Source: Lepisosteus oculatus (Eukaryota; Chordata; Actinopteri; Semionotiformes; Lepisosteidae). From it: a DNA stretch of 64,000 bases. Position 1 is the first letter of the stretch. Every line of letters starts with the position of its first letter. The notes under the pieces were generated by a model. The model was not told where the DNA came from. It saw nothing but the letters and a program-made list of their open reading frames with translations, and ran no database searches. The stretch spans positions 1,796,501 to 1,860,500 of the forward strand of contig NC_090698.1 of assembly GCF_040954835.1 (NCBI RefSeq). The letters run 5' to 3'. Positions 1 to 64,000 of this stretch are shown here, in pieces. A program made the position numbers and the translations under genes.

Positions 1-2306
1 AGGGGACGAGAGATGGGGGAGAGGGGAGGAGAGATGGGGGAGAGGGGACGAGAGATGAAGGAGGGATGGGGGAGAGGGGAGGAGAGATGGGGGAGAGGGG
101 AGGAGAGATGAAGGAGGGATGGGGGAAAGGGGAGGAGAGATGGGAGAGAGGGGAGGAGAGATGGGAGAGAGGGGAGGAGAGATGGGGAGAGGGGAGGAGA
201 GATGGGGAGAGGGGAGGAGAGATGAAGGAGAGATGGGGGAGAGGGGAGGAGAGATGGAGGAGAGATGGGGAGAGGGGAGGAGAGATGGGGAGAGGGGAGG
301 AGAGATGAAGGAGGGATGGGGGAGAGGGGAGGAGAGATGGGGGAGAGGGGACGAGAGATGGGGGAGAGGGGACGAGAGATGAAGGAGGGATGGGGGAGAG
401 GGGACGAGAGATGGGGGAGAGGGGACGAGAGATGAAGGAGGGATGGGGGAGAGGGGACGAGAGATGGGGGAGAGGGGACGAGAGATGAAGGAGGGATGGG
501 GGAGAGGGGACGAGAGATGGGGGAGAGGGGACGAGAGATGAAGGAGGGATGGGGGAAAGGGGAGGAGAGATGGGAGAGAGGGGAGGAGAGATGGGAGAGA
601 GGGGAGGAGAGATGGGGAGAGGGGAGGAGAGATGGGGAGAGGGGAGGAGAGATGAAGGAGAGATGGGGGAGAGGGGAGGAGAGATGGAGGAGAGATGGGG
701 AGAGGGGAGGAGAGATGGGGAGAGGGGAGGAGAGATGGGGAGAGGGGAGGAGAGATGGGGAGAGGGGAGGAGAGATGGGGGAGAGGGGACGAGAGATGAA
801 GGAGGGATGGGGGAGAGGGGACGAGAGATGGGGGAGAGGGGAGGAGAGATGGGGGAGAGGGGACGAGAGATGAAGGAGGGATGGGGGAGAGGGGAGGAGA
901 GATGGGGGAGAGGGGAGGAGAGATGAAGGAGGGATGGGGGAAAGGGGAGGAGAGCTGGGAGAGAGGGGAGGAGAGATGGGGAGAGGGGAGGAGAGATGAA
1001 GAGAGATGGGGGAGAGGGGAGGAGAGATGGAGGAGAGATGGGGAGAGGGGAGGAGAGATGGGGAGAGGGGAGGAGAGATGGGGAGAGGGGAGGAGAGATG
1101 GGGAGAGGGGACGAGAGATGGGGGAGAGGGGACGAGAGATGAAGGAGGGATGGGGGAGAGGGGACGAGAGATGGGGGAGAGGGGACGAGAGATGAAGGAG
1201 GGATGGGGGAGAGGGGACGAGAGATGGGGGAGAGGGGACGAGAGATGAAGGAGGGATGGGGGAGAGGGGACGAGAGATGGGGGAGAGGGGACGAGAGATG
1301 AAGGAGGGATGGGGAAAGGGGAGGAGATGGAGAGAGGGGAGGAGAGATGGGAGAGAGGGGAGGAGAGAGGGAGAGGGGAGGAGAGATGGGGAGAGGGGAG
1401 GAGAGATGAAGGAGAGATGGGGGAGAGGGGAGGAGAGATGGAGGAGAGATGGGGAGAGGGGAGGAGAGATGGGGAGAGGGGAGGAGAGATGGGGAGAGGG
1501 GAGGAGAGATGGGGGAGAGGGGACGAGAGATGAAGGAGGGATGGGGGAGAGGGGACGAGAGATGGGGGAGAGGGAGGAGAGATGGGGGAGAGGGGACGAG
1601 AGATGAAGGAGGGATGGGGGAGAGGGGAGGAGAGATGGGGGAGAGGGGAGGAGAGATGAAGGAGGGATGGGGGAAAGGGGAGGAGAGATGGGAGAGAGGG
1701 GAGGAGAGATGGGGAGAGGGGAGGAGAGATGAAGGAGAGATGGGGAGAGGGGAGGAGAGATGGAGGAGATGAGGGAGGGAGAGGGGAGGAGAGATGGGGC
1801 GAGGGGAGGAGAGATGGGGAGAGGGGAGGAGAGATGAAGGAGAGATGGGGAGAGGGGAGGAGAGATGGAGGAGAGATGGGAGAGGGGAGGAGAGATGGGG
1901 AGAGGGGAGGAGAGATGGGGGAGAGGGGACGAGAGATGAAGGAGGGATGGGGGAGAGGGGACGAGAGATGGGGGAGAGGGGAGGAGAGATGGGGAGAGGG
2001 GAGGAGAGATGGGGGAGAGGGGACGAGAGATGAAGGAGGGATGGGGGAGAGGGGACGAGAGATGGGGGAGAGGGGAGGAGAGATGGGGAGAGGGGAGGAG
2101 AGATGGGGGAAAGGGGAGGAGAGATGGGGAGAGGGGAGGAGAGATGAAGGAGGGATGAGGGAGAGGGGAGGAGGGATGAGGGAGAGGGAGGAGAGATGGG
2201 AGAGAGGGGAGGAGAGATGGGAGAGAGGGGAGGAGAGATGGGGGAGAGGGGAGGAGAGATGAAGGAGGGATGGGGGAGAGGGGAGGAGAGATGGGGAGAG
2301 GGGAGG
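1..2306. repeat. Purine-rich GA minisatellite with higher-order units
   Basis: The + strand is almost entirely G and A, built from short units such as GGGGAGAGGGGAGGAGAGAT, interrupted by ATGAAGGAGGGAT and ACGAGAG variants. The rare marker GGGGAAAGGGG recurs near 121, 551, 936, 1311, 1669 and 2105. This gives a higher-order period of about 360-435 bases on top of the roughly 15-20 base units. The array runs off the left edge and stops about 95 bases before the first recognisable nesprin exon, so it probably lies in an intron of that gene. It is open in several frames (GERGGEM-type peptides) only because the unit lacks stop codons; I see no reason to call it coding. Confidence 0.95.
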
Positions 2307-2402
2307 AGCTACAGTGACATACAAACAGAGGCCCACGGCGGTGACGCTGTGTGTTGAGCTCGCTCCTCACTGGGCTGACTGGCGGGAGGTGTGTGCGAGC
2401 AG

Positions 2403-5400
2403 ACCTTCCAGGTGCTGGTTGGGGAGAACGCGGAGCGGCTGACCGGCCTGCTGGAGTGGGGCGAGAGGCTGATCCAGCGCAGTGAGCCTGGCGACGCCGA
2501 GGAGATCGAGGAGGAGCTGCAGGAGCTGCTGCTGTACTGCGCCCGGGTCTTCGACGGGGTGGCGCGGCTGCACACGCGTCTGCTCAGCATGCGACTGGTG
2601 AGCTCTGGCACTCCCCTCCTGCAGAACTCCAGGGCGGCTCATTTCCCATCAGCACCACTTGAGCGAATTACTGGCTTTATTGGAGTAAACACGCTCTGTT
2701 TCTGGTCTTTCAGCCATTGAGGGTTTTAGGTTACCTAGAACACCTCCAGGTCTGTAATGATCTGTGCTGATCCTGAACACAGGGATGGTCAGCTGTCTTC
2801 CTGCACCAGCATCCTGCAGCTTTCACGGGTGAAGTTTAATGCGACACCCATTTCAGACCTGAGTGGTTGTTTTGATAAGCCATGTACAATTAAATTGCCC
2901 CCTTGGGATGAATGAAGTATTTGGAGTTGGAATAAAGTCCTGATGTCTGTCTCCCAAATGCAGGGCTGGGCTCAGGAGTGAGCGCTGCGAACTCCTGCAC
3001 TGTGTGCTCAGCAGTGTTCAGGTGTGCTGGGTCCTCCCTCACTCCCGTCCTTCCTGTCCCCCAGGTGTTCGAGGAGGACTTGCTGTTGGACCAGCACTCC
3101 GGCTCCGACTCGGAGGCGCAGTGGGAAGACGAGGGGATTTACGACCGGAGCAGCGTGTCGGATCCTCAGCGCTCCCTCTCCCCTGCCGCAGGCCTGGGTC
3201 CCGGCTCCAGCCTGGACTCCCTGGCCCTGGAGTGGGACCCCTCCGTGGACGTGGGGGGGTCCGGTTCCCACGACGACGCCGACTCCTCCTACTTCAGCGT
3301 CGTCACGGGTAAGCCACGCGCCTCCCCGGAGAGGATAAGAGAACTGACTCCGGCTGCTAAACTTCCAATTTCCCAGATTTCTTACGAGTAAAGCTTGCAG
3401 ATCCTCCCTAGTGCCCCATCCAGGGCTGGCGGCAAACGTATTTCTCTTCTGTCCCTGTATCACTCCCCCACCCCTGCCTGCTGACCCTGCTGGGGCAGGC
3501 AGGCAGCTTTCGGGAGAGGTGAGAAACATTGGCCTTGACCGGTGGCTTCAAATTAAAATGTATGAAAGTCAGACATCATTTTGTTTCACAGGGCTGCCCC
3601 ATAAGGAAGACAGCTTGTCCAAGGACACGCGTGCCAACAGAAGGAGTTTCCTGAGTTCGCTGGGGTCGCAGTCTGACGTGATCACCGCAGACGTGGTGAG
3701 GCCCCCGGGTTCATGTAATGAGCTAGCTCTGGATGGAGATAAGAGGCTCATGGTTTGCTCCCCTGTGTTTGCTTCAGGGCACAGAATGCGATGTGGGATA
3801 CGAGGGTTCGAGACGGCCTGGCCCCTCTGCACTGCCAGGCAGCCTGGAGTCAGGTAAGGCACTGGGCCTGCGGGACGCCCACGCACACCTGCACACCACA
3901 GCCATGCGCAGCGCTGTCTGCAGCTCAGCTTGGAGCGACAGGGCCCTGCCATTAGAAAATGAGCACCTCAAACTCAGAGCGTTTGTCTTATCACAGAGCA
4001 TTCCTCCTCATCCTTTTGCCTCAGCTTCGTTCAATACCTTCGCACACCTGAGTAGAATTCATTTGAACATTCCGGTGTGTTTTTCAGGTGAAGACAGTCC
4101 TCACCACATTTCTGGGCCACGTTTGACGTCCAGTGGACACCTGGCTGAGCCTGTGACCTTTGACCCAGAGCGCATCAGTGCGTGGCTGGGGCAGACAGAG
4201 TCACCTCTGCCTCAGGCCCCCAGAGCACTGGAGGTGCCGGCTCACGGTGAAGCCCTGGAGACTGACGACACTCGGAAGGTACTGACTGTATAAATCGCCT
4301 GTCTACCCCTGCTCCATAGCTTAAAAATCAGTTTTGCACAGTTCCTTGTGGCAGTTCATTACCATTGTGAAAACACTTATGGGTGTGAAATAATGTGTAA
4401 ACTGAATAATCACACTCATTCATATACAGCTTTGTTTTAAAAACACTTTTCTGGACACTCCACTCAAAGCGCTTTACAGGTAATGGGGATCCCCTCCACC
4501 ACCCCCAGTGTGCAGCCCCACCTGGATGATGCTCCAGTCCGCTCCCCACACACCAGCTCTCAGTGGGGAGCAGAAAAGAGTGATGAAGCCAGTTCAGAGA
4601 TGGGGATTATTAGGAGGCCATGACTGGTCAAGGCCAGGGGGGAATTTAGCCAAAACACCAGAGTCACACCCCTACTCTTTTCAAGAGACACTCTTGGATG
4701 ACCACAGAGAGTCAGGACGTTGGTTTTATGTCTCACTCAGCTCCAAAGATGACCTGTGTAGATGATTGTTTTACTCTGCAATCAAAAACTCTGGACAGGG
4801 CTAAACACAGAAGTGCAGTTCACCTGACAGAACCCTGTTGAGTGCTTAGCTTAGTGGTCAGCCTTGGGTTTCATTTCAAATGATCTCTGAACTGTGGTTC
4901 AACACTGTACAGCTCCTTTTGTTTAGAAATGGATGGTTTGGGGGTGACTCATAAGACCTGCTGGTGTGCACCAGCGCTCCACGTTCTGCGCACATTATCT
5001 CCCGAAAATCCACCTCATTGGAGCGGAGAGGGAGTGTTAATCACTACTGCTATCAGAGCTGTAGAAGCCTGGAGACTTCACTGTCGGGGGCTCTGTGGCG
5101 TAGCTGCGTGAACAGTGACTCTGTCTATATCCCTGTGCCAGTGCTTCAGGCTGCCTCAGGAGGGGATGCCATGTGTCCCAGGAAATGCCTCTCCTCTTCA
5201 CCTCACTTCCGGTCCTGCTGGGGAGGAGCGGAGCGCCCGGAGTCGGACACAAGGGAAGGTGTCGGACGCAAACGGCCCCGCACCGTGGAGCAGACGCAGG
5301 AGACACCCAGACGTGCACCCGGGCGTGCAGGTTAAACATTCGCTCGTTTACGTGTTTGTTTCAAGCCCTAGTGTGGACAGCCCTGGTGCCCCCAGCTGTA

Positions 5401-7083
5401 TAGCTGAGTAATGCCTTTACTAGGGTGACTAGCACCCCATCTCTGGAGGACTCAGGTAATCAGGTACTCTCTTCTCCCAGTTCAACAGAAACCAGACTAA
5501 GGGAAGGTCTAGACTTGAGTGCTGACCGAGAGCAGACATGGCTGTAGTTTAGAGAAATGCCACATTCATTTAAATCAGACCTGAGGCGCACTGGTGACAT
5601 CCAGTCTTCCCACAATACCGTAGTGCCTGTTGTGGAAATGTCATCTTACACCCAGAGATATCCACCCTCACACTCGGCCACTCCCCAGCTTGTCTTTCTT
5701 TCATCTCTTCTGTTTGCAGCAGGTCCAGGACAAGAGCATCAACTGCCCTGGCATCCCCGAAGTCAAAATCAACATCGATACCGAGTAAGAGCTTTGTTAC
5801 CTCCTGGAATTCAATCAGACCAGCTTAGCTGGAACAAGAGAATCGGATCCTCTTCCTTTCCTCCTGCTGCCTTTCAGCAGACAGTTCAAGGCTTTATTCC
5901 TGAAACTAACTTGTAAAGGGCATTTCTAGATATAGAGTTAGAGAATCAGTAAGATTACGGTATTAAACTGTTAACAGGGATTCTGAGTTTTCATATTTCC
6001 CCCTACGTCAGTAAAGTGCTATTTTTGTACTGTGAAACAACAAAACTGTCATTTATAATGTTCATTTTTCATAAACAAGGAGAACACAGGAGGAACGTAG
6101 TGCAAACTGAAGCACATGATTAGAATGGCAAACATAAAAATTGCTAAAAACAGCTTTATGTCTTTTATAAAAATTTGTGTACATAACTAAAAAATATATT
6201 TTAACAAAACTTGGCACTCACAATCTGTCGCATGCTGTTTCACAGTGAACGCGCCTCTTAGTTGTAGCTAATTTTCAACCACATTCCTATAATAAAGGAG
6301 AAAATACAGAGTAGAACAAATTCTAACCCAGAAGTTCAGCTGGGTGCTGTGAATGACGTGAGTCCCCTCCTTTATATCCTGAAAATCACTTTGGGATCCT
6401 TTGGAATAAAAACACTCTACAAATGGAAGCAGATTTTACTTTTCCTTATTCATCCGTCTGGGTTACTGCAACCACAGTACACTGCAGCCTGGATGGGGTG
6501 CCAGACAATTGCTGGGCACAAGCACACAGGGACAATCTGGGGGCGCTAAATAACCCAGCGGGCTGCAGAAGAAACCAGAACACCCTGAGAGTACCTGCAC
6601 AGACCTGGGGGAACATGCAAGCTCCGCACAGAGTCCTCCGCAAGGGTCTGCGTTGGGCCCCATGTCTGAAGACAGGAGAGGCAGCTGCACTATCTTCCAC
6701 ACCACTGTGCTGCCCACTGTTGCTTCATAATGATTAAACACCCACTGTGTGATCACTGTGTCATACAGTACTGTATGTGCTGTAATATATTCACATTGCA
6801 CAAGTGTGCCTCTGCCTGACGCCGTCTCCCTGTGTTTTGCCTCTGCAGAGCGGAGTGCGTCCCACAGAGCAGGACCGGTCGAGCTGCCCGGCGGCTCCAC
6901 GCCCCCGTGCTCCTGCGCTTGGCCAAGGCCGCCCTCTTCCTCTTCCTCTCGCTGGCCCTTGTCCTGGCCCTCCTGCGCCAGCTCCCGGCCGGCGCCAGCG
7001 ACCCCCGCTGCCATCGCGCCAACACCTTCGCCCGCTCCCTGCGGCTCATGCTGCACTACGTCAACGGCCCGCCCCCGACGTGA
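2403..7083 (+). CDS. KASH-domain nesprin, 3' part (SYNE family, short-nesprin-like)
   Basis: Nesprins span the outer nuclear membrane; their C-terminal KASH peptide binds SUN proteins, linking nucleus to cytoskeleton. Exons in continuous frame: 2403-2597, 3065-3308, 3592-3695, 3778-3853, 4088-4278, 5142-5330, 5720-5784 and 6849-7083 (stop TGA), about 432 residues here. The first exon holds the end of a spectrin-type helix (LLEWGERLIQRSEPGDAEEI). The middle is acidic and low-complexity (SLDSLALEWDPSVDVGG). The last exon has one hydrophobic segment (ALFLFLSLALVLALL) and the lumenal tail FARSLRLMLHYVNGPPPT, with a Cys at the place used for the SUN disulfide. Exon 6 is uncertain: its donor could be at 5259 (AAG/gtgtcg) or 5331 (CAG/gttaaa), both in frame. 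The 5' part lies off the left edge. CAPNS1 in the same window favours syne4; syne3 or a syne2-like copy remain possible. Confidence 0.88.
4436..4740 (-). mobile_element. 5S-derived SINE, 5'-truncated copy
   Basis: In reverse orientation this matches the body and tail of the element seen complete at 54591-55101. It shares the GACCACAGAGAGTCAGGAC-like centre, the block with CCTAATAATCCCCATC, and the end GCGCTTTGAGTGGAGTGTCC. The 5S-like head is missing. It lies in the nesprin intron between the exons ending at 4278 and starting at 5142. Confidence 0.8.
6440..6735 (-). mobile_element. tRNA/V-SINE-like element, reverse copy
   Basis: The stretch includes GGGGAACATGCAAGCTCCGC and a GGAGGAAACC-like block, typical of an abundant fish SINE read in reverse (forward form: GGAGTCTCTATGTTCTCCCC). 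A forward copy lies at 60360-60700 in this window. It sits in the last nesprin intron, before the KASH exon. Confidence 0.65.
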
Positions 7084-7763
7084 AGGAGCCTCGAACCCAT
7101 CTCCAGGTTTACACGGCGCGTGGAGGACGATGGCGATGCCTGCGAGCTGACATGCCTTTCAGGGCTGTGGAAATGAAGGAACTGTCTTCCTTTCACGGAG
7201 ACATGGAAAGTCCCATTAAGAAAAACAAGGACATTAATGAAAGGTAAATATTTTTCAGGAACACGTTAAGAAAACGGCTGCATGCACCTTGTGGCTCTAC
7301 ACTTCAAATACTGTTTTCTTGTAACCAGATTTGTCTATTTTCGGAGTAGGTAGTCTAAAGAGACCACTTCACTGGTTACTGTAGCAGTGTAGAATTCTGA
7401 GGGTCACCTTTGAGATGAGATGAGACAGTTCTTTTGCACTGTGATCTACAGAAGAATGTGCCTTGAACTCTGTGCTTTATGTTGTGAGCCTCTGTTAGAG
7501 TGTTTGTCTTGAGAACAGGATTTGCAACACAATCTGACTGAAACCTGTCTTGTGATAAATACTTCCATTCCATCGCACACACTTCTCACACAGACACCTG
7601 GGCTGTGTTTCGACTCACGGCCTCCAGCTGTGTGCTGGAGATGCTACATTTTAAACCGTCCACATGTGCTGGATGAGAAGGCATCCTCAAAATCATTGCA
7701 TGATTGTGATCCTTTGTTTTTGTGTGCTCAGAGAAAACCAACATCACAGATGGAATTTTGTAC

Positions 7764-7769
7764 AATAAA
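7764..7769 (+). terminator. Poly(A) signal of the nesprin gene
   Basis: AATAAA lies 680 bases after the nesprin stop codon, in otherwise unremarkable sequence. It is the first canonical signal downstream and sets the likely 3' UTR at 7084 to about 7790. Confidence 0.5.
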
Positions 7770-7854
7770 ATTTAGTAGTGCAGAAAGTATGTGAGTTTTT
7801 ATACGAAGGGAGGTCTGTCCTGTCAGCATCAGTCTTACGCAGGTAGGTTGTTCG

Positions 7855-8216
7855 ATTATCTTCGTTCCTCTGACACCGGTCTCCTGTCTGTCTACACTCT
7901 ATTGGTGACATAGACTTCTCCTGCTGCACCCCAAAACTCTGGAATTCTCTCCTCAAGGATATCAGAGAGTGAATTAGAGTCCGGACTCTAAACCTTTCTC
8001 TTCAGGCTTTTACTTAATTAACATCTGTGTCTTCTCCACTTTCTCAAGACTATGCATCTTCTGCTGCAGTTCTAACTGTTTGTGTTTCTTATATGTGCTT
8101 ATTTTGAATTTTGCTATCCTAAAAAGTTTTTAACCCTTTTTTACACCTACTATAAAGTGCTTTAAGATGTTACTTTTAAAGTTGCTATATAAATAAAGAT
8201 GATAATGATGATGATC
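7855..8216 (+). mobile_element. L2-like LINE 3' fragment
   Basis: Decayed sequence encodes the common C-terminal stretch of fish LINE reverse transcriptases (CACCCCAAAACTCTGGAATT, then CTCAAGGATATCAGAG) and ends in a TATAAATAAAG-type tail followed by a microsatellite. The same blocks occur at 42420-42930, so both belong to one family. Confidence 0.75.
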
Positions 8217-8217
<1 letters not shown>

Positions 8218-8279
<62 letters not shown>

Positions 8280-8299
8280 TGTTAGAAAATGGATGGATA
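8218..8299 (+). repeat. (ATT)n microsatellite with SINE-type tail
   Basis: About 60 bases of pure ATT follow the LINE tail, then GTTAGAAAATGGATGGAT, which resembles the end of the tRNA/V-SINE-like family. One mobile element appears to abut or nest in another here. Confidence 0.85.
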
Positions 8300-10020
8300 C
8301 ATTGTTATTTGTGACATGCCTCAAAGATGCAAAACTTTCAAAGGAGATCTTTGAACATTTATTCTGGAGAATTGTAAACAGTACTATTTTGTGTCTGAAC
8401 AAATTAATCTCATCTCATATTGATCTTGAATAATGTGCTGCCACCAGTATACAGTCTATACAGAGAACACCTGAATACTTTGATGGTTATTTTTATTTTA
8501 GCATTTTCTAGATTTCGCAACTGATGGTCAAGAACGAACATTTTCTCCAAATATGTTATAGCTGCCTCTGTGATGGAAAACAACAGAATTTTGTGTCATT
8601 TTTCCATATGTTAGCTGTAGGGCACTTGACCAGTTTGCAGATACCTAAGGCACCCTGAGAGCTGTAGACGGACAGTTTAATTTCCCCCAGATCTCCACAG
8701 AGAATCCAGACCAGCAGAGAAATGAGCTCAACAAAATGAAATCATTGCCGGTCTCCCCAGCCTTCATCCATCACCTCTTGCCCAGATCCTGCTGAGCCCA
8801 TGACCTAATGAAGGGAGAAAGCTAAGCGAAGGCAGAGAAAGAGCTCTTTATCACGTGTGTAGACGCCTCCGTGCCTGCTGTGTCTGCGTCTCTGGGGGCC
8901 TCGCTGGCTGGAGCGAATCTAATTTACGGCAGCCTGGAAGACGGACGCAGAAGGCTGGCAGGAAGATGGAGGTGCTGTGAGATTTGATCCCGGCCAGAGA
9001 TTTATGAATGAGCATGCCTTTAGATGACTGGGGGGGGGGGGAATAGATCTTCATATTTTCTGTCAGCTAGGGGAATCGATCACCAGCGTCAGGAGCAGGA
9101 GCACGTGGGCGCTCGGCAGCGGAGGACACTGGAATATAAGAGCGCAGAAATGGGAGTGGAGAGAGTTTAATGCGAAAACGATGTGTGGCCACCAGCCTGA
9201 CGAGGGACGCGGCGGGCAGACCTGGGGCTCGCACCAAACTTTCGCAGCCGGGTGCCTAACCCACCTCTTGTTAGCTTGCTCTTTAACTCAGCGGCTCGAC
9301 ATTCAAATCTACAGCTCGGCGTGAGGCTCTTTTATGAAGGCAGCTCATCTCGAGAGGCTGCTCTCCGCAGTCTGGGATCCATTACACCCGGCGCAGGTAG
9401 GCTTTCTGACAGTGCTGTATCCTGGTGGAGCACTGACCTCTGACTACCTCCTTCGATGGCTGTATTCTGAGGCGGAGAAAAAGGATTCCTGAATACATGT
9501 TACGAGCGCAAGAGAACCCCACAGAAACACCTGTCTTGGCGTCTGCCCAAGACTGCATACACAGAATAGTAAATTAATATTCAACTCCGCTTCTTGGTCA
9601 AATTTATCTGCTGCGTCCAATTCCCTGAAGAGAAATGTGGTGTAAATGAAAGAATCCCCCGAGTGTCTGCAGCGTGTCTCCCCTGCCCGTCCTGCACGCC
9701 GGAGAGGCTGATAGCATTCTGGAGCTAATGAGGCCTGTTAGATGGACTGTGAAGCACAGGGACCAGATTCTCTCCCTGCGGCTCCAAATCAATCACGTTG
9801 ATCAGGACTGACGGGTTGCTACCTTCCTGAGTTTAAACACTGCAAGCCAAATCACTGAAGGTATCGCATACCTCACAGCAGCATCACCAGGGACTGCAAC
9901 AGAAAATTCACTGTAAGCCTGCCTGTTATTAACTCCCAGTGTTATTAAGAAGAAAGTATTAAGGCCTGCTTTTATTACACCCACATCCGTTTGGGACCTG
10001 TGAGGAGTCCGCAGCTGGGG
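8300..10020. other. Intergenic, nothing recognised
   Basis: Only short unsupported open frames and a run of G at 9030-9041. Conserved regulatory DNA may be hidden here but cannot be shown from one sequence. Confidence 0.5.
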
Positions 10021-10029
10021 TCTCCAAGC

Positions 10030-10540
10030 CCGGTCCTGGAGCGTAATTGTCACGGAGCGTCTTTCAGGACCCTGTGCAGACAGTCCAATCCGGAGGGGAG
10101 TGAGCAGACACGGGGGGGAGACGAGGAACTGGGCTGGTAGACGAACAGGGGGGCGTGACGAAGGCGCTCGGTGCTCAGGGGGGCGTGGTCCAGGCAAACA
10201 GTCCAAAGGGTGTTCGTAGGGAAATCCGTGGGGAGGCAAATGTCCAGAGCTGGGTGGTCCATCCATGACAAACGGAGTTAAAAGCCGGAGCGGGATCTGG
10301 CGAAGGCGCTCCCAGCCCCGGACCCAGCTGGTCAGGACGCCGGGGAAAAGGCCTGCCTTCGGACAACCCGGAAAACAGGCAAGCCTTGTGGCATCCATCT
10401 TCCAAAGCTGAGCCCGGAACAGTGGGAGCGTCTGGCTTTTAAAGGGGAGGCTGGAACAGGAGGCAGGTGCAGGAGATCAGGTCAAATGCGAAAGAGCCGG
10501 AGCCCCCCTTCAGGGAGAGGGATTAGAATCGTGACAATCA
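10030..10540. mobile_element. Possible LTR-related or other repeat fragment
   Basis: A GC-rich block, compositionally unlike its AT-rich flanks, runs from AATTGTCACG (10044) to GAATCGTGACAAT (about 10527), short motifs that look like inverted ends. The stretch CTTTTAAAGGGGAGGCTGGA looks like promoter-plus-leader sequence of fish repeats. A 198-residue frame on the - strand over it has no family resemblance. Class uncertain. Confidence 0.3.
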
Positions 10541-12299
10541 TGACGACCTCTTTCGTAATTATCTTAATTATTTCATCACCAGCTGGACCCATCCGACTCT
10601 GAGGCACCTGCTGTGTTAAAGAGGAACTGCAGTCCCAGTTTCCCACAATGTTTATTGAATATCAGCCACATAATAAATTCACAATCGTGAGCTTTGTGAA
10701 AGTACTGTAAGTCGCCATGTTGTTGCAAACTCATATTCTAGTTCCCACGAATTGCGATGTGAAATGACCCTTCCTGCTCACTAGTCACTGTAATGACTAA
10801 TGTACTGTGATGGACGAGCAGACATTGAGCCACAGAAAGTTTCCGTTGTGATCCGCATGAGGAGGTATTTATTGCCAAAACTCTCGAAGTCGAGAGTAAT
10901 ATTTCTATGGGATTAAAAGAGCTGTATTCACAGGCCTGCTTGTTTAGGATGTGGCCACTTCACGCCACTGGAAGTTTTGTTGCCTCGTTCTGAAGCGCAG
11001 AACATGGCAGTGTGTATCCAGGATATTTTTGTGATGTAAACTGGAGATGCTGCAAGTTACTGTGTGCATTTAACTTTCGTTGCGGTTTGAAATGCACTCA
11101 TCAATGCTGATTCTTTCCAAACTGAAATATGAACGTAGCTTGGCAGTGGAGTATAGGCGAAAGGCTATAAAATACCTTTGGGTGGGTGAGTGGACGTGGC
11201 CCCTGGGCTGGGGGTCCATTAAGACTGCAGAACTCTCTTGCACAGCTGCGAATCAGAGGGTATGTTCTGCTCCACGCGACAGGGAGTTTCTACTTCGCTA
11301 GCCAGTGTAATATCGCGAGCAAGATTAGCTTTAGCACCTAAAGGGTGAGAGGAAAAGAAATACAGAAATGATCTCTCGGTTCTCTCTCGCTCGTCTCCTC
11401 GGCACACACAATAAAAAGATCTTCTCTGTGCAGTGTGGCTGTAAATCTAATTATGCAGATTAATGTCCCATGGAAAGTGTCATTACCTAAATGAACTCAG
11501 AGAGGACGAGTTTCAGCACATCAAGCCCTTGATTTCAGTCTAAATGCTAATAGGCATATCTGAAAATATATAGACAGAGCTCTGCCATTTGAGTGTGAGC
11601 ATTTGAAAGGCCCAGAACAGTGGAACCACGCAGTTTTCTCACTGCACATTCATGACCATGGGATCAACTTCACTCTCCTGCATCAGGCCATACACCACAC
11701 ACAAGCCTGCCATGCACTTGTATGATGTGTGCTCCCTTGAGTTATGTTCACTGTGCAATGCACACATAACAAACACACATTCTCAATATCAAATTATTAA
11801 ACAGTAGACCCCTGCATTGCAACTTATACAAATATCCATATTGTGGTGTACTGTAGGTACAAGATGGTATTTATTTGCATCTTCTTTTTGAGACATTGGC
11901 ATTTGCCTGTTCAACGTCATACTATTATTCTTCAATGTATTGCAGTGCTCTGGGGCGTTATGTAAGTTATCTACGTCCCTGACATAAAAAGGAGAAGATC
12001 CAGCCTCTGGCCCTTCCAAAAGCTGTTTTCAAGCTTATAAGCAGCAGAAGAGCTTGCTATTTGTTGGGGTGTCATTTGGTGGAGTTTGCATCTGTTACAG
12101 CTCCTGCCTCATTAGCAAAGCAAGGTTCATCTGCTGTATCCCCTGGTGGCAGAGAAAATAATTGCATGTATTCAGGAATTTGATCTTAAGGCGACTATTA
12201 ATTTTTTAATTATATATGATGTACTACCTATGGAGTACTAATACAGTTTGGATTTATATGTTAAGAATGTTTTTTATTTAATTTAAGTTAAAAGAATTG

Positions 12300-12545
12300 A
12301 AACTAAACACGGTGAAATGGCATTTCGCCATTACGCTGCTCACAGCTGGAACCAGCTCCCGAAGGATCTTAGATATGCCCCAACCTTCGCCATTTTTAAA
12401 TCTAAATCTTAGTTTTATTGTGTTTTTTCATTATTTCTTTTATGATATTTATTTAATTTTCTGTTTTATGGTTTGTATTCGTATAAAGCACTTTGAACTA
12501 CCTGTGTGTACGGAAATGTGCTGTAGAAATAAATTTGCCTCGCCT
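12300..12545 (+). mobile_element. LINE 3' end fragment (second family)
   Basis: The stretch CATTACGCTGCTCACAGCTG to TTTTTAAATCTAAATC encodes a degenerate 'AxxWNxLPxxLRxAPxxxxFKSK' motif, usual at the C-terminus of non-LTR reverse transcriptases. It is followed by an AT-rich 3' UTR ending CTGTAGAAATAAATTTGCC. It differs in sequence from the L2-like copies at 7855 and 42420. Confidence 0.65.
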
Positions 12546-15440
12546 TCCCTCACCTTCTCTTTCAGTTCCTCACTCCACTCCTGATTGAGCTTGAAGAATC
12601 CCTGAAGCTTTAAGGAGTCTGTAACAAAGGTTCAGGAGGGATAACGACAACCAAGTTCAATCAGACTCGACTGTCGTTAATTAGTATCACTCCTGATGTC
12701 ACTGCCTCTCCTAAAACACTGTAAATACCTGCATGATCCCCTTCTCTCCCTCACACATCCCTCCTCCACCCCATCTCCCCCTCTGCTGCTGCCCCTCGGT
12801 CACTCCTCTCTCTGCGGGGGGTCCTCTGGGCAGGAGGTCGGCCCTCCGCCAAGCGGGTTCAGCCACAATGTCACTCCCCCATCCTTCCACGATGCTTTAT
12901 TCCTGGGTGTTGTCATTCCGAGTGAATCTGCATGAACACTAGTGCTTGGTGTGTCTCCTGGGGTTCCTCCGTGCTGTGATGAGGGACGTTGGTCAGGGCT
13001 TCACGACCCCGATGCCGGCCCTGCTGGCGCCTGTCGCAGCGCGAAGCTGCGGAAATTCCTCAGGGCAGCCCAAGGCCCGGACCACCCTGCAAGCCAGGCA
13101 GCAGGGCGCAGGGCTGAGAGACCTGCGCCCCCCCTTAGAAATCCTCCTCCCATTCATGGCAGGTGCGCAGGGAGAGGGAGCTTCCTACATGTTATTGCTG
13201 TCCGAGTGCTGTCCGACAGCCTGGGGGGCCGGCTGGGCTGTGTGTCACCCCTCTGGATCACGCACACCCCAGAGGACAGCGAGACTGAGTCACGCGGCCC
13301 CCGCTTTGGGCAGGCAGGCGCCTGCCAACAGGCGATGAAGATGAAGGCTCGTTACAACGGGTCTGTGCCGGAGAAGATGGGGAGAAGGAGGCTGATGTAC
13401 TTCAACAGGGGTGTGAAATCGGAGGTAAATGCGTCTGTTCAGTAAATCCCACACTGCATTGCAAACACAAACTGCTGCCACCCAGATGTCGAAGCCGCCC
13501 CTCACCGCAGCACAAAGAGGTCTTACTGAGGGGGCCGCCGAGCCGTGGCTGCAGTCTCCTGTCGGCGGCTGCGCTCCGTGTCCGAGCTCCTGTGCCTCGC
13601 GGACGAGAGGTGACACACAGCCCAGCCGTCTGCGCAGGGAGGGAGACGAGCAGCGGGGGGGGGCAGCCTGCGCCCCCGGAGTGGCGAGTGGCCCTCAGAG
13701 GGACCCTTGTCAGACGCAGGCAGCCCCTGCACGTCACAAGGCATACAGCTGTGGCAGGGCGTGGGGAGGTAACAGAGCATTGGCTTTCCTTTTGGAGGGT
13801 GAGGCTGCGGACCCTGCTGACCCTGGTAAGAGTGTGTGGCATCCTGGCACCCTCTCTCTGCAGCCGTACCGCAGTGATATCGCCCACTGCCAGTCTGCCT
13901 CCTTATCTGTGTCTCGCTGCAGGCTGGCTGTGCTTCTAGCGGGGTACACCAAGGTAAACTCAGTAAGGAGCAGCCTGGGCACGTCTGCGAAGAGTTTCGT
14001 TCTGCACGTGTGCATCAACCCAGAACGAAAGAGAAGAAGCAGAAACGTAAAAAGACTCGGTCAAAAGGCTCTTGGGCTAAGGTTGCTGTAATGAAACAAT
14101 GTATAAAGTGCACCGCTGGAAGAAGACGAAATCAAGTTTAATCCCCGTGATTTAATCACGGAGATGCGCCCACCCCACCGCACAGGGCACAAACCAAGGA
14201 CACTCGTCACGAGCGCTGGGCAGCAGTGGAGTTCTGAAAGTACCCCCCGTTAGCAGCCCAGGGGGTATGCTTTAAAAGCAGAGGCTTCATGTGAATTTTA
14301 TTTAGGAGCTGGGGGGAGTAACTGGAGGGGGATAGGAGTGGGCCGAGCCTCCCAGGCCCCCAAGCCCACACTGGTGGGCACAAGTGGGCACGCTGACAGG
14401 CTTCACATGTGCCCCTGCACAAGCCCCTGTCTGCTGTCCTTGAGCCCAAGAACAATGTGGACGGATTCCTGGATACACTGATGAAATATTAATCACAAAA
14501 GCAATACTTTCAAACGCGCCGCACAATTTATTTTGTCCACAAGGCAAAATGTGCCCTGATATTGAAAAAACTAAGCAAAGAGGAACTGACAGAGTAAATT
14601 TGATTTTTTTCATCACTTGCTGCATCTTTTCCTCTTTCTCTGTCATTGGCCCCCGAGCTACAGAAGACGGGTTTATCATTTCTGCCAAGACAAGTTTTTA
14701 TCATGATTTTTGTTGTAGACACCGGGACCTCTGCAGCATGTCAACTCTCACATAGTTCTCTTGGTTTGCAAAGTAGATGTTTATACACATAAAACCAATA
14801 CCTGCAGCATCGCGTCAGGGAAACTGTTTGAAAGAGAAAGTCTGATCACAGCACAGAACCTAATGCTACTGGCAATTAAATGCAACAGCTTCAAAAGTAG
14901 TAATATAAATAACAAAGTGGCATGGTACTGAAATCATGCTTTCAGTAAAACATTTGTAGAGAAAACACATTCTTTTTGCAGAGTGTTCTTCATTAAAATG
15001 TGACAAATTAAAGATGATAATGTAGCAGCGATTAAAAGGTAACGCAGCACAATGAGGTAAGGGCCTCTGTTTTGTTGAAATAATTTAATAGCTTTGCAAA
15101 GGGGTCACAGATTTGTGGAACAGAAATGAGGTTCTAAGGATTGGAGATGTGGGAGAAATCAGTTTTGCTCTCCTAGGACAAACTAATGGAAACTACCCTA
15201 GTTTTTCATTTTTAAGGATTTTAAAAAATCGTTTTGAGATTAAAAAAATAAATCACCTGAGAAGAGTGTATTAACGTGAAGAGGTTTATATACTTTCGTA
15301 AACAGAACTTGAAAAAACACGAAGCACGAAGCTCAGTCTCTAGGTTTCGAAGCCTCTGCGTGTGATGTCATGTGTGTTGTGGGGCGACTAATTCCTCTTC
15401 GCCGGAATGAAAACCGTGCTGCCTGTCCCCAGAGCGCTGG
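12546..15440. other. Intergenic, no gene recognised
   Basis: The 12.7-14.1 kb part is GC-richer and carries open frames of 130-220 residues on both strands. They overlap each other, have biased composition and match no family I recognise. The 14.5-14.75 kb part looks like constrained AT-rich sequence, but this cannot be tested here. Confidence 0.45.
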
Positions 15441-15852
15441 CAGATGTCACATGGGCGGCAGACGAGCGGGGTGCACGTAGCTAGACTGGAACAACAACCC
15501 GCCTGGATGGAGCAGCGGGAGGCTGGTCGGGCTCTTGCGCGGAGGCAGGACGCCGCGGCTCCCAGCTCCGAGCGCAGATGAGAGCTCGCGAGGGAGGACC
15601 ACCCCAGCCCAGCCGCCCCGAGCTCGCTCGCGGGGCCCCGGCTGCCGGGGCTGGTTGCTAGGGGCAACCGGGAGAGACGGACCCCCCGCACGTGCGGAGC
15701 CCCCCCCCCCCGGCTCTCCGAGCAAAAACTCTCTGTCCTGAAGTGGCACAGCGGCCAGGCGCGGCGAAGCGGCTCCTCCTTCCGTTCAGGGCGAAGACGC
15801 GCACCATCCCCAGCGCAGCAGGCTTCGGGAGGGACTCGCTCCGCAGACAGAA
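15440..15852 (+). promoter_or_regulatory. CpG-rich promoter and noncoding first exon of the AKAP gene
   Basis: GC- and CpG-dense sequence ends in a strong splice donor, ACAGAA/GTGAGTGC, with the GT at 15853-15854. The next acceptor in a good context on this strand is at 19252-19253 (TTCCTTCTTCCTCCAG), just before the AKAP coding exon. A noncoding first exon spliced to one large coding exon fits AKAP5-type genes. The start site within the island is not defined. Confidence 0.5.
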
Positions 15853-18800
15853 GTGAGTGCATGCTTCTTATTCGATTACTGGGATGGATTGGGATTAGCA
15901 GCTGTGTTCGTATTGCTCTTTTAATGCTGTGCAATCGCAAGACAACTGTTTTGGCCCCCTTGTGAGGCTGCGTGCTCCTTGTTCCCAGCGCGTTTGCGCT
16001 GTTCCCCAATTTCTTTAGCAATCGAAAAACAGACTTAAAGGAGTTGAAGAGCCGGAATTACGCAGACGGGGTTCAAACCCAGTGTTTCAAGAACAATGCT
16101 GTTTCTGTATAGATATTCCTTACTCTGCTTTCTGCCTGTGCTTGATCATGACTAGAAACATATTTTAATTTATTTGTATTCGTTTATTTTCAAGTAGATG
16201 TGTACAGGTATGAGTATACAGTATACAGTATAAATATATGGATACAGACTTTCCTTGGACGATAGACCTTAGAATTACCTGAGGATGTGAGTGGATAATG
16301 ATGCGGAATTTATAAAACGATAAATTACCCGTGTGTTTAATGGGCGTCCTGTGGATTGCAGGAGGGTGTTGCTTGATTTCTGAAGTGTCAGTCGGGTGCA
16401 GACCAGAACGGACTGAACAGGCTTCTGAGTGATACTGGAGATATTTGCTGCAGGTTTTAATTCCTTCATTGTGACCCAGCGGACACACGGCGTCTCGCAG
16501 GGTATAGCTGAGGTATCTCAACACGGCCAGCGCTGGTAGGAGTGAGGGTCTTGTTGCCTCTTGCCTGCCGAGATGCGAGAGAGCACATACTGAGCTGCAG
16601 GTTAATTGCAGGTCTGCCCACTCTCAAATGCACTAATTAAAATTAGCCAGGTGTAAATTAAGCTTGGGTCAACTTCGCTCTGACACGAATTACCCTGCAC
16701 TGGAAATGCATGGGATCCGCGCGCCCGATATTAAATTGAGCTAATTAAACCATCTGTCACTCAAGACGCAGCCTTTCGACAAAAGCAGACTCGCGATTTT
16801 TTTTGTTGTCTCGAGGTGCTCTCATCTTGATGCTTCTGGGGCGAAAGAGCTCCCAGAGACCCGGCGTTGTACCGATGAAAACAGCGCGGCGGGCGGGACA
16901 AGGGGTCGCGCAAACCTGGCAGCTGTGACCCTGCCGTCTCAGCCTGCAGACAGTCTGTTGCTTTGCTGAAATAAGCTTCCTTTTGTCTCACGGGCTTCTG
17001 CGACCGCCATCATTCCTCTCCCTCGTGTCGTTGTGCGAGACCCCCGAAAAAGAGCGGCTCTTAGCACGGCCGAACGATTTCCAGGCGCAGCTTGATCGCC
17101 GATGTCTGCCTCCCGGGCACCCTTGGGGGCGAAACCAAAAAGGAGTGTGGGACGATTTACATCTATGTTCCTAGTTATAGCTTTGATTTCAGAAAACGTT
17201 TTTTTATCGTAATTGTATTGTAATTCTAACGTATTACAACCCCCCAAATTGTGAATTTGAACAGAGAATGCTTTTACGCCCGCTTCAATGTAAGGGCCTG
17301 TATAGGAACATTATATATAGATTTTGTCATTCATTTAAAGCTAATTTTAAAGTATCGTTATGAACTGGTAAAATCTCCTAGAGGAGACCTTTTCAACTTG
17401 TCTTCCCTGTGGTATAGTCTCCGATACACAATGTCAATGAAATTAAGTTTGATGTTCCAATTAATGTTTCAGTACAAAAATGCCCATGACGTTTCATTTG
17501 CGCACTGAGATTCAAAGCTAAATATTGCGTTACAAACACACCCTTGATTGAAAAAAAAAACAAACAAAATGCTGTTGTTGTTATCACAACAAAGCAGCGC
17601 AGTCGCCGCATGAACACAATTTAACAATTTTCTTCAAGGCTGTTGCCCAGATGAAGCTGCTGGAACAGCAGATGTCTTTATTGCATTGTAATATGCAACG
17701 TTAATGGACATCCAGGGGCACATTTATCTGCGAGACATATTTACTTTAATTTGCTGTGCAAACGGGAGAAGAGAATGACTTGTTCTCCCTGTAGACATCA
17801 ATGCACCGCCGTGCGGTGGGATAGGTTTATTTTGCAGGTACTGAGAGGTGTGGCTGCAGCAGAGGAGAATTAAATGCTACTGGAAACCGTTGTAAAATGC
17901 CAGTGGGTCCACCTGCCTGCCCCGTGCCCCGCGCCCCGCGCGCTGGCAGCAGGCGTTCGGGACCAGAGAGCGATTTCAATTACCGACCCGTCTCCGCGCG
18001 GGCCCTGTGCTCCACGTCACAATGGAAAGAAGACCAGCCCCCCCCCTCAAAATCCAGCAAATGAAAGCTTCGTTCTACATGTTTTTTTTAAAAAAAATTC
18101 AGCCTGAAAGCGTCCAGTTCAGACGGCTAGTGGCTCATTAAACCGCAATCAGCGCAGCTGTCGGGGATGTACGAGCGCTACCACACCCCCACACCCGGGA
18201 TCAGTCTCTGGCAGCCGCTTCGAATCCAAAAAGCTGCAGCTCACAAATGATTGAAGCTGCGTGCATTAAAAAAAAAAATACTGGACCCCAGGAACTCGTG
18301 AAGCCACGTTAGACTGCTGCAGGGGGTGAAATCTGTTTTAGTGGCTGATTTTGAATTGGCCTTGACCTTAGATTTCCAAATCCATAGACCCCTGGGTTTT
18401 GAGTCAGAAGCCTCCAGGCCAAGGGCTTCAGACCTTCCCAGGGAATGGTCTTTTTCCCTGGCAACCAGTCTATTTCTGCCTCCCATTTGCTTTTTATCCT
18501 GAGCTACATAAACCCTCCTATGTCTCCTTTTTTGCGTTCCATCAACAAACGTATTGCAGTTCACTGTCTCCTAGGCGGTCCTGCGCAAGCCAGCTTTGTG
18601 ATTTGCTGTTTCCACAAAGCCCAGATAAACGCAATGGAACAGTGCTGTTTGCTCAGGAAATCACACAAGAGCTGTGCTCCATGGCAGCCTTTTCAGCGCA
18701 GCATGGAGATGGGGGTGTCATGCTTTACACCAAGACTCTTCAGAGATACAGACATGTTTGATAGCAACCATCTCCTCACAGATTCCACACGCGCACGAGC

Positions 18801-19253
18801 TGTTTTCAGGATGAAAAATGTCACGAAATGGGGAGACATATTAAAAAGAAATGTACAGATGTGCACATAATTACACGTGCATAATAAGGTTGATTTATGA
18901 GCTCATTATTCTCTGTTATGTTCTAACCTGTCATTCGTTTTTCATCTTTTATGAAGAGAATACTTGTTTCATCACAGCGCACTGATTCCTTCAACATGCA
19001 CTACACGGCACTGCAGAATTCTAAGAGTTACGTTATGAAATGCTGAAGATCAGCTGATGTGACATTGTTAATCCCTTAAAGCTGATATTGATCTCTAAGC
19101 ATTTAGACTTCCAACTGTTTTGCTGTGTAAATGACAAATGCCAGCAGCATTGAAACATGACTGTATATCTCTCAGACACTCTCTCCACACTGCACCGCCG
19201 GGCTCGTGGCAGACTGATTTACTGTGCTGAGTGCTGTTTCCTTCTTCCTCCAG
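15853..19253 (+). other. Inferred 5' UTR intron of the AKAP gene
   Basis: GT-AG ends frame a 3.4-kb intron. Inside, 16560-16770 and 17640-17880 hold dense homeodomain-type cores (TAATTA, ATTTAAAG, TTAATTGC), E-boxes and low-repeat sequence, as conserved enhancers often do. No coding exon is visible. Confidence 0.4.
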
Positions 19254-19438
19254 ATTGGGAACAAGCGCCTGAATGGAGAGGGGGATTCAACCCATCCGAC
19301 TTCTCTGCTCTCTGAAGGGGAACTGGAGGGATACAACGGTGCCGCCGGCTCATGATTAATAAACTGATTTTAAGTTGATCAGGGAAGGAAAAAAAAAACA
19401 CCAGGCAAGAGGCTTTTCAAAGTTCGAGGACGAAAAGC

Positions 19439-22159
19439 ATGGCAGCAGCTAGGAGGGACAGTCGGGCTGCGGGGGAAGGCACTGAGCTCCCCCCGGCGGA
19501 GACGAGGAGCTCCGAACCCGGCTCAGGACAGACGGAGGTGCAGCAGTGCTCAGAGCTGCCACGGGACAGTGGGAAAGCACAGCCGTCTTCATCCGGGACC
19601 GAAAGGCTCTTCGGCTCGCTGTGGAAGAGCAGGGGGCTGGGCAAAGTGATGAGTGGCAGGAAGAAGAGGGACAATCCCGTGGGGGCCGGGGAGGCAGGCG
19701 GAGGGGACCTGGACCGCGAGCAGGAGGCGGGAAGGCCTGCAGCTCAGTGCCAGCGCGCAGCAGCGGAGGAGTGCCTGCTGTCCCCAGGCCCTGCAGCACC
19801 GGGTCCCAGCGAGTTTGACAGCTCGATTCAAGAGGCAGAGGACAAGCACACCAAGAGGCAAGAGGCAGAGGAGGCTTCTGTGGAGCCCAAGCCGTTGAGC
19901 CCAGAGGAAGATGCCAAGCCGAAGAAGATGGAGAGATCCGGTGTCCGAGATTTCATCCGGAGACCCGTCTCCAAAATGTTATCGCACAAAAGCACAGACA
20001 AGAGGGATCAAGCAGTTGCCAAGGATGGTGGTGCTGGAGCCCAGGAAGATTCTGACAAGACGCGGTCAAGGTCTCTAGACCGGCTGGTGGACTCGGAAGT
20101 CTCTGCTGCCTGCACAGACCGGGCCGCTGGACCACACGCAGAAGGGGAAACGCCCAAGGCAGTTCCACACGGAACTGGGCACATGAGACGATGGCACTCC
20201 TTCAAGAAGCTGATGGTTCCGAAAACTCTCAAAAGGGCCACAGACAGTGGAGCAGAGCAGGACCCTGATGCAAAAACCTCGGATGTATCAGAAACACAAG
20301 ACAGGTCAGACCTTGCAGTGCAGAAGAGACGGAGGATGAAGAGATCATGGACGTTCCAAGGGCTCAAGAAAGATCAGTCTTTCTTCAGCAGCCACAACCA
20401 AAATGTGCTCAGCAAAGACGCAGCAGAAGGTCATACAGAGGCCTGTCAAAGCGAACCGGCAACATCTGGTGACCCCAGGGCTTTAAAAACTATGGGGGAA
20501 GAAATATGCCCTGAGGAAAATGATCCGGACCAAGCGGAAGAGAAGGGGACAGGCACACACAGCCACACGAAATCAATAGACCAGCAAGCCCATGAAGCCT
20601 GGGTATCATTTAAAAAACTAGTGATCCTGAAATCAAAGAGAGCCCAAGATGCCACAAATGAGGAAGGAGATGCAGTGACTCCTGCAACAGATGAGCGGGT
20701 TGGCCAAGATCTGAACAGGTCAGAAAGGCAGCCTTCAAAAAGGGCCGCTGCCTCTAGAGCTGCGTCCTTGAAAAAATTCATACTCCGCAAAGGGAAGAGC
20801 AAAAGCATGGATCTAGGGGACACTCCGGGGAGTCCGAAAGGAGAACAGGACAAGAGCATCAGCTTCACACCTGCAGAAGCTATAGATGAGCAAGGAATGC
20901 AAAACCGAAGCACCACAAGCAAAGCCAGCTCTCTAAGTCTAAGTTACGTGGACATGAAACCTACCCACTGCAGTACTGATCAGGAAGAGGATGTAGAATC
21001 GGCACCACGTGGAAGCACGTCTGAAAATCCAGTCTCCACAGACAGGGAAGATAGCCATGGAGAGGTTGTGACCAAGAAGACAGCTGCTGATGCAGAAGAC
21101 ACCACTCAAGAGCACGCACAGGACTATACAGACAGGTCACACACTCAAGACCCAAAACTAAAATCCAACACCACAGAACCAACCTTACACAGTGGATCTA
21201 AGGAGTCAATGAGAACAAACAATTCTGAAAGCAAAACCCCAGCAAGCCTTAAAGTGTTAAAACTGGCTTCAGCTCAGAACAGCTCAGAAAAGGAAGCTTG
21301 TGAAAGTCTGCAAGACACATTACCAGATGGCTCACAGGAAAGTGAGAGGGGGGGCATGGCAACTGAGACGACAGAAGTGAGAAGTTCTCATCAGGCAGGT
21401 AAAAGAACCGAAGAAAAGGCCGACGATTTTTCTGTGGACGACACAGACGATGCGACACTCGACCGGGCACCGGACACTGAGGGTGGACTCGACGATCTGG
21501 AATCTCTGGAAAGAGCTAAAACTGTTCCCCGAGGACCGCATCAAGCACAAGGAGAATCTGAGGATAGCAAAACATTTTCACGTACTGCTGCCAGCTCGAA
21601 CGAGGGCCTTTGCTCAGATGACACCACAGCAAAGACACAAATGAAGCTGGGAGGCCAAGTCCCTTCTCCTGCTTGCCCAGCTGTCCAAACCAGCAGTCCA
21701 GAAGCAGAACAAACGACACCTGCAGAGGAGGGGGACTCTGTAAAAACCACAGAAGAGGAGCAAACAGCTGGAGGGGCCTGCTGTTCTTCAGAGAGCCCTC
21801 AACCAGCCCGCTCTGTGCTTGAGGAGCCACAGATCACAGAGGGTCTAAATGACCAGAAGCTGTCAGGCGACCAAGATACCGGCTCCCGTGACACACTGCA
21901 GCACGGGGGTGAGGTCAACCGCAATGGAAATCCACTTCCTGGCCTCCGAGTGACCCAGCCTGACGTCACTGACCCACAGGAGGAGCAGAAAAGGATGTTT
22001 TACGAAGCAGCAGCTGCCATCGTCCAGACCGTGGTGAGCGCGGCCACCGAGCAGATCGTCAAGGAGCAGGACCTTCTGGACAATGGGCTTAAAGGCCCCT
22101 CCCCCAGCAATAATGACAGCTGCAGCTACCAGGATCTGGATCAGCAGCACTGCAGCTAA
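19439..22159 (+). CDS. A-kinase anchoring protein, AKAP5/AKAP12 type (906 aa, single coding exon)
   Basis: AKAPs tether protein kinase A, and in this branch often PKC, calcineurin and calmodulin, beneath the plasma membrane. The protein is acidic, Ser/Glu-rich and largely disordered. It carries basic-hydrophobic patches: SLWKSRGLGKVMSGRKKR (from about residue 60), RRWHSFKKLMVPKTLKR (about 250), AWVSFKKLVILKSKR (about 387) and ASLKKFILRKGKSKS (about 442). These resemble the WxSFKKLVTPKK membrane/calmodulin modules of AKAP12 and AKAP5. Near the C-terminus, AAAAIVQTVVSAATEQIV (residues 856-873) forms an amphipathic helix like the RII-binding helix of AKAP5. The start ATG has A at -3 and G at +4. 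One long coding exon and the C-terminal helix favour an AKAP5-like identity; the several FKKL modules are more AKAP12-like. No PxIxIT calcineurin site was seen. Confidence 0.82.
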   Translation: MAAARRDSRAAGEGTELPPAETRSSEPGSGQTEVQQCSELPRDSGKAQPSSSGTERLFGSLWKSRGLGKVMSGRKKRDNPVGAGEAGGGDLDREQEAGRPAAQCQRAAAEECLLSPGPAAPGPSEFDSSIQEAEDKHTKRQEAEEASVEPKPLSPEEDAKPKKMERSGVRDFIRRPVSKMLSHKSTDKRDQAVAKDGGAGAQEDSDKTRSRSLDRLVDSEVSAACTDRAAGPHAEGETPKAVPHGTGHMRRWHSFKKLMVPKTLKRATDSGAEQDPDAKTSDVSETQDRSDLAVQKRRRMKRSWTFQGLKKDQSFFSSHNQNVLSKDAAEGHTEACQSEPATSGDPRALKTMGEEICPEENDPDQAEEKGTGTHSHTKSIDQQAHEAWVSFKKLVILKSKRAQDATNEEGDAVTPATDERVGQDLNRSERQPSKRAAASRAASLKKFILRKGKSKSMDLGDTPGSPKGEQDKSISFTPAEAIDEQGMQNRSTTSKASSLSLSYVDMKPTHCSTDQEEDVESAPRGSTSENPVSTDREDSHGEVVTKKTAADAEDTTQEHAQDYTDRSHTQDPKLKSNTTEPTLHSGSKESMRTNNSESKTPASLKVLKLASAQNSSEKEACESLQDTLPDGSQESERGGMATETTEVRSSHQAGKRTEEKADDFSVDDTDDATLDRAPDTEGGLDDLESLERAKTVPRGPHQAQGESEDSKTFSRTAASSNEGLCSDDTTAKTQMKLGGQVPSPACPAVQTSSPEAEQTTPAEEGDSVKTTEEEQTAGGACCSSESPQPARSVLEEPQITEGLNDQKLSGDQDTGSRDTLQHGGEVNRNGNPLPGLRVTQPDVTDPQEEQKRMFYEAAAAIVQTVVSAATEQIVKEQDLLDNGLKGPSPSNNDSCSYQDLDQQHCS

Positions 22160-22950
22160 GCAGAACTGCTCCCAAACCCTTCTGTCTCCTAATCCTTACG
22201 TTTAGGAAAAAGGCAACTCAAAATCTTCAGAAAACTAGGTGGACGTTCGTGTTTTTTTGAGTGATGTGTGTAAAGTGTATTAGTTGACAATATGAGTAAT
22301 TATTAGTACTACTACAACAGGAGCAGCACAAGTAATAATAGGTTTATCACTATACTACATCTGCTCCTACTGTACTGTAATTAATGGTCATTATTGTAAT
22401 GCTTTACTTTAAACCATCCTAAATAATCCTTTTCAGATTTTATTTTGGAAGACATTTTATTTTTTAATAATAAATGAAAAAAATAGGATCTGGTCAATGA
22501 AGTAGGCATTAAATGCAATTGGTTGTCCGTACAGTCAGAAGAGAAGCCGTTTGCATTTTCAGAAACAATAAGGAATACAGTAATATGCATTGAGTTTCTC
22601 TTAATGATATTATGCAATACTGAAAGTAAATACATCTTCACAAGCAATAATGAGAATCGGTATCCAAGTCTTGAACCGGAAAAAGCAAAGAAAAGCATTA
22701 CTTAGTATTAACCTTGTTCATTAATATCAAAGACAACGCAAATTGTTTCTAATTATTTAAGATAAAAGACTTCATAGTCATCACTCCTACTGTACATCGC
22801 AAGTCTTTACATGGTTAAGACGAGGAGCATCTATGACTCAACCTGCCTCACAAGGCATTTCTGGAGCAGCAATATGAAAATTCACATCAACTGTGCATTT
22901 GTGTCCAAAAAAATAAATCATTTCAAAAACAAAATGTTGCCGAGTTGTTG
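22160..22950 (+). other. Likely 3' UTR of the AKAP gene
   Basis: AT-rich sequence after the stop codon contains AATAAA at 22469-22474 and 22912-22917, either of which could end the transcript. No open frame of note. Confidence 0.4.
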
Positions 22951-24948
22951 CTGAGAAATGTTCAGTTAACAGGAACAGAATTTTGCTTCGTTTTCCTCTT
23001 AAAATCCTGACTGGTTCATTGACAAGCATCTCGGTCAAGGAGAGAGGCAACAGAAGGACATACTGTAGCAACATGTTACCCGAGAGAGGGGACAGCATTC
23101 ATGTGTGAACAGACCATGCACAGACACTCCCTTTGCATGCCTCCCCAGCACATACTGTATCTCCAGCCACAACAGAAAGTAATTTAGCCCGTGAGTGCAC
23201 AATATTCCCCATGAACATCCATATATTTAATATTCTGTACATTACAATAAACAAGCAATCATTAACAGAAGCACAGCTGGAGAATGAAAGCTTCATTTCA
23301 CTTGTTTTAAAAGATGGATAATGGGCTTAACAATCATGTTAAAATTTGAAAACACCATAGCTATTCAAGGAAAACCATTTTGTAAATGAAAATGTGGTTT
23401 GCACTTTCCCAAAATACCTTTAATGTCATTTTAACTGGCCTTTTTATGAGACTAAAAATGAAAAATCCTTCATCCATGTAATTTGCTAAGAACATAATCA
23501 GATCAGGGTATCTGCTGCACTTTGACCACCTGAACACATCAACACAAGCAGCTCTAAATGAACCTGCCAGTGTACCGTCTAGTCACGAGCTGAGCGGTTT
23601 TAAACACGTTACAGCCAGGTCTTCCAACACGCCTGGACTACGTGGTGCTGACTGGGTGCGTACAAAAACATATTTAGTTGCATGGTTCTGGCATGCAAAA
23701 TGATGTTTGCATGAAATGGCTGATTTGCATTGTTTGTGCAAATGAGAGTGAAACCAGAACGCACTGGATGTTCCTTGCCTGGATCGAGGATATTCGACGT
23801 GTAATCTCTCACCTCTGCTTTCAGCCAGGTCTGACCCCGTTAAGGGCACTGCAGGTGAACGAAGGAAAGCAAATCGCTCATTTTGAACACGATTCTTACA
23901 AGATCCAAAACAAAACACAGTACAGCTGCATGTCTGTTTAACACTCATCACCTTCATTACCAAATCTGGTACCAAACGGAAGTCTGAACTACTTTGATTG
24001 AGGGCGATGGGTAACATCACAGATAGAGCGAGATCGAGTGTGCAGTTTTAAAGGACATTCCTGTACAAATTGTCCTACATGCACAAGAGGGTAAGTCCGG
24101 AATCTAAACAGAAGCCTATACAGAATCTCTTACTTCACCCAAGCAAAGTGAAACGATTGTGTGTAATCCTGGCATTCGAAAACAAGCCTTCATTTTGAAC
24201 CTGTGAAATAAGAGCAACTGGTAGCTCAGTAGCACAGCAGTCATTCATTCCTTGAGGAGTTTTCACATGCTTGCAGTGTTTGATGGGTTTTCTCCAGGTC
24301 AACCACTCATTGACCAGACAAGTGAAGGTTAAGGCAGTAACAGTCAGTAGACAATTTATACTGGTCCTAAAGTTTGCATCACGTACAGCCTGGCCAGGAT
24401 GTTTGTATCATGTTCACAAGTAGCCCTACAGCATTACCCATGACAATGCAATTGGTTAAATTGGGATTCACCTTCAGGTTTTGAAGAAACCGACGAGCAA
24501 ACACTTTGAACACAGGTTCTTTGAGCATGATGGAAGGACTTGCTTTCAGGAAGGAGAAAGAGGGAGAGTCTCTGCTTTGAGAAGAATAACAGAATAACAG
24601 GTTGACATTAGGAGGGCCGTTTGCAACAGTGGCTAGGAGGGAAAGACTGTATGCGCGATATATCCGTTTTTGGCACCAGATACATTTTGTATTTCTGAAC
24701 CTGCTCTCAGTGTTACTGCTCCCGGACAGGAATAAACATCAGGATCTGAACGTCTTAAACTTATTCCTTAATTTTGCTGTCCTGCAGCCCTTCTAACAGT
24801 TAGCTATAGATTGCTAGATGGGCACTCGTTCTGTATACTGTTCTGTATACGTACAGTATACTGCATGTGTGTACAGCCCATGACAGACTCATACCATCCA
24901 GGATGGAGGGCAGCCTTGTGCCCTGAATATGCCATGATCCTCAGAGAC
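22951..24948. other. Intergenic between two convergent genes
   Basis: The AKAP gene reads rightward and TMEM87 leftward, so this is a tail-to-tail spacer. It is AT-rich. Around 24215-24350 is a stretch vaguely like a decayed tRNA-type SINE, too weak to call. Confidence 0.4.
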
Positions 24949-25200
24949 GGGGATCTCCAACCCCAGTCCTGGGAAATCTCAACCCAGCAGGTTTTGTGGG
25001 TCATGTTGAGACAATTCCATGATGACCAATAAAACAGATGAATTGAAAATATTTAAAGATTTGAGACTGGAATCTAAGTAACCTTCAGACCTCAAGGACC
25101 TCTTAATTATTCTCTGTTACGGTACTTAGTTCATCAATGGCCCTCGCGTTTTCCCAATCCTGAAAATCTGGGGCTTCCCGGGACCAGGGTTGGAGACCCC
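24949..25200. mobile_element. Small inverted-repeat element (MITE)
   Basis: The left end GGGGATCTCCAACCCCAGTC and the reverse complement of the right end, GGGGTCTCCAACCCTGGTCC, match over about 25 bases. That gives a 252-base element with terminal inverted repeats and no coding capacity. A single related end lies near 59832. Confidence 0.75.
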
Positions 25201-25850
25201 AGCTGTGGATCAATGCAGCTACGGATAAATGAATGATGGAAATAAAAACACATGGAAGGGCTAATCTATCCTAGCATCTCACCTAGCCATTTCCTCAAAG
25301 CTGCCAGCATCAGCCTCAGCAATGCAGAATGGGTTGCTCGCTCCAGACTCAGCGCTAATAAGGGTCTCCTGTTCTCAGTCCTACCACCCTCTTAAATTTC
25401 CACATTTCCTTGTGTGATGCAGGTTCCTCACTTCAAAGGACAAATCTATCTCCTCCAATGGAGAAAGAAGAAAACACTGAAGGTTACTGTACAGAATGAA
25501 AGACGTCTATTTTCAACTGCTTTTTAAACCACAAAAAATGATCTCCAATATTTTCCATGCGCAAGGCAATTCTGTGTGGATTCACTTGAACAAGTACATA
25601 GATTTCTTTTAATTAACAACTCTAGTTTAAGAGGCAAAAAAACATCTTAAACCAGACAAGCAGACAGCAGTAGAAATACCATCATCAGACAGCAGAATTT
25701 CTTTGATTAGAAATTAAGTAAAATGCTCAAAGAAATGCTCTCGCTTTTAAAAATGTTTTATTGTATGAATTATAATGTGGCTAAAGTTGAATCTTTTTGT
25801 CAGAATAATACTGAGAAGAGAGAAATATATTTTCAGACAAGGGTATGGCA

Positions 25851-25856
25851 TTTATT
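25851..25856 (-). terminator. Candidate poly(A) signal of TMEM87
   Basis: AATAAA on the - strand, about 250 bases past the TMEM87 stop codon. Another AATAAA overlaps the stop codon itself (26103-26108). Which one is used cannot be decided from sequence. Confidence 0.35.
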
Positions 25857-26103
25857 TATCTGAATTCCAGATATGTAAACAGGAAAGTGAACTCATACAT
25901 TTGCAGTAACTGCATCCTGAAGTCCAACAACAGTTTGGAAGTACAGTATAAATAAAAATATCCAATACAAAGAAAATAAAAGCATCTCATTCTTCACTTG
26001 TTTGTTACTTTCATCTCAGCGAATTTACAAATATTTGAGAGTAAAATCAGACCAACATAAAATAATTGTACACACTATTATTTACAATAAATACAACAGG
26101 CTT

Positions 26104-29100
26104 TTATTCCATCTTGGACATTTCAAATTTTGTGGTCATGTTTTCCTACAAAAAAGAAACATTAGAATAAAAATCAAATAACTGTATAATCAAATGTTCT
26201 GTGATACTGTATTAATTTATACATGATTAATTATTACTAATTTCCTTCTGACACAACCTAAAATTTACAGAACTGAGAGAATTACAGACATCTGCAAAGT
26301 TATCTGTGTTTTCAATTTTTTGTTAAGGATGAGTAATAGGTGGTAAAAATGTACACGACTCATCTTTCACAGAAATAGTCCAGGCAACAACGGGGATGTG
26401 AGACATCCAGGGAACTGAGAAATGAGGATCATTTTAAAGTGTTTTATGACCGAATGGGCCAGACACAGACACACAGTAACAATCCTTCCGGTGTAAAATT
26501 TGGATGCAGGTTAATGTTTAACCTGCATCCTCATTAAGAGTCAACACATGCAAATTTAATGAAGGCACCACTGCGGTGTTGTGTCTTCTTAACTCCCTCC
26601 CACTAAAACTTTTATCGTATTCACTGCTGTAGTCATTTTTATTTGGAACATCAATGCGGTCTTAGGATTAATAAATAATTTAATTAACAAAACGTTTTGT
26701 ATGTGGTCTGTGCCATAACACTGGGCAACAGAACAAGTAAAATAAGGAGCTGAATCTTTCCAGGGCAACAACATTTCTCTGGATAATACTCCATGAAGCT
26801 TGGACTTGGAGCTTGGAGCTCTGACACTAAGACTGATTGTACCGTCTTAATATACAGTAAAAACTGTTGGACAGAACCTTCATTCTCCTTCTACACTTGT
26901 TCACACGCCCTGGTCTCCAAATGAACATTGGCAATCATCATTTATATAATTGGTAGATAAGATTAATGAGAATTTAAATATATATATATGCAGAAGAATC
27001 AATAAAAAACACGCACACATTCATCACAATAATTTAATGTCCCGCTGTACTGTTAATCCTTCTAAGACCGAGACCCGTTCTACACGTGAATAGTGCCCCC
27101 TTGTGGACACGCGAGGCCTATAAAGAGGAACAAATCAGGTCTCTTACCTCATCTGAGTCCAGCAAGGGCGGTAGAGCTCTGCAAGACAAGGATCATTGTT
27201 TTATTTGAAAAGGGGGCAGGAACGTTGCAAAAAGCCAAGAAGTGAAAGATAACAGAAACCGCTCTGAACACGGGAAGCTCACTGTCTTGCTAGCTTTGCC
27301 TCGCACTACATTAAATGTTGCAAACTATTTACACATCAACGCCGACAGACCTTTGAGGGAAAAAATGAAAAAAAATTAACAGGGAAAGTCTCACTTCCAG
27401 CAGTCACTGGTTTGTGCAGATGTGCGCTAGTCCTGACAACAGAATACTGAATTGTAACCCAAACTCATTCACACTCCACTTTCCCCGCCCTGCGCCTTAC
27501 ACCATGAACCCCAGCACTAATTCTGCTTTGACCACTCTTCCTGACCGACGCTCAGCGCCGCCCTCCCTGCCGAGAGGGGCGAGCTGCTGCGAGCCCTGTA
27601 CTTACACATCTGCCATGGAGGAGGGAATGTTCTCCTCGACCCATTTCAAATCTTCATCCTGTCGGGGAAAAGAAAATAACTGGATCATTTCAGTTCCCTG
27701 ACTCCCCTCGCTTATCAGGCAGTGACACTGCTTGTTGACTCTTAGGCAAAAAATCCTCATATTATTCCAATTCAGTTTTTGAAACAACTGTTGGTTTGGC
27801 GGCTTGTGTTGTCTCAAGCTCCTGTTTAATTACGCTCTTCACCTGTTCTACAGGGTCTTTTAAAACCTGAACACAAACTTTTCACAAGTCCAGAGTCCAG
27901 TTGTAACCACTGCTTCATATTGCTGCCCAAGTTCTGCAGAATGTTGCTAAATAAAATGCACACTGTAAACAAGTTGTGACTCATCCATCTCGGTATTTCT
28001 GAAAGCACAAGGTTTAAAAAAGAAAGTGACTACAACCTTAATGATGAGTAAGCTTGCCCACTGCTTTACATAGTTCACAACAATACTGTGCAGGGTACAG
28101 CACCACTGTCCCCAGATCCCTTGTAGAAAAACTATTACAAAGCAGAGGCTAGCTCGTTTCCCGATTTCCATTTCTATAATGATACGGCATTAAAAAAATC
28201 CACGATTTGTAATGAAGTCACAGTTTATGTGAGCCATTCTTGGCCACGCCTGCGCATGCTGAGTCAAAGGTTGTGCATGATGTAGACACAGGCAGCACAG
28301 TGCGTGAATCCTGAGCTCTCTTTTCCACAAGAGACCTGACACGCGCACAAAGAGTCCGCTCACCACTTTGTTCGTCCTGGCCGTTCCGTTGGTCTCCGAT
28401 TTCATTCCTCTCATTTTCACACCCTCTGGAAAATAAGCAGGAGAAACAACTGCACGTGAATTAAAATTAAATTAAAGAAGGTAAGAAATTCACCACCTTA
28501 TACTGCTCCGCCCCACGCATTCCAACAGGAGAGTCAAAGAAGATCACTTCTGCAGTCCTGTTTTTTCATGGTTAGATTTTCAATTCAAACAGCCAAATCA
28601 AGATGGTTGCTCTGAAAAGCAGAGCCACTTTCAGCTGACGGGAGTCAAAATCCCTCCAGCACATGTGATGCAAAAAAAACCAACCACACCCCACAACAAC
28701 CCCCCCTCTTTGACACCCCTCTCAAGGCCACAGGAAATGGTTTGTCAGCTGTTTGGCCAAATCATGGAAAACTTTGCTGCTGACTAGGTTGGTTATCTAC
28801 TGAAGCAGCAGACATAACCCTGAGACAGAGCTCTTCTCTCCTGGAGGACAACACGATTCTTACCGAACGCTTCGTTCATCAGCTGCTCTTTCTCTTCTTC
28901 ACTCATCTCGTCAACCAGAGGGCTGAAGGCATATCTGAAAGCACAACAAACAATCTCTCAAACTTCAGAGAAACCATAGTGTGAGCCATCTTGGGGCTCT
29001 CGTCATAAATAAAATATATACCACGCTGCTGTAGAATTCTCAATTCTTCTCTGGTGTCCATCTTTAAGTGCTGATTGAGATGTCACTGAAAATGTGACAG

Positions 29101-32100
29101 TTAAAAAAAAACTCTGCTACCCTTTCTCTAATAAATGATATCCTATTGCTGATATTAAAAAAAAAAACACACTGTTAGTATGGGGTCTTTTTCTATGTGA
29201 AACTGGGAAGGAAAACAATGTTAATTTTTTTTCCCAATTCAAAGACAAAAAGCTTGCTCATATTAAAGGGTGTGGTTATAAGCCTTATTCTCCACCCCAC
29301 TCCCAACACCCTTCATTCCCAAACACACAGGCGTGGACGCTGTGCGAGTGTTGCGGCAGCACAGCCAGGAGAACGAAGCAGAACCAGTTCTCCCACTGGA
29401 GAGCGCTTTCCGCTTCCTTCCTCCCTCCCAGAACTCCAGCCCCCCACAGGAGCCGCGCGGGTGGAGCGGGAAAGCGCGAGCCCCCGACCCCGAGGTGGCC
29501 CGGCTCTGCTCACCTCTGGTTGTTGGCCGACGGCCTCCAGAGGAACATGATGACCAGCAGAACGATGGAGAAGAGGAACCTCCAGAAGGCGTCGTCAATC
29601 CACAGCTCCCCCCAGTCCTGCCCAGGGACACAGAGGAGTTACAGCCGAGCTCCAGCTGCGTGCGCTCAGTCACATCCAACACCCTCGCAACACGCCTGCC
29701 ACTCCAGGGCGCAGAGAGGGACGGGATTAGGAGGAGCGGACAAGAAATGAACCACTCATTCTTAAAGCAAATTCCAGATGTGGCACAAGGGTAACTAACC
29801 ACAACTACAAGCAAATGAAATATTCGGCCCTTACTCAAAGCCTGCGGGATTTCCAACAGAAGCCAAAAATTCGTAAGCAGGGCCATGATAACAAGAATCG
29901 CTTGTGTAAAAACCAAAACAAAATATCTACTGTCCTGGTAGCAATGATGGGATTCTACAGAAAGATCTCTGCCCTCACACTTATGCCTATGCCTTCACAA
30001 CCTCTGGGGAAATGCTCTCCAGTGGATATACATTCTCCAGGGTCATCCTGATTAATCTCATCACAGCGGAGACACTCTACAGAGCACTGGACTAAAACAG
30101 CCACCCATTCTTTAAAACAAACTCGTACTAATAGACTAAGTACTAAAAAGAGGATTTTTTTATCAGTCATCTCAGCAGTCTGAGTGATGGAGATAAGAGA
30201 GATAAAGGTCTTCGTAATATAGCCTCTGTCACTCACCGACTGGCACTGGGCGAATCTGAAGGTCTTTGTTGTCCAGATGATGAAAATGACAGAGGCTAGT
30301 GGGAAGAAAGATATGAAAAAGATTTGAGGATCATTCTTTCTAGAAATGAATCTGCACAATGGAGTATGGGCATCAAAATGAAAAACCATCATCAAGATAA
30401 AGATTTGTTCAGAGGTTTTGTCAGCACTCCCAGTGTCAAAGAGGTCAGTGAGATAGTCCCAAGACAAATCACGTTTCCTTGACTGATACGAGTTAAAGGA
30501 TGTTAATTCTACAGGTCAAATGATACGATAAGGTCCAGATTGTTTAGTTCAGACTTTATGGTTTAAAGTGACTTACACTTAGATCCCAAACCTAAGATAT
30601 ACAGTATGAGGCTCACGGGCCATGAGGGGAGAAGGATGCATTTTTATTGCAATAAACTGAAGCAAAGTGTTCTAGCCAATAATAGCATCTGTCACAATTG
30701 GTTTAATGTTCTAAATATTATAAATGATAAAAATGTGCATTTCTCTAAATTGCTTGTAAAAAGCAATAAACTGTATGCTTCAGCTTTAAAACACAAAAGA
30801 AGAATCGAGAGCATGTGGTTTAACTGGAGTGTGCAGTAAAACCTCGTGATCAAATCTGACGAGCCGGCAGTGCAGTGTGAAGAACAAAACAACCTCGGCA
30901 CCCAGAAGCCTCACCGATGACGGCGAATATCAAGGTGTTGGTGAAATGGCGATAGAGGGAGAGCTTCACCACGTTCCTCCGCAGTCGCAGCAGCTTCATG
31001 GTCTGGGCCAGGCTGATGAAGATGTGTCTCTTTGTCAAGGAGCCTCCCGAGGCCACCAGTAAAGACACCCCCTCTCACCCTGCTGCTGAGAACTGCCACA
31101 GCCATGCCCATCGGGAGAGCACTCGTGTAGCAGGACCAAGAACAGAGCACCTACCCACTGCGGCAAAAACAGTGCTGAACTACTAGAGACCAAGGAGATC
31201 GGGAGAAGTACTCCCCATAATAGTCGATTATATTATCCAAAATATAATAGGTAATTATTCACATACCTGGCTGACAAGTTTATCCAAAGCAATTTGCATT
31301 TACAACCATTTACTTAGCTGGATGTTTCAACGGAACAGTTTGGATGAAGAATCTTGTGCAAGGGTACAACAGTGTCTTTTTTGGCTTTGACAGTGTCTCA
31401 CCTGGGACTTGAACCAACAACCAGTCCAAAACTCTAATGACAGCTCCACATATGACTTGCTAAATATACAGGTGTATATACAGCAGGCAGAAAAGCAGAA
31501 CCTTTTTTGCATGCATACATGTTCTCTTCTAGAGAACTTTGGATGTTCCTGAAAGATCTAAGCAACAAACTAAAAAGACAGCAGCTGGGGATGAAAATCA
31601 GATTCCCAGGGCACAGCAGTCCAGCCCGCTTCCAGATTCACCATCTGTAGGCTCCTGGACACACTGCACTCAAAAAGCCCAAAATCTGTACTTTATTTAT
31701 TTAAAATACGTACACTTTTAAAAATGCTATTTCAAACCCCTGCCTGTCTGGTCAAAACAAGAAAACAAACCAGAAATCTGCAGCAGCTGGTTGCTTCACA
31801 TGCAAACACTCACAGCTTATATGATCCCGTGGTGATCAAAGAATTCTGCTCTGCTGCACTCCTCAACCTCCCAGCAACACTCCTTTACGGCCCATCAGCC
31901 ATTTTTTCTGAGCTTTGACTCACATTAGCTGAAAGACTGTTAAGCCACACTTTAATATCAGAATAGTCTGAGGTGCACGGGGGAAAGGACAGGAGTGAGA
32001 GGGGGCAGGAATCAATACATAAGGACCCATATACATCAGCAGCAAGTTAGTGCAGGGCAGAGGCAATAAGAAAAAATGAGAGATGCAAGACAGGATATCC

Positions 32101-35100
32101 ACCAGCAGAGGGCAGAGTCGAGCACAGCCAAGGGAATGGCAGCCAACAGCACCAGATCATCCTGAGCCTGAAGAGGACAGAGATAGAGACAGACAGATAG
32201 AGAGGAAGACAGGACCGTCACACAGTAACTATAATAGTGTGCAATTTTATCATGCACACATGCTTATTAAATATATTTTGTACAAATTTCCATTTGGGAA
32301 AAAATTTGAGACAAATTAATTTCAAACTCCAGTTGTCATGCACATCGACAATGGATGCTCCAGTTCTGGCTCTCGATCAAACAGTGGGCTCACCCCAGAC
32401 CACACCTCTTGCCAACACATCTTGGATGTGCCTCGCAGTCTTTCTGACATGACTAAATGACCTGGATTCAACCCCTGTGTAATTAAAATGTAAGCAAGAG
32501 CAAACAGTGGCTCTCAATGAAAATTACTTGATTGCTCCCATCTGTCAGATTTCCTTACAGTACCGAAGAAAGCCTGTCGCAGAAAGCATGGATTCAAATG
32601 TCCTGATCCTAACACAACAGGACACAAAAGAGACAGACCTACTGATAATCCATTACAATCATGGTGTTCTATATTGCTCTGTTTATCATCTACAGTATCT
32701 TTTGCAAATCAAACTCATGTTATCTTCTGCAGTTGGCGAGTTCTGACGCAGCAAAACACTTCCAGTTCAGTGTTCTTCAGTGTCACACAGAGAGCCCGAC
32801 ACGTTGCTTTTGTTCATCTGCCTTGCAGTGCCTGCATAAGACAGAGCTAAAGCTTCCAAGTCAAAGCAAAAAAAGAGAGGGAAACCATTCAGCCCATCTA
32901 GTGTGTGTTGGGTTTTAGAAGTTACCTCACCCAGCATATTGTCAAGGTAACCTTCTGCCCATTTTAAGCTAAAAAAAAAAGTTGTGAATCACCTCCGTAC
33001 CATTCATGCATGAACAGCAGAACCAGCTCGAAGTGCATGCCAGCTGCTGCTGCTCCACATAGTGATCTGGGCCTGATGATCCTGCAACTTGTCCTGACCA
33101 ACACTATTGCTGAAACCCACAGTCTTGAGCCAGCCACTGACAGCATGGTCACTCATTAGTTAGAAAACACTGGCTTTTACCTCATTAAGACCAGGAGCCT
33201 TGAACCACCAACTTTCATCAAGTTTTTGCTAATATAAGAACTACCAATAAACAACCAAAGTGCAAATACTCCTGATAATGACATGTGCATGAGCCTGTGG
33301 CATTAGAATAATGCACAGTGTAATAACACCATACAGCACTACTGCTGATTTGTCTTATCTTCTGAATGGGCTGAGACCCAGATACTGTGTTACCAAAAGG
33401 ATATCCACCACACAATACAGGAGTCAGTAACGGCCAGCACTATGTCACACAGAAGCCTGCTTGTCCCATCTTGATCCTGCAGAAAGGACAATTTATCAGA
33501 ATGGGAGCACAGGGTAGCAGCATGGACACAGAAAAACTCTTCCCCCTGTAAATTCACAGGCCTGCAGGAGGAAGTCTGAGGCACTAAAAAAAAAAAAACA
33601 GCACCGTCAGAGATCCGCTTAATTTTGTTATTGACACTGTAATTAAACATGAAAGTTCCAGCCCCATATGTACAAACATATTCTAGTCTAAGGCAAATAT
33701 CACTCCAGATACTTCCTGGTCAGCTCCAAAATTCCTGCTAACAAGTACCGTTTCATAGATCTCCAGACATAATCACTGCAAAAAAAAAAAAGAGGGGGTT
33801 TAAATGGCTACAGGGAGTGGGGTTTCTGACTCACCGAGTTGACCCGAAGGATGCCCTCCACGATGGAGAAGATGAGGTAGAGCAGCCCCACGCCCACCAC
33901 CCTGTGCAGCAGAGCCCCCAGCCGCGGCCTGCAGGGAGAAGCACTTTGTAGCAGGTTTTGCAGAAGGACATTAAAAGAGAACAGGTCTGTCCTCTTAATG
34001 GTCTTCCGAGCAGATCTGAGAAAGGCCCCACCCTCCAATAGAACATCACATTCTTAAATCGCCCGAATTCACTAGGGCAGGGGTTAGCCCCACACTCATA
34101 CTGGATTTCAGTCCAGCTGAGCTTCATCACCTAACCGAAGCCTGTAACTGAACTAATAAGCTGCTTGACATCTGCAAGTACCCTTTCAACTCAAAAGTCG
34201 GGGATTTGATTTGAATTAGAAAATGCCATCGTGAAAAGGCTGCCTCCAGCAGACTGAAGACCTAAACTGTGAGTAAGTCCATTACAAATTAAACGGTGTA
34301 ACTGACCACCTGGCTGGAACAAAACCTGACAGGTGGGGGGAGGGCCTGGGACTGGGACTATGCCCTTAGTGAAAAACGAAAGCAACAGGACATCACTTCA
34401 AGAAATTATAGTATGCAACTGCTTATGAATTTTAATGTTACTTTTTGCCACACATGAGCACTGTCCTTGTCCACCAAAGCTCAATTGTTTGAGCTTCTTC
34501 CGTTATTCAGCCACGGGCAAAGACACTCACTTGACAATTCCATATCCGAGGCTGGCGATGATGACCAGGACACGAGCAAGGGTCCGCTTCACAGCCGAGA
34601 GGACCTCGGCGAACACCACCGCCCCCTGAACTACAGGGAGAAGCAGATGGTAAGAAGAGCGAGCCAGGAACGCAGCAGGGCCACAGCCCGGCAGATCTTA
34701 CAGGTCACGGTAAGCCTCCCACTATCTAGAGAAAGGAGAAGTTGAAGCCCTTTCTACCTGACTAATAAAGCAATTCAATATGTGAACTGGATCATTAAGA
34801 GCACAAAAAACAGGAATCTCCCAGCCCTCCCAGACTGGAAACGGGCCCCCCCATAAAATCTTTCAAGCAATGGCTGCCACGTCCTGGTCTCAGAGGGCCG
34901 GCGGGTCCTCTGGTTGTTTCATTTCTCGTGAAAGCAGCAGCACCTAAAGAGCTGGGAGATGTTAAACTCAATGAGTCTGTATTTAGCTGAGGTAGGTTAG
35001 GAGCAGAGCAGGAATGAAAACCTGCAGGTGCACAAGCGCTCTAGGAACAGGATTAAACCACCCCAACTTTAAGCGTCTGAAATTCCAGAGACGGTTAAAG

Positions 35101-38100
35101 AAGGTTTTTGGTATCTTTCTCAAAAAAACCTGTTCATCACTTTCACAACACGCCTCGCAGGTGTTTCCTGTTCAAGGACAGGACAGGTGTGTCACGGCAA
35201 TTGTTGGCTTTGCCTACACCGATTTAACATTGTGCTGAACACAAAGGTGCTGTCTTGTCCTGCCCTGGAGCTATCCAATCACAGCACGCGATGATGAGGA
35301 CTGCACAGCACTGTGACATCGTGAAGAGAGCAAACTGGGGCGAGGAGACCAGCAGCAAAGGTACCCGAACGAGTTTAACTGCTTCAGCCCTCACATGTCC
35401 CATCAAGAGATCTACTAGAAAAAATGGCAAGCACTTCTACAATAGCACTTTATGTAGCACGAAAGCACTGTCACATCCCCTGTAGATTTTATGTTAAAAC
35501 TGTGAACCCAAGCATCATCATCACAAGTCCACCCCTGGACATTCTCAGCAGCCCACCCTGTATCACACAGACCTGTCCAGACCAAGTGCCCCGCGGCTGC
35601 ACACCTGAGAGGCCGTCGTATCGGATGCTCTGGAACTCGGCGTAGTAGACGGCCTTCTCCAGCATTCCCAGGAAGATGACCCCGCCGATCCAGAACTGGA
35701 TCCGCAGCAGGTCCCTCCAGTAACAGGCAGACAGCCCGAGCCACAGCACGCCGAACAGCACGTAGATGATGCACATCACCATGTAGAACTGCACCAGAGA
35801 GGAGACGGCATTCACATCCGCGCCTGCTCAGCGAGACCGCGACTTCCTGCAACACAGAACTGGTCCACTGGACCACTGCAACTAATCCAATCATCATAAT
35901 ATACAATCTCCCATTGCGCCCATTTCAGGTTATTACACAAATGAGTTACAAAGATACTCAGGTTCTGTTGATTTCAAAATAAAGGGACACAGATTTATTT
36001 TAACAGAGTCAAATTATTGTATTTTATCAGCAAAAAGTAGAAAGCACTGGCCGTCACGATGAAACACAGTAATTCAGTAAAAGACGGGGAGAAAAGAGTG
36101 GGGGGAGGTATAATTGTATAAAACTGTAAAAAAGCACAACAAAACAAAAAACTCAATTTAAATTAAGCAGATTTTTTTGTCTGAAAGAAAAGTCCTCCAG
36201 ACCAAGTGTCTTTGAAACTGCCTTTAACTTGATCTCATTCTGCAGTCTGTACAAGTGCAGTAACACAACTCTTTTTTTCTCTTCCTTCCTTGTGTCTCTT
36301 TCCCTCAGACATCTCCTGCTCCGAGACCCACCTCCAACCTGCACTACCTTCTGCAGATTCCAAACCTACCTGCTTGATGGCGGATTCGCCATCTGCACAG
36401 ACTCCACCATTTGCCACGGGCAGGTGGAATAAAAGCTTTTATTTGCGTTCAGGTCTAAGGCTTCAAAAGAGAAGGGGCACTGTCCCGGGACACGAGAGGA
36501 ACACAGGAGTGGCGCTGGACTTACAATCATGAGAGGCCATTCGGAAGCAGAGATGTACTCGTGTGGCCCTTTCATCTGGACCTCCACTGCGGGAAACACA
36601 GTGAGGACAGAGTCAGGTCAAGGTGCAGGGCTCCTGGCCGCCGCTCATACAAACAAGGACATCGCAGATGTTAGGCAAAAGAGAAGGCTGCCATTAAACG
36701 GAGGCCCACGTCTTAAAATTCACACACTAAAAAACGTATGACATTACGATGTTCTTCTGTTGCCAAGTTGCGTAACCATCGTATTTACAGTGGGAGCTCT
36801 AGGGCTGCAGGCACTTAAAGGTCAGGTCAGGCTCTTACACTGCAGGCTCCAGGTGCTGCCCTCCTCTCCTGGCTTCTTGGCGGGGCTGATCTGGACGATG
36901 AACATGTACGGACCGTCCTCCCACGCTTTGGCCACAGCGTTCAGTGGCTGGGAACGAAACACAGGAAGAAAAAAGGAATGCGGCTGAAATCCCAAGCGCT
37001 AAACTGAGAGCTGCACGTGCCGGAGTCCACTCCAAACATACACAGAGCCATCCGAGCAACGAAAAAAGGAAGCCCTAGCTGAAAAAACATTGATAAGGTA
37101 GCATTAAAAGTTCTCCCAAAATAGCTATTCAAGACGTTTTTGTATTTTCCTTCCCATGACGCAATGATTCCTGTGCTGTGCGGACGGAATGAGGATCCCT
37201 GCCAACGTCTCCCGAATTGTCACTCTACGAATCGATGTCAAGAAACACAAAGGTCCCATTTGTGAATCAACGCGTTTGTTTTAACATTTCAACGCTGGGC
37301 TAAGTGGCTACGTGTAATAAGGAGCATGTCAGGCAGAGAGCCCCTCTGTCCTTGCTGAATGCTGTGCTCGTGCTACGAGCGGAGAAGACGGCAGACCACT
37401 CACCACATCCGAGACTGCTGAGGTGGTCTTCACCTGACCTTTAACCTCTCCCTCCTCCTTGACTGAGGGCTTTTTTGTTGTAAGGGCTTCACCCTGCAGA
37501 AATGAAAGAACATGCTAAAACTGGATCATTTATCAGTTCAATTCAATTTTTATATAGCGCCTTTCACAACCAGGTTGCCCCAAGGCGCTTCACAAAGCAA
37601 GTGACCATACATGTTGTGAATACAAAACAGAAAAGACCAGAAGACAACGGAGGGGAGGAACCCAAAACGCCTTAGTAAGGAGAAAAAAAACCTCTAGGGG
37701 TCCAAGGTCAAGGTCATCTTGCTGCCCAACCCCTTTGGGCATGCTTACATCATACAATTAAAAAAGGAATAAATGAATAAGGATTCATATCCCCAAGTTC
37801 TGTGGACCTGTGGAGATTTTGCGAAGGCCAGATATAAACCTGGTTGATCTCTCCTGAACCAGTTCCACTGTGTAAATTTAACGTTAGCTTGACTCAAGCA
37901 ATGAAAGGCCACAGGGTGGAGACCATACCTTCTCAGACACAGCACTTCGCTTCCTCTTCCCCTGGTTGCCTGTGCTGGTCTGCAAGACATTTTGCAAGAG
38001 ATTACTTCAGAAACAGAAACGATCTAATTGAACGTCTCGGAATTTCTCGCACCCTGAGCAGGACAGATTCATGCCCCCTTCATCTAAACCCTCCTAGACT

Positions 38101-41100
38101 GGACTCTGGGGAACCCCTACTGCACGTGAGGCCATTCCTTTATTTTGGGAAGATCTAAACATGTACATTTTAAACAGGGTTTTCCAGAATGGACTGACTG
38201 TTATTTTGTCATATTCAGAGATGGTCCAAGTGGTGCCAGCCTCACTCCCGATGAGCACTCCTATCACACACGGGCTCCTCGGCCAGGAGTGGTCTGGGAT
38301 GCCACACTCTCCAGCTCTGAATCCACGAGTATTTCATCAGTGTGTGTGTCAGGGAGGGCACCTTAAGGACAACGTGTGAAGCAATAATTAACATAGCTTT
38401 TATTTAGAATTCTTTCTTTAACCAGGGATGTCACACAGAAACAGAACCTCATTCTCAGAAGACAGAGAAGGGAGAAAAAAATCAATCTAAAATAAAAACG
38501 GGATGAGGCAGTGTTAAGACGATCCAGGGACAACTGTGTCCGGAGAGATGACGTATCCAGAGTCACGATGGACACTACAGAAGAACTGTTTCTGGAAAAC
38601 AGTAGCAGAATTCTAAAAGGGCTGGCACATGTCAAAATTATTTTTACATGGGGAAAGGAGAGCCCTGTATGCACAAAGGACAGTGACATGAAAGTGCACT
38701 GTGACAAAAGAATGCAGTCCCACAGCTCCCCTTGGTTTGCAGCACTGTGCAAGTCAACGTCAGGCAACTGAAAAAAAAGACAAGCTGAACTCGTTCTCTC
38801 TCACCTCTTCCACCTCTGGTTTCCTCAGCTGCTTCGGCGTATCGAAGTGCCTCACGGTCAGCTTCAGGGACAACCAGCACAAGGGAAAAGGCAGAGTTGA
38901 AAAACACATCCTGCATTTTATTGCTTTATCCAGCCCTGCTTATGCAATAAAAAGAAACAGAGCAGCTCATACTTGAGCTCATTAAGGCAGCAGTTTTGCG
39001 AGCTGTTAGAACCGTGTGGCCGGGAGCCGAGATACTAGACAGGAGGAGGAGGAGGAGGAGGAAGGACAGCACGTCGCACCTCGTTCCGCGCGGTGTGCAG
39101 CACGCACTCCTGTGTGTCGTAGGAGTGGAAGACATAGAAGCCGCCGCCCCCATCGGGAACCTCGCTGTCCGACTTGAAGTACGACCCCACCTGCGAGTTC
39201 TGGGGGAGCAGCCAAACCACAAACAGCAGTAAGAAACCGTGAGCCCCGAGTGTCAGCTCAGCGCGCCGCTCGGGTGGACATCCGCAGCAGTTCGCACACA
39301 CCCCTCTGAATGGTACGGCCCAACTTAAAACAATTAAAAGCATGAAACCACTTTGCCAGTTTCCTGAAGAGGAACGAATTCATGGTTTATCCGGATCTTA
39401 TTATTCCTCTCTCTACCACAGTCACATCACATGCTTTTCTTCACAAACATTGACCTTTTGTTTTATTTGTACAACATTAAGCTGTTAAACTTACAACATC
39501 CATATTTTATTGCTCTCTGACACCTCCTAAAAGTAAAACGATGTTGATTTATCCACTGCAAAAAATTATATTTCACACACACAACAGGCCAAAGTACAAG
39601 AGTGCAGCAGACTGTAATATTTTGGGGTTGATGACAGAGCCTATCCTGTTGAGCCTGAAACAATTTGTTCTGTTTACGCAATTCTCCGTGACATCCTCAT
39701 CGCTACAATCTATCATTCCCAGCATGCACACAGAAACAGCACGCTCCAAATGAACACCTTCCAGAGAGGTCAGGGACTTCAAATCCATCAAGGAACTTAC
39801 ATCCAGAGCAAACACCTCATCGTAGCAGCGGGAGCTGCGCAGGTACCACGAGATGGTGAAGTTCACAGCAGGGTTGCAGTTCTCCGCCAGCCCTGCAGAA
39901 ACAAGCAGCACATGTGTCTCAGGGCTCCCAGCTGGAAACCTGTACAGACACCACGTGAGGCTCGATATTCTTCTACAGCAGAATGAAAACAGGCCAATCA
40001 TAAGACCATCTATAGCAGGCGGAGCCGGGCCTTGAGAGCCCCAGACCCTTCTGGGTTCAGTGCACTCACGAGCTCCGGTGCTGTGCTGATCTGGTCACCT
40101 TGCTCAGGTCTTGAACCAAGTGCGAAGAGAACAGCACTGCAAAGCCCACAGCCCGGGCTCTCAGGACGCGGGGCTGCACGACCCTGCTTGGGACCCTCAG
40201 AGCCACAAGGCTAAGCACACATCAACAGAACAGCACCCCAGCGATCCAGCGCCGCAGCAGAACTGATACTTACATTGCAGGTATACTATGGAGTTGTTAA
40301 ACAGTGTCTTTTTGAAAATGAATTTGTCCTGCTGATTAATGGAATTCTGAAAGAGACAAAAGTTGAAAGAAACTTAGGTTCTGCGATATTCTAGCCAGAA
40401 ACATGTTTATCCTGTTCTGACAAAACCCTAAAATGCACTACAGCACACACTGAAACATCACACTTTATCCATGAGCTCCTTTATTGTATTGACAATTTGG
40501 CTAAACGGAGATAAATAGGTAACGCATGACACTTATTAATAAGCGGTCATTTGAAAGATCATAATGCTCATGGACATAAAATGATCTCGACTAATGAGAT
40601 AGTGGTTGTGTTTTTGACACAACCATCCAGGTGGGGCTGCACACTGGTGGTGGTGGAGGGGATCCCCGTTACCTGTAAAGCGCTTTGAGTGGAGTGTCCA
40701 GAAAAGCACTATATAAATGTAAGCAATTATTATTATTAGACAACTGAGTCGTCCCGATTAAAAGGGGCAGGGTGAGGGTGACCGGGTTTTGTGAAGTTCA
40801 GAAAGCTGAACAATTGTTCTCTGTACTGACAAGTGAAAACAAACAACAACAAAAAAATTGATTTTTTCAGTTGTAGTTGTATATTATTTTGCATGATAAG
40901 TCATGTCCGTGACCTATACCTCATGCTGGAGGGCCCCAGTCAAGCACGGTTTAGGAATAGCCATTAAATAATCGATTTCTAAAGGTCTGGAACACCTAGA
41001 CTGTGGCCAATTAAATAGTTGGTTATTTTAGGGATCTTTTTTATCACAATTCAGAATTTCCTTCAGTCCAGGAGTTCCCCTCACTGCAACTTTACTTAGA

Positions 41101-42101
41101 CTCACTGCTTAACTCCTTAAATAAGTTATCCTAATCTTTAAATAACAAGTGACTTAGAGAGACCAATCAGAATACCTGGACTGGAGCTCCCCAGGATGAC
41201 TGTAACCACAGACCAGTACTGCTCTAAAACTGAGAGCACACCTCAGCCATAAAACAATGTCACTCTGCTTTTGAGGTTAGGGGCTAAACAGTTTTAAACC
41301 ACAACAGCAAAAACCCAGGACTGGCTCACATTACAGAATTACTTTACTGTTATGTGGGCATCTTTCACCTTTTAATTGTTCAACTCTAATAAAATTTTCA
41401 ACAAGGAAGCGTAACTTCTGCAGTTGCACGCAGTCGGGTTAACGTCTTTAGCTTAGGAGAAACATTTGAACAGTTCTAATAACAATCTTGTGAGTTACAG
41501 TAGGCATGTGTTACAATGAAGCGTGTCTTTTTCAGTACCAGAGCTAAAAACACCCGGCCAAAGGCGACTGGCAGAATGAGGACCTCATTCCTCGAGGGTA
41601 TTAAAATGAAATTTGAGTAACTGGTTTGCAAATATCTAGAAATAATACGCGCTGCTGGCGTTGAAAAAGGGTTCGTGTGAGCGAACAAGGAAATGGGTCT
41701 GAGCGAACCGCGGCGTGCTGTCGCGTTTACTAAGGAATTTACCGATTGTCCTGCAGTTTCTGGTAGAAATAAATTAAGACCATTGTAAAAAAATAAAAAT
41801 ACAAGCCCCTGCGGGCCAGCCAGGGAAAACGTCTACAGAGAGACGAAATCCCCTGTCAACACAGCACAACTTCAAGACCCGCAGAACAAGCCTGACATCA
41901 CAATAAAGACAGTCTTCTCCCTGGCCGCTCGCACTGCGCAGACACAGGGGAAGCGAAGCGACTTACGCTGTCCACGTTCACGATCCACTTTCCCGGCTCC
42001 GACACCGCATGTAGAGGCTGTGCAAGGTGCAGGAGGAGATATACTTGTAACAATTTCTTTAAGCCCCTGGAAGGCAGCGCCGTGGCTCTGAAAGCCGCCA
42101 T
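26104..42101 (-). CDS. tmem87a: TMEM87 Golgi seven-transmembrane protein (588 aa, 21 coding exons)
   Basis: Golgi membrane protein with a lumenal GOLD-like domain and seven helices; TMEM87A has been linked to cation conductance, pH control and retrograde traffic. Exons, 5' to 3' on the - strand: 41967-42101, 40274-40346, 39801-39892, 39080-39199, 38805-38861, 37929-37979, 37404-37493, 36839-36947, 36525-36586, 35605-35788, 34531-34630, 33835-33928, 32099-32167 (or 33405-33476), 30915-31023, 30237-30295, 29514-29617, 28864-28934, 28364-28425, 27606-27658, 27148-27178 and 26104-26145. Phases agree throughout. A signal peptide ([18 protein letters not shown]) precedes the lumenal domain (residues about 32-260); helices follow from [17 protein letters not shown] (264) to [14 protein letters not shown] (about 480). 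The cytosolic tail has [13 protein letters not shown] and ends in SKME. Exons 5-7 are poorly conserved. The tail resembles my recollection of TMEM87A, but TMEM87B is not excluded. Confidence 0.93.
31024..32098 (-). other. AT-AC minor-spliceosome (U12-type) intron of TMEM87
   Basis: Read on the - strand, the intron starts ATATCCTGTC and ends GACAAAGAGACAC before ATCTTCATC. TCCTTGAC, a U12 branch-site match, lies at 31034-31041; its A is 11 bases from the last intron base, the spacing typical of this class. The alternative donor at 33404 (ATATCCTTTT) fits the consensus even better. A GT-AG reading fails: joining at CTG/GTGG creates a stop or shifts frame. Confidence 0.85.
31255..31450 (-). mobile_element. 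Decayed SINE/LINE fragments
   Basis: On the - strand there is a B-box-like GGTTCAAGTCCC, and at about 31268 a TTATCCAAAGCAATTTGCAT block common at fish retroelement ends. The copies are too short to classify. Confidence 0.4.
32099..32167 (-). CDS. TMEM87 exon 13b (canonical fifth-helix exon)
   Basis: This 69-base phase-0 exon follows a long pyrimidine tract ending CCTCTTCAG and ends TGGTGG before ATATCCTGTC. Its peptide [17 protein letters not shown] matches the expected TMEM87 sequence and continues into [12 protein letters not shown] of the next exon. There is no usable GT donor giving the right frame; only the AT-AC reading restores WWIFISL. Confidence 0.8.
33405..33476 (-). CDS. TMEM87 alternative exon 13a
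   Basis: This 72-base phase-0 exon follows a U2-type acceptor (TTTCTGCAG) and ends TGGTGG before ATATCCTTTT. It encodes [17 protein letters not shown], alignable with [17 protein letters not shown] of exon 13b at 32099-32167. Inclusion gives a 589-residue protein with a changed fifth membrane helix (an added Asp and Cys, loss of the Pro). It is less like the human sequence as I remember it, so it is probably the duplicated, diverged copy. It has no stop codon or frame shift. Confidence 0.65.
37535..37745 (-). mobile_element. Retroelement 3' fragment
   Basis: The stretch TTTTTATATAGCGCCTTTCA, then GTTGCCCCAAGGCGCTTCAC, is the reverse of a widespread fish element tail. It lies in a TMEM87 intron, between exons 37404-37493 and 37929-37979. 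Confidence 0.6.
39040..39062. repeat. (AGG)n short microsatellite
   Basis: AGG repeats lie on the + strand about 16 bases downstream of the donor of TMEM87 exon 39080-39199, so the transcript carries a pyrimidine-rich (CCT)n run there. Confidence 0.8.
40625..40738 (+). mobile_element. 5S-derived SINE, 3' end only
   Basis: It matches the tail of the element at 54591-55101 (GGTGGTGGAGGGGATCCCC, GCGCTTTGAGTGGAGTGTCC, then CACTATATAAATGTAAGCAA and ATT repeats). It sits in TMEM87 intron 1, antisense to the gene. Confidence 0.85.
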
Positions 42102-42260
42102 TTTTACCAGGAAACAGCTGCGCTACCGACCTCCTGCGACTGGAAACGAGCAGCCGGTGAAGGCATTTTCTTATGTCGTCACCGGGAGGGAGGAGGCGGG
42201 GAAGACGTACAGAATGAGGCTTTTGGTTTTGTCCGTCCCATTTCGTGAGAGAAAAACCGA
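42102..42260 (-). promoter_or_regulatory. Likely TMEM87 promoter region
   Basis: GC- and CpG-enriched sequence (GGGAGGGAGGAGGCGGGGAA) lies immediately upstream of the TMEM87 start codon, as in housekeeping promoters. The transcription start is not resolved. Confidence 0.4.
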
Positions 42261-42419
42261 CAGTTTTATCACGTTACATTGCGAGACGGAGCTGAGCTTT
42301 TCATCCGAGCCAGTTAAAATTCATCCTCATGTCTGGGGACATATGTATTGGAGGACACCCAGGCCCTGAGTAGCATTACTTAACATGGTGTAACGCCCTG
42401 CTCCCTTTGGGTATTTAAA

Positions 42420-42935
42420 CCCACACTGACAAACTTCATGTCCACGATTTGGCAGCCAGAATCCTGACCTGGTCACATTACTCCTGTCCTGGAGTCCTTG
42501 CACTGGCTTCCTGTGAGGTTTTGTGTCAACCTCAGGATCCTCATCCTATAAGGCTCTACATGGCTCGGTATCTCAGTACCTGTCTGACTCTTGCTCCCCT
42601 CCTTGCAACCTTCTGCAACTGTCTCCTGTCTGTCCCCCAAGCCCGCCTACACTCTGGGGGTGACAGGGCCTTCTCCTGCTGCGCCCCAAAGCTCTGGAAT
42701 TCAATCCTTAAGGATATCAGAGTGTCACCTTCCGGGAGCTTGATCAAATCCAGAGTCAAAACCTTCTTCTTGAGAACTGGTCCTATCTGCTCCTTTCCTT
42801 TCCTGCTGTACTGCAAACCCTTATTGCAGTTGTGTCATGCTGCTGTCTCCTCTCCTTGTGTGTTTTTTTCTTACAGTAAAGGGCTTTGAGAAGCACATTT
42901 AAAGGTGCTGTATAAATAAAGTTTATTATCATCAA
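42420..42935 (+). mobile_element. L2-like LINE 3' fragment
   Basis: The frame-broken sequence encodes LASCEVLCQPQDPHPI-like remnants of the 'LHWLPVxFRxxFKILxLxYKALHG' block, then DRAFSCCAPKLWNSI, typical of the end of fish LINE reverse transcriptase. It ends GGTGCTGTATAAATAAAGTT plus a short ATC-rich tail. It lies upstream of TMEM87 and shares blocks with 7855-8216. Confidence 0.85.
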
Positions 42936-45500
42936 GAACATGGAGAGGATATGGGAGGAAGCCAGTCTGACCCACCTAGTCTGGTTGCTAGTAGATCCAA
43001 GGGTCTCATGCAGCCTTATATTGAGCAAGGCCTTATATACCAGCTTCGACACCATGTCTGTGTGGCGTGTTCCACACCCCTGCAACTTTCCGTGTAAAGA
43101 ATCGCCTTCTGTTCTCGGTTCGAAACATCCACACCATTCAGTCTTAAAATAATAATGATTTCTTACACGTATATAGCGCTTTTACAGCTTCTACAATTGT
43201 GACCTTAGAGTTCATGTTCGAAAGGATTCGAAAGGGGGTGGATGAAGTCTGTCGTCTTTGTAGAAACAAGTCTAAACATGTGGCATGCGCTTTGCTTGCT
43301 CTTTTTGTCACGGATGTCTGAAAACGAGACGAACCGTGGAGAGCAGGAGAGCGGAATTAGACCCATATGCGTAGTGGCGGAACGGGAAAAAGGCCCGGGC
43401 TCGTTAGACCAAAGAGCTCAGGAGTGCCGTATAGAAACCAATGCCCTCAGGCAGTGGACGTGGGGCGACCTGGTGCCAAGCGGGTCTCAAGACATCGGAA
43501 CGTCAATGCTGAGCCAGGGCAGAGTGCCAGACCCGGAAATAAAACACTGGAAGGACAGCAAATAACCGGAAATGAGAGAGAGGACAGAGAAGGAGCGCCC
43601 TCTGGCTAAAGAGGGCGTGACACTTTCACGCACAGCGCAGAAACATACAGTAGGGCGCTCCAGACTACAGCGTGAGCGGTGACCACTTGTACGCTGTAAA
43701 CCGCAGGAATTCAGCTCGTTTTCCTCATCTGAACCAGCCGCTTCTCACAGTATCTGCTGTCCCCTCCAGAACAGTTCAATACGCACAAAGTCTGCTTTCA
43801 TTCCGCTCCCAGGCGTTCTGTACTGAAGGGACATTTGTAAACCCGCATTACACGAAAAGCTTCAGGGAAGTTTTATTAGTCTGTCCATCGGAGGAGTGGG
43901 CTGACATCTGAGGTCTTGGGTAGAGCACCGTAGAGACTTAACGCGAATTTAGTTCTTTTTTGTTTAGAAAATGGCTGCTCTTTTCTATAGTTCTCCGCTC
44001 TTTTTTATCCATAAGCGTGTTTTGCGTTTTTTTTTATGAAGAAGAAGAGCAGAAATTGAAAAGTTAGAAAAAGGAAATGTTAAATGGGTTACATATTTTC
44101 ATAAACGTCTGCGAATTTTCCAACGATCTAAGAAACAAATTCACAGGTCATTAACACAGGGTTGCAGTAAAACCGTTATCCTTTCCCGACCTATAAGCTA
44201 AACAGACACAAGACCGTCTGTTTCAGAGCTCGTTTTACTACAAACGCAATTTACATGTTTCTCAGTTTCCAACAACACTTGAGTACGCGTTTACTTTAAA
44301 TATCCCGAGGTTTAAACTAGTCTGCCACTGCCTCCCCTAGCCGGATCAAGGGCGCTACACAGTGGCTATGGCTATACAGCAGCTGTAGTAGAGGAGTTGT
44401 CATTCCTCTCCCGTTTCCAGGTGATGAAGAGTTTGGCTTTGTGCTGCGTGTTGACTTCTTCGTGTCAGTGGGGGGGCACAATAGACTTGAGAGAACTCCC
44501 TTTTTAACTGTTGCTTTCCCGGAGTCACTTTGAGTAAGACGATCTGCTTATTGTGTTGAGGTACAGAGCAGTAAAGCCCAAGAGGCTCAAGGCGAGCTGT
44601 GTCTTAGTGTGTCTGTTTGCACAGTCCCTCCTGGAGCAGTTAATCACCGGTCTGTCTAGTTCTTAGTACTCTGTGCTACAGTATATTCTTATTCTTAATC
44701 TTGTTGTTGCACGTGTTAGATAAGTAATAAGTTAACTAATTGTTGCTTTATGTCTGCTACTTTACATAGTAAATACACAAACACTGTATATTTTTGGGCG
44801 GGTGTGGCGGTGCGACTTGGTTTTGTCAAGACTGAGCTCCAGGAATGTGAAACTCGCTGGTCGGTTCGCGTAAATACCACGCATACTATAAAGCAGGCAC
44901 CAGCGCTAGGAATTGGGAGTGTTCTGGTCTTGCTCTTTGCTCAGGGCATTAAAGACCTGCGTGACTTTTCTGATGTATTAAAATACGGTGCTGTCCTGTA
45001 CAGTTTGCTCAGTATGAAACAGATGTGCTGTTTTGAGCTGTGCAAGCACAGGGACATACAGAGCCGGTCCTGAAGAGTGTAAACCGTGTTCGTGACTGAC
45101 ATAATGAGAGAACTTAAAAAGTGTTTTTAAACCACCAACACTGTGATTTCTTATTTCAGATGACATTAAATGTAATTCATGAACTGTTTTTATTTTTGAA
45201 AGTTTTGTTTTGCTTGGGAGGAGGTCCAGCTGTGTAATATCACATCAGTTACACAGAAACAACGGGATGGTTTCAGCTTCTCGTTCGCCAGTATCGTTGA
45301 AATATCGTTTCTTCTGGGGGGGTTAGGGATCTGAACTGCATGAGCTGTTATCGGTTATTTGTAGAATAGGTACACTATTTTAAAATTCTAATCTAAATCA
45401 GAATTCTTCACAGCCAGTCGTCTTCAGGAGCCTACGGTGCTGTATGTAGAGATACAGTTGTGGGTCCTGTGCGCTACAGTCCGGAATGTAGGACCCGGGG
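42936..45500. other. Intergenic between divergent TMEM87 and CAPNS1
   Basis: Around 42940-43140 is a repeat-like stretch related to 46975-47130 (both share a GTGTAAAGAA..CCT.CTGT.CTC block). The 43360-43630 part is GC-richer and ends GAGCGCCCTCTGGCTAAAGA, resembling the border of another repeat. No gene recognised. Confidence 0.4.
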
Positions 45501-45658
45501 ACGCTTGTAGCTGTCGGGACTGGGTGTGGATCTCCGAGAAGAGAGAGAGAGGGGGGCTGGTTGTGGGGCCGGTTTTCATATTCTTCGGTGGCGTGAGTCA
45601 CTTTAAAAACGCCCGTCTGCTCGACAGTCCGCTCCGGCGTCTCCTATCAACGCTCCCG
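45500..45658 (+). promoter_or_regulatory. capns1: Likely CAPNS1 promoter and noncoding first exon
   Basis: A CpG-containing stretch ends at a strong donor, GCTCCCG/GTAAGTGC (GT at 45659). The coding exon's acceptor at 50121-50122 leaves 51 bases of 5' UTR before the ATG, so a separate upstream noncoding exon is expected. The link between the two is inferred. Confidence 0.45.
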
Positions 45659-46139
45659 GTAAGTGCTTCCCCACAGGCCGCCTGGGTTGAGCGTATCTCC
45701 CCCTCCTCTGCCCGGTCGGGATCCGGAGCGCACCGAGAGATTTGGTGTTGCGTGTGACAGCTGCACTGCGTCGGGCGGGCGAGAGGACTGGGCTTGTGAA
45801 ACTTTTTCACCAATAACAGCAGGCCCCTGCGTGCTCAGAAGGGTCCTGATAAGCGCTTCTTAAACACGAAACATCGCTTTTTACATCCGATTGCAGATAG
45901 AAACGTGTTAAACTGTGTTCCGCTTTGTCGCTTGTTAAATCTTTTCGGGTTTCAGTAAAGGAGACTGCACGGCTTCCTGTAATGGGAACTCAAGGCCATA
46001 TGCAGAACATTTGCATGGGCTTTGTGAAGCTTATTTCTGGAAGCAGCCATTTATTTGGAGCTGCGTGACGGCAGGTTTTTCCTACTAGGTGTTTATATTG
46101 TGTCCATCTGTGACGATACCTCGGCGCAAGGTCTCTACG

Positions 46140-46153
46140 GTGTGTGTGTGTGT
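46140..46153 (+). repeat. (GT)n microsatellite
   Basis: A short pure GT tract inside the inferred first intron of CAPNS1. Confidence 0.8.
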
Positions 46154-49100
46154 ATGCACCCTTTCGGTGCGCTGCCTTGAATTCTCCCAGGTTCACTTCA
46201 ACTGTGTGTTGTAAGTGTGCCGCCGAGAAGACGCTGTAGACTTTACCGCAGCCTCACAAGAGCGAGGTGAAAGAGAGTAGAGACGTTACAGGACTTCATA
46301 TAGTCATTACATCGCAATGCAAATTAGAATACACAGTGGTTACATTCTCATTTTTCCGATGCATATAATTGTTTGTTGTTTTTTTTAATTTGCGTATTTA
46401 CCTTAGGTGGACCGTCGGTAACGTACATACTGTAATGGGAAATTTCGATTAGCACCGCACCTCGCCTTTCAGTTGTTTTACAATAACCCTTGGCACGCGA
46501 TTAAGAGATAACTATATTTTATATATTGTGCACTAATAGACATTTTCAATCAGCGTTTCAATGCGCAACTCTACATTAAACATTTTTTTCCTGACCTAAG
46601 CTTAAAGAATGCATATGGTTAAGTTGCAACTTTAAAGCCAAACCGCATTTGAAAGCCCAGAGTCGCCCCCAGACTCTCTCTGTTTGCTCTGGGACCTACA
46701 GTAGGGCCTAAACCTCACTGAGTGACTGAAGTGGGTGTGTCAGCTGCCACAAAGAACTGCTGTAGGGCGTTCATGCTGTTCTGCGTATTGACAACAGGAA
46801 ATACAGTGGCTTCTGGGCTCTTTGGTTAAGAGAACGAAGTAAGGAGAACGAGAGAGTTGTTGTTGCTAGTAGATAATTAATCAGACAATACCATCTAGCT
46901 GTTGCCAGAAAGAACTGATGGTGTCGGCTTTGGCAGTGTCCCCGTGCGGTCATCCTGTTTCTGTCCCAGAATGCTTTGTGTAAAGAAGTGGCTCCTGTCC
47001 TCAGTTCTAAACACCTTCCCTAGTTTTAAACACATCTTCCCTGCAGTTTCCGCCTGTGTCCTCTGGTTTGTGTTTTCCATGTGGATTTGGAAGAAGACCA
47101 TGGGGGGACTTGGCTAAAGCTCTTGAGAGGCTTTTGAATTCTTGAATCACGTCTCTCATGGGTTTTCTCAGTCCAGGACTAAAAAAAGACAGCTCTCTTA
47201 GTCTGTCGGCAGAGGACATTCCACTAAGCCCAGGAATGTACCTGGAGGGTGGAGTAATCACACAACTACACCCTGAAGTTTGGGGCATGCGTATGTCTTT
47301 CTTCCTGTTGAATAGGTGTGGAAGGAATGTCCAGACGTTGGGGAAACTGTGCTTCTAGGCCAATGTATAGGATTACACTTCTTGCATGTGTTTTTTTTAT
47401 CATTTGTATGTCCATCTTATAAAAGTGGTTAATGACTTGGTGATTTTCTGTGAAAGTGCTAATTTTTCTGTGAATTGTTCAGCTATTTTGTGGCCAGTAT
47501 AGGGTGACTGTCCAGTAGAGTGTTGCTGTTGTTGGAGAGTTGCAGACCTTGTTGTACCAGAGAGATTTCCTGTATTTTTTTGCAAGTGGAGACGGGCTAG
47601 GTGTGAGGCCTGAGGGGAGGGCTGGTCATATGACTTGCCTATGAATGAGTCACTGAGGAGATCCGGAAGAACAGTGTGGAAATGTACAGCTTGTGGAAGT
47701 CAACAAGGGTGGGAATAAATCCAGGCTGTTTACTTGGGAGAGAGGAAGCCAGCACAAGCAGGGCATTGAGCTCTCGGCTAGAAGTTCTGCATGATATACT
47801 AAGAAATAGCATCACAGAAACTGCAAATGCATAGACCTTTTTATTGTCACTATCATGCCCTGAAAAAACACATTTTGTTAGGTTCTTGTTCTTTCATCTT
47901 CAGATAATATGAGAAGGGAATATATGGACCACTGAGTGGAGGTCCCAATGTCAGGACTACTTCAGAGCTCTGGCAATCATTGATGGACACACAGTAGCAT
48001 GAAGTTATTCATGCTACTGTATGAAGTACCAGTAGTTGCTGTGAGGATACCTGACATAGACAAATATTTTAATTGATTTGGGATCACACCTCCATTGTCA
48101 CCTGCCAGCATAATCTTTTAAGTGAACGTAAGCACTATACCCTGTTATTAAGAGCACAATTCTGTCCTGTATAAATTGGATCGCCTGCCATGTGATGCAG
48201 ACAGCTCATAATTTAAAGTGCTCTTTAGGTATGGGGACCAATTGTATGTTTTCTCAAACCTACAGAATTTTTACAGAGATTTGTGCCACTACAATGACTA
48301 AAAAAAGGCATCTGTGATTCTGTAGAAAACGATTATACAGGTATAGTACAGTGCTCAATGCGAGCTGTAGAATCCCATGAAATTACACCCAGCAAATTTA
48401 TGATTGATATTTTTCTTAAATGTTTCAATTAGTCAACTCAAATCTTAGAAGCACAGCTGAAAATAGACTCCCCTTGTACAGGAGCGTGGGCCGTGCAGGT
48501 TTTACAAATCACAGGTTCTTCTTCGGAGCCTGGCTGACAACGAGGGTAGGATCATTCCTGCTGGTTACTGTATTTAGAACTGGTACAATTTGTACAGTGG
48601 CTTGCGAAGCTGAAGACCTGGAGAGGAACGGAAGGCCAAAACCTCAAAATTTCCAGAAGATACCTGACTTCAAATTCAACATTCCAGCGTGTGGCATGTG
48701 TTTCTAGTAGTTGTTCAAAAGTGAGATGTTTATGCTGGGAGCAAGAGTCTAGTCTGCATGATGAGAAACTGTCTGAGTTTTAGAAAACTACACATGTTCC
48801 AAAGGCACAGCAGTAGCTCAGACAGCTTGCTGCATGGGCTCCAGGGTCTGAAACAGACAAGAAGAACCTTTCTCTTCCTCTTTCTCAGAGATTGCCAATA
48901 AAACTCCTGAGGTCTTGGCCGTCCGTGAAAGGTCTGAAGATTATTTTCCTCTGATTTCTTGATCCAAAATACAAACCTGAAGCACAGTATATGTACAGTA
49001 AACAAATGTGTTAGGCCACGACAACTGAGCTATCAGTTGGAAAGGTGAATCGGAGACCCAGTCACTACCAGCTAGACGGGATATTTATTGTGCTACACCT

Positions 49101-49314
49101 TTGCTCGGTGTGTTTAGGGGTCCGCAGTATGTTTGAGGAAGGTACGACTGTTCACCTGGAATACTTGAGAGGTGTGTGTTGAGGCTACTTTCTTTCTTGT
49201 ACAGGCCAGTTTATTCCAGGCTTACAGACTTCCTAGAGCAGGTAGGTATTGTACAGTTCCGGCTTACAGTTGACTAGTCAGTTTGAATAGTGAAACGCAA
49301 ACGAGAGGACACAA

Positions 49315-49500
49315 ATGGGGAAGTGCATAGAAACTGAGAGGAGCAGGGGCTTCGCTTACATACAGTGTTGTGGGCGTCTGAGACAAATTCCTCGCTACAC
49401 TATAGTATAAAGACTGTATGAGATCCAGGATCGATGAGCTAGTAGAAACCAAACAAGCTACATGGGCTAAATGGTCTCCTCTCATTTATCTTCGTGCGCC
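49315..49500. mobile_element. Dispersed repeat fragment
   Basis: The stretch AACCAAACAAGCTACATGGG, then CTAAATGGTCTCCTCTCATT, matches a very common tail of fish dispersed repeats. The rest of the element is decayed. It lies in the first CAPNS1 intron. Confidence 0.5.
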
Positions 49501-50173
49501 TTGGTGTTGGTAATCTTCCCCAAATCTTTGCTCATGCACAGGTTTCTAGTTAAATAATGAGTTGAATCTGTACAAATGGAAAGCAGAGTTTCTTACTCCT
49601 GAGTGTTATGCAGATTCAAAAAAGGGGACTGTTTTCTCTTATTACAGTCTCAGTAGTACTTCAGGTCACCAGGAGCTGTTTTATAAGACCAATGGCAAAG
49701 TAAATGTATCGCGTTTTTCATTTCCGTTGGGATCTTTTTCCAGGTACAGGTACACAAGGGGCAATTGTGAAGCAAATGGTCAACAGTGCTAAGAAAGTAT
49801 TTTAATTAGGAAAAAATGAAACGGGTCTAGCCGAGTAATTAAAGATTGTGGACAGAGGTTTACTGCAGGGAATGAACAGCTGTCGGCTCTGAGTTATTTC
49901 AGAAGACAGCAGAGTCGATAAAGCAGAGCAAGGTGTTTCCTTCATATGATACACTTGCACTGGTCAGGACTGCTAGAGATGCATATTCTTTTCTCTTTGC
50001 TCTGCAAGTTGGTAAATGCTAAGGCTTCATTTAACAAGCAAAACTTTGCACTTTTACTGGACACATTTCTAGGAAAAAGATGCTAACCTGCTCCATCTCT
50101 TTTTTTATTTATTTGTTCCCAGGTGTCCTCCTCCTGTGACTCTCTCCCAGTCTCCTTCCTTCAGTTCATCAAG

Positions 50174-53100
50174 ATGTTTCTTGCTAAAAGGCTGATTGGT
50201 GGCCTCATAGATGTCGTGGGGTAAGAAGCGCCTTTCACACCATCTAGTTTTTCAGGGGCTCGTTCAAATACCAACTGCAGCATCCTGAAACTGAGGCTCG
50301 CAGCTACGGGCACCTTAACGTGTAATTGTGAGCTGTGTTGACACAGTCTGATCACAGCTCTGCTTTCCCCTGGGGCTCCCAGGTGCCTCAGCCAGTGAAG
50401 CTGCTCGCGTAAGGGGGCAGATTCACCCCTGTGTTGGCACGCAGCACCAGAGTCGGAACATTGACACTCTCTCGAAGTGGCGAGTACAGCAGAGGCTGGG
50501 TCAGGCTAGAGTAGGCCAGGACCTAGAGTAGGCCAGGAGCTGGTGGTGGTGAAGTCTGTGACCAGCCATTTCATTCCAGCACATGGCACTCATGGATTCA
50601 ATTCCACATTGAGAGTCTATTAAAAAGGTAAATAATAGGTCATTTAAAGTTTATTAAAAAAATAAATGTAACAGAAAAAAAATCTCAAACTTTTTTTTTC
50701 TTTCAAGATTCAGTAAAAATACAATTTTTGAGAGTAAGAACTTCTGTCCTCTCAAGAGATGACATGCAGTAGGGTGTTCTAAAGCAAGAATAAAGAACTC
50801 ATTTGTATTTGTTTCATTTTTTTACAGGAACATTGACCCCAACCAGTTCCTGCCCTCAGATCCGGTGAGTGAGAGGCAGATACTTTGCGTACTTTATTTA
50901 AATGATCGTTATGAGACCTTCAGAAGGAATAACTTCTGGGGATAGTTTAGGAGCGCGTTTGAATTGCGGACAGAAAGGGCGTGGCATATTGGCTGAGGTT
51001 CGAGCAGGTCGGTTGAGTTGGTGCTGGCGAGGTGTGCCGTCTGACCCTGACCCTGACCCTGACCCTGACCCTGACCCTGACCCTGACCCTGACCCTGACC
51101 CTGACCCTGACCCTGACCCCGTCTCTCTTGCTCTCTGTGCGCAGCCGCCCCCCCGCCGGCCCATGGCGTACGCCGAGCAGAATGAGAGTGATGAGGAGCG
51201 CCAGTTCAGGAAGGTCTTCCAGCAGCTCGCCGGAGATGTAAGGGCTCCAGCTCTATCTCTTCCACACCACTCATGATTTTCTCTTGCCTGTGGCTCTCCA
51301 GCAGTCCGCATGTCTTAACTGATTTGTTCATCTACATAACTAATGAGGCGAAACAGTATACACGTTTGTGGTTGTATTGAAATTTTGGAATGTGAGCAGA
51401 ATGCTTGAATATTGCCACTGCAGGCCAACGGCCAAGGAAAACAAATGTTTATACAGTATGTCCCATGAAACAGCCTCATGCGGCAACCCCCAGGCAAACA
51501 TGGTCAAAGAACTGCAAGCCATTTCTTTATAAATGTGTAGATAACATACACATGGACTGCACTGGTCCTGGAAGGCTGATTTCCTCGGTCACTTCTAAGC
51601 GCAGCCTCCCAAAGAACGGGGAAAGGCTGTTAAATAGATTTCATGAAGCCAGTAGTGAGCTGCAGTAGGTCATTAAGAGCTGAGATGGAACAAAAACCTG
51701 GAAGCCTAGGATTGTCTATCCCTGCTATAGGTATAGACTTATATTGACGCTTCTATCTCATACCGTTACAGGATTGTGAACCTTTCAAGAAATTACAGAA
51801 TTTATCCTTACTTGCCTAATGAACCCAGTTGCTGATTGCAGAATATGACTGTTGATTATGGATAATCCTGGAGAAGAGACTTGCAGTGGAGGTACCAAGG
51901 CTGACCAGCCGCTGGTATAGACATACATACAGCAGAATAAGTAGTTTTATGGCAGGAGTGAAGGAGAGAACGTACTCAAAGTGTAATCGCACTGCTCTGC
52001 TAAAACCTTTAGCTTGTTGGATACAATCAGGAGTTACAAAATATGTATGTTCTGGACATACCTGTAGATTTACTCAAAGAATCCAGAAGTGTTGTCTACT
52101 ATTACAAGATTTCTAGCCAATTTTTATATCAAGGAGCAAAATCAGTTCAGCTTGTTCAGTTTGTGGAGTCTTTTATTACTAAAATACTAAAAAACTCCAG
52201 CTCCCAGGTCACTTCATCAGAAACAACTGCAAATGAGCTGTTGCTGTACTACATCTTGGCCAGTTCCTTATAGTCTGCCCACCTGCTGGTGAACAGTGCA
52301 GCAGGGTTCCACTGCAGTGTGGTACAGCTGCTCCTAGGAACTGCTGAGCTACCCCGTCCTGTTTTGGCTGAGCCTTCAGCTTCCGGAGCTTCCTGACTCA
52401 TTTCATGGGAGTGAGTAAGGGGATAGACATTTGTGCATGTGCTTCTCCTTCGGAGAGAAGGGGAGGGGTGGGGTGGTGACTCAAGTAGGGTGTGAGTAAG
52501 CACCCTTTACAATCCAGTGGCACTCCATTACACAACATGCTTTGCAGAAACCGGTCTCTCATAATTATGGCCTTTTCTCCTCTAGGCTCCTGGGGCTTGA
52601 GTGCAGTAGGTGTGGATGATTAGATTTGTGGAGTGTCTTTATTTTCTTTGTATGGCTCCTTTTCATTTTTACAGTGTGTTAGCAACACCTGGTGGCATCC
52701 GATTATGCAACTCATTTTTGAAGAAGTTTGGCGAAATGCACTTTCTCATGTTGCGGAACTTCTTTTTGAAATTGAGGTCAACGATTCTGTCTACTGCAGC
52801 CTTTCATCCAAAAGCCGTTAATGGATCTTTCATCCTTTGAGTTATGAAATGGCTTACAGCTAGAAGACAAATATGTTTCATTTACTAAGCCAATAACAGT
52901 TTTATGGAATTATAATAAGGAAAGTGCCAATTCAAGCATGCCGAGCTGTTGTATGATACAAATTCTCTTCTTATTCAAGTTTACTGCATAGGAGATCTTG
53001 TTTTCTCTATTTATTCACAGGTTTCAATATTCTAAAAGTATTTGAAAGTTTTAGCTGTTTTGAACCAGATCTGTTCTTTCTTTCTAAATGTAGCTGGCTC

Positions 53101-56100
53101 ATTTTAAATTTGAGCTTTTCATCTGGTATAAAATGTTATAAAATGGTGTGCAGTTACTGTCTAGAGTCTATGAGCTAAGTGGAGAAAGGTGACAGTTAAA
53201 AATGACTCTCTATCATCAAATAACATACATCCCCTTTGTATGCATAGTGTTTCTGTGACTATGCTATAAATATCAGCTTAATGCGTGTTAGTCTGCATCA
53301 GTCCCTGCATATATCACTTGACCAAGGTGAGAGATATGTTACTGTCTCCTTTGTTTTATGCTTGAAGTTTTTCTACAATTGCTTTAACTCTCCAACATGA
53401 CTGCTTGCTTCACCATAGCAGTACTTCTGTAGCTTCTATGGCTGTTTTCCATGCACATTTAAGAAACTGAGTATTTGGTGTGGTGGATAAATATTATTTG
53501 TATTATTTTTCTTTGCAGGACATGGAGGTGAGCCCTAACGAGCTGATGAACATACTCAACAAGATCATCTCCAGACGTAAGTCTTTGTTTTCCATTCAGG
53601 TTAGACCAGGGTAGGTTGGAGAGAAGCTACACCCTGTCCTGTCCGAGTGTGTTTAACTTCCAGAACGCGTTAGAGGGTCTAATCCACTTCAAACCTCTTA
53701 AAGAGGTTCATGTGCATGCATAAAGTTTCTTGCCTTATGGTCTCTATATAACATGTTTTGTTTTCATCACAACTGTTAAGAGCTTAGCGATCAAGCCATC
53801 TGTCTGGTTGCCACCATGAGGTTTAGAATTCCTATTTACACCAGATCTACTTCCCTGGGAGAGATGGCAATGAGGAGGCGACAGGTCTGTGTGGGGCTCA
53901 GCTGGGTGACAGGGATGCTTGATTCTCTATTTTCAGATGGAGATCTCAAGACGGATGGCTTCAGCATCGAGTCCTGCAGGAGCATGGTGGCTGTGATGGA
54001 TGTATCCTTACAGCATTGCCTCGATTTAAGCTCTCAAAATAGAGGGAGGCGGGTTGTTTAAAAAACAAAAAAATATGGTCACTTTAGGATTAAGTTTTCT
54101 AAAGACGGTAGTCTTTTTACCAGCTTGTGGTATTTTTGTATGCAGCTGCAAACTTGGGTTCCTTAACCCCGATTTCCAGAGCGATTCTTCAGGCAAACTG
54201 GGCTTCCATGAGTTCAAGCACCTGTGGAACAACATCAAGAAGTGGCAGGTGATGGCCGCACTGCAGGGGGCGCTCTATCGGTGTTGTGTATATTTGCTGC
54301 AGGAGGATAAGCACGCGTACGCAAATCCTTTAGAGCCCCGGCGAAATAAAATCCGCTGCCATGGTGTCCAAATCATGCATCAAGGACAAAAACGGCAGAC
54401 ATTCCCATCTGGCAGCTTGACCTTGAGTCATGCAGGAGGATTGTTCGTCTTATCTCTGACACTCTGTGCAGTAATGCTGGATGCCTCGAGTACCCACTGA
54501 GTGACACATGCATTCTACACACAGCTCAATTTCAGTGCAGAGATGGTCATTCAAGAAATGAGGCACAGACGTGTTGTGATTACAGTCACAGCCATATCAC
54601 CCTGCAGCTCACACCTGGCCACCTACTGAAGCTAAGCAGGAGTGAGCCTAGTCAGTACTTGGATGGGAGACCTCCTGGGAAAAAACTAAGGTAGCTGCTG
54701 GAAGATGTGTTAGTGGTGCCAGCAGGGGGCGCTCACCCTGCAGTCCATGTGGGTCCTAATGCCCCAGTATAGTGACGGGGACACTATACTGTAAAAAGGC
54801 GCCGTCCTTTGGATGAGACGTAAAACCGAGGTCCTGACTGTTGGGATTAAAAATCCCAGGGCGTTTCTCGAAAAGAGCAGGGGTGTTACCCCAGTGTCCT
54901 GGCCTAATTTCCCATTGTCCCTTACCAGTCATGGCCTCCTAATAATCCCCATCTATAAAACTGGCTTCATCACTCTGCTCTCCTCCCCACTGAGAGCTGA
55001 TGTATGGTGGGTGTCCAGGTGGGGGTACACACTGGTTGTGGTGGAGGGGATCCCCATTACCTGTAAAGGGCTTTGAGTGGAGTGTCCAGAAAAGTTCTGA
55101 AATGACCTGAAACCTGAAATGACCACAAACTCACAGAACTGCAGCTGTGTTCACATTGATGCTGCCAAGCCACTGCAGATCTTTAACACTTGTGCTCCAC
55201 ACAACCCTTAAAATCCTCTGTGAAGGAAACGGTCACAGACAACAGTGCTGACCAACCGTCTTGCGTGTGAAAGATGTTGTTCTCCCCTGCTTCCTCACTG
55301 AGGTAGATGTCATGTTTTTACAGGCAATCTACAAGCAGTATGATGCTGACAGATCCGGTCTCATCAGTGCTAATGAGCTTCCCGCAGCTTTCAAAGCTGC
55401 AGGTAAGGGCTGACACGGCATGAAGCCTCCCGTTTCCTTGTGGGGAAAAAATGATGGCTATTTCAAGCTGCTGCATCACATGCATTTTAGGAATTATCCA
55501 GCGGCCATATCACTCTGCAACTCACAACTGGCAGCCCCCTGGAGCTCAGCTGGTGTGAGCCTGGTCAGTACCTGGATGGGAGACTCCTGGGAAAGCAGAG
55601 GCTGCTGCTGGAAGAGGTGTTAGTGGGGCCAGCAGGGGGCGCTCACCCTGCGGTCCATGTGGGTCCTAATGCCCCAGTATAGTGATGGGAACACTATACT
55701 GTTAATGGGCGCTGTCCTTTGGATGAGATATAAAACCGGGGTCCTGACTCTCTGTGGTCATTAAAAATCCCAGGGCGTTTCTCAAAAAGAGTAGGAGTGT
55801 AACCCCGGCGTCCTGGCCAAATTTCCCATTGGCCCTTACCAATCATGGCCTCCTAATAATCCCCATCTATGAATTGGCTACATTACTCTGTTCTCCTCCC
55901 CACTGAGAGCTGGTGTGTGGGGAGGATTCTGGCGCACTATGGCTGCCGTCGCATCATCCTGGTGGGGCTGCACACTGGTGGTGGTGGAGGGGATCCCCAT
56001 TACCTGGAAAGTGCTTTGAGTGGAGTGTCCAGCAAAGCACTATGTAAATTATTATTATTATTAATTATTACTTTTTGAAGCATAAAAAAGGATGTGTAGG

Positions 56101-58722
56101 AGGATGGGGGACAGGAGGCCAGTGAGAACTTTGTTTCATTTAACATAATCTCCTTCCAGGACATTGTTGTGTGGCACTTCTCATGTGCTGTTAGTGTTAT
56201 TGCCTTGGGTCATGTACTTGTCCTTACTTACCTGAATAAAGCTTTGCAAACTATGCAAAAGCGCTTTGGGATATAAGGCAGTATACAAATGCAAGTTATT
56301 GTTATTAAATTGTCTTCAATAAGTGCCTCTGCATCACGAGGCCATCAGTAATACTGAAGGAATCCTTAATGAGGACAATGTCTGATAAGTATGACAACAA
56401 CACAGTGTATTCATTTTAACAAGGGAAGCTCTATGATCTGGGCAGCGGGTGCTGTCTCAATAATCAATTGATTGTCTGAGGCACACTGCTGTGCAGAAGA
56501 AGTTTGCATTTTTCTGCTCTTTTAAGAAGAAGCACAATTCTATGGTGGTTTTGTATTTATACTTTAGCAATTGTGCTGAAAGCTAAGATAATCCTGATCT
56601 GTATTTTGTGCTGCAAAATACATCTTTCTAACTTTGTGAATATGTCAAGTGGAACGATGTTACCCGAGAGTGAGTCAGTGAGATATGATAGGTGAAAGTA
56701 ATGGATTAGGTATTCTGTCACCTAATATTTATTGTTCTTGCCTAGTTTACCCTGAGTTGTTCTGCTCAGGTTTCTGAATATTCGGACATTGCCGATTTGA
56801 GTTTTGTTTTTACTAAGTGCATTAATAAAAATCCAAACAGTTGGAATAGCATAAAACACTATAAGATGTTTTGGGCTAATAGTTAAGGCTATAGAACGTT
56901 CTAACTTCACTAACTCCAGCTGTGTGGAGAATATGCACTATATGTTAACAAAAAAAGTAGCCTTAAACTGAATTGTTAATCAAATGCAAATCTGGTTTCT
57001 TGCTAATTCTTTCTTCTTGTCCTGTTTATAAATGAAATATTTAACTTTTGAAAAGAATGTTAGCTTCAAATGTTCCAAATGTAACTTCTGAAGTGATAAA
57101 ACAATGAGGTTCTGCATTACGATTTGCAGTAACAAACGAAAAGCAGCGCAGATCGGGACACAGAAATTGAGGGGAGAACTGACAAGGGGAAATCTACCCC
57201 TTTTACTGCAGCTCCCCTGTTGTAACTTCTGGTTGTGCCCGAGATGGCTAAGACCTGTACAGAGGTGTGGATGTAGAGCTGAGCTGATCTTCGTTCTTCT
57301 ACCGTTTGCAAAGGCTGAGCAATCCTTGCACATGACTCTAAACCTGCAGCTGAGAATGAGCTTGTGCAAAAAGAGGAATAGCTGTGCTGAAACGCTGAAC
57401 CTGCAGCTGCAGCATCCCCCAGCCCTCCTGTTACTCCTCGGTTTGAAAGGAAACCGCTGCGTCTCTGTTCTGCACGAGAAGGGAAACCAGGGCTCGCCGG
57501 GGAAGCCCTGATGAGTTCGTCGCTAACGAGCTGTCCCCTGTCCCCTCCCCCACACGCAGGCTTCCCTCTCAACGACCAGCTCTTCCAGATGATCACCCGC
57601 CGCTACAGCGACGACAACGGGAACATGGACTTCGACAACTACATCGGCTGTCTGGTGCGGCTGGACGCCATGTGCCGTGAGTACCGAGGCCTCTCTCCGC
57701 CGGGCGCCGCACGGCCAGGCCCGGGGCACAACCGCACAGGACTCCAGCTGCTCCAGAGTTGCTCAGGCTAGAGAGAAGGAACACATGACATATTCCTCGT
57801 CCAGGATGGCAGCATTCTGCTGAAGACTCCTCCATTGCACAAGAGTGCAGAGGGAGTGTAATTCATGAACACTGGCCACTGAACCCGTCGCTCTCACCTG
57901 ATCAAAGGCACTGAAGAGGGTTTGACAGTACGGTGCACGGTATCTTTTTGCCGCTGTCTTGTGACTGTGTTTTGTTTTCCCATGCTCTGGGTTGGCAGTT
58001 GCTCTCAACACCTGGAATCCAGCAGTTTTTTTTTTTTTGTATCTCCTTAAGTCATTAACAGCCCTGCCCCTGGCAGAAGGGTGAAACTCATTTACATTAG
58101 GTTTGACAGAGCAAGTGGTCCATTCTCCACAGCCATCAGCTACTGGAGATTCAAAAAGACCCAGAAAAGCAGCTGGATATATTTCAATGTACAGTTCGTG
58201 AAGGACCTGTCTAGGAGGAGGGGTGAATACACTTCTTAAACATTAGAAAAACCCAGGAGATGCTTCGTGGCGGTTTTTTCTGTTGCTTTTATTTTACCAT
58301 TTCAGCAAAGTGTGCCATTTGGAGATTTTAAATAATGTTACCATTTTGTAATTTCAGGTGCATTCAAAACCCTGGACAAGGATGATAATGGAATCATTAA
58401 AGTCAATATTCAGGAGGTAAATATGCTATGTCAGTGACCGGTGATACAGTATGCCCTTGATATTGACCTTGTTACTCTTCAAATTCCTTCAGCTTCACTT
58501 TCCACTGTTCAAGGTATTTTCAAGCAGTTTTTCTCGTCAATGTCAATGTTGTCCTGCATGTCCACAAAGAACACCTGCAAACACAGAGAATATGAGCGGA
58601 CAGTAAAACTCCAACAGCACAAATTTCTTTAAGAAGTCTCTGTACCAGAAGATGGTGTGCGCAGAGCTAACATCTGTTTTTTTTCCCATTTTCAGTGGCT
58701 GCAGCTGACAATGTATTCTTGA
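50174..58722 (+). CDS. capns1: Calpain small regulatory subunit 1 (CAPNS1), 216 aa
   Basis: Regulatory partner of the calcium-dependent proteases calpain-1 and -2, binding their penta-EF-hand domain. Coding exons: 50174-50220, 50828-50864, 51145-51237, 53519-53576, 53937-54001, 54180-54248, 55324-55402, 57560-57676, 58358-58416 and 58696-58722 (TGA). All are GT-AG with matching phases. The protein starts MFLAKRLIGGLIDVVGNIDP, then a proline-rich linker (DPPPPRRP) and five EF-hands. Loops visible: DSDSSGKLGFHE (100-111), DADRSGLISANE (130-141), SDDNGNMDFDN (from 166) and the C-terminal dimerisation EF5 DKDDNGIIKVNIQE (195-208). It ends WLQLTMYS as in mammals. Human CAPNS1 is 268 residues; the difference is the glycine-rich N-terminus, absent here. 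The ATG follows an acceptor at 50122 (TTTGTTCCCAG). Confidence 0.97.
51041..51118 (+). repeat. (CTGACC)13 hexamer array at a CAPNS1 3' splice site
   Basis: Thirteen perfect CTGACC units lie in the intron before exon 51145-51237, followed by CCGTCTCTCTTGCTCTCTGT and GCGCAG. Each unit contains CTGAC, a strong match to the vertebrate branch-point consensus. The last branch A (51116) is 28 bases from the AG. The unit can also be read as a CCCTGA telomere-variant hexamer. Confidence 0.97.
54591..55101 (+). mobile_element. 5S rRNA-derived SINE (SINE3-like), near full length
   Basis: The head resembles 5S rRNA: GCCATATCACCCTGC, then GAAGCTAAGCAGG, then TACTTGGATGGGAGACC, which correspond to its start, box A and box C of the internal polymerase III promoter. 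A unique body follows (CCAGCAGGGGGCGCTCACCC, CACTATACTGT, CTTTGGATGAGACGTAAAAC). The tail is shared with LINE-like ends (GGGCTTTGAGTGGAGTGTCC). It lies in the CAPNS1 intron between exons 54180-54248 and 55324-55402. Confidence 0.9.
54719..54733 (+). promoter_or_regulatory. CTCF-like motif in SINE copy 1
   Basis: CCAGCAGGGGGCGCT fits every position of the CTCF core consensus CCASYAGRKGGCRS. It is part of the SINE body. Occupancy is unknown. Confidence 0.5.
55500..56070 (+). mobile_element. 5S rRNA-derived SINE (SINE3-like), second full copy
   Basis: Same family and orientation as 54591-55101, in the next CAPNS1 intron. The 5S-like head is more diverged (GCCATATCACTCTGC, CAGTACCTGGATGGGAGAC). 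The body is complete, including a segment (GGCGCACTATGGCTGCCGTC) that is missing from the first copy. It ends in ATT repeats. Confidence 0.9.
55629..55643 (+). promoter_or_regulatory. CTCF-like motif in SINE copy 2
   Basis: The identical CCAGCAGGGGGCGCT occurs at the same place in the second SINE copy and in the same orientation, 910 bases downstream of the first. Confidence 0.5.
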
Positions 58723-58896
58723 ACAGCGACGCAGATACAGTGCCTGCACAGAAAGAAGCCATAGAACCAACCCACCCTCTGTGTAACTGCCCTGTGCCAC
58801 ATTACAACCTGCAATGTGCTTAACACCAGCTCCTGGCCCTCTCACCTGTACTGTGCATGTATACTCATACCTAGTGGCAGATGTAGTTTAAAACCA

Positions 58897-58902
58897 TTAA
58901 AG
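58897..58902 (+). terminator. capns1: Poly(A) signal of CAPNS1
   Basis: ATTAAA lies 175 bases after the stop codon and is followed by a T-rich stretch, consistent with a short 3' UTR ending near 58920. Confidence 0.6.
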
Positions 58903-59055
58903 CTTTTTTTTTTCTTATTTTAACTGGCTTATTTGGAGGAGGTCCAGAAACATTAGAGACGTTGTGTTTTGTAAATGATGACATTGTTTTGAAAATAGAT
59001 TTAGTGGAGGGTTTCCAGTTTTTTTTTTACTTAAAGCTTAATGAGCTCTTTACAG

Positions 59056-59343
59056 CAGGGGGTGTCGAACTCCTTCTTGGAAGGCCCGGTGCTTTGTTCT
59101 AGTGGACGTAGTGGATTCAGGTGTGTAATTAGACCATTTCCAACATGGCCCCAGAGTGTCTACAAAGTTTTATAGGTAATTGAGCTTTGAATGGAGTGAA
59201 CGTTTTATCAACTGTAAAAGACCTTAAACATCCTATACTGTACGTGTTAAGTAAAAAATAATTAAGGTGTTTGATTGATAACTTAGGTTGGAACAAAACC
59301 CCAAAGACACTAGGCCCTCCAGGACCTGAGTCTGACACCCCTG
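59056..59343. mobile_element. MITE with CAGGGGTGTC terminal inverted repeats
   Basis: The left end CAGGGGGTGTCGAACTCC and the reverse complement of the right end, CAGGGGTGTCAGACTCAGG, match. The match continues into GGCC and TTTGTTC blocks, giving a 288-base noncoding element. No clear target-site duplication could be assigned; TACA occurs on both sides. Confidence 0.8.
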
Positions 59344-60159
59344 TACACTCCTGCTGTCCAGACAAGCCTGTGTGTCCTGTCTCATTCCTGTGCTGTTCGC
59401 TACAGAGTGCCTCCTGAAATGGCTTTTGTTCTGACCTCGGCAGCTGCAGTGCTCAGTTCTAGCAGTAGGTGGCCACCTTGCACAAGAGCAGCAACTGTTC
59501 TGGATTTCAGCTGCTTGAGCATTGGCTGTTCTTCTAACTCCGTCCAGTAGAGAGAGAAGTTTTGTAAAATACCTTTTTTTTTCCAATTATTATTTTACAT
59601 TAAGTGTAAGAGGAGTCTCAGTTATTAAAAAAGGATGATTATCAGTTGCTACCCTTCCAGTTTCTTTAGCCCAGTGGTGTACTGCTCCAGACCAAGAGGT
59701 TCCACTTCTGTTCCCCGGCTTCCCCGGCCTGGTCGTAGCTTAAGGGCACCAGTTTCTAGTTTGACAGGTGATGATTTGAAGTGGCTCTAGCCCTCGAAGA
59801 CTGGAGCTGTGCCCTGTGCCTTCCTTTCTTGCAGCGGTTCCCAGTCCTGGTCCTGGTGACCCACACACCTGCTGGGTTTCATCCCAGCCCACCTTCATTA
59901 GATCACTGAAGCCTTAATTGATCTAGGAAGTTGCTTTGTTGAGATAGTATACTCTAGTGACAAGTTTGGAAATTAATTTCACAAAATGAATGTTTGGAGC
60001 TCGTGTTGAATGTAGAGCTCAAGCATGTTGAAGAGCTGGGGATTGATTTGCGAATTGGGTAAAAGGTGGACAGTAGCCCTTTCACTGTTACCCACAAATA
60101 CACCCATATGTTAGACCTTATTCTAACATAACTATTATAAAAAAGTCTGCAAAGGAACA

Positions 60160-60250
60160 GGTAACGGGTTTATTCCAGGCTGAAAAGAAAGGAAATGCAG
60201 CATTTTGGCTGTGGAGCCTTCTTCAGGTATATACATCTTCAGATATACGT
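60160..60250 (-). mobile_element. Retroelement tail fragment
   Basis: On the - strand it reads CTGAAGAAGGCTCCACAGCC, then TTTCAGCCTGGAATAAACCC, a common fish repeat end. Only the tail is present. Confidence 0.5.
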
Positions 60251-60359
60251 AAAAAAAAAGTATGTATATCATTTCTATGACCTTTCACCAACAGATTGAA
60301 ACTAGTTTAAACTTCCAAGTGCTAAACTAGATATGTTACTAAAATTAAAACTAAAGTAA

Positions 60360-60700
60360 GTGTCAGTTACAGAGGTGTAGTGGTGCTGCCCCTCAGTGCC
60401 GGGGCCCTGGGTTCGATTTCTGATGCTGTCTGCGTGGAGTCTCTATGTTCTCCCCGTGTTCACATGTGCTCTGGTGGGTACTGGTGTGTTAATTGGCTGC
60501 TGGGAATTTTGGCTCTGGTGCGAGCGCGTGGGTGTTTGTGTCCGTGTGTGTGTGACCCGTGATGGACTGGTGTCCCGACCGTGGTGTGCCGTGCCTTGAG
60601 CCCGTTGCTTGCTGGGGCCCTGATTTGGATAAAGCGGTCAGAAAACGTGTGGATGGAGTGAGGAATAAGGAGCGGGCTAGACAGAGCCAACTACAAACAG
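60360..60700 (+). mobile_element. tRNA/V-SINE-like element, forward copy
   Basis: A GGGTTCGATTT B-box-like tRNA segment is followed by GGAGTCTCTATGTTCTCCCC, a GTGTGTGTG stretch, GATGGACTGGTGTCCCGACC, and a tail GGATAAAGCGGTCAGAAAAC. This is the order expected of this SINE family. It is the forward counterpart of 6440-6735. Confidence 0.75.
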
Positions 60701-61835
60701 AGCTGAACGGCACTTCGGATCCCTGCCCGACACCAGCTGCCCGGCGGCCGTGACCTCCACGCCAGTTCGCAGTTTTCCATCTCCGGGAAACAAAACCGGA
60801 AAGAATCTGCGTTTTACGAGTATCGATATCGATATCAGAAAGGTGTGACGAACAGGTGAACGCGAAGTGGACAGCAGTAGCGATGGAGTGTTTTCCATGA
60901 ATGGCAGAACTCCGTGAGAGCAGCAGGTACAGTTTAGAGTCGCAGGCGCGCATGAAGCCGCGCACACGCAGCGAGAGGGACTTTCCGCACAGCACAGCTG
61001 TCGCCGAGCGGCGCCGGAGCCCTTTCTGGTGTCGTAAAGGTCACCTTTTAAGCGAGCACCGATCAGAAAACCCTTTACCCATTGAAGACGAGGCACTGCC
61101 CACTTCAGTTTGTAAATGCAGCGGCTGTTTGGCGGTCTACGTGACTCTGACGACAGTTCCTGTTTCAATAAGACCCAAAAGCAGACCGCGCTATTAGCTC
61201 AGTTCCAGTCCCTGACGGCGTGATGCTCGGCTGTTCAGGAAAAGATAAGGACCTATATTAAAACAGACTCTGGGCTCTGATTGCTGTCTAATCTCCTGAA
61301 TCCTAAGAGTTCAATTCTTTCCATGTTGAGTCATGATTGATGACGCGCGTTCACACACACTTCGGGCCGCCGTTTACAATGAGCCTTTTTGTCTTTTGTG
61401 TCAGTCCAGGAGCAGACAGGAAAAGTTGTTTTATATATATATTTCAAATACTCTCCATATACACACTGTAACGTGCAAACAGTTAATAACTTGTGATTGC
61501 CAAAGCATGTGAAAAATATTCAGCGTTGAAAATAATGCGACGGAATGAAAAAACGAAAAACGTCTATATTGTAATCTTTCATTTGTTATCTCCAGCGACT
61601 TCTGCCATCGCAGGACTGGCCACGCCTTTGAACTGAAGACCACGTGAAACTTTTTTTGTTACAGCTTACAGCTGTAAATGATATTAATTATATCATTTCA
61701 ATGCGTGAATAAGAATTATACCGGAGGTTTCTCCAAGGGTAAAATTCGGTTCGGATGGTTTGTACGTGTTGATTATAGCAAATGAGTTTTCTTCACACGA
61801 TGGAGAGCAGGGCGTGACCACAAACTCTCGACTAG

Positions 61836-61915
61836 CTGCTACAGAGCTGCAGGTTCAAATCCCCGCAGGTGGGACACAGGTGTTCTACCCGTGAGCAAAA
61901 CACTTCAGTCAAATA
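61836..61915 (+). mobile_element. tRNA-derived SINE head fragment
   Basis: The stretch ACAGAGCTGCAGGTTCAAAT carries a B-box-like GGTTCAAATCC, with no matching SINE body after it. Confidence 0.4.
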
Positions 61916-62249
61916 TCAACAGGAGCAGCTGTAAATAACAGAACGTCGCGTTACAAAAACATTTCAGCCCAACATATCACTTAAAATCATCTGAACGCGT
62001 GGTTGCCGATTTTTTAACATTACTTTATTAGCCCTATACAATTTCTTGCATTAGGAATTATCTTTTCGCATACCCCAGCTTGCTCTCCATGAGAGACACA
62101 GCACACAGATAGGGAGAGAGCCTGGGATTTAACAGGGTGCAAACACAGTATCCTTTTACAGGCCCTGTAAAGCCCTGAGCGGGACTTCAATTATCGACAA
62201 GACAGCTGCCCACTCAGCTGCACGGGTTTGACCCACAGCCTTGGCACAC

Positions 62250-62610
62250 CGCACGTCCCGCGAAACCATCAGGCCGGCCCCCCGGCCAGCTCGGCCACAC
62301 GCCGCAGGTGACGCTCGCAGGTGCGAGTTGCCGGGGCAACCTGCCTCCGAGCGCTTCGTGGGCCGGACCCCGCCCGGGAGGAGGGGCTGAAGCTCACTGG
62401 GGCGAGCCTATAGCGCTCGGCCCCACCCCCACCTCTGGGCTGACTGCCACCGCAGCCGTTCCAATCGCAGACGCGTCTGCGGCACCTGCAGGAAGCGAGA
62501 TCGGAGACTGCACGCTGGCGGAGGCACAGAGGCGGCGAGCAAATACAGGTGGCTGAGCCCTTTCTCGTCTCCAGCCTCACAGGGACTAGGAAAACAGCCC
62601 GCATCCACAG
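62250..62610 (+). promoter_or_regulatory. CpG-rich stretch, possible first exon of a next gene
   Basis: A GC- and CpG-rich region is followed by a good donor, CATCCACAG/GTAAGAAC (GT at 62611). This looks like a noncoding first exon of a gene that continues beyond the window. No coding exon of recognisable identity follows before 64000. Confidence 0.4.
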
Positions 62611-62639
62611 GTAAGAACGTCATGCCGGCAGTTAACTTG

Positions 62640-64000
62640 TAAAACACAAGTTTCTTCCCTAACTTTGTTTTTGTTTCCGGTAACTGAAAGCGAACTTTTC
62701 GTTAAATAATTTCTGAAATGACTGGCCAGCACGGGGTCAGATAACGTACACAGATCCCGGTTGCCTCTCAGGTTAGAACGAGTGAAAGAGGCAACCCGTC
62801 CCCTTTCACCTGTGTTTTTAACTCTGGGTTCGTGCTCGAGGTGAATTCTGGAAGTCGCTTCGCTGGAGCTGTTTGGGGGCGTTATGAGATGGGAGAAGGA
62901 GCCGAGCGCTGGTTGTGCTCGAAGCAGATGTACTGGCTGCACTGGTCGCATTTTCGTGTTTTCCTGCGGAGAGACGGTTCGGCCGGATAGATATTCGCGT
63001 GCTTGTCATATGCGAATATTTCAAGTAACATTGTCTCAGTTCAGGGTGGATTGATAAAACTTGCCAATAACCAAGTTGTTTTGATCATTGTTGTTGTTGT
63101 TGTTGTTGGCCGTAAACTGGACTGCATGTTTGTTACTCCTAAAAGATTAGAATTTGCGCTGTTTCCAGCGGCTGTTCTCCTAGTGTCCCCGGACCGGCGC
63201 AGACTCCACAGCTGGGCATTGGTCGATACAGCTGTGGTCGCCGATTGATCCCGGGGATAACTCGGATTGAGTTAGCCGGGCATGGAAACCCGTCTGAACA
63301 ACATGTTCAAAATCGCCTAAACCAACGGCGAGCGCATTTCAGATAATTGAGTTACCTTTTCCTATAATTAATTTTATGGTTGAGGCGGACATCCTAAGCG
63401 GTTTACTTGTGTATCCATTCAGAGAGCTGGGCATTTTGCAGGCGCTTCTGAGTGAAGTACCTCGGCCCGAGTACAGTGAGCAGCAGCGTCTTGTCTGGCA
63501 CTGGAGCACGCCGGCTTGCAGCTGGGAGTCCTGAGCCTCAGCCCTGCCTGCTGCACCCCACATCATGATCAAGCATATTAAGGAGCAGGAGTAACCTAGG
63601 AGGAGCACCACATCTAAAAATCGATTCTGTGAAGTGTAAAAGAAAAGACGTAGTAGAAAAACGCTTGTCATTAGGGGTGAAGTTCAGAGATTTTAAATGA
63701 ACAAGTAAAGGTTTTTTCTTTACTGTTGAAGACGCCATAAGAAAGCTCCACCGCTAAAACATTGTGCTTCTTTTGATCTCTTCTTAGCAAGGAATAAACC
63801 TTAAATGCTAAATGCTTGCTGATCCAGCTCCCTACTTGAGATTTTAAATGGCTCATCACCATCAGTGTGAACAACCAGCACCTCATAGTTCACATGTGAG
63901 CAACCTTTAAAAGGTCAACTGGTTCAGAATTTCGAACAAACGATCATCAGCATTAAAATAAACAAAACGCCTAATTTGATTATTCACGATCACGATGATC
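62640..64000. other. Unassigned right-hand end
   Basis: Contains a short (GTT)n run at about 63087-63107 and no recognisable coding exon. If the CpG stretch at 62.3-62.6 kb is a promoter, this is its first intron. Confidence 0.35.

Follow-up and report, generated by a model that had tools for sequence, protein, structure and literature searches.

Two tandem copies of exon 13 in the TMEM87A gene of Lepisosteus oculatus are very probably mutually exclusive through the alternating classes of the introns that surround them, a reading to which we assign a probability of about 0.93 from the layout of the splice sites. The gene lies in a window of 64,000 nt (contig NC_090698.1, positions 1,796,501 to 1,860,500), and coordinates below refer to this window unless another locus is named. 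The intron before each copy would be of the U2 type and the intron after it of the U12 AT-AC type, the latter ending at a single common AC acceptor. Joining 13a to 13b would pair a U12 donor with a U2 acceptor, and skipping both copies would pair a U2 donor with a U12 acceptor, leaving 12-13a-14 and 12-13b-14 as the sole class-compatible paths. One and only one copy should be included, because both wrong joins would need mixed splice sites. The exons measure 72 and 69 nt and both preserve the frame, so that double inclusion or skipping would otherwise yield in-frame proteins. The either-or exon switch has already been published for this gene family in mouse; the present analysis adds its anatomy in fish, evidence (of a mixed kind) that the pair goes back to one old duplication, the location of the exon at lipid contacts of the fifth membrane helix (TM5), and TGCATG motifs upstream of 13b.

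The TMEM87A gene and its alternative exons

The coding part of the gene (26104..42101, minus strand) comprises 20 constant exons and one of the two alternative exons 13 (12 exons, 13a or 13b, then 8 exons), with frames open throughout and products of 589 aa with 13a and 588 aa with 13b. With its C-terminal tail included, the 13a form scored 586.9 bits against the TMEM87A chain 8hsi and 586.8 bits against 8ctj. The membrane region matched the Pfam profile GOST_TM (PF06814) with 277.8 bits in the 13a form and 276.6 bits in the 13b form, spanning profile positions 5-246 of 246 in both, which puts the two homologous exons at one position of the protein. The gene is TMEM87A, which encodes a Golgi membrane protein of the GOST family with a seven-helix GOST domain and a TMEM87A-like tail. 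Its assignment to TMEM87A rather than TMEM87B was decided by the tail; exons 12 and 14-16 alone failed to make the call, as matches to human TMEM87A over 121 residues numbered 89 for this gene and 88 and 84 for its two relatives on C17 and C8. A calpain EF-hand exon was also tried as synteny support, since calpain-3 is presumably the neighbour of TMEM87A; its best match was a mu-like calpain, followed by the small subunit, with calpain-3 ranking 10 of 20, and the expected neighbour is therefore not proved.

All features of the switch lie on the minus strand. Exon 12 (33835..33928), which encodes TM4, ends TCG/GTGAGT with a U2 donor (GTGAGTCAG). Exon 13a (33405..33476; 72 nt, 24 residues) has the U2 acceptor CTTTCTGCAG and the U12 AT-AC donor ATATCCTTT with 0 of 9 mismatches; exon 13b (32099..32167; 69 nt, 23 residues) has the U2 acceptor CCTCTTCAG and the U12 AT-AC donor ATATCCTGT with 1 of 9 mismatches. 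Both are in phase 0 and encode the start of TM5, and the 1237 nt that separate them (32168..33404) contain three TGCATG motifs. The U12 acceptor common to the two (31024..31041) carries the branch site TCCTTGAC, with its A 11 nt from the exon 14 junction, and an AC intron end at 31024. Exon 14 (30915..31023, first base 31023) encodes the rest of TM5 and the start of TM6 and has the U2 donor GTGAGG. The original prediction had proposed alignable tandem exons at 33405-33476 and 32099-32167, sharing 10 of their 17 final residues in our alignment, with AG acceptors, TGGTGG/ATATCCT ends and a common AC acceptor at 31024 whose branch A lies 11 nt away; each of these coordinates and motifs was confirmed.

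U12 AT-AC introns have a 5' site near ATATCCTT and a TCCTTRAC motif some 10-15 nt from the AC end, and the donors of both 13a and 13b carry the first of these signals and the exon 14 acceptor the second. When all 21 donors of the gene were compared with RTATCCTTT, mismatches amounted to 0 for 13a, 1 for 13b and at least 3 for the remaining 19, which are GT sites. Among the 21 acceptors, that of exon 14 alone ends in AC and alone has a perfect TCCTTRAC; two others come within one mismatch, with the A 31 nt away in one and the branch A absent in the other. A published U12 pattern is named in PMC5740500. The acceptors of 13a and 13b are AG sites with pyrimidine contents of 65% and 88% at positions -20 to -4. 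Cryptic U2-like GT sites no more than 20 nt from the donor of 13a, the best with 2 of 6 mismatches, count against the class lock. ATATCCT by itself is not rare (9 copies on both strands of the window versus 5.6 expected); chance is nonetheless unlikely, because two copies mark the ends of the two homologous exons, a branch site of the same class and an AC intron end go with them, and the arrangement recurs in the paralogues.

The classes cross at both wrong joins, exon 12 having a U2 donor, 13a and 13b U2 acceptors and U12 donors, and exon 14 a U12 acceptor, so that the incompatibility argument of the original prediction holds at every junction; the same design is found in a TMEM87B-like gene of this genome. 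Two other means of enforcement were ruled out: decay of frameshifted transcripts, as the exon lengths are divisible by 3 in both genes, and steric blocking across too short an intron, as the copies lie 1237 nt (TMEM87A) and 357 nt (TMEM87B-like) apart. The limit for steric interference applied in PMC5740500 was 50 bp, and 1237 nt is far above it.

It might be argued that 13a is a relic no longer included and that the fish gene makes the 13b form alone, like the solved human structures. A 13b-type exon is indeed present in all three TMEM87A chain sequences aligned (four were found), and conservation of 13b between the TMEM87A and TMEM87B-like genes far exceeds that of 13a. However, the U12 donor of 13a is perfect, its U2 acceptor is good and its frame is open, its identity to 13b is well above that expected without selection (10 versus 4.2 of 17 residues), the third paralogue retains a 13a-like exon alone, and both exons are in use in mouse Tmem87b (PMC6717393), which together make a relic very improbable. 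Also very improbable is the view that regulators or RNA structure keep the exons apart, the splice-site classes being incidental. Some regulator is needed for tissue choice in mouse (PMC8329584), and TGCATG is found at -175 and -89 relative to the start of 13b in TMEM87A and at -97/-101 in the TMEM87B-like gene, but the mismatch of classes is enough to bar either wrong join, and a regulator would account for the choice, not for the exclusion. Under exclusion by intron class, we infer that both exons are used in transcripts of L. oculatus.

Paralogues, JNK genes and the mouse precedent

With E values of 10 or less accepted, a protein search of the same genome gave 15 matches, and scoring of 14 candidates yielded two further TMEM87 genes, on C17 (locus L017) and C8 (locus L018). 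A weak extra match was seen on C12 (E 0.2). The C17 gene has a TMEM87B-like tail and is the TMEM87B-like gene referred to above. Its exons 13a (6012-6083 on L017) and 13b (6441-6512) are 72 nt each and 357 nt apart, each with ATATCCTTTT directly after its last base, and their common acceptor again has TCCTTGAC, whose A is 11 nt from the exon 14 junction, and an AC end. Exon order and splice classes are identical in this gene and TMEM87A. The third paralogue carries a single 13a-like exon (5042-5113 on L018), followed by ATATCCTTTC, and an AT-AC intron at the same place, with TCCTGAAC (1 branch-site mismatch) and an AC end ahead of exon 14. In its stretch from exon 12 to exon 14, a 13b profile detected no 13b-like exon: the best match was the known 13a-like exon (45.3), and the next three matches listed scored at most 3.0, under the shuffled median of 10.7. 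As no second match among those listed rose above that median, a single exon 13 is assumed for this gene. Across the three genes, all five exons (5/5) have AT-type U12 donors.

The JNK genes MAPK8 and MAPK9 have, in their exons 6a and 6b, the same interlocked U2/U12 design as TMEM87 (PMC8329584). Searching the same genome with a human JNK peptide, we found three JNK-like genes. Each carries the alternative exon in two versions, and the exons were followed by GTATCCTT donors in 6/6 cases; a TCCTTAAC branch site stood ahead of the next exon in 1/3 genes under a strict pattern. These genes are consistent with the same lock in the GT subtype, their donors being GT-type U12 sites (6/6), whereas those of TMEM87 are of the AT type (5/5).

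For mouse Tmem87b, Olthof et al. (2019) reported that exon 11 alternates with 11a, a cryptic exon within a minor intron, with no RNA-seq reads joining 11 to 11a, RT-PCR with AvaI in support of exclusivity, and the 11a form predominant in cortex, so that in mouse both transcripts are made and their use depends on tissue; Tmem87a is one of ten mouse genes listed there with the upstream exon skipped (PMC6717393). A 2021 review treats TMEM87a/b alongside MAPK8/9 and sets out how the competition works (PMC8329584). The use of the lock in TMEM87 had been put forward in the original prediction as its own inference: the design is supported, but the idea is not original, being already in print in these two papers. 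The mouse and fish cases agree in the gene family, in a minor intron with two exclusive exons, in a U2 3' site that falls within the U12 intron and in a U12 5' site after 11a too, and both mouse Tmem87b exons are 72 bp, matching the TMEM87B-like gene here. Unlike the mouse pair, the fish pair is known from sequence anatomy only. The passages on 11/11a in the mouse papers do not present the exons as homologous TM5 variants, and our equation of 11/11a with 13a/13b is by order alone. The same rule governs the human exclusive exon clusters with U2/U12 incompatibility, of which there are five cases (0.79% of 629 clusters; PMC5740500). The main text of PMC9741552 contains no mention of TMEM87 or U12, and in literature listings and passages we found no description of fish TMEM87 exons or of lipid contacts of an alternative exon.

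The splice-class lock known from mouse thus appears to be present in fish TMEM87A and a TMEM87B-like gene as well, which makes great age and a benefit from its retention probable. As a point against, conservation of alternative splicing between mouse and human at individual minor introns is generally not apparent, according to PMC6717393. What remains of interest is the presence of the lock in fish as well as mouse, the third paralogue with its single exon, and the candidate effect of the 13a helix.

Constraint and age of the exon pair

Within TMEM87A, the last 17 residues of 13a and 13b are identical at 10 positions, where neutral change at the observed DNA divergence would leave 4.2, a value of 10 being reached in no simulation; 7 of the 10 shared residues are written in different codons. 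The corresponding figure for the TMEM87B-like pair is 5/17, which is borderline (p 0.053). Between these two genes, 13b is identical at 14 of 17 residues versus a neutral expectation of 8.0 (reached in 0 simulations). Identity of 13a between genes showed no excess, with 6 of 17 residues for TMEM87A and the TMEM87B-like gene, 7 for TMEM87A and the third paralogue, and 3 for the TMEM87B-like gene and the third paralogue (neutral simulation p 0.24, 0.39 and 0.58, respectively). By this measure 13b is strongly constrained, and 13a, whose poor conservation among paralogues is a point against the main reading, may be under weaker constraint or have a lineage-specific role.

Five trees of the five exons (A13a, A13b, B13a, B13b and C13a, with A for TMEM87A, B for the TMEM87B-like gene and C for the third paralogue) were compared on 51 sites. 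The best grouped like with like, and the tree with separate duplications was 7.9 log-units worse, being rejected by the AU test (p 0.047) and not by the KH (0.058) or SH (0.063) tests. The other three trees were within 0.54 log-units of the best, and one of these puts A13a with the 13b exons. One old duplication behind the TMEM87A and TMEM87B-like pairs is likely on these data, though not proved. Independent duplications in the two genes are an unlikely but still serious alternative, weighted as such because only one tree test in three rejects them and the DNA identities are mixed. The A13a protein is nearer to A13b (10/17) than to B13a (6/17), and at the DNA level A13a is as close to B13b as to B13a (28 of 51 for both), while C13a is closer to B13b (30) than to B13a (23). 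Against independent origins stand the values of 32 for A13a/C13a and 28 for A13a/B13a versus 27 for A13a/A13b and 22 for B13a/B13b, the poorer tree, and the same order and splice classes in both genes. Human TMEM87B as annotated presumably carries a 13a-like helix, which serves as a lead only.

The fifth helix and candidate regulatory motifs

In alignment with human TMEM87A, 13b corresponds to A355-W377, a range that includes D371, C375 and W376. These three residues are assigned to TM5 in the human protein and contact bound phosphatidylethanolamine (PMC11239671), which bears out the earlier proposal that the alternative exons encode the fifth membrane helix. Exon 13a retains the equivalents of D371, W376 and W377 and has Val for C375, Val for the helix proline P366 and Asp at F364. 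The swap would accordingly alter the luminal half of TM5, which contacts lipid in human TMEM87A, and the 13a and 13b proteins may hold lipid or gate differently. The channel status of TMEM87A is perhaps disputed, as the title of PMC10378246 hints. The solved TMEM87A chains that were aligned have a 13b-type helix, which raises the question of a 13a form that differs at or near the bound lipid.

Six motif patterns were tried in eight introns or intron pieces. TGCATG, which was examined after being noticed, occurs three times between the TMEM87A exons versus 1.08 expected (fraction of resampled sequences reaching the count 0.10), the third copy lying at -843 of 13b, and twice, in overlapping copies, between the TMEM87B-like exons versus 0.07 expected (fraction 0.003). 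Within 200 nt upstream of the 21 acceptors of TMEM87A it was found before 13b alone. It was absent upstream of 13a in TMEM87A, from the other two stretches of the TMEM87B-like gene and from the third paralogue. NOVA, MBNL and QKI motifs were not clearly enriched in any of the eight sequences (all fractions 0.10 or higher), and no title on TMEM87 was among the 8 of 1,408 matches listed in a literature search for links to RBFOX or PTBP1. TGCATG offers a candidate site for the tissue regulator, which the 2021 review describes as still awaiting characterization (PMC8329584). A model in which a neuronal factor simply represses 13b fits poorly, because the downstream Tmem87b exon is favoured in mouse cortex (PMC6717393).

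A combined reading, speculative and rather improbable as a whole, would be that the exon pair predates the TMEM87A/TMEM87B split, that it swaps the lipid-contacting half of TM5 so that the forms hold phosphatidylethanolamine or gate differently, and that in both genes RBFOX-type TGCATG motifs upstream of 13b help to decide which exon a tissue uses. Two further TGCATG copies lie between 13b and exon 14 of TMEM87A, and a PTB-type pattern occurs three times between the TMEM87A exons versus 1.2 expected (fraction 0.13).

TGCATG motifs near exon 13b

In TMEM87A, the stretch separating the homologous alternative exons 13a and 13b (window 32168-33404, minus strand) carries TGCATG at -89 and -175 relative to exon 13b, and none was found in the 200 nt upstream of any of the remaining 20 acceptors of this gene. 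The TMEM87B-like gene of the same genome, which has its own 13a and 13b, possesses two overlapping copies of TGCATG at -97/-101 relative to exon 13b (L017, the locus of that gene, 6340).

The third TMEM87 gene

The AT-AC intron is kept in the third TMEM87 gene, on C8. The sole exon of the 13 type in this gene is 13a-like (5042-5113 of its locus, L018), and therefore the gene has either lost one of the two forms or never acquired it.

Other features of the window

An open frame at 57391-57771 (plus strand) contains a calpain EF-hand exon, with a Pfam match under its cut-off; its top PDB matches were a mu-like calpain and the calpain small subunit, and TMEM87A is therefore adjoined by a calpain gene. 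Another open frame, of 926 aa with recurring basic and aromatic stretches (19379-22159, plus strand), had no match when searched against Pfam, and presumably resembles an A-kinase anchor protein.

Two full-length 5S rRNA matches on the plus strand, at 54585-54703 (41.5 bits) and 55497-55613 (41.3 bits), score slightly above the gathering score of 38 and are perhaps diverged copies or 5S-derived elements. A long GA-rich minisatellite occupies 1-2308 (plus strand; fitted units of 21, 32 and 53 bases), and GC skew is 0.58 over the initial 4 kb of the window. Thirteen copies of a perfect 6-base repeat, CTGACC, are situated at 51041-51119 within an open frame, which would there translate into an Asp-Pro run.
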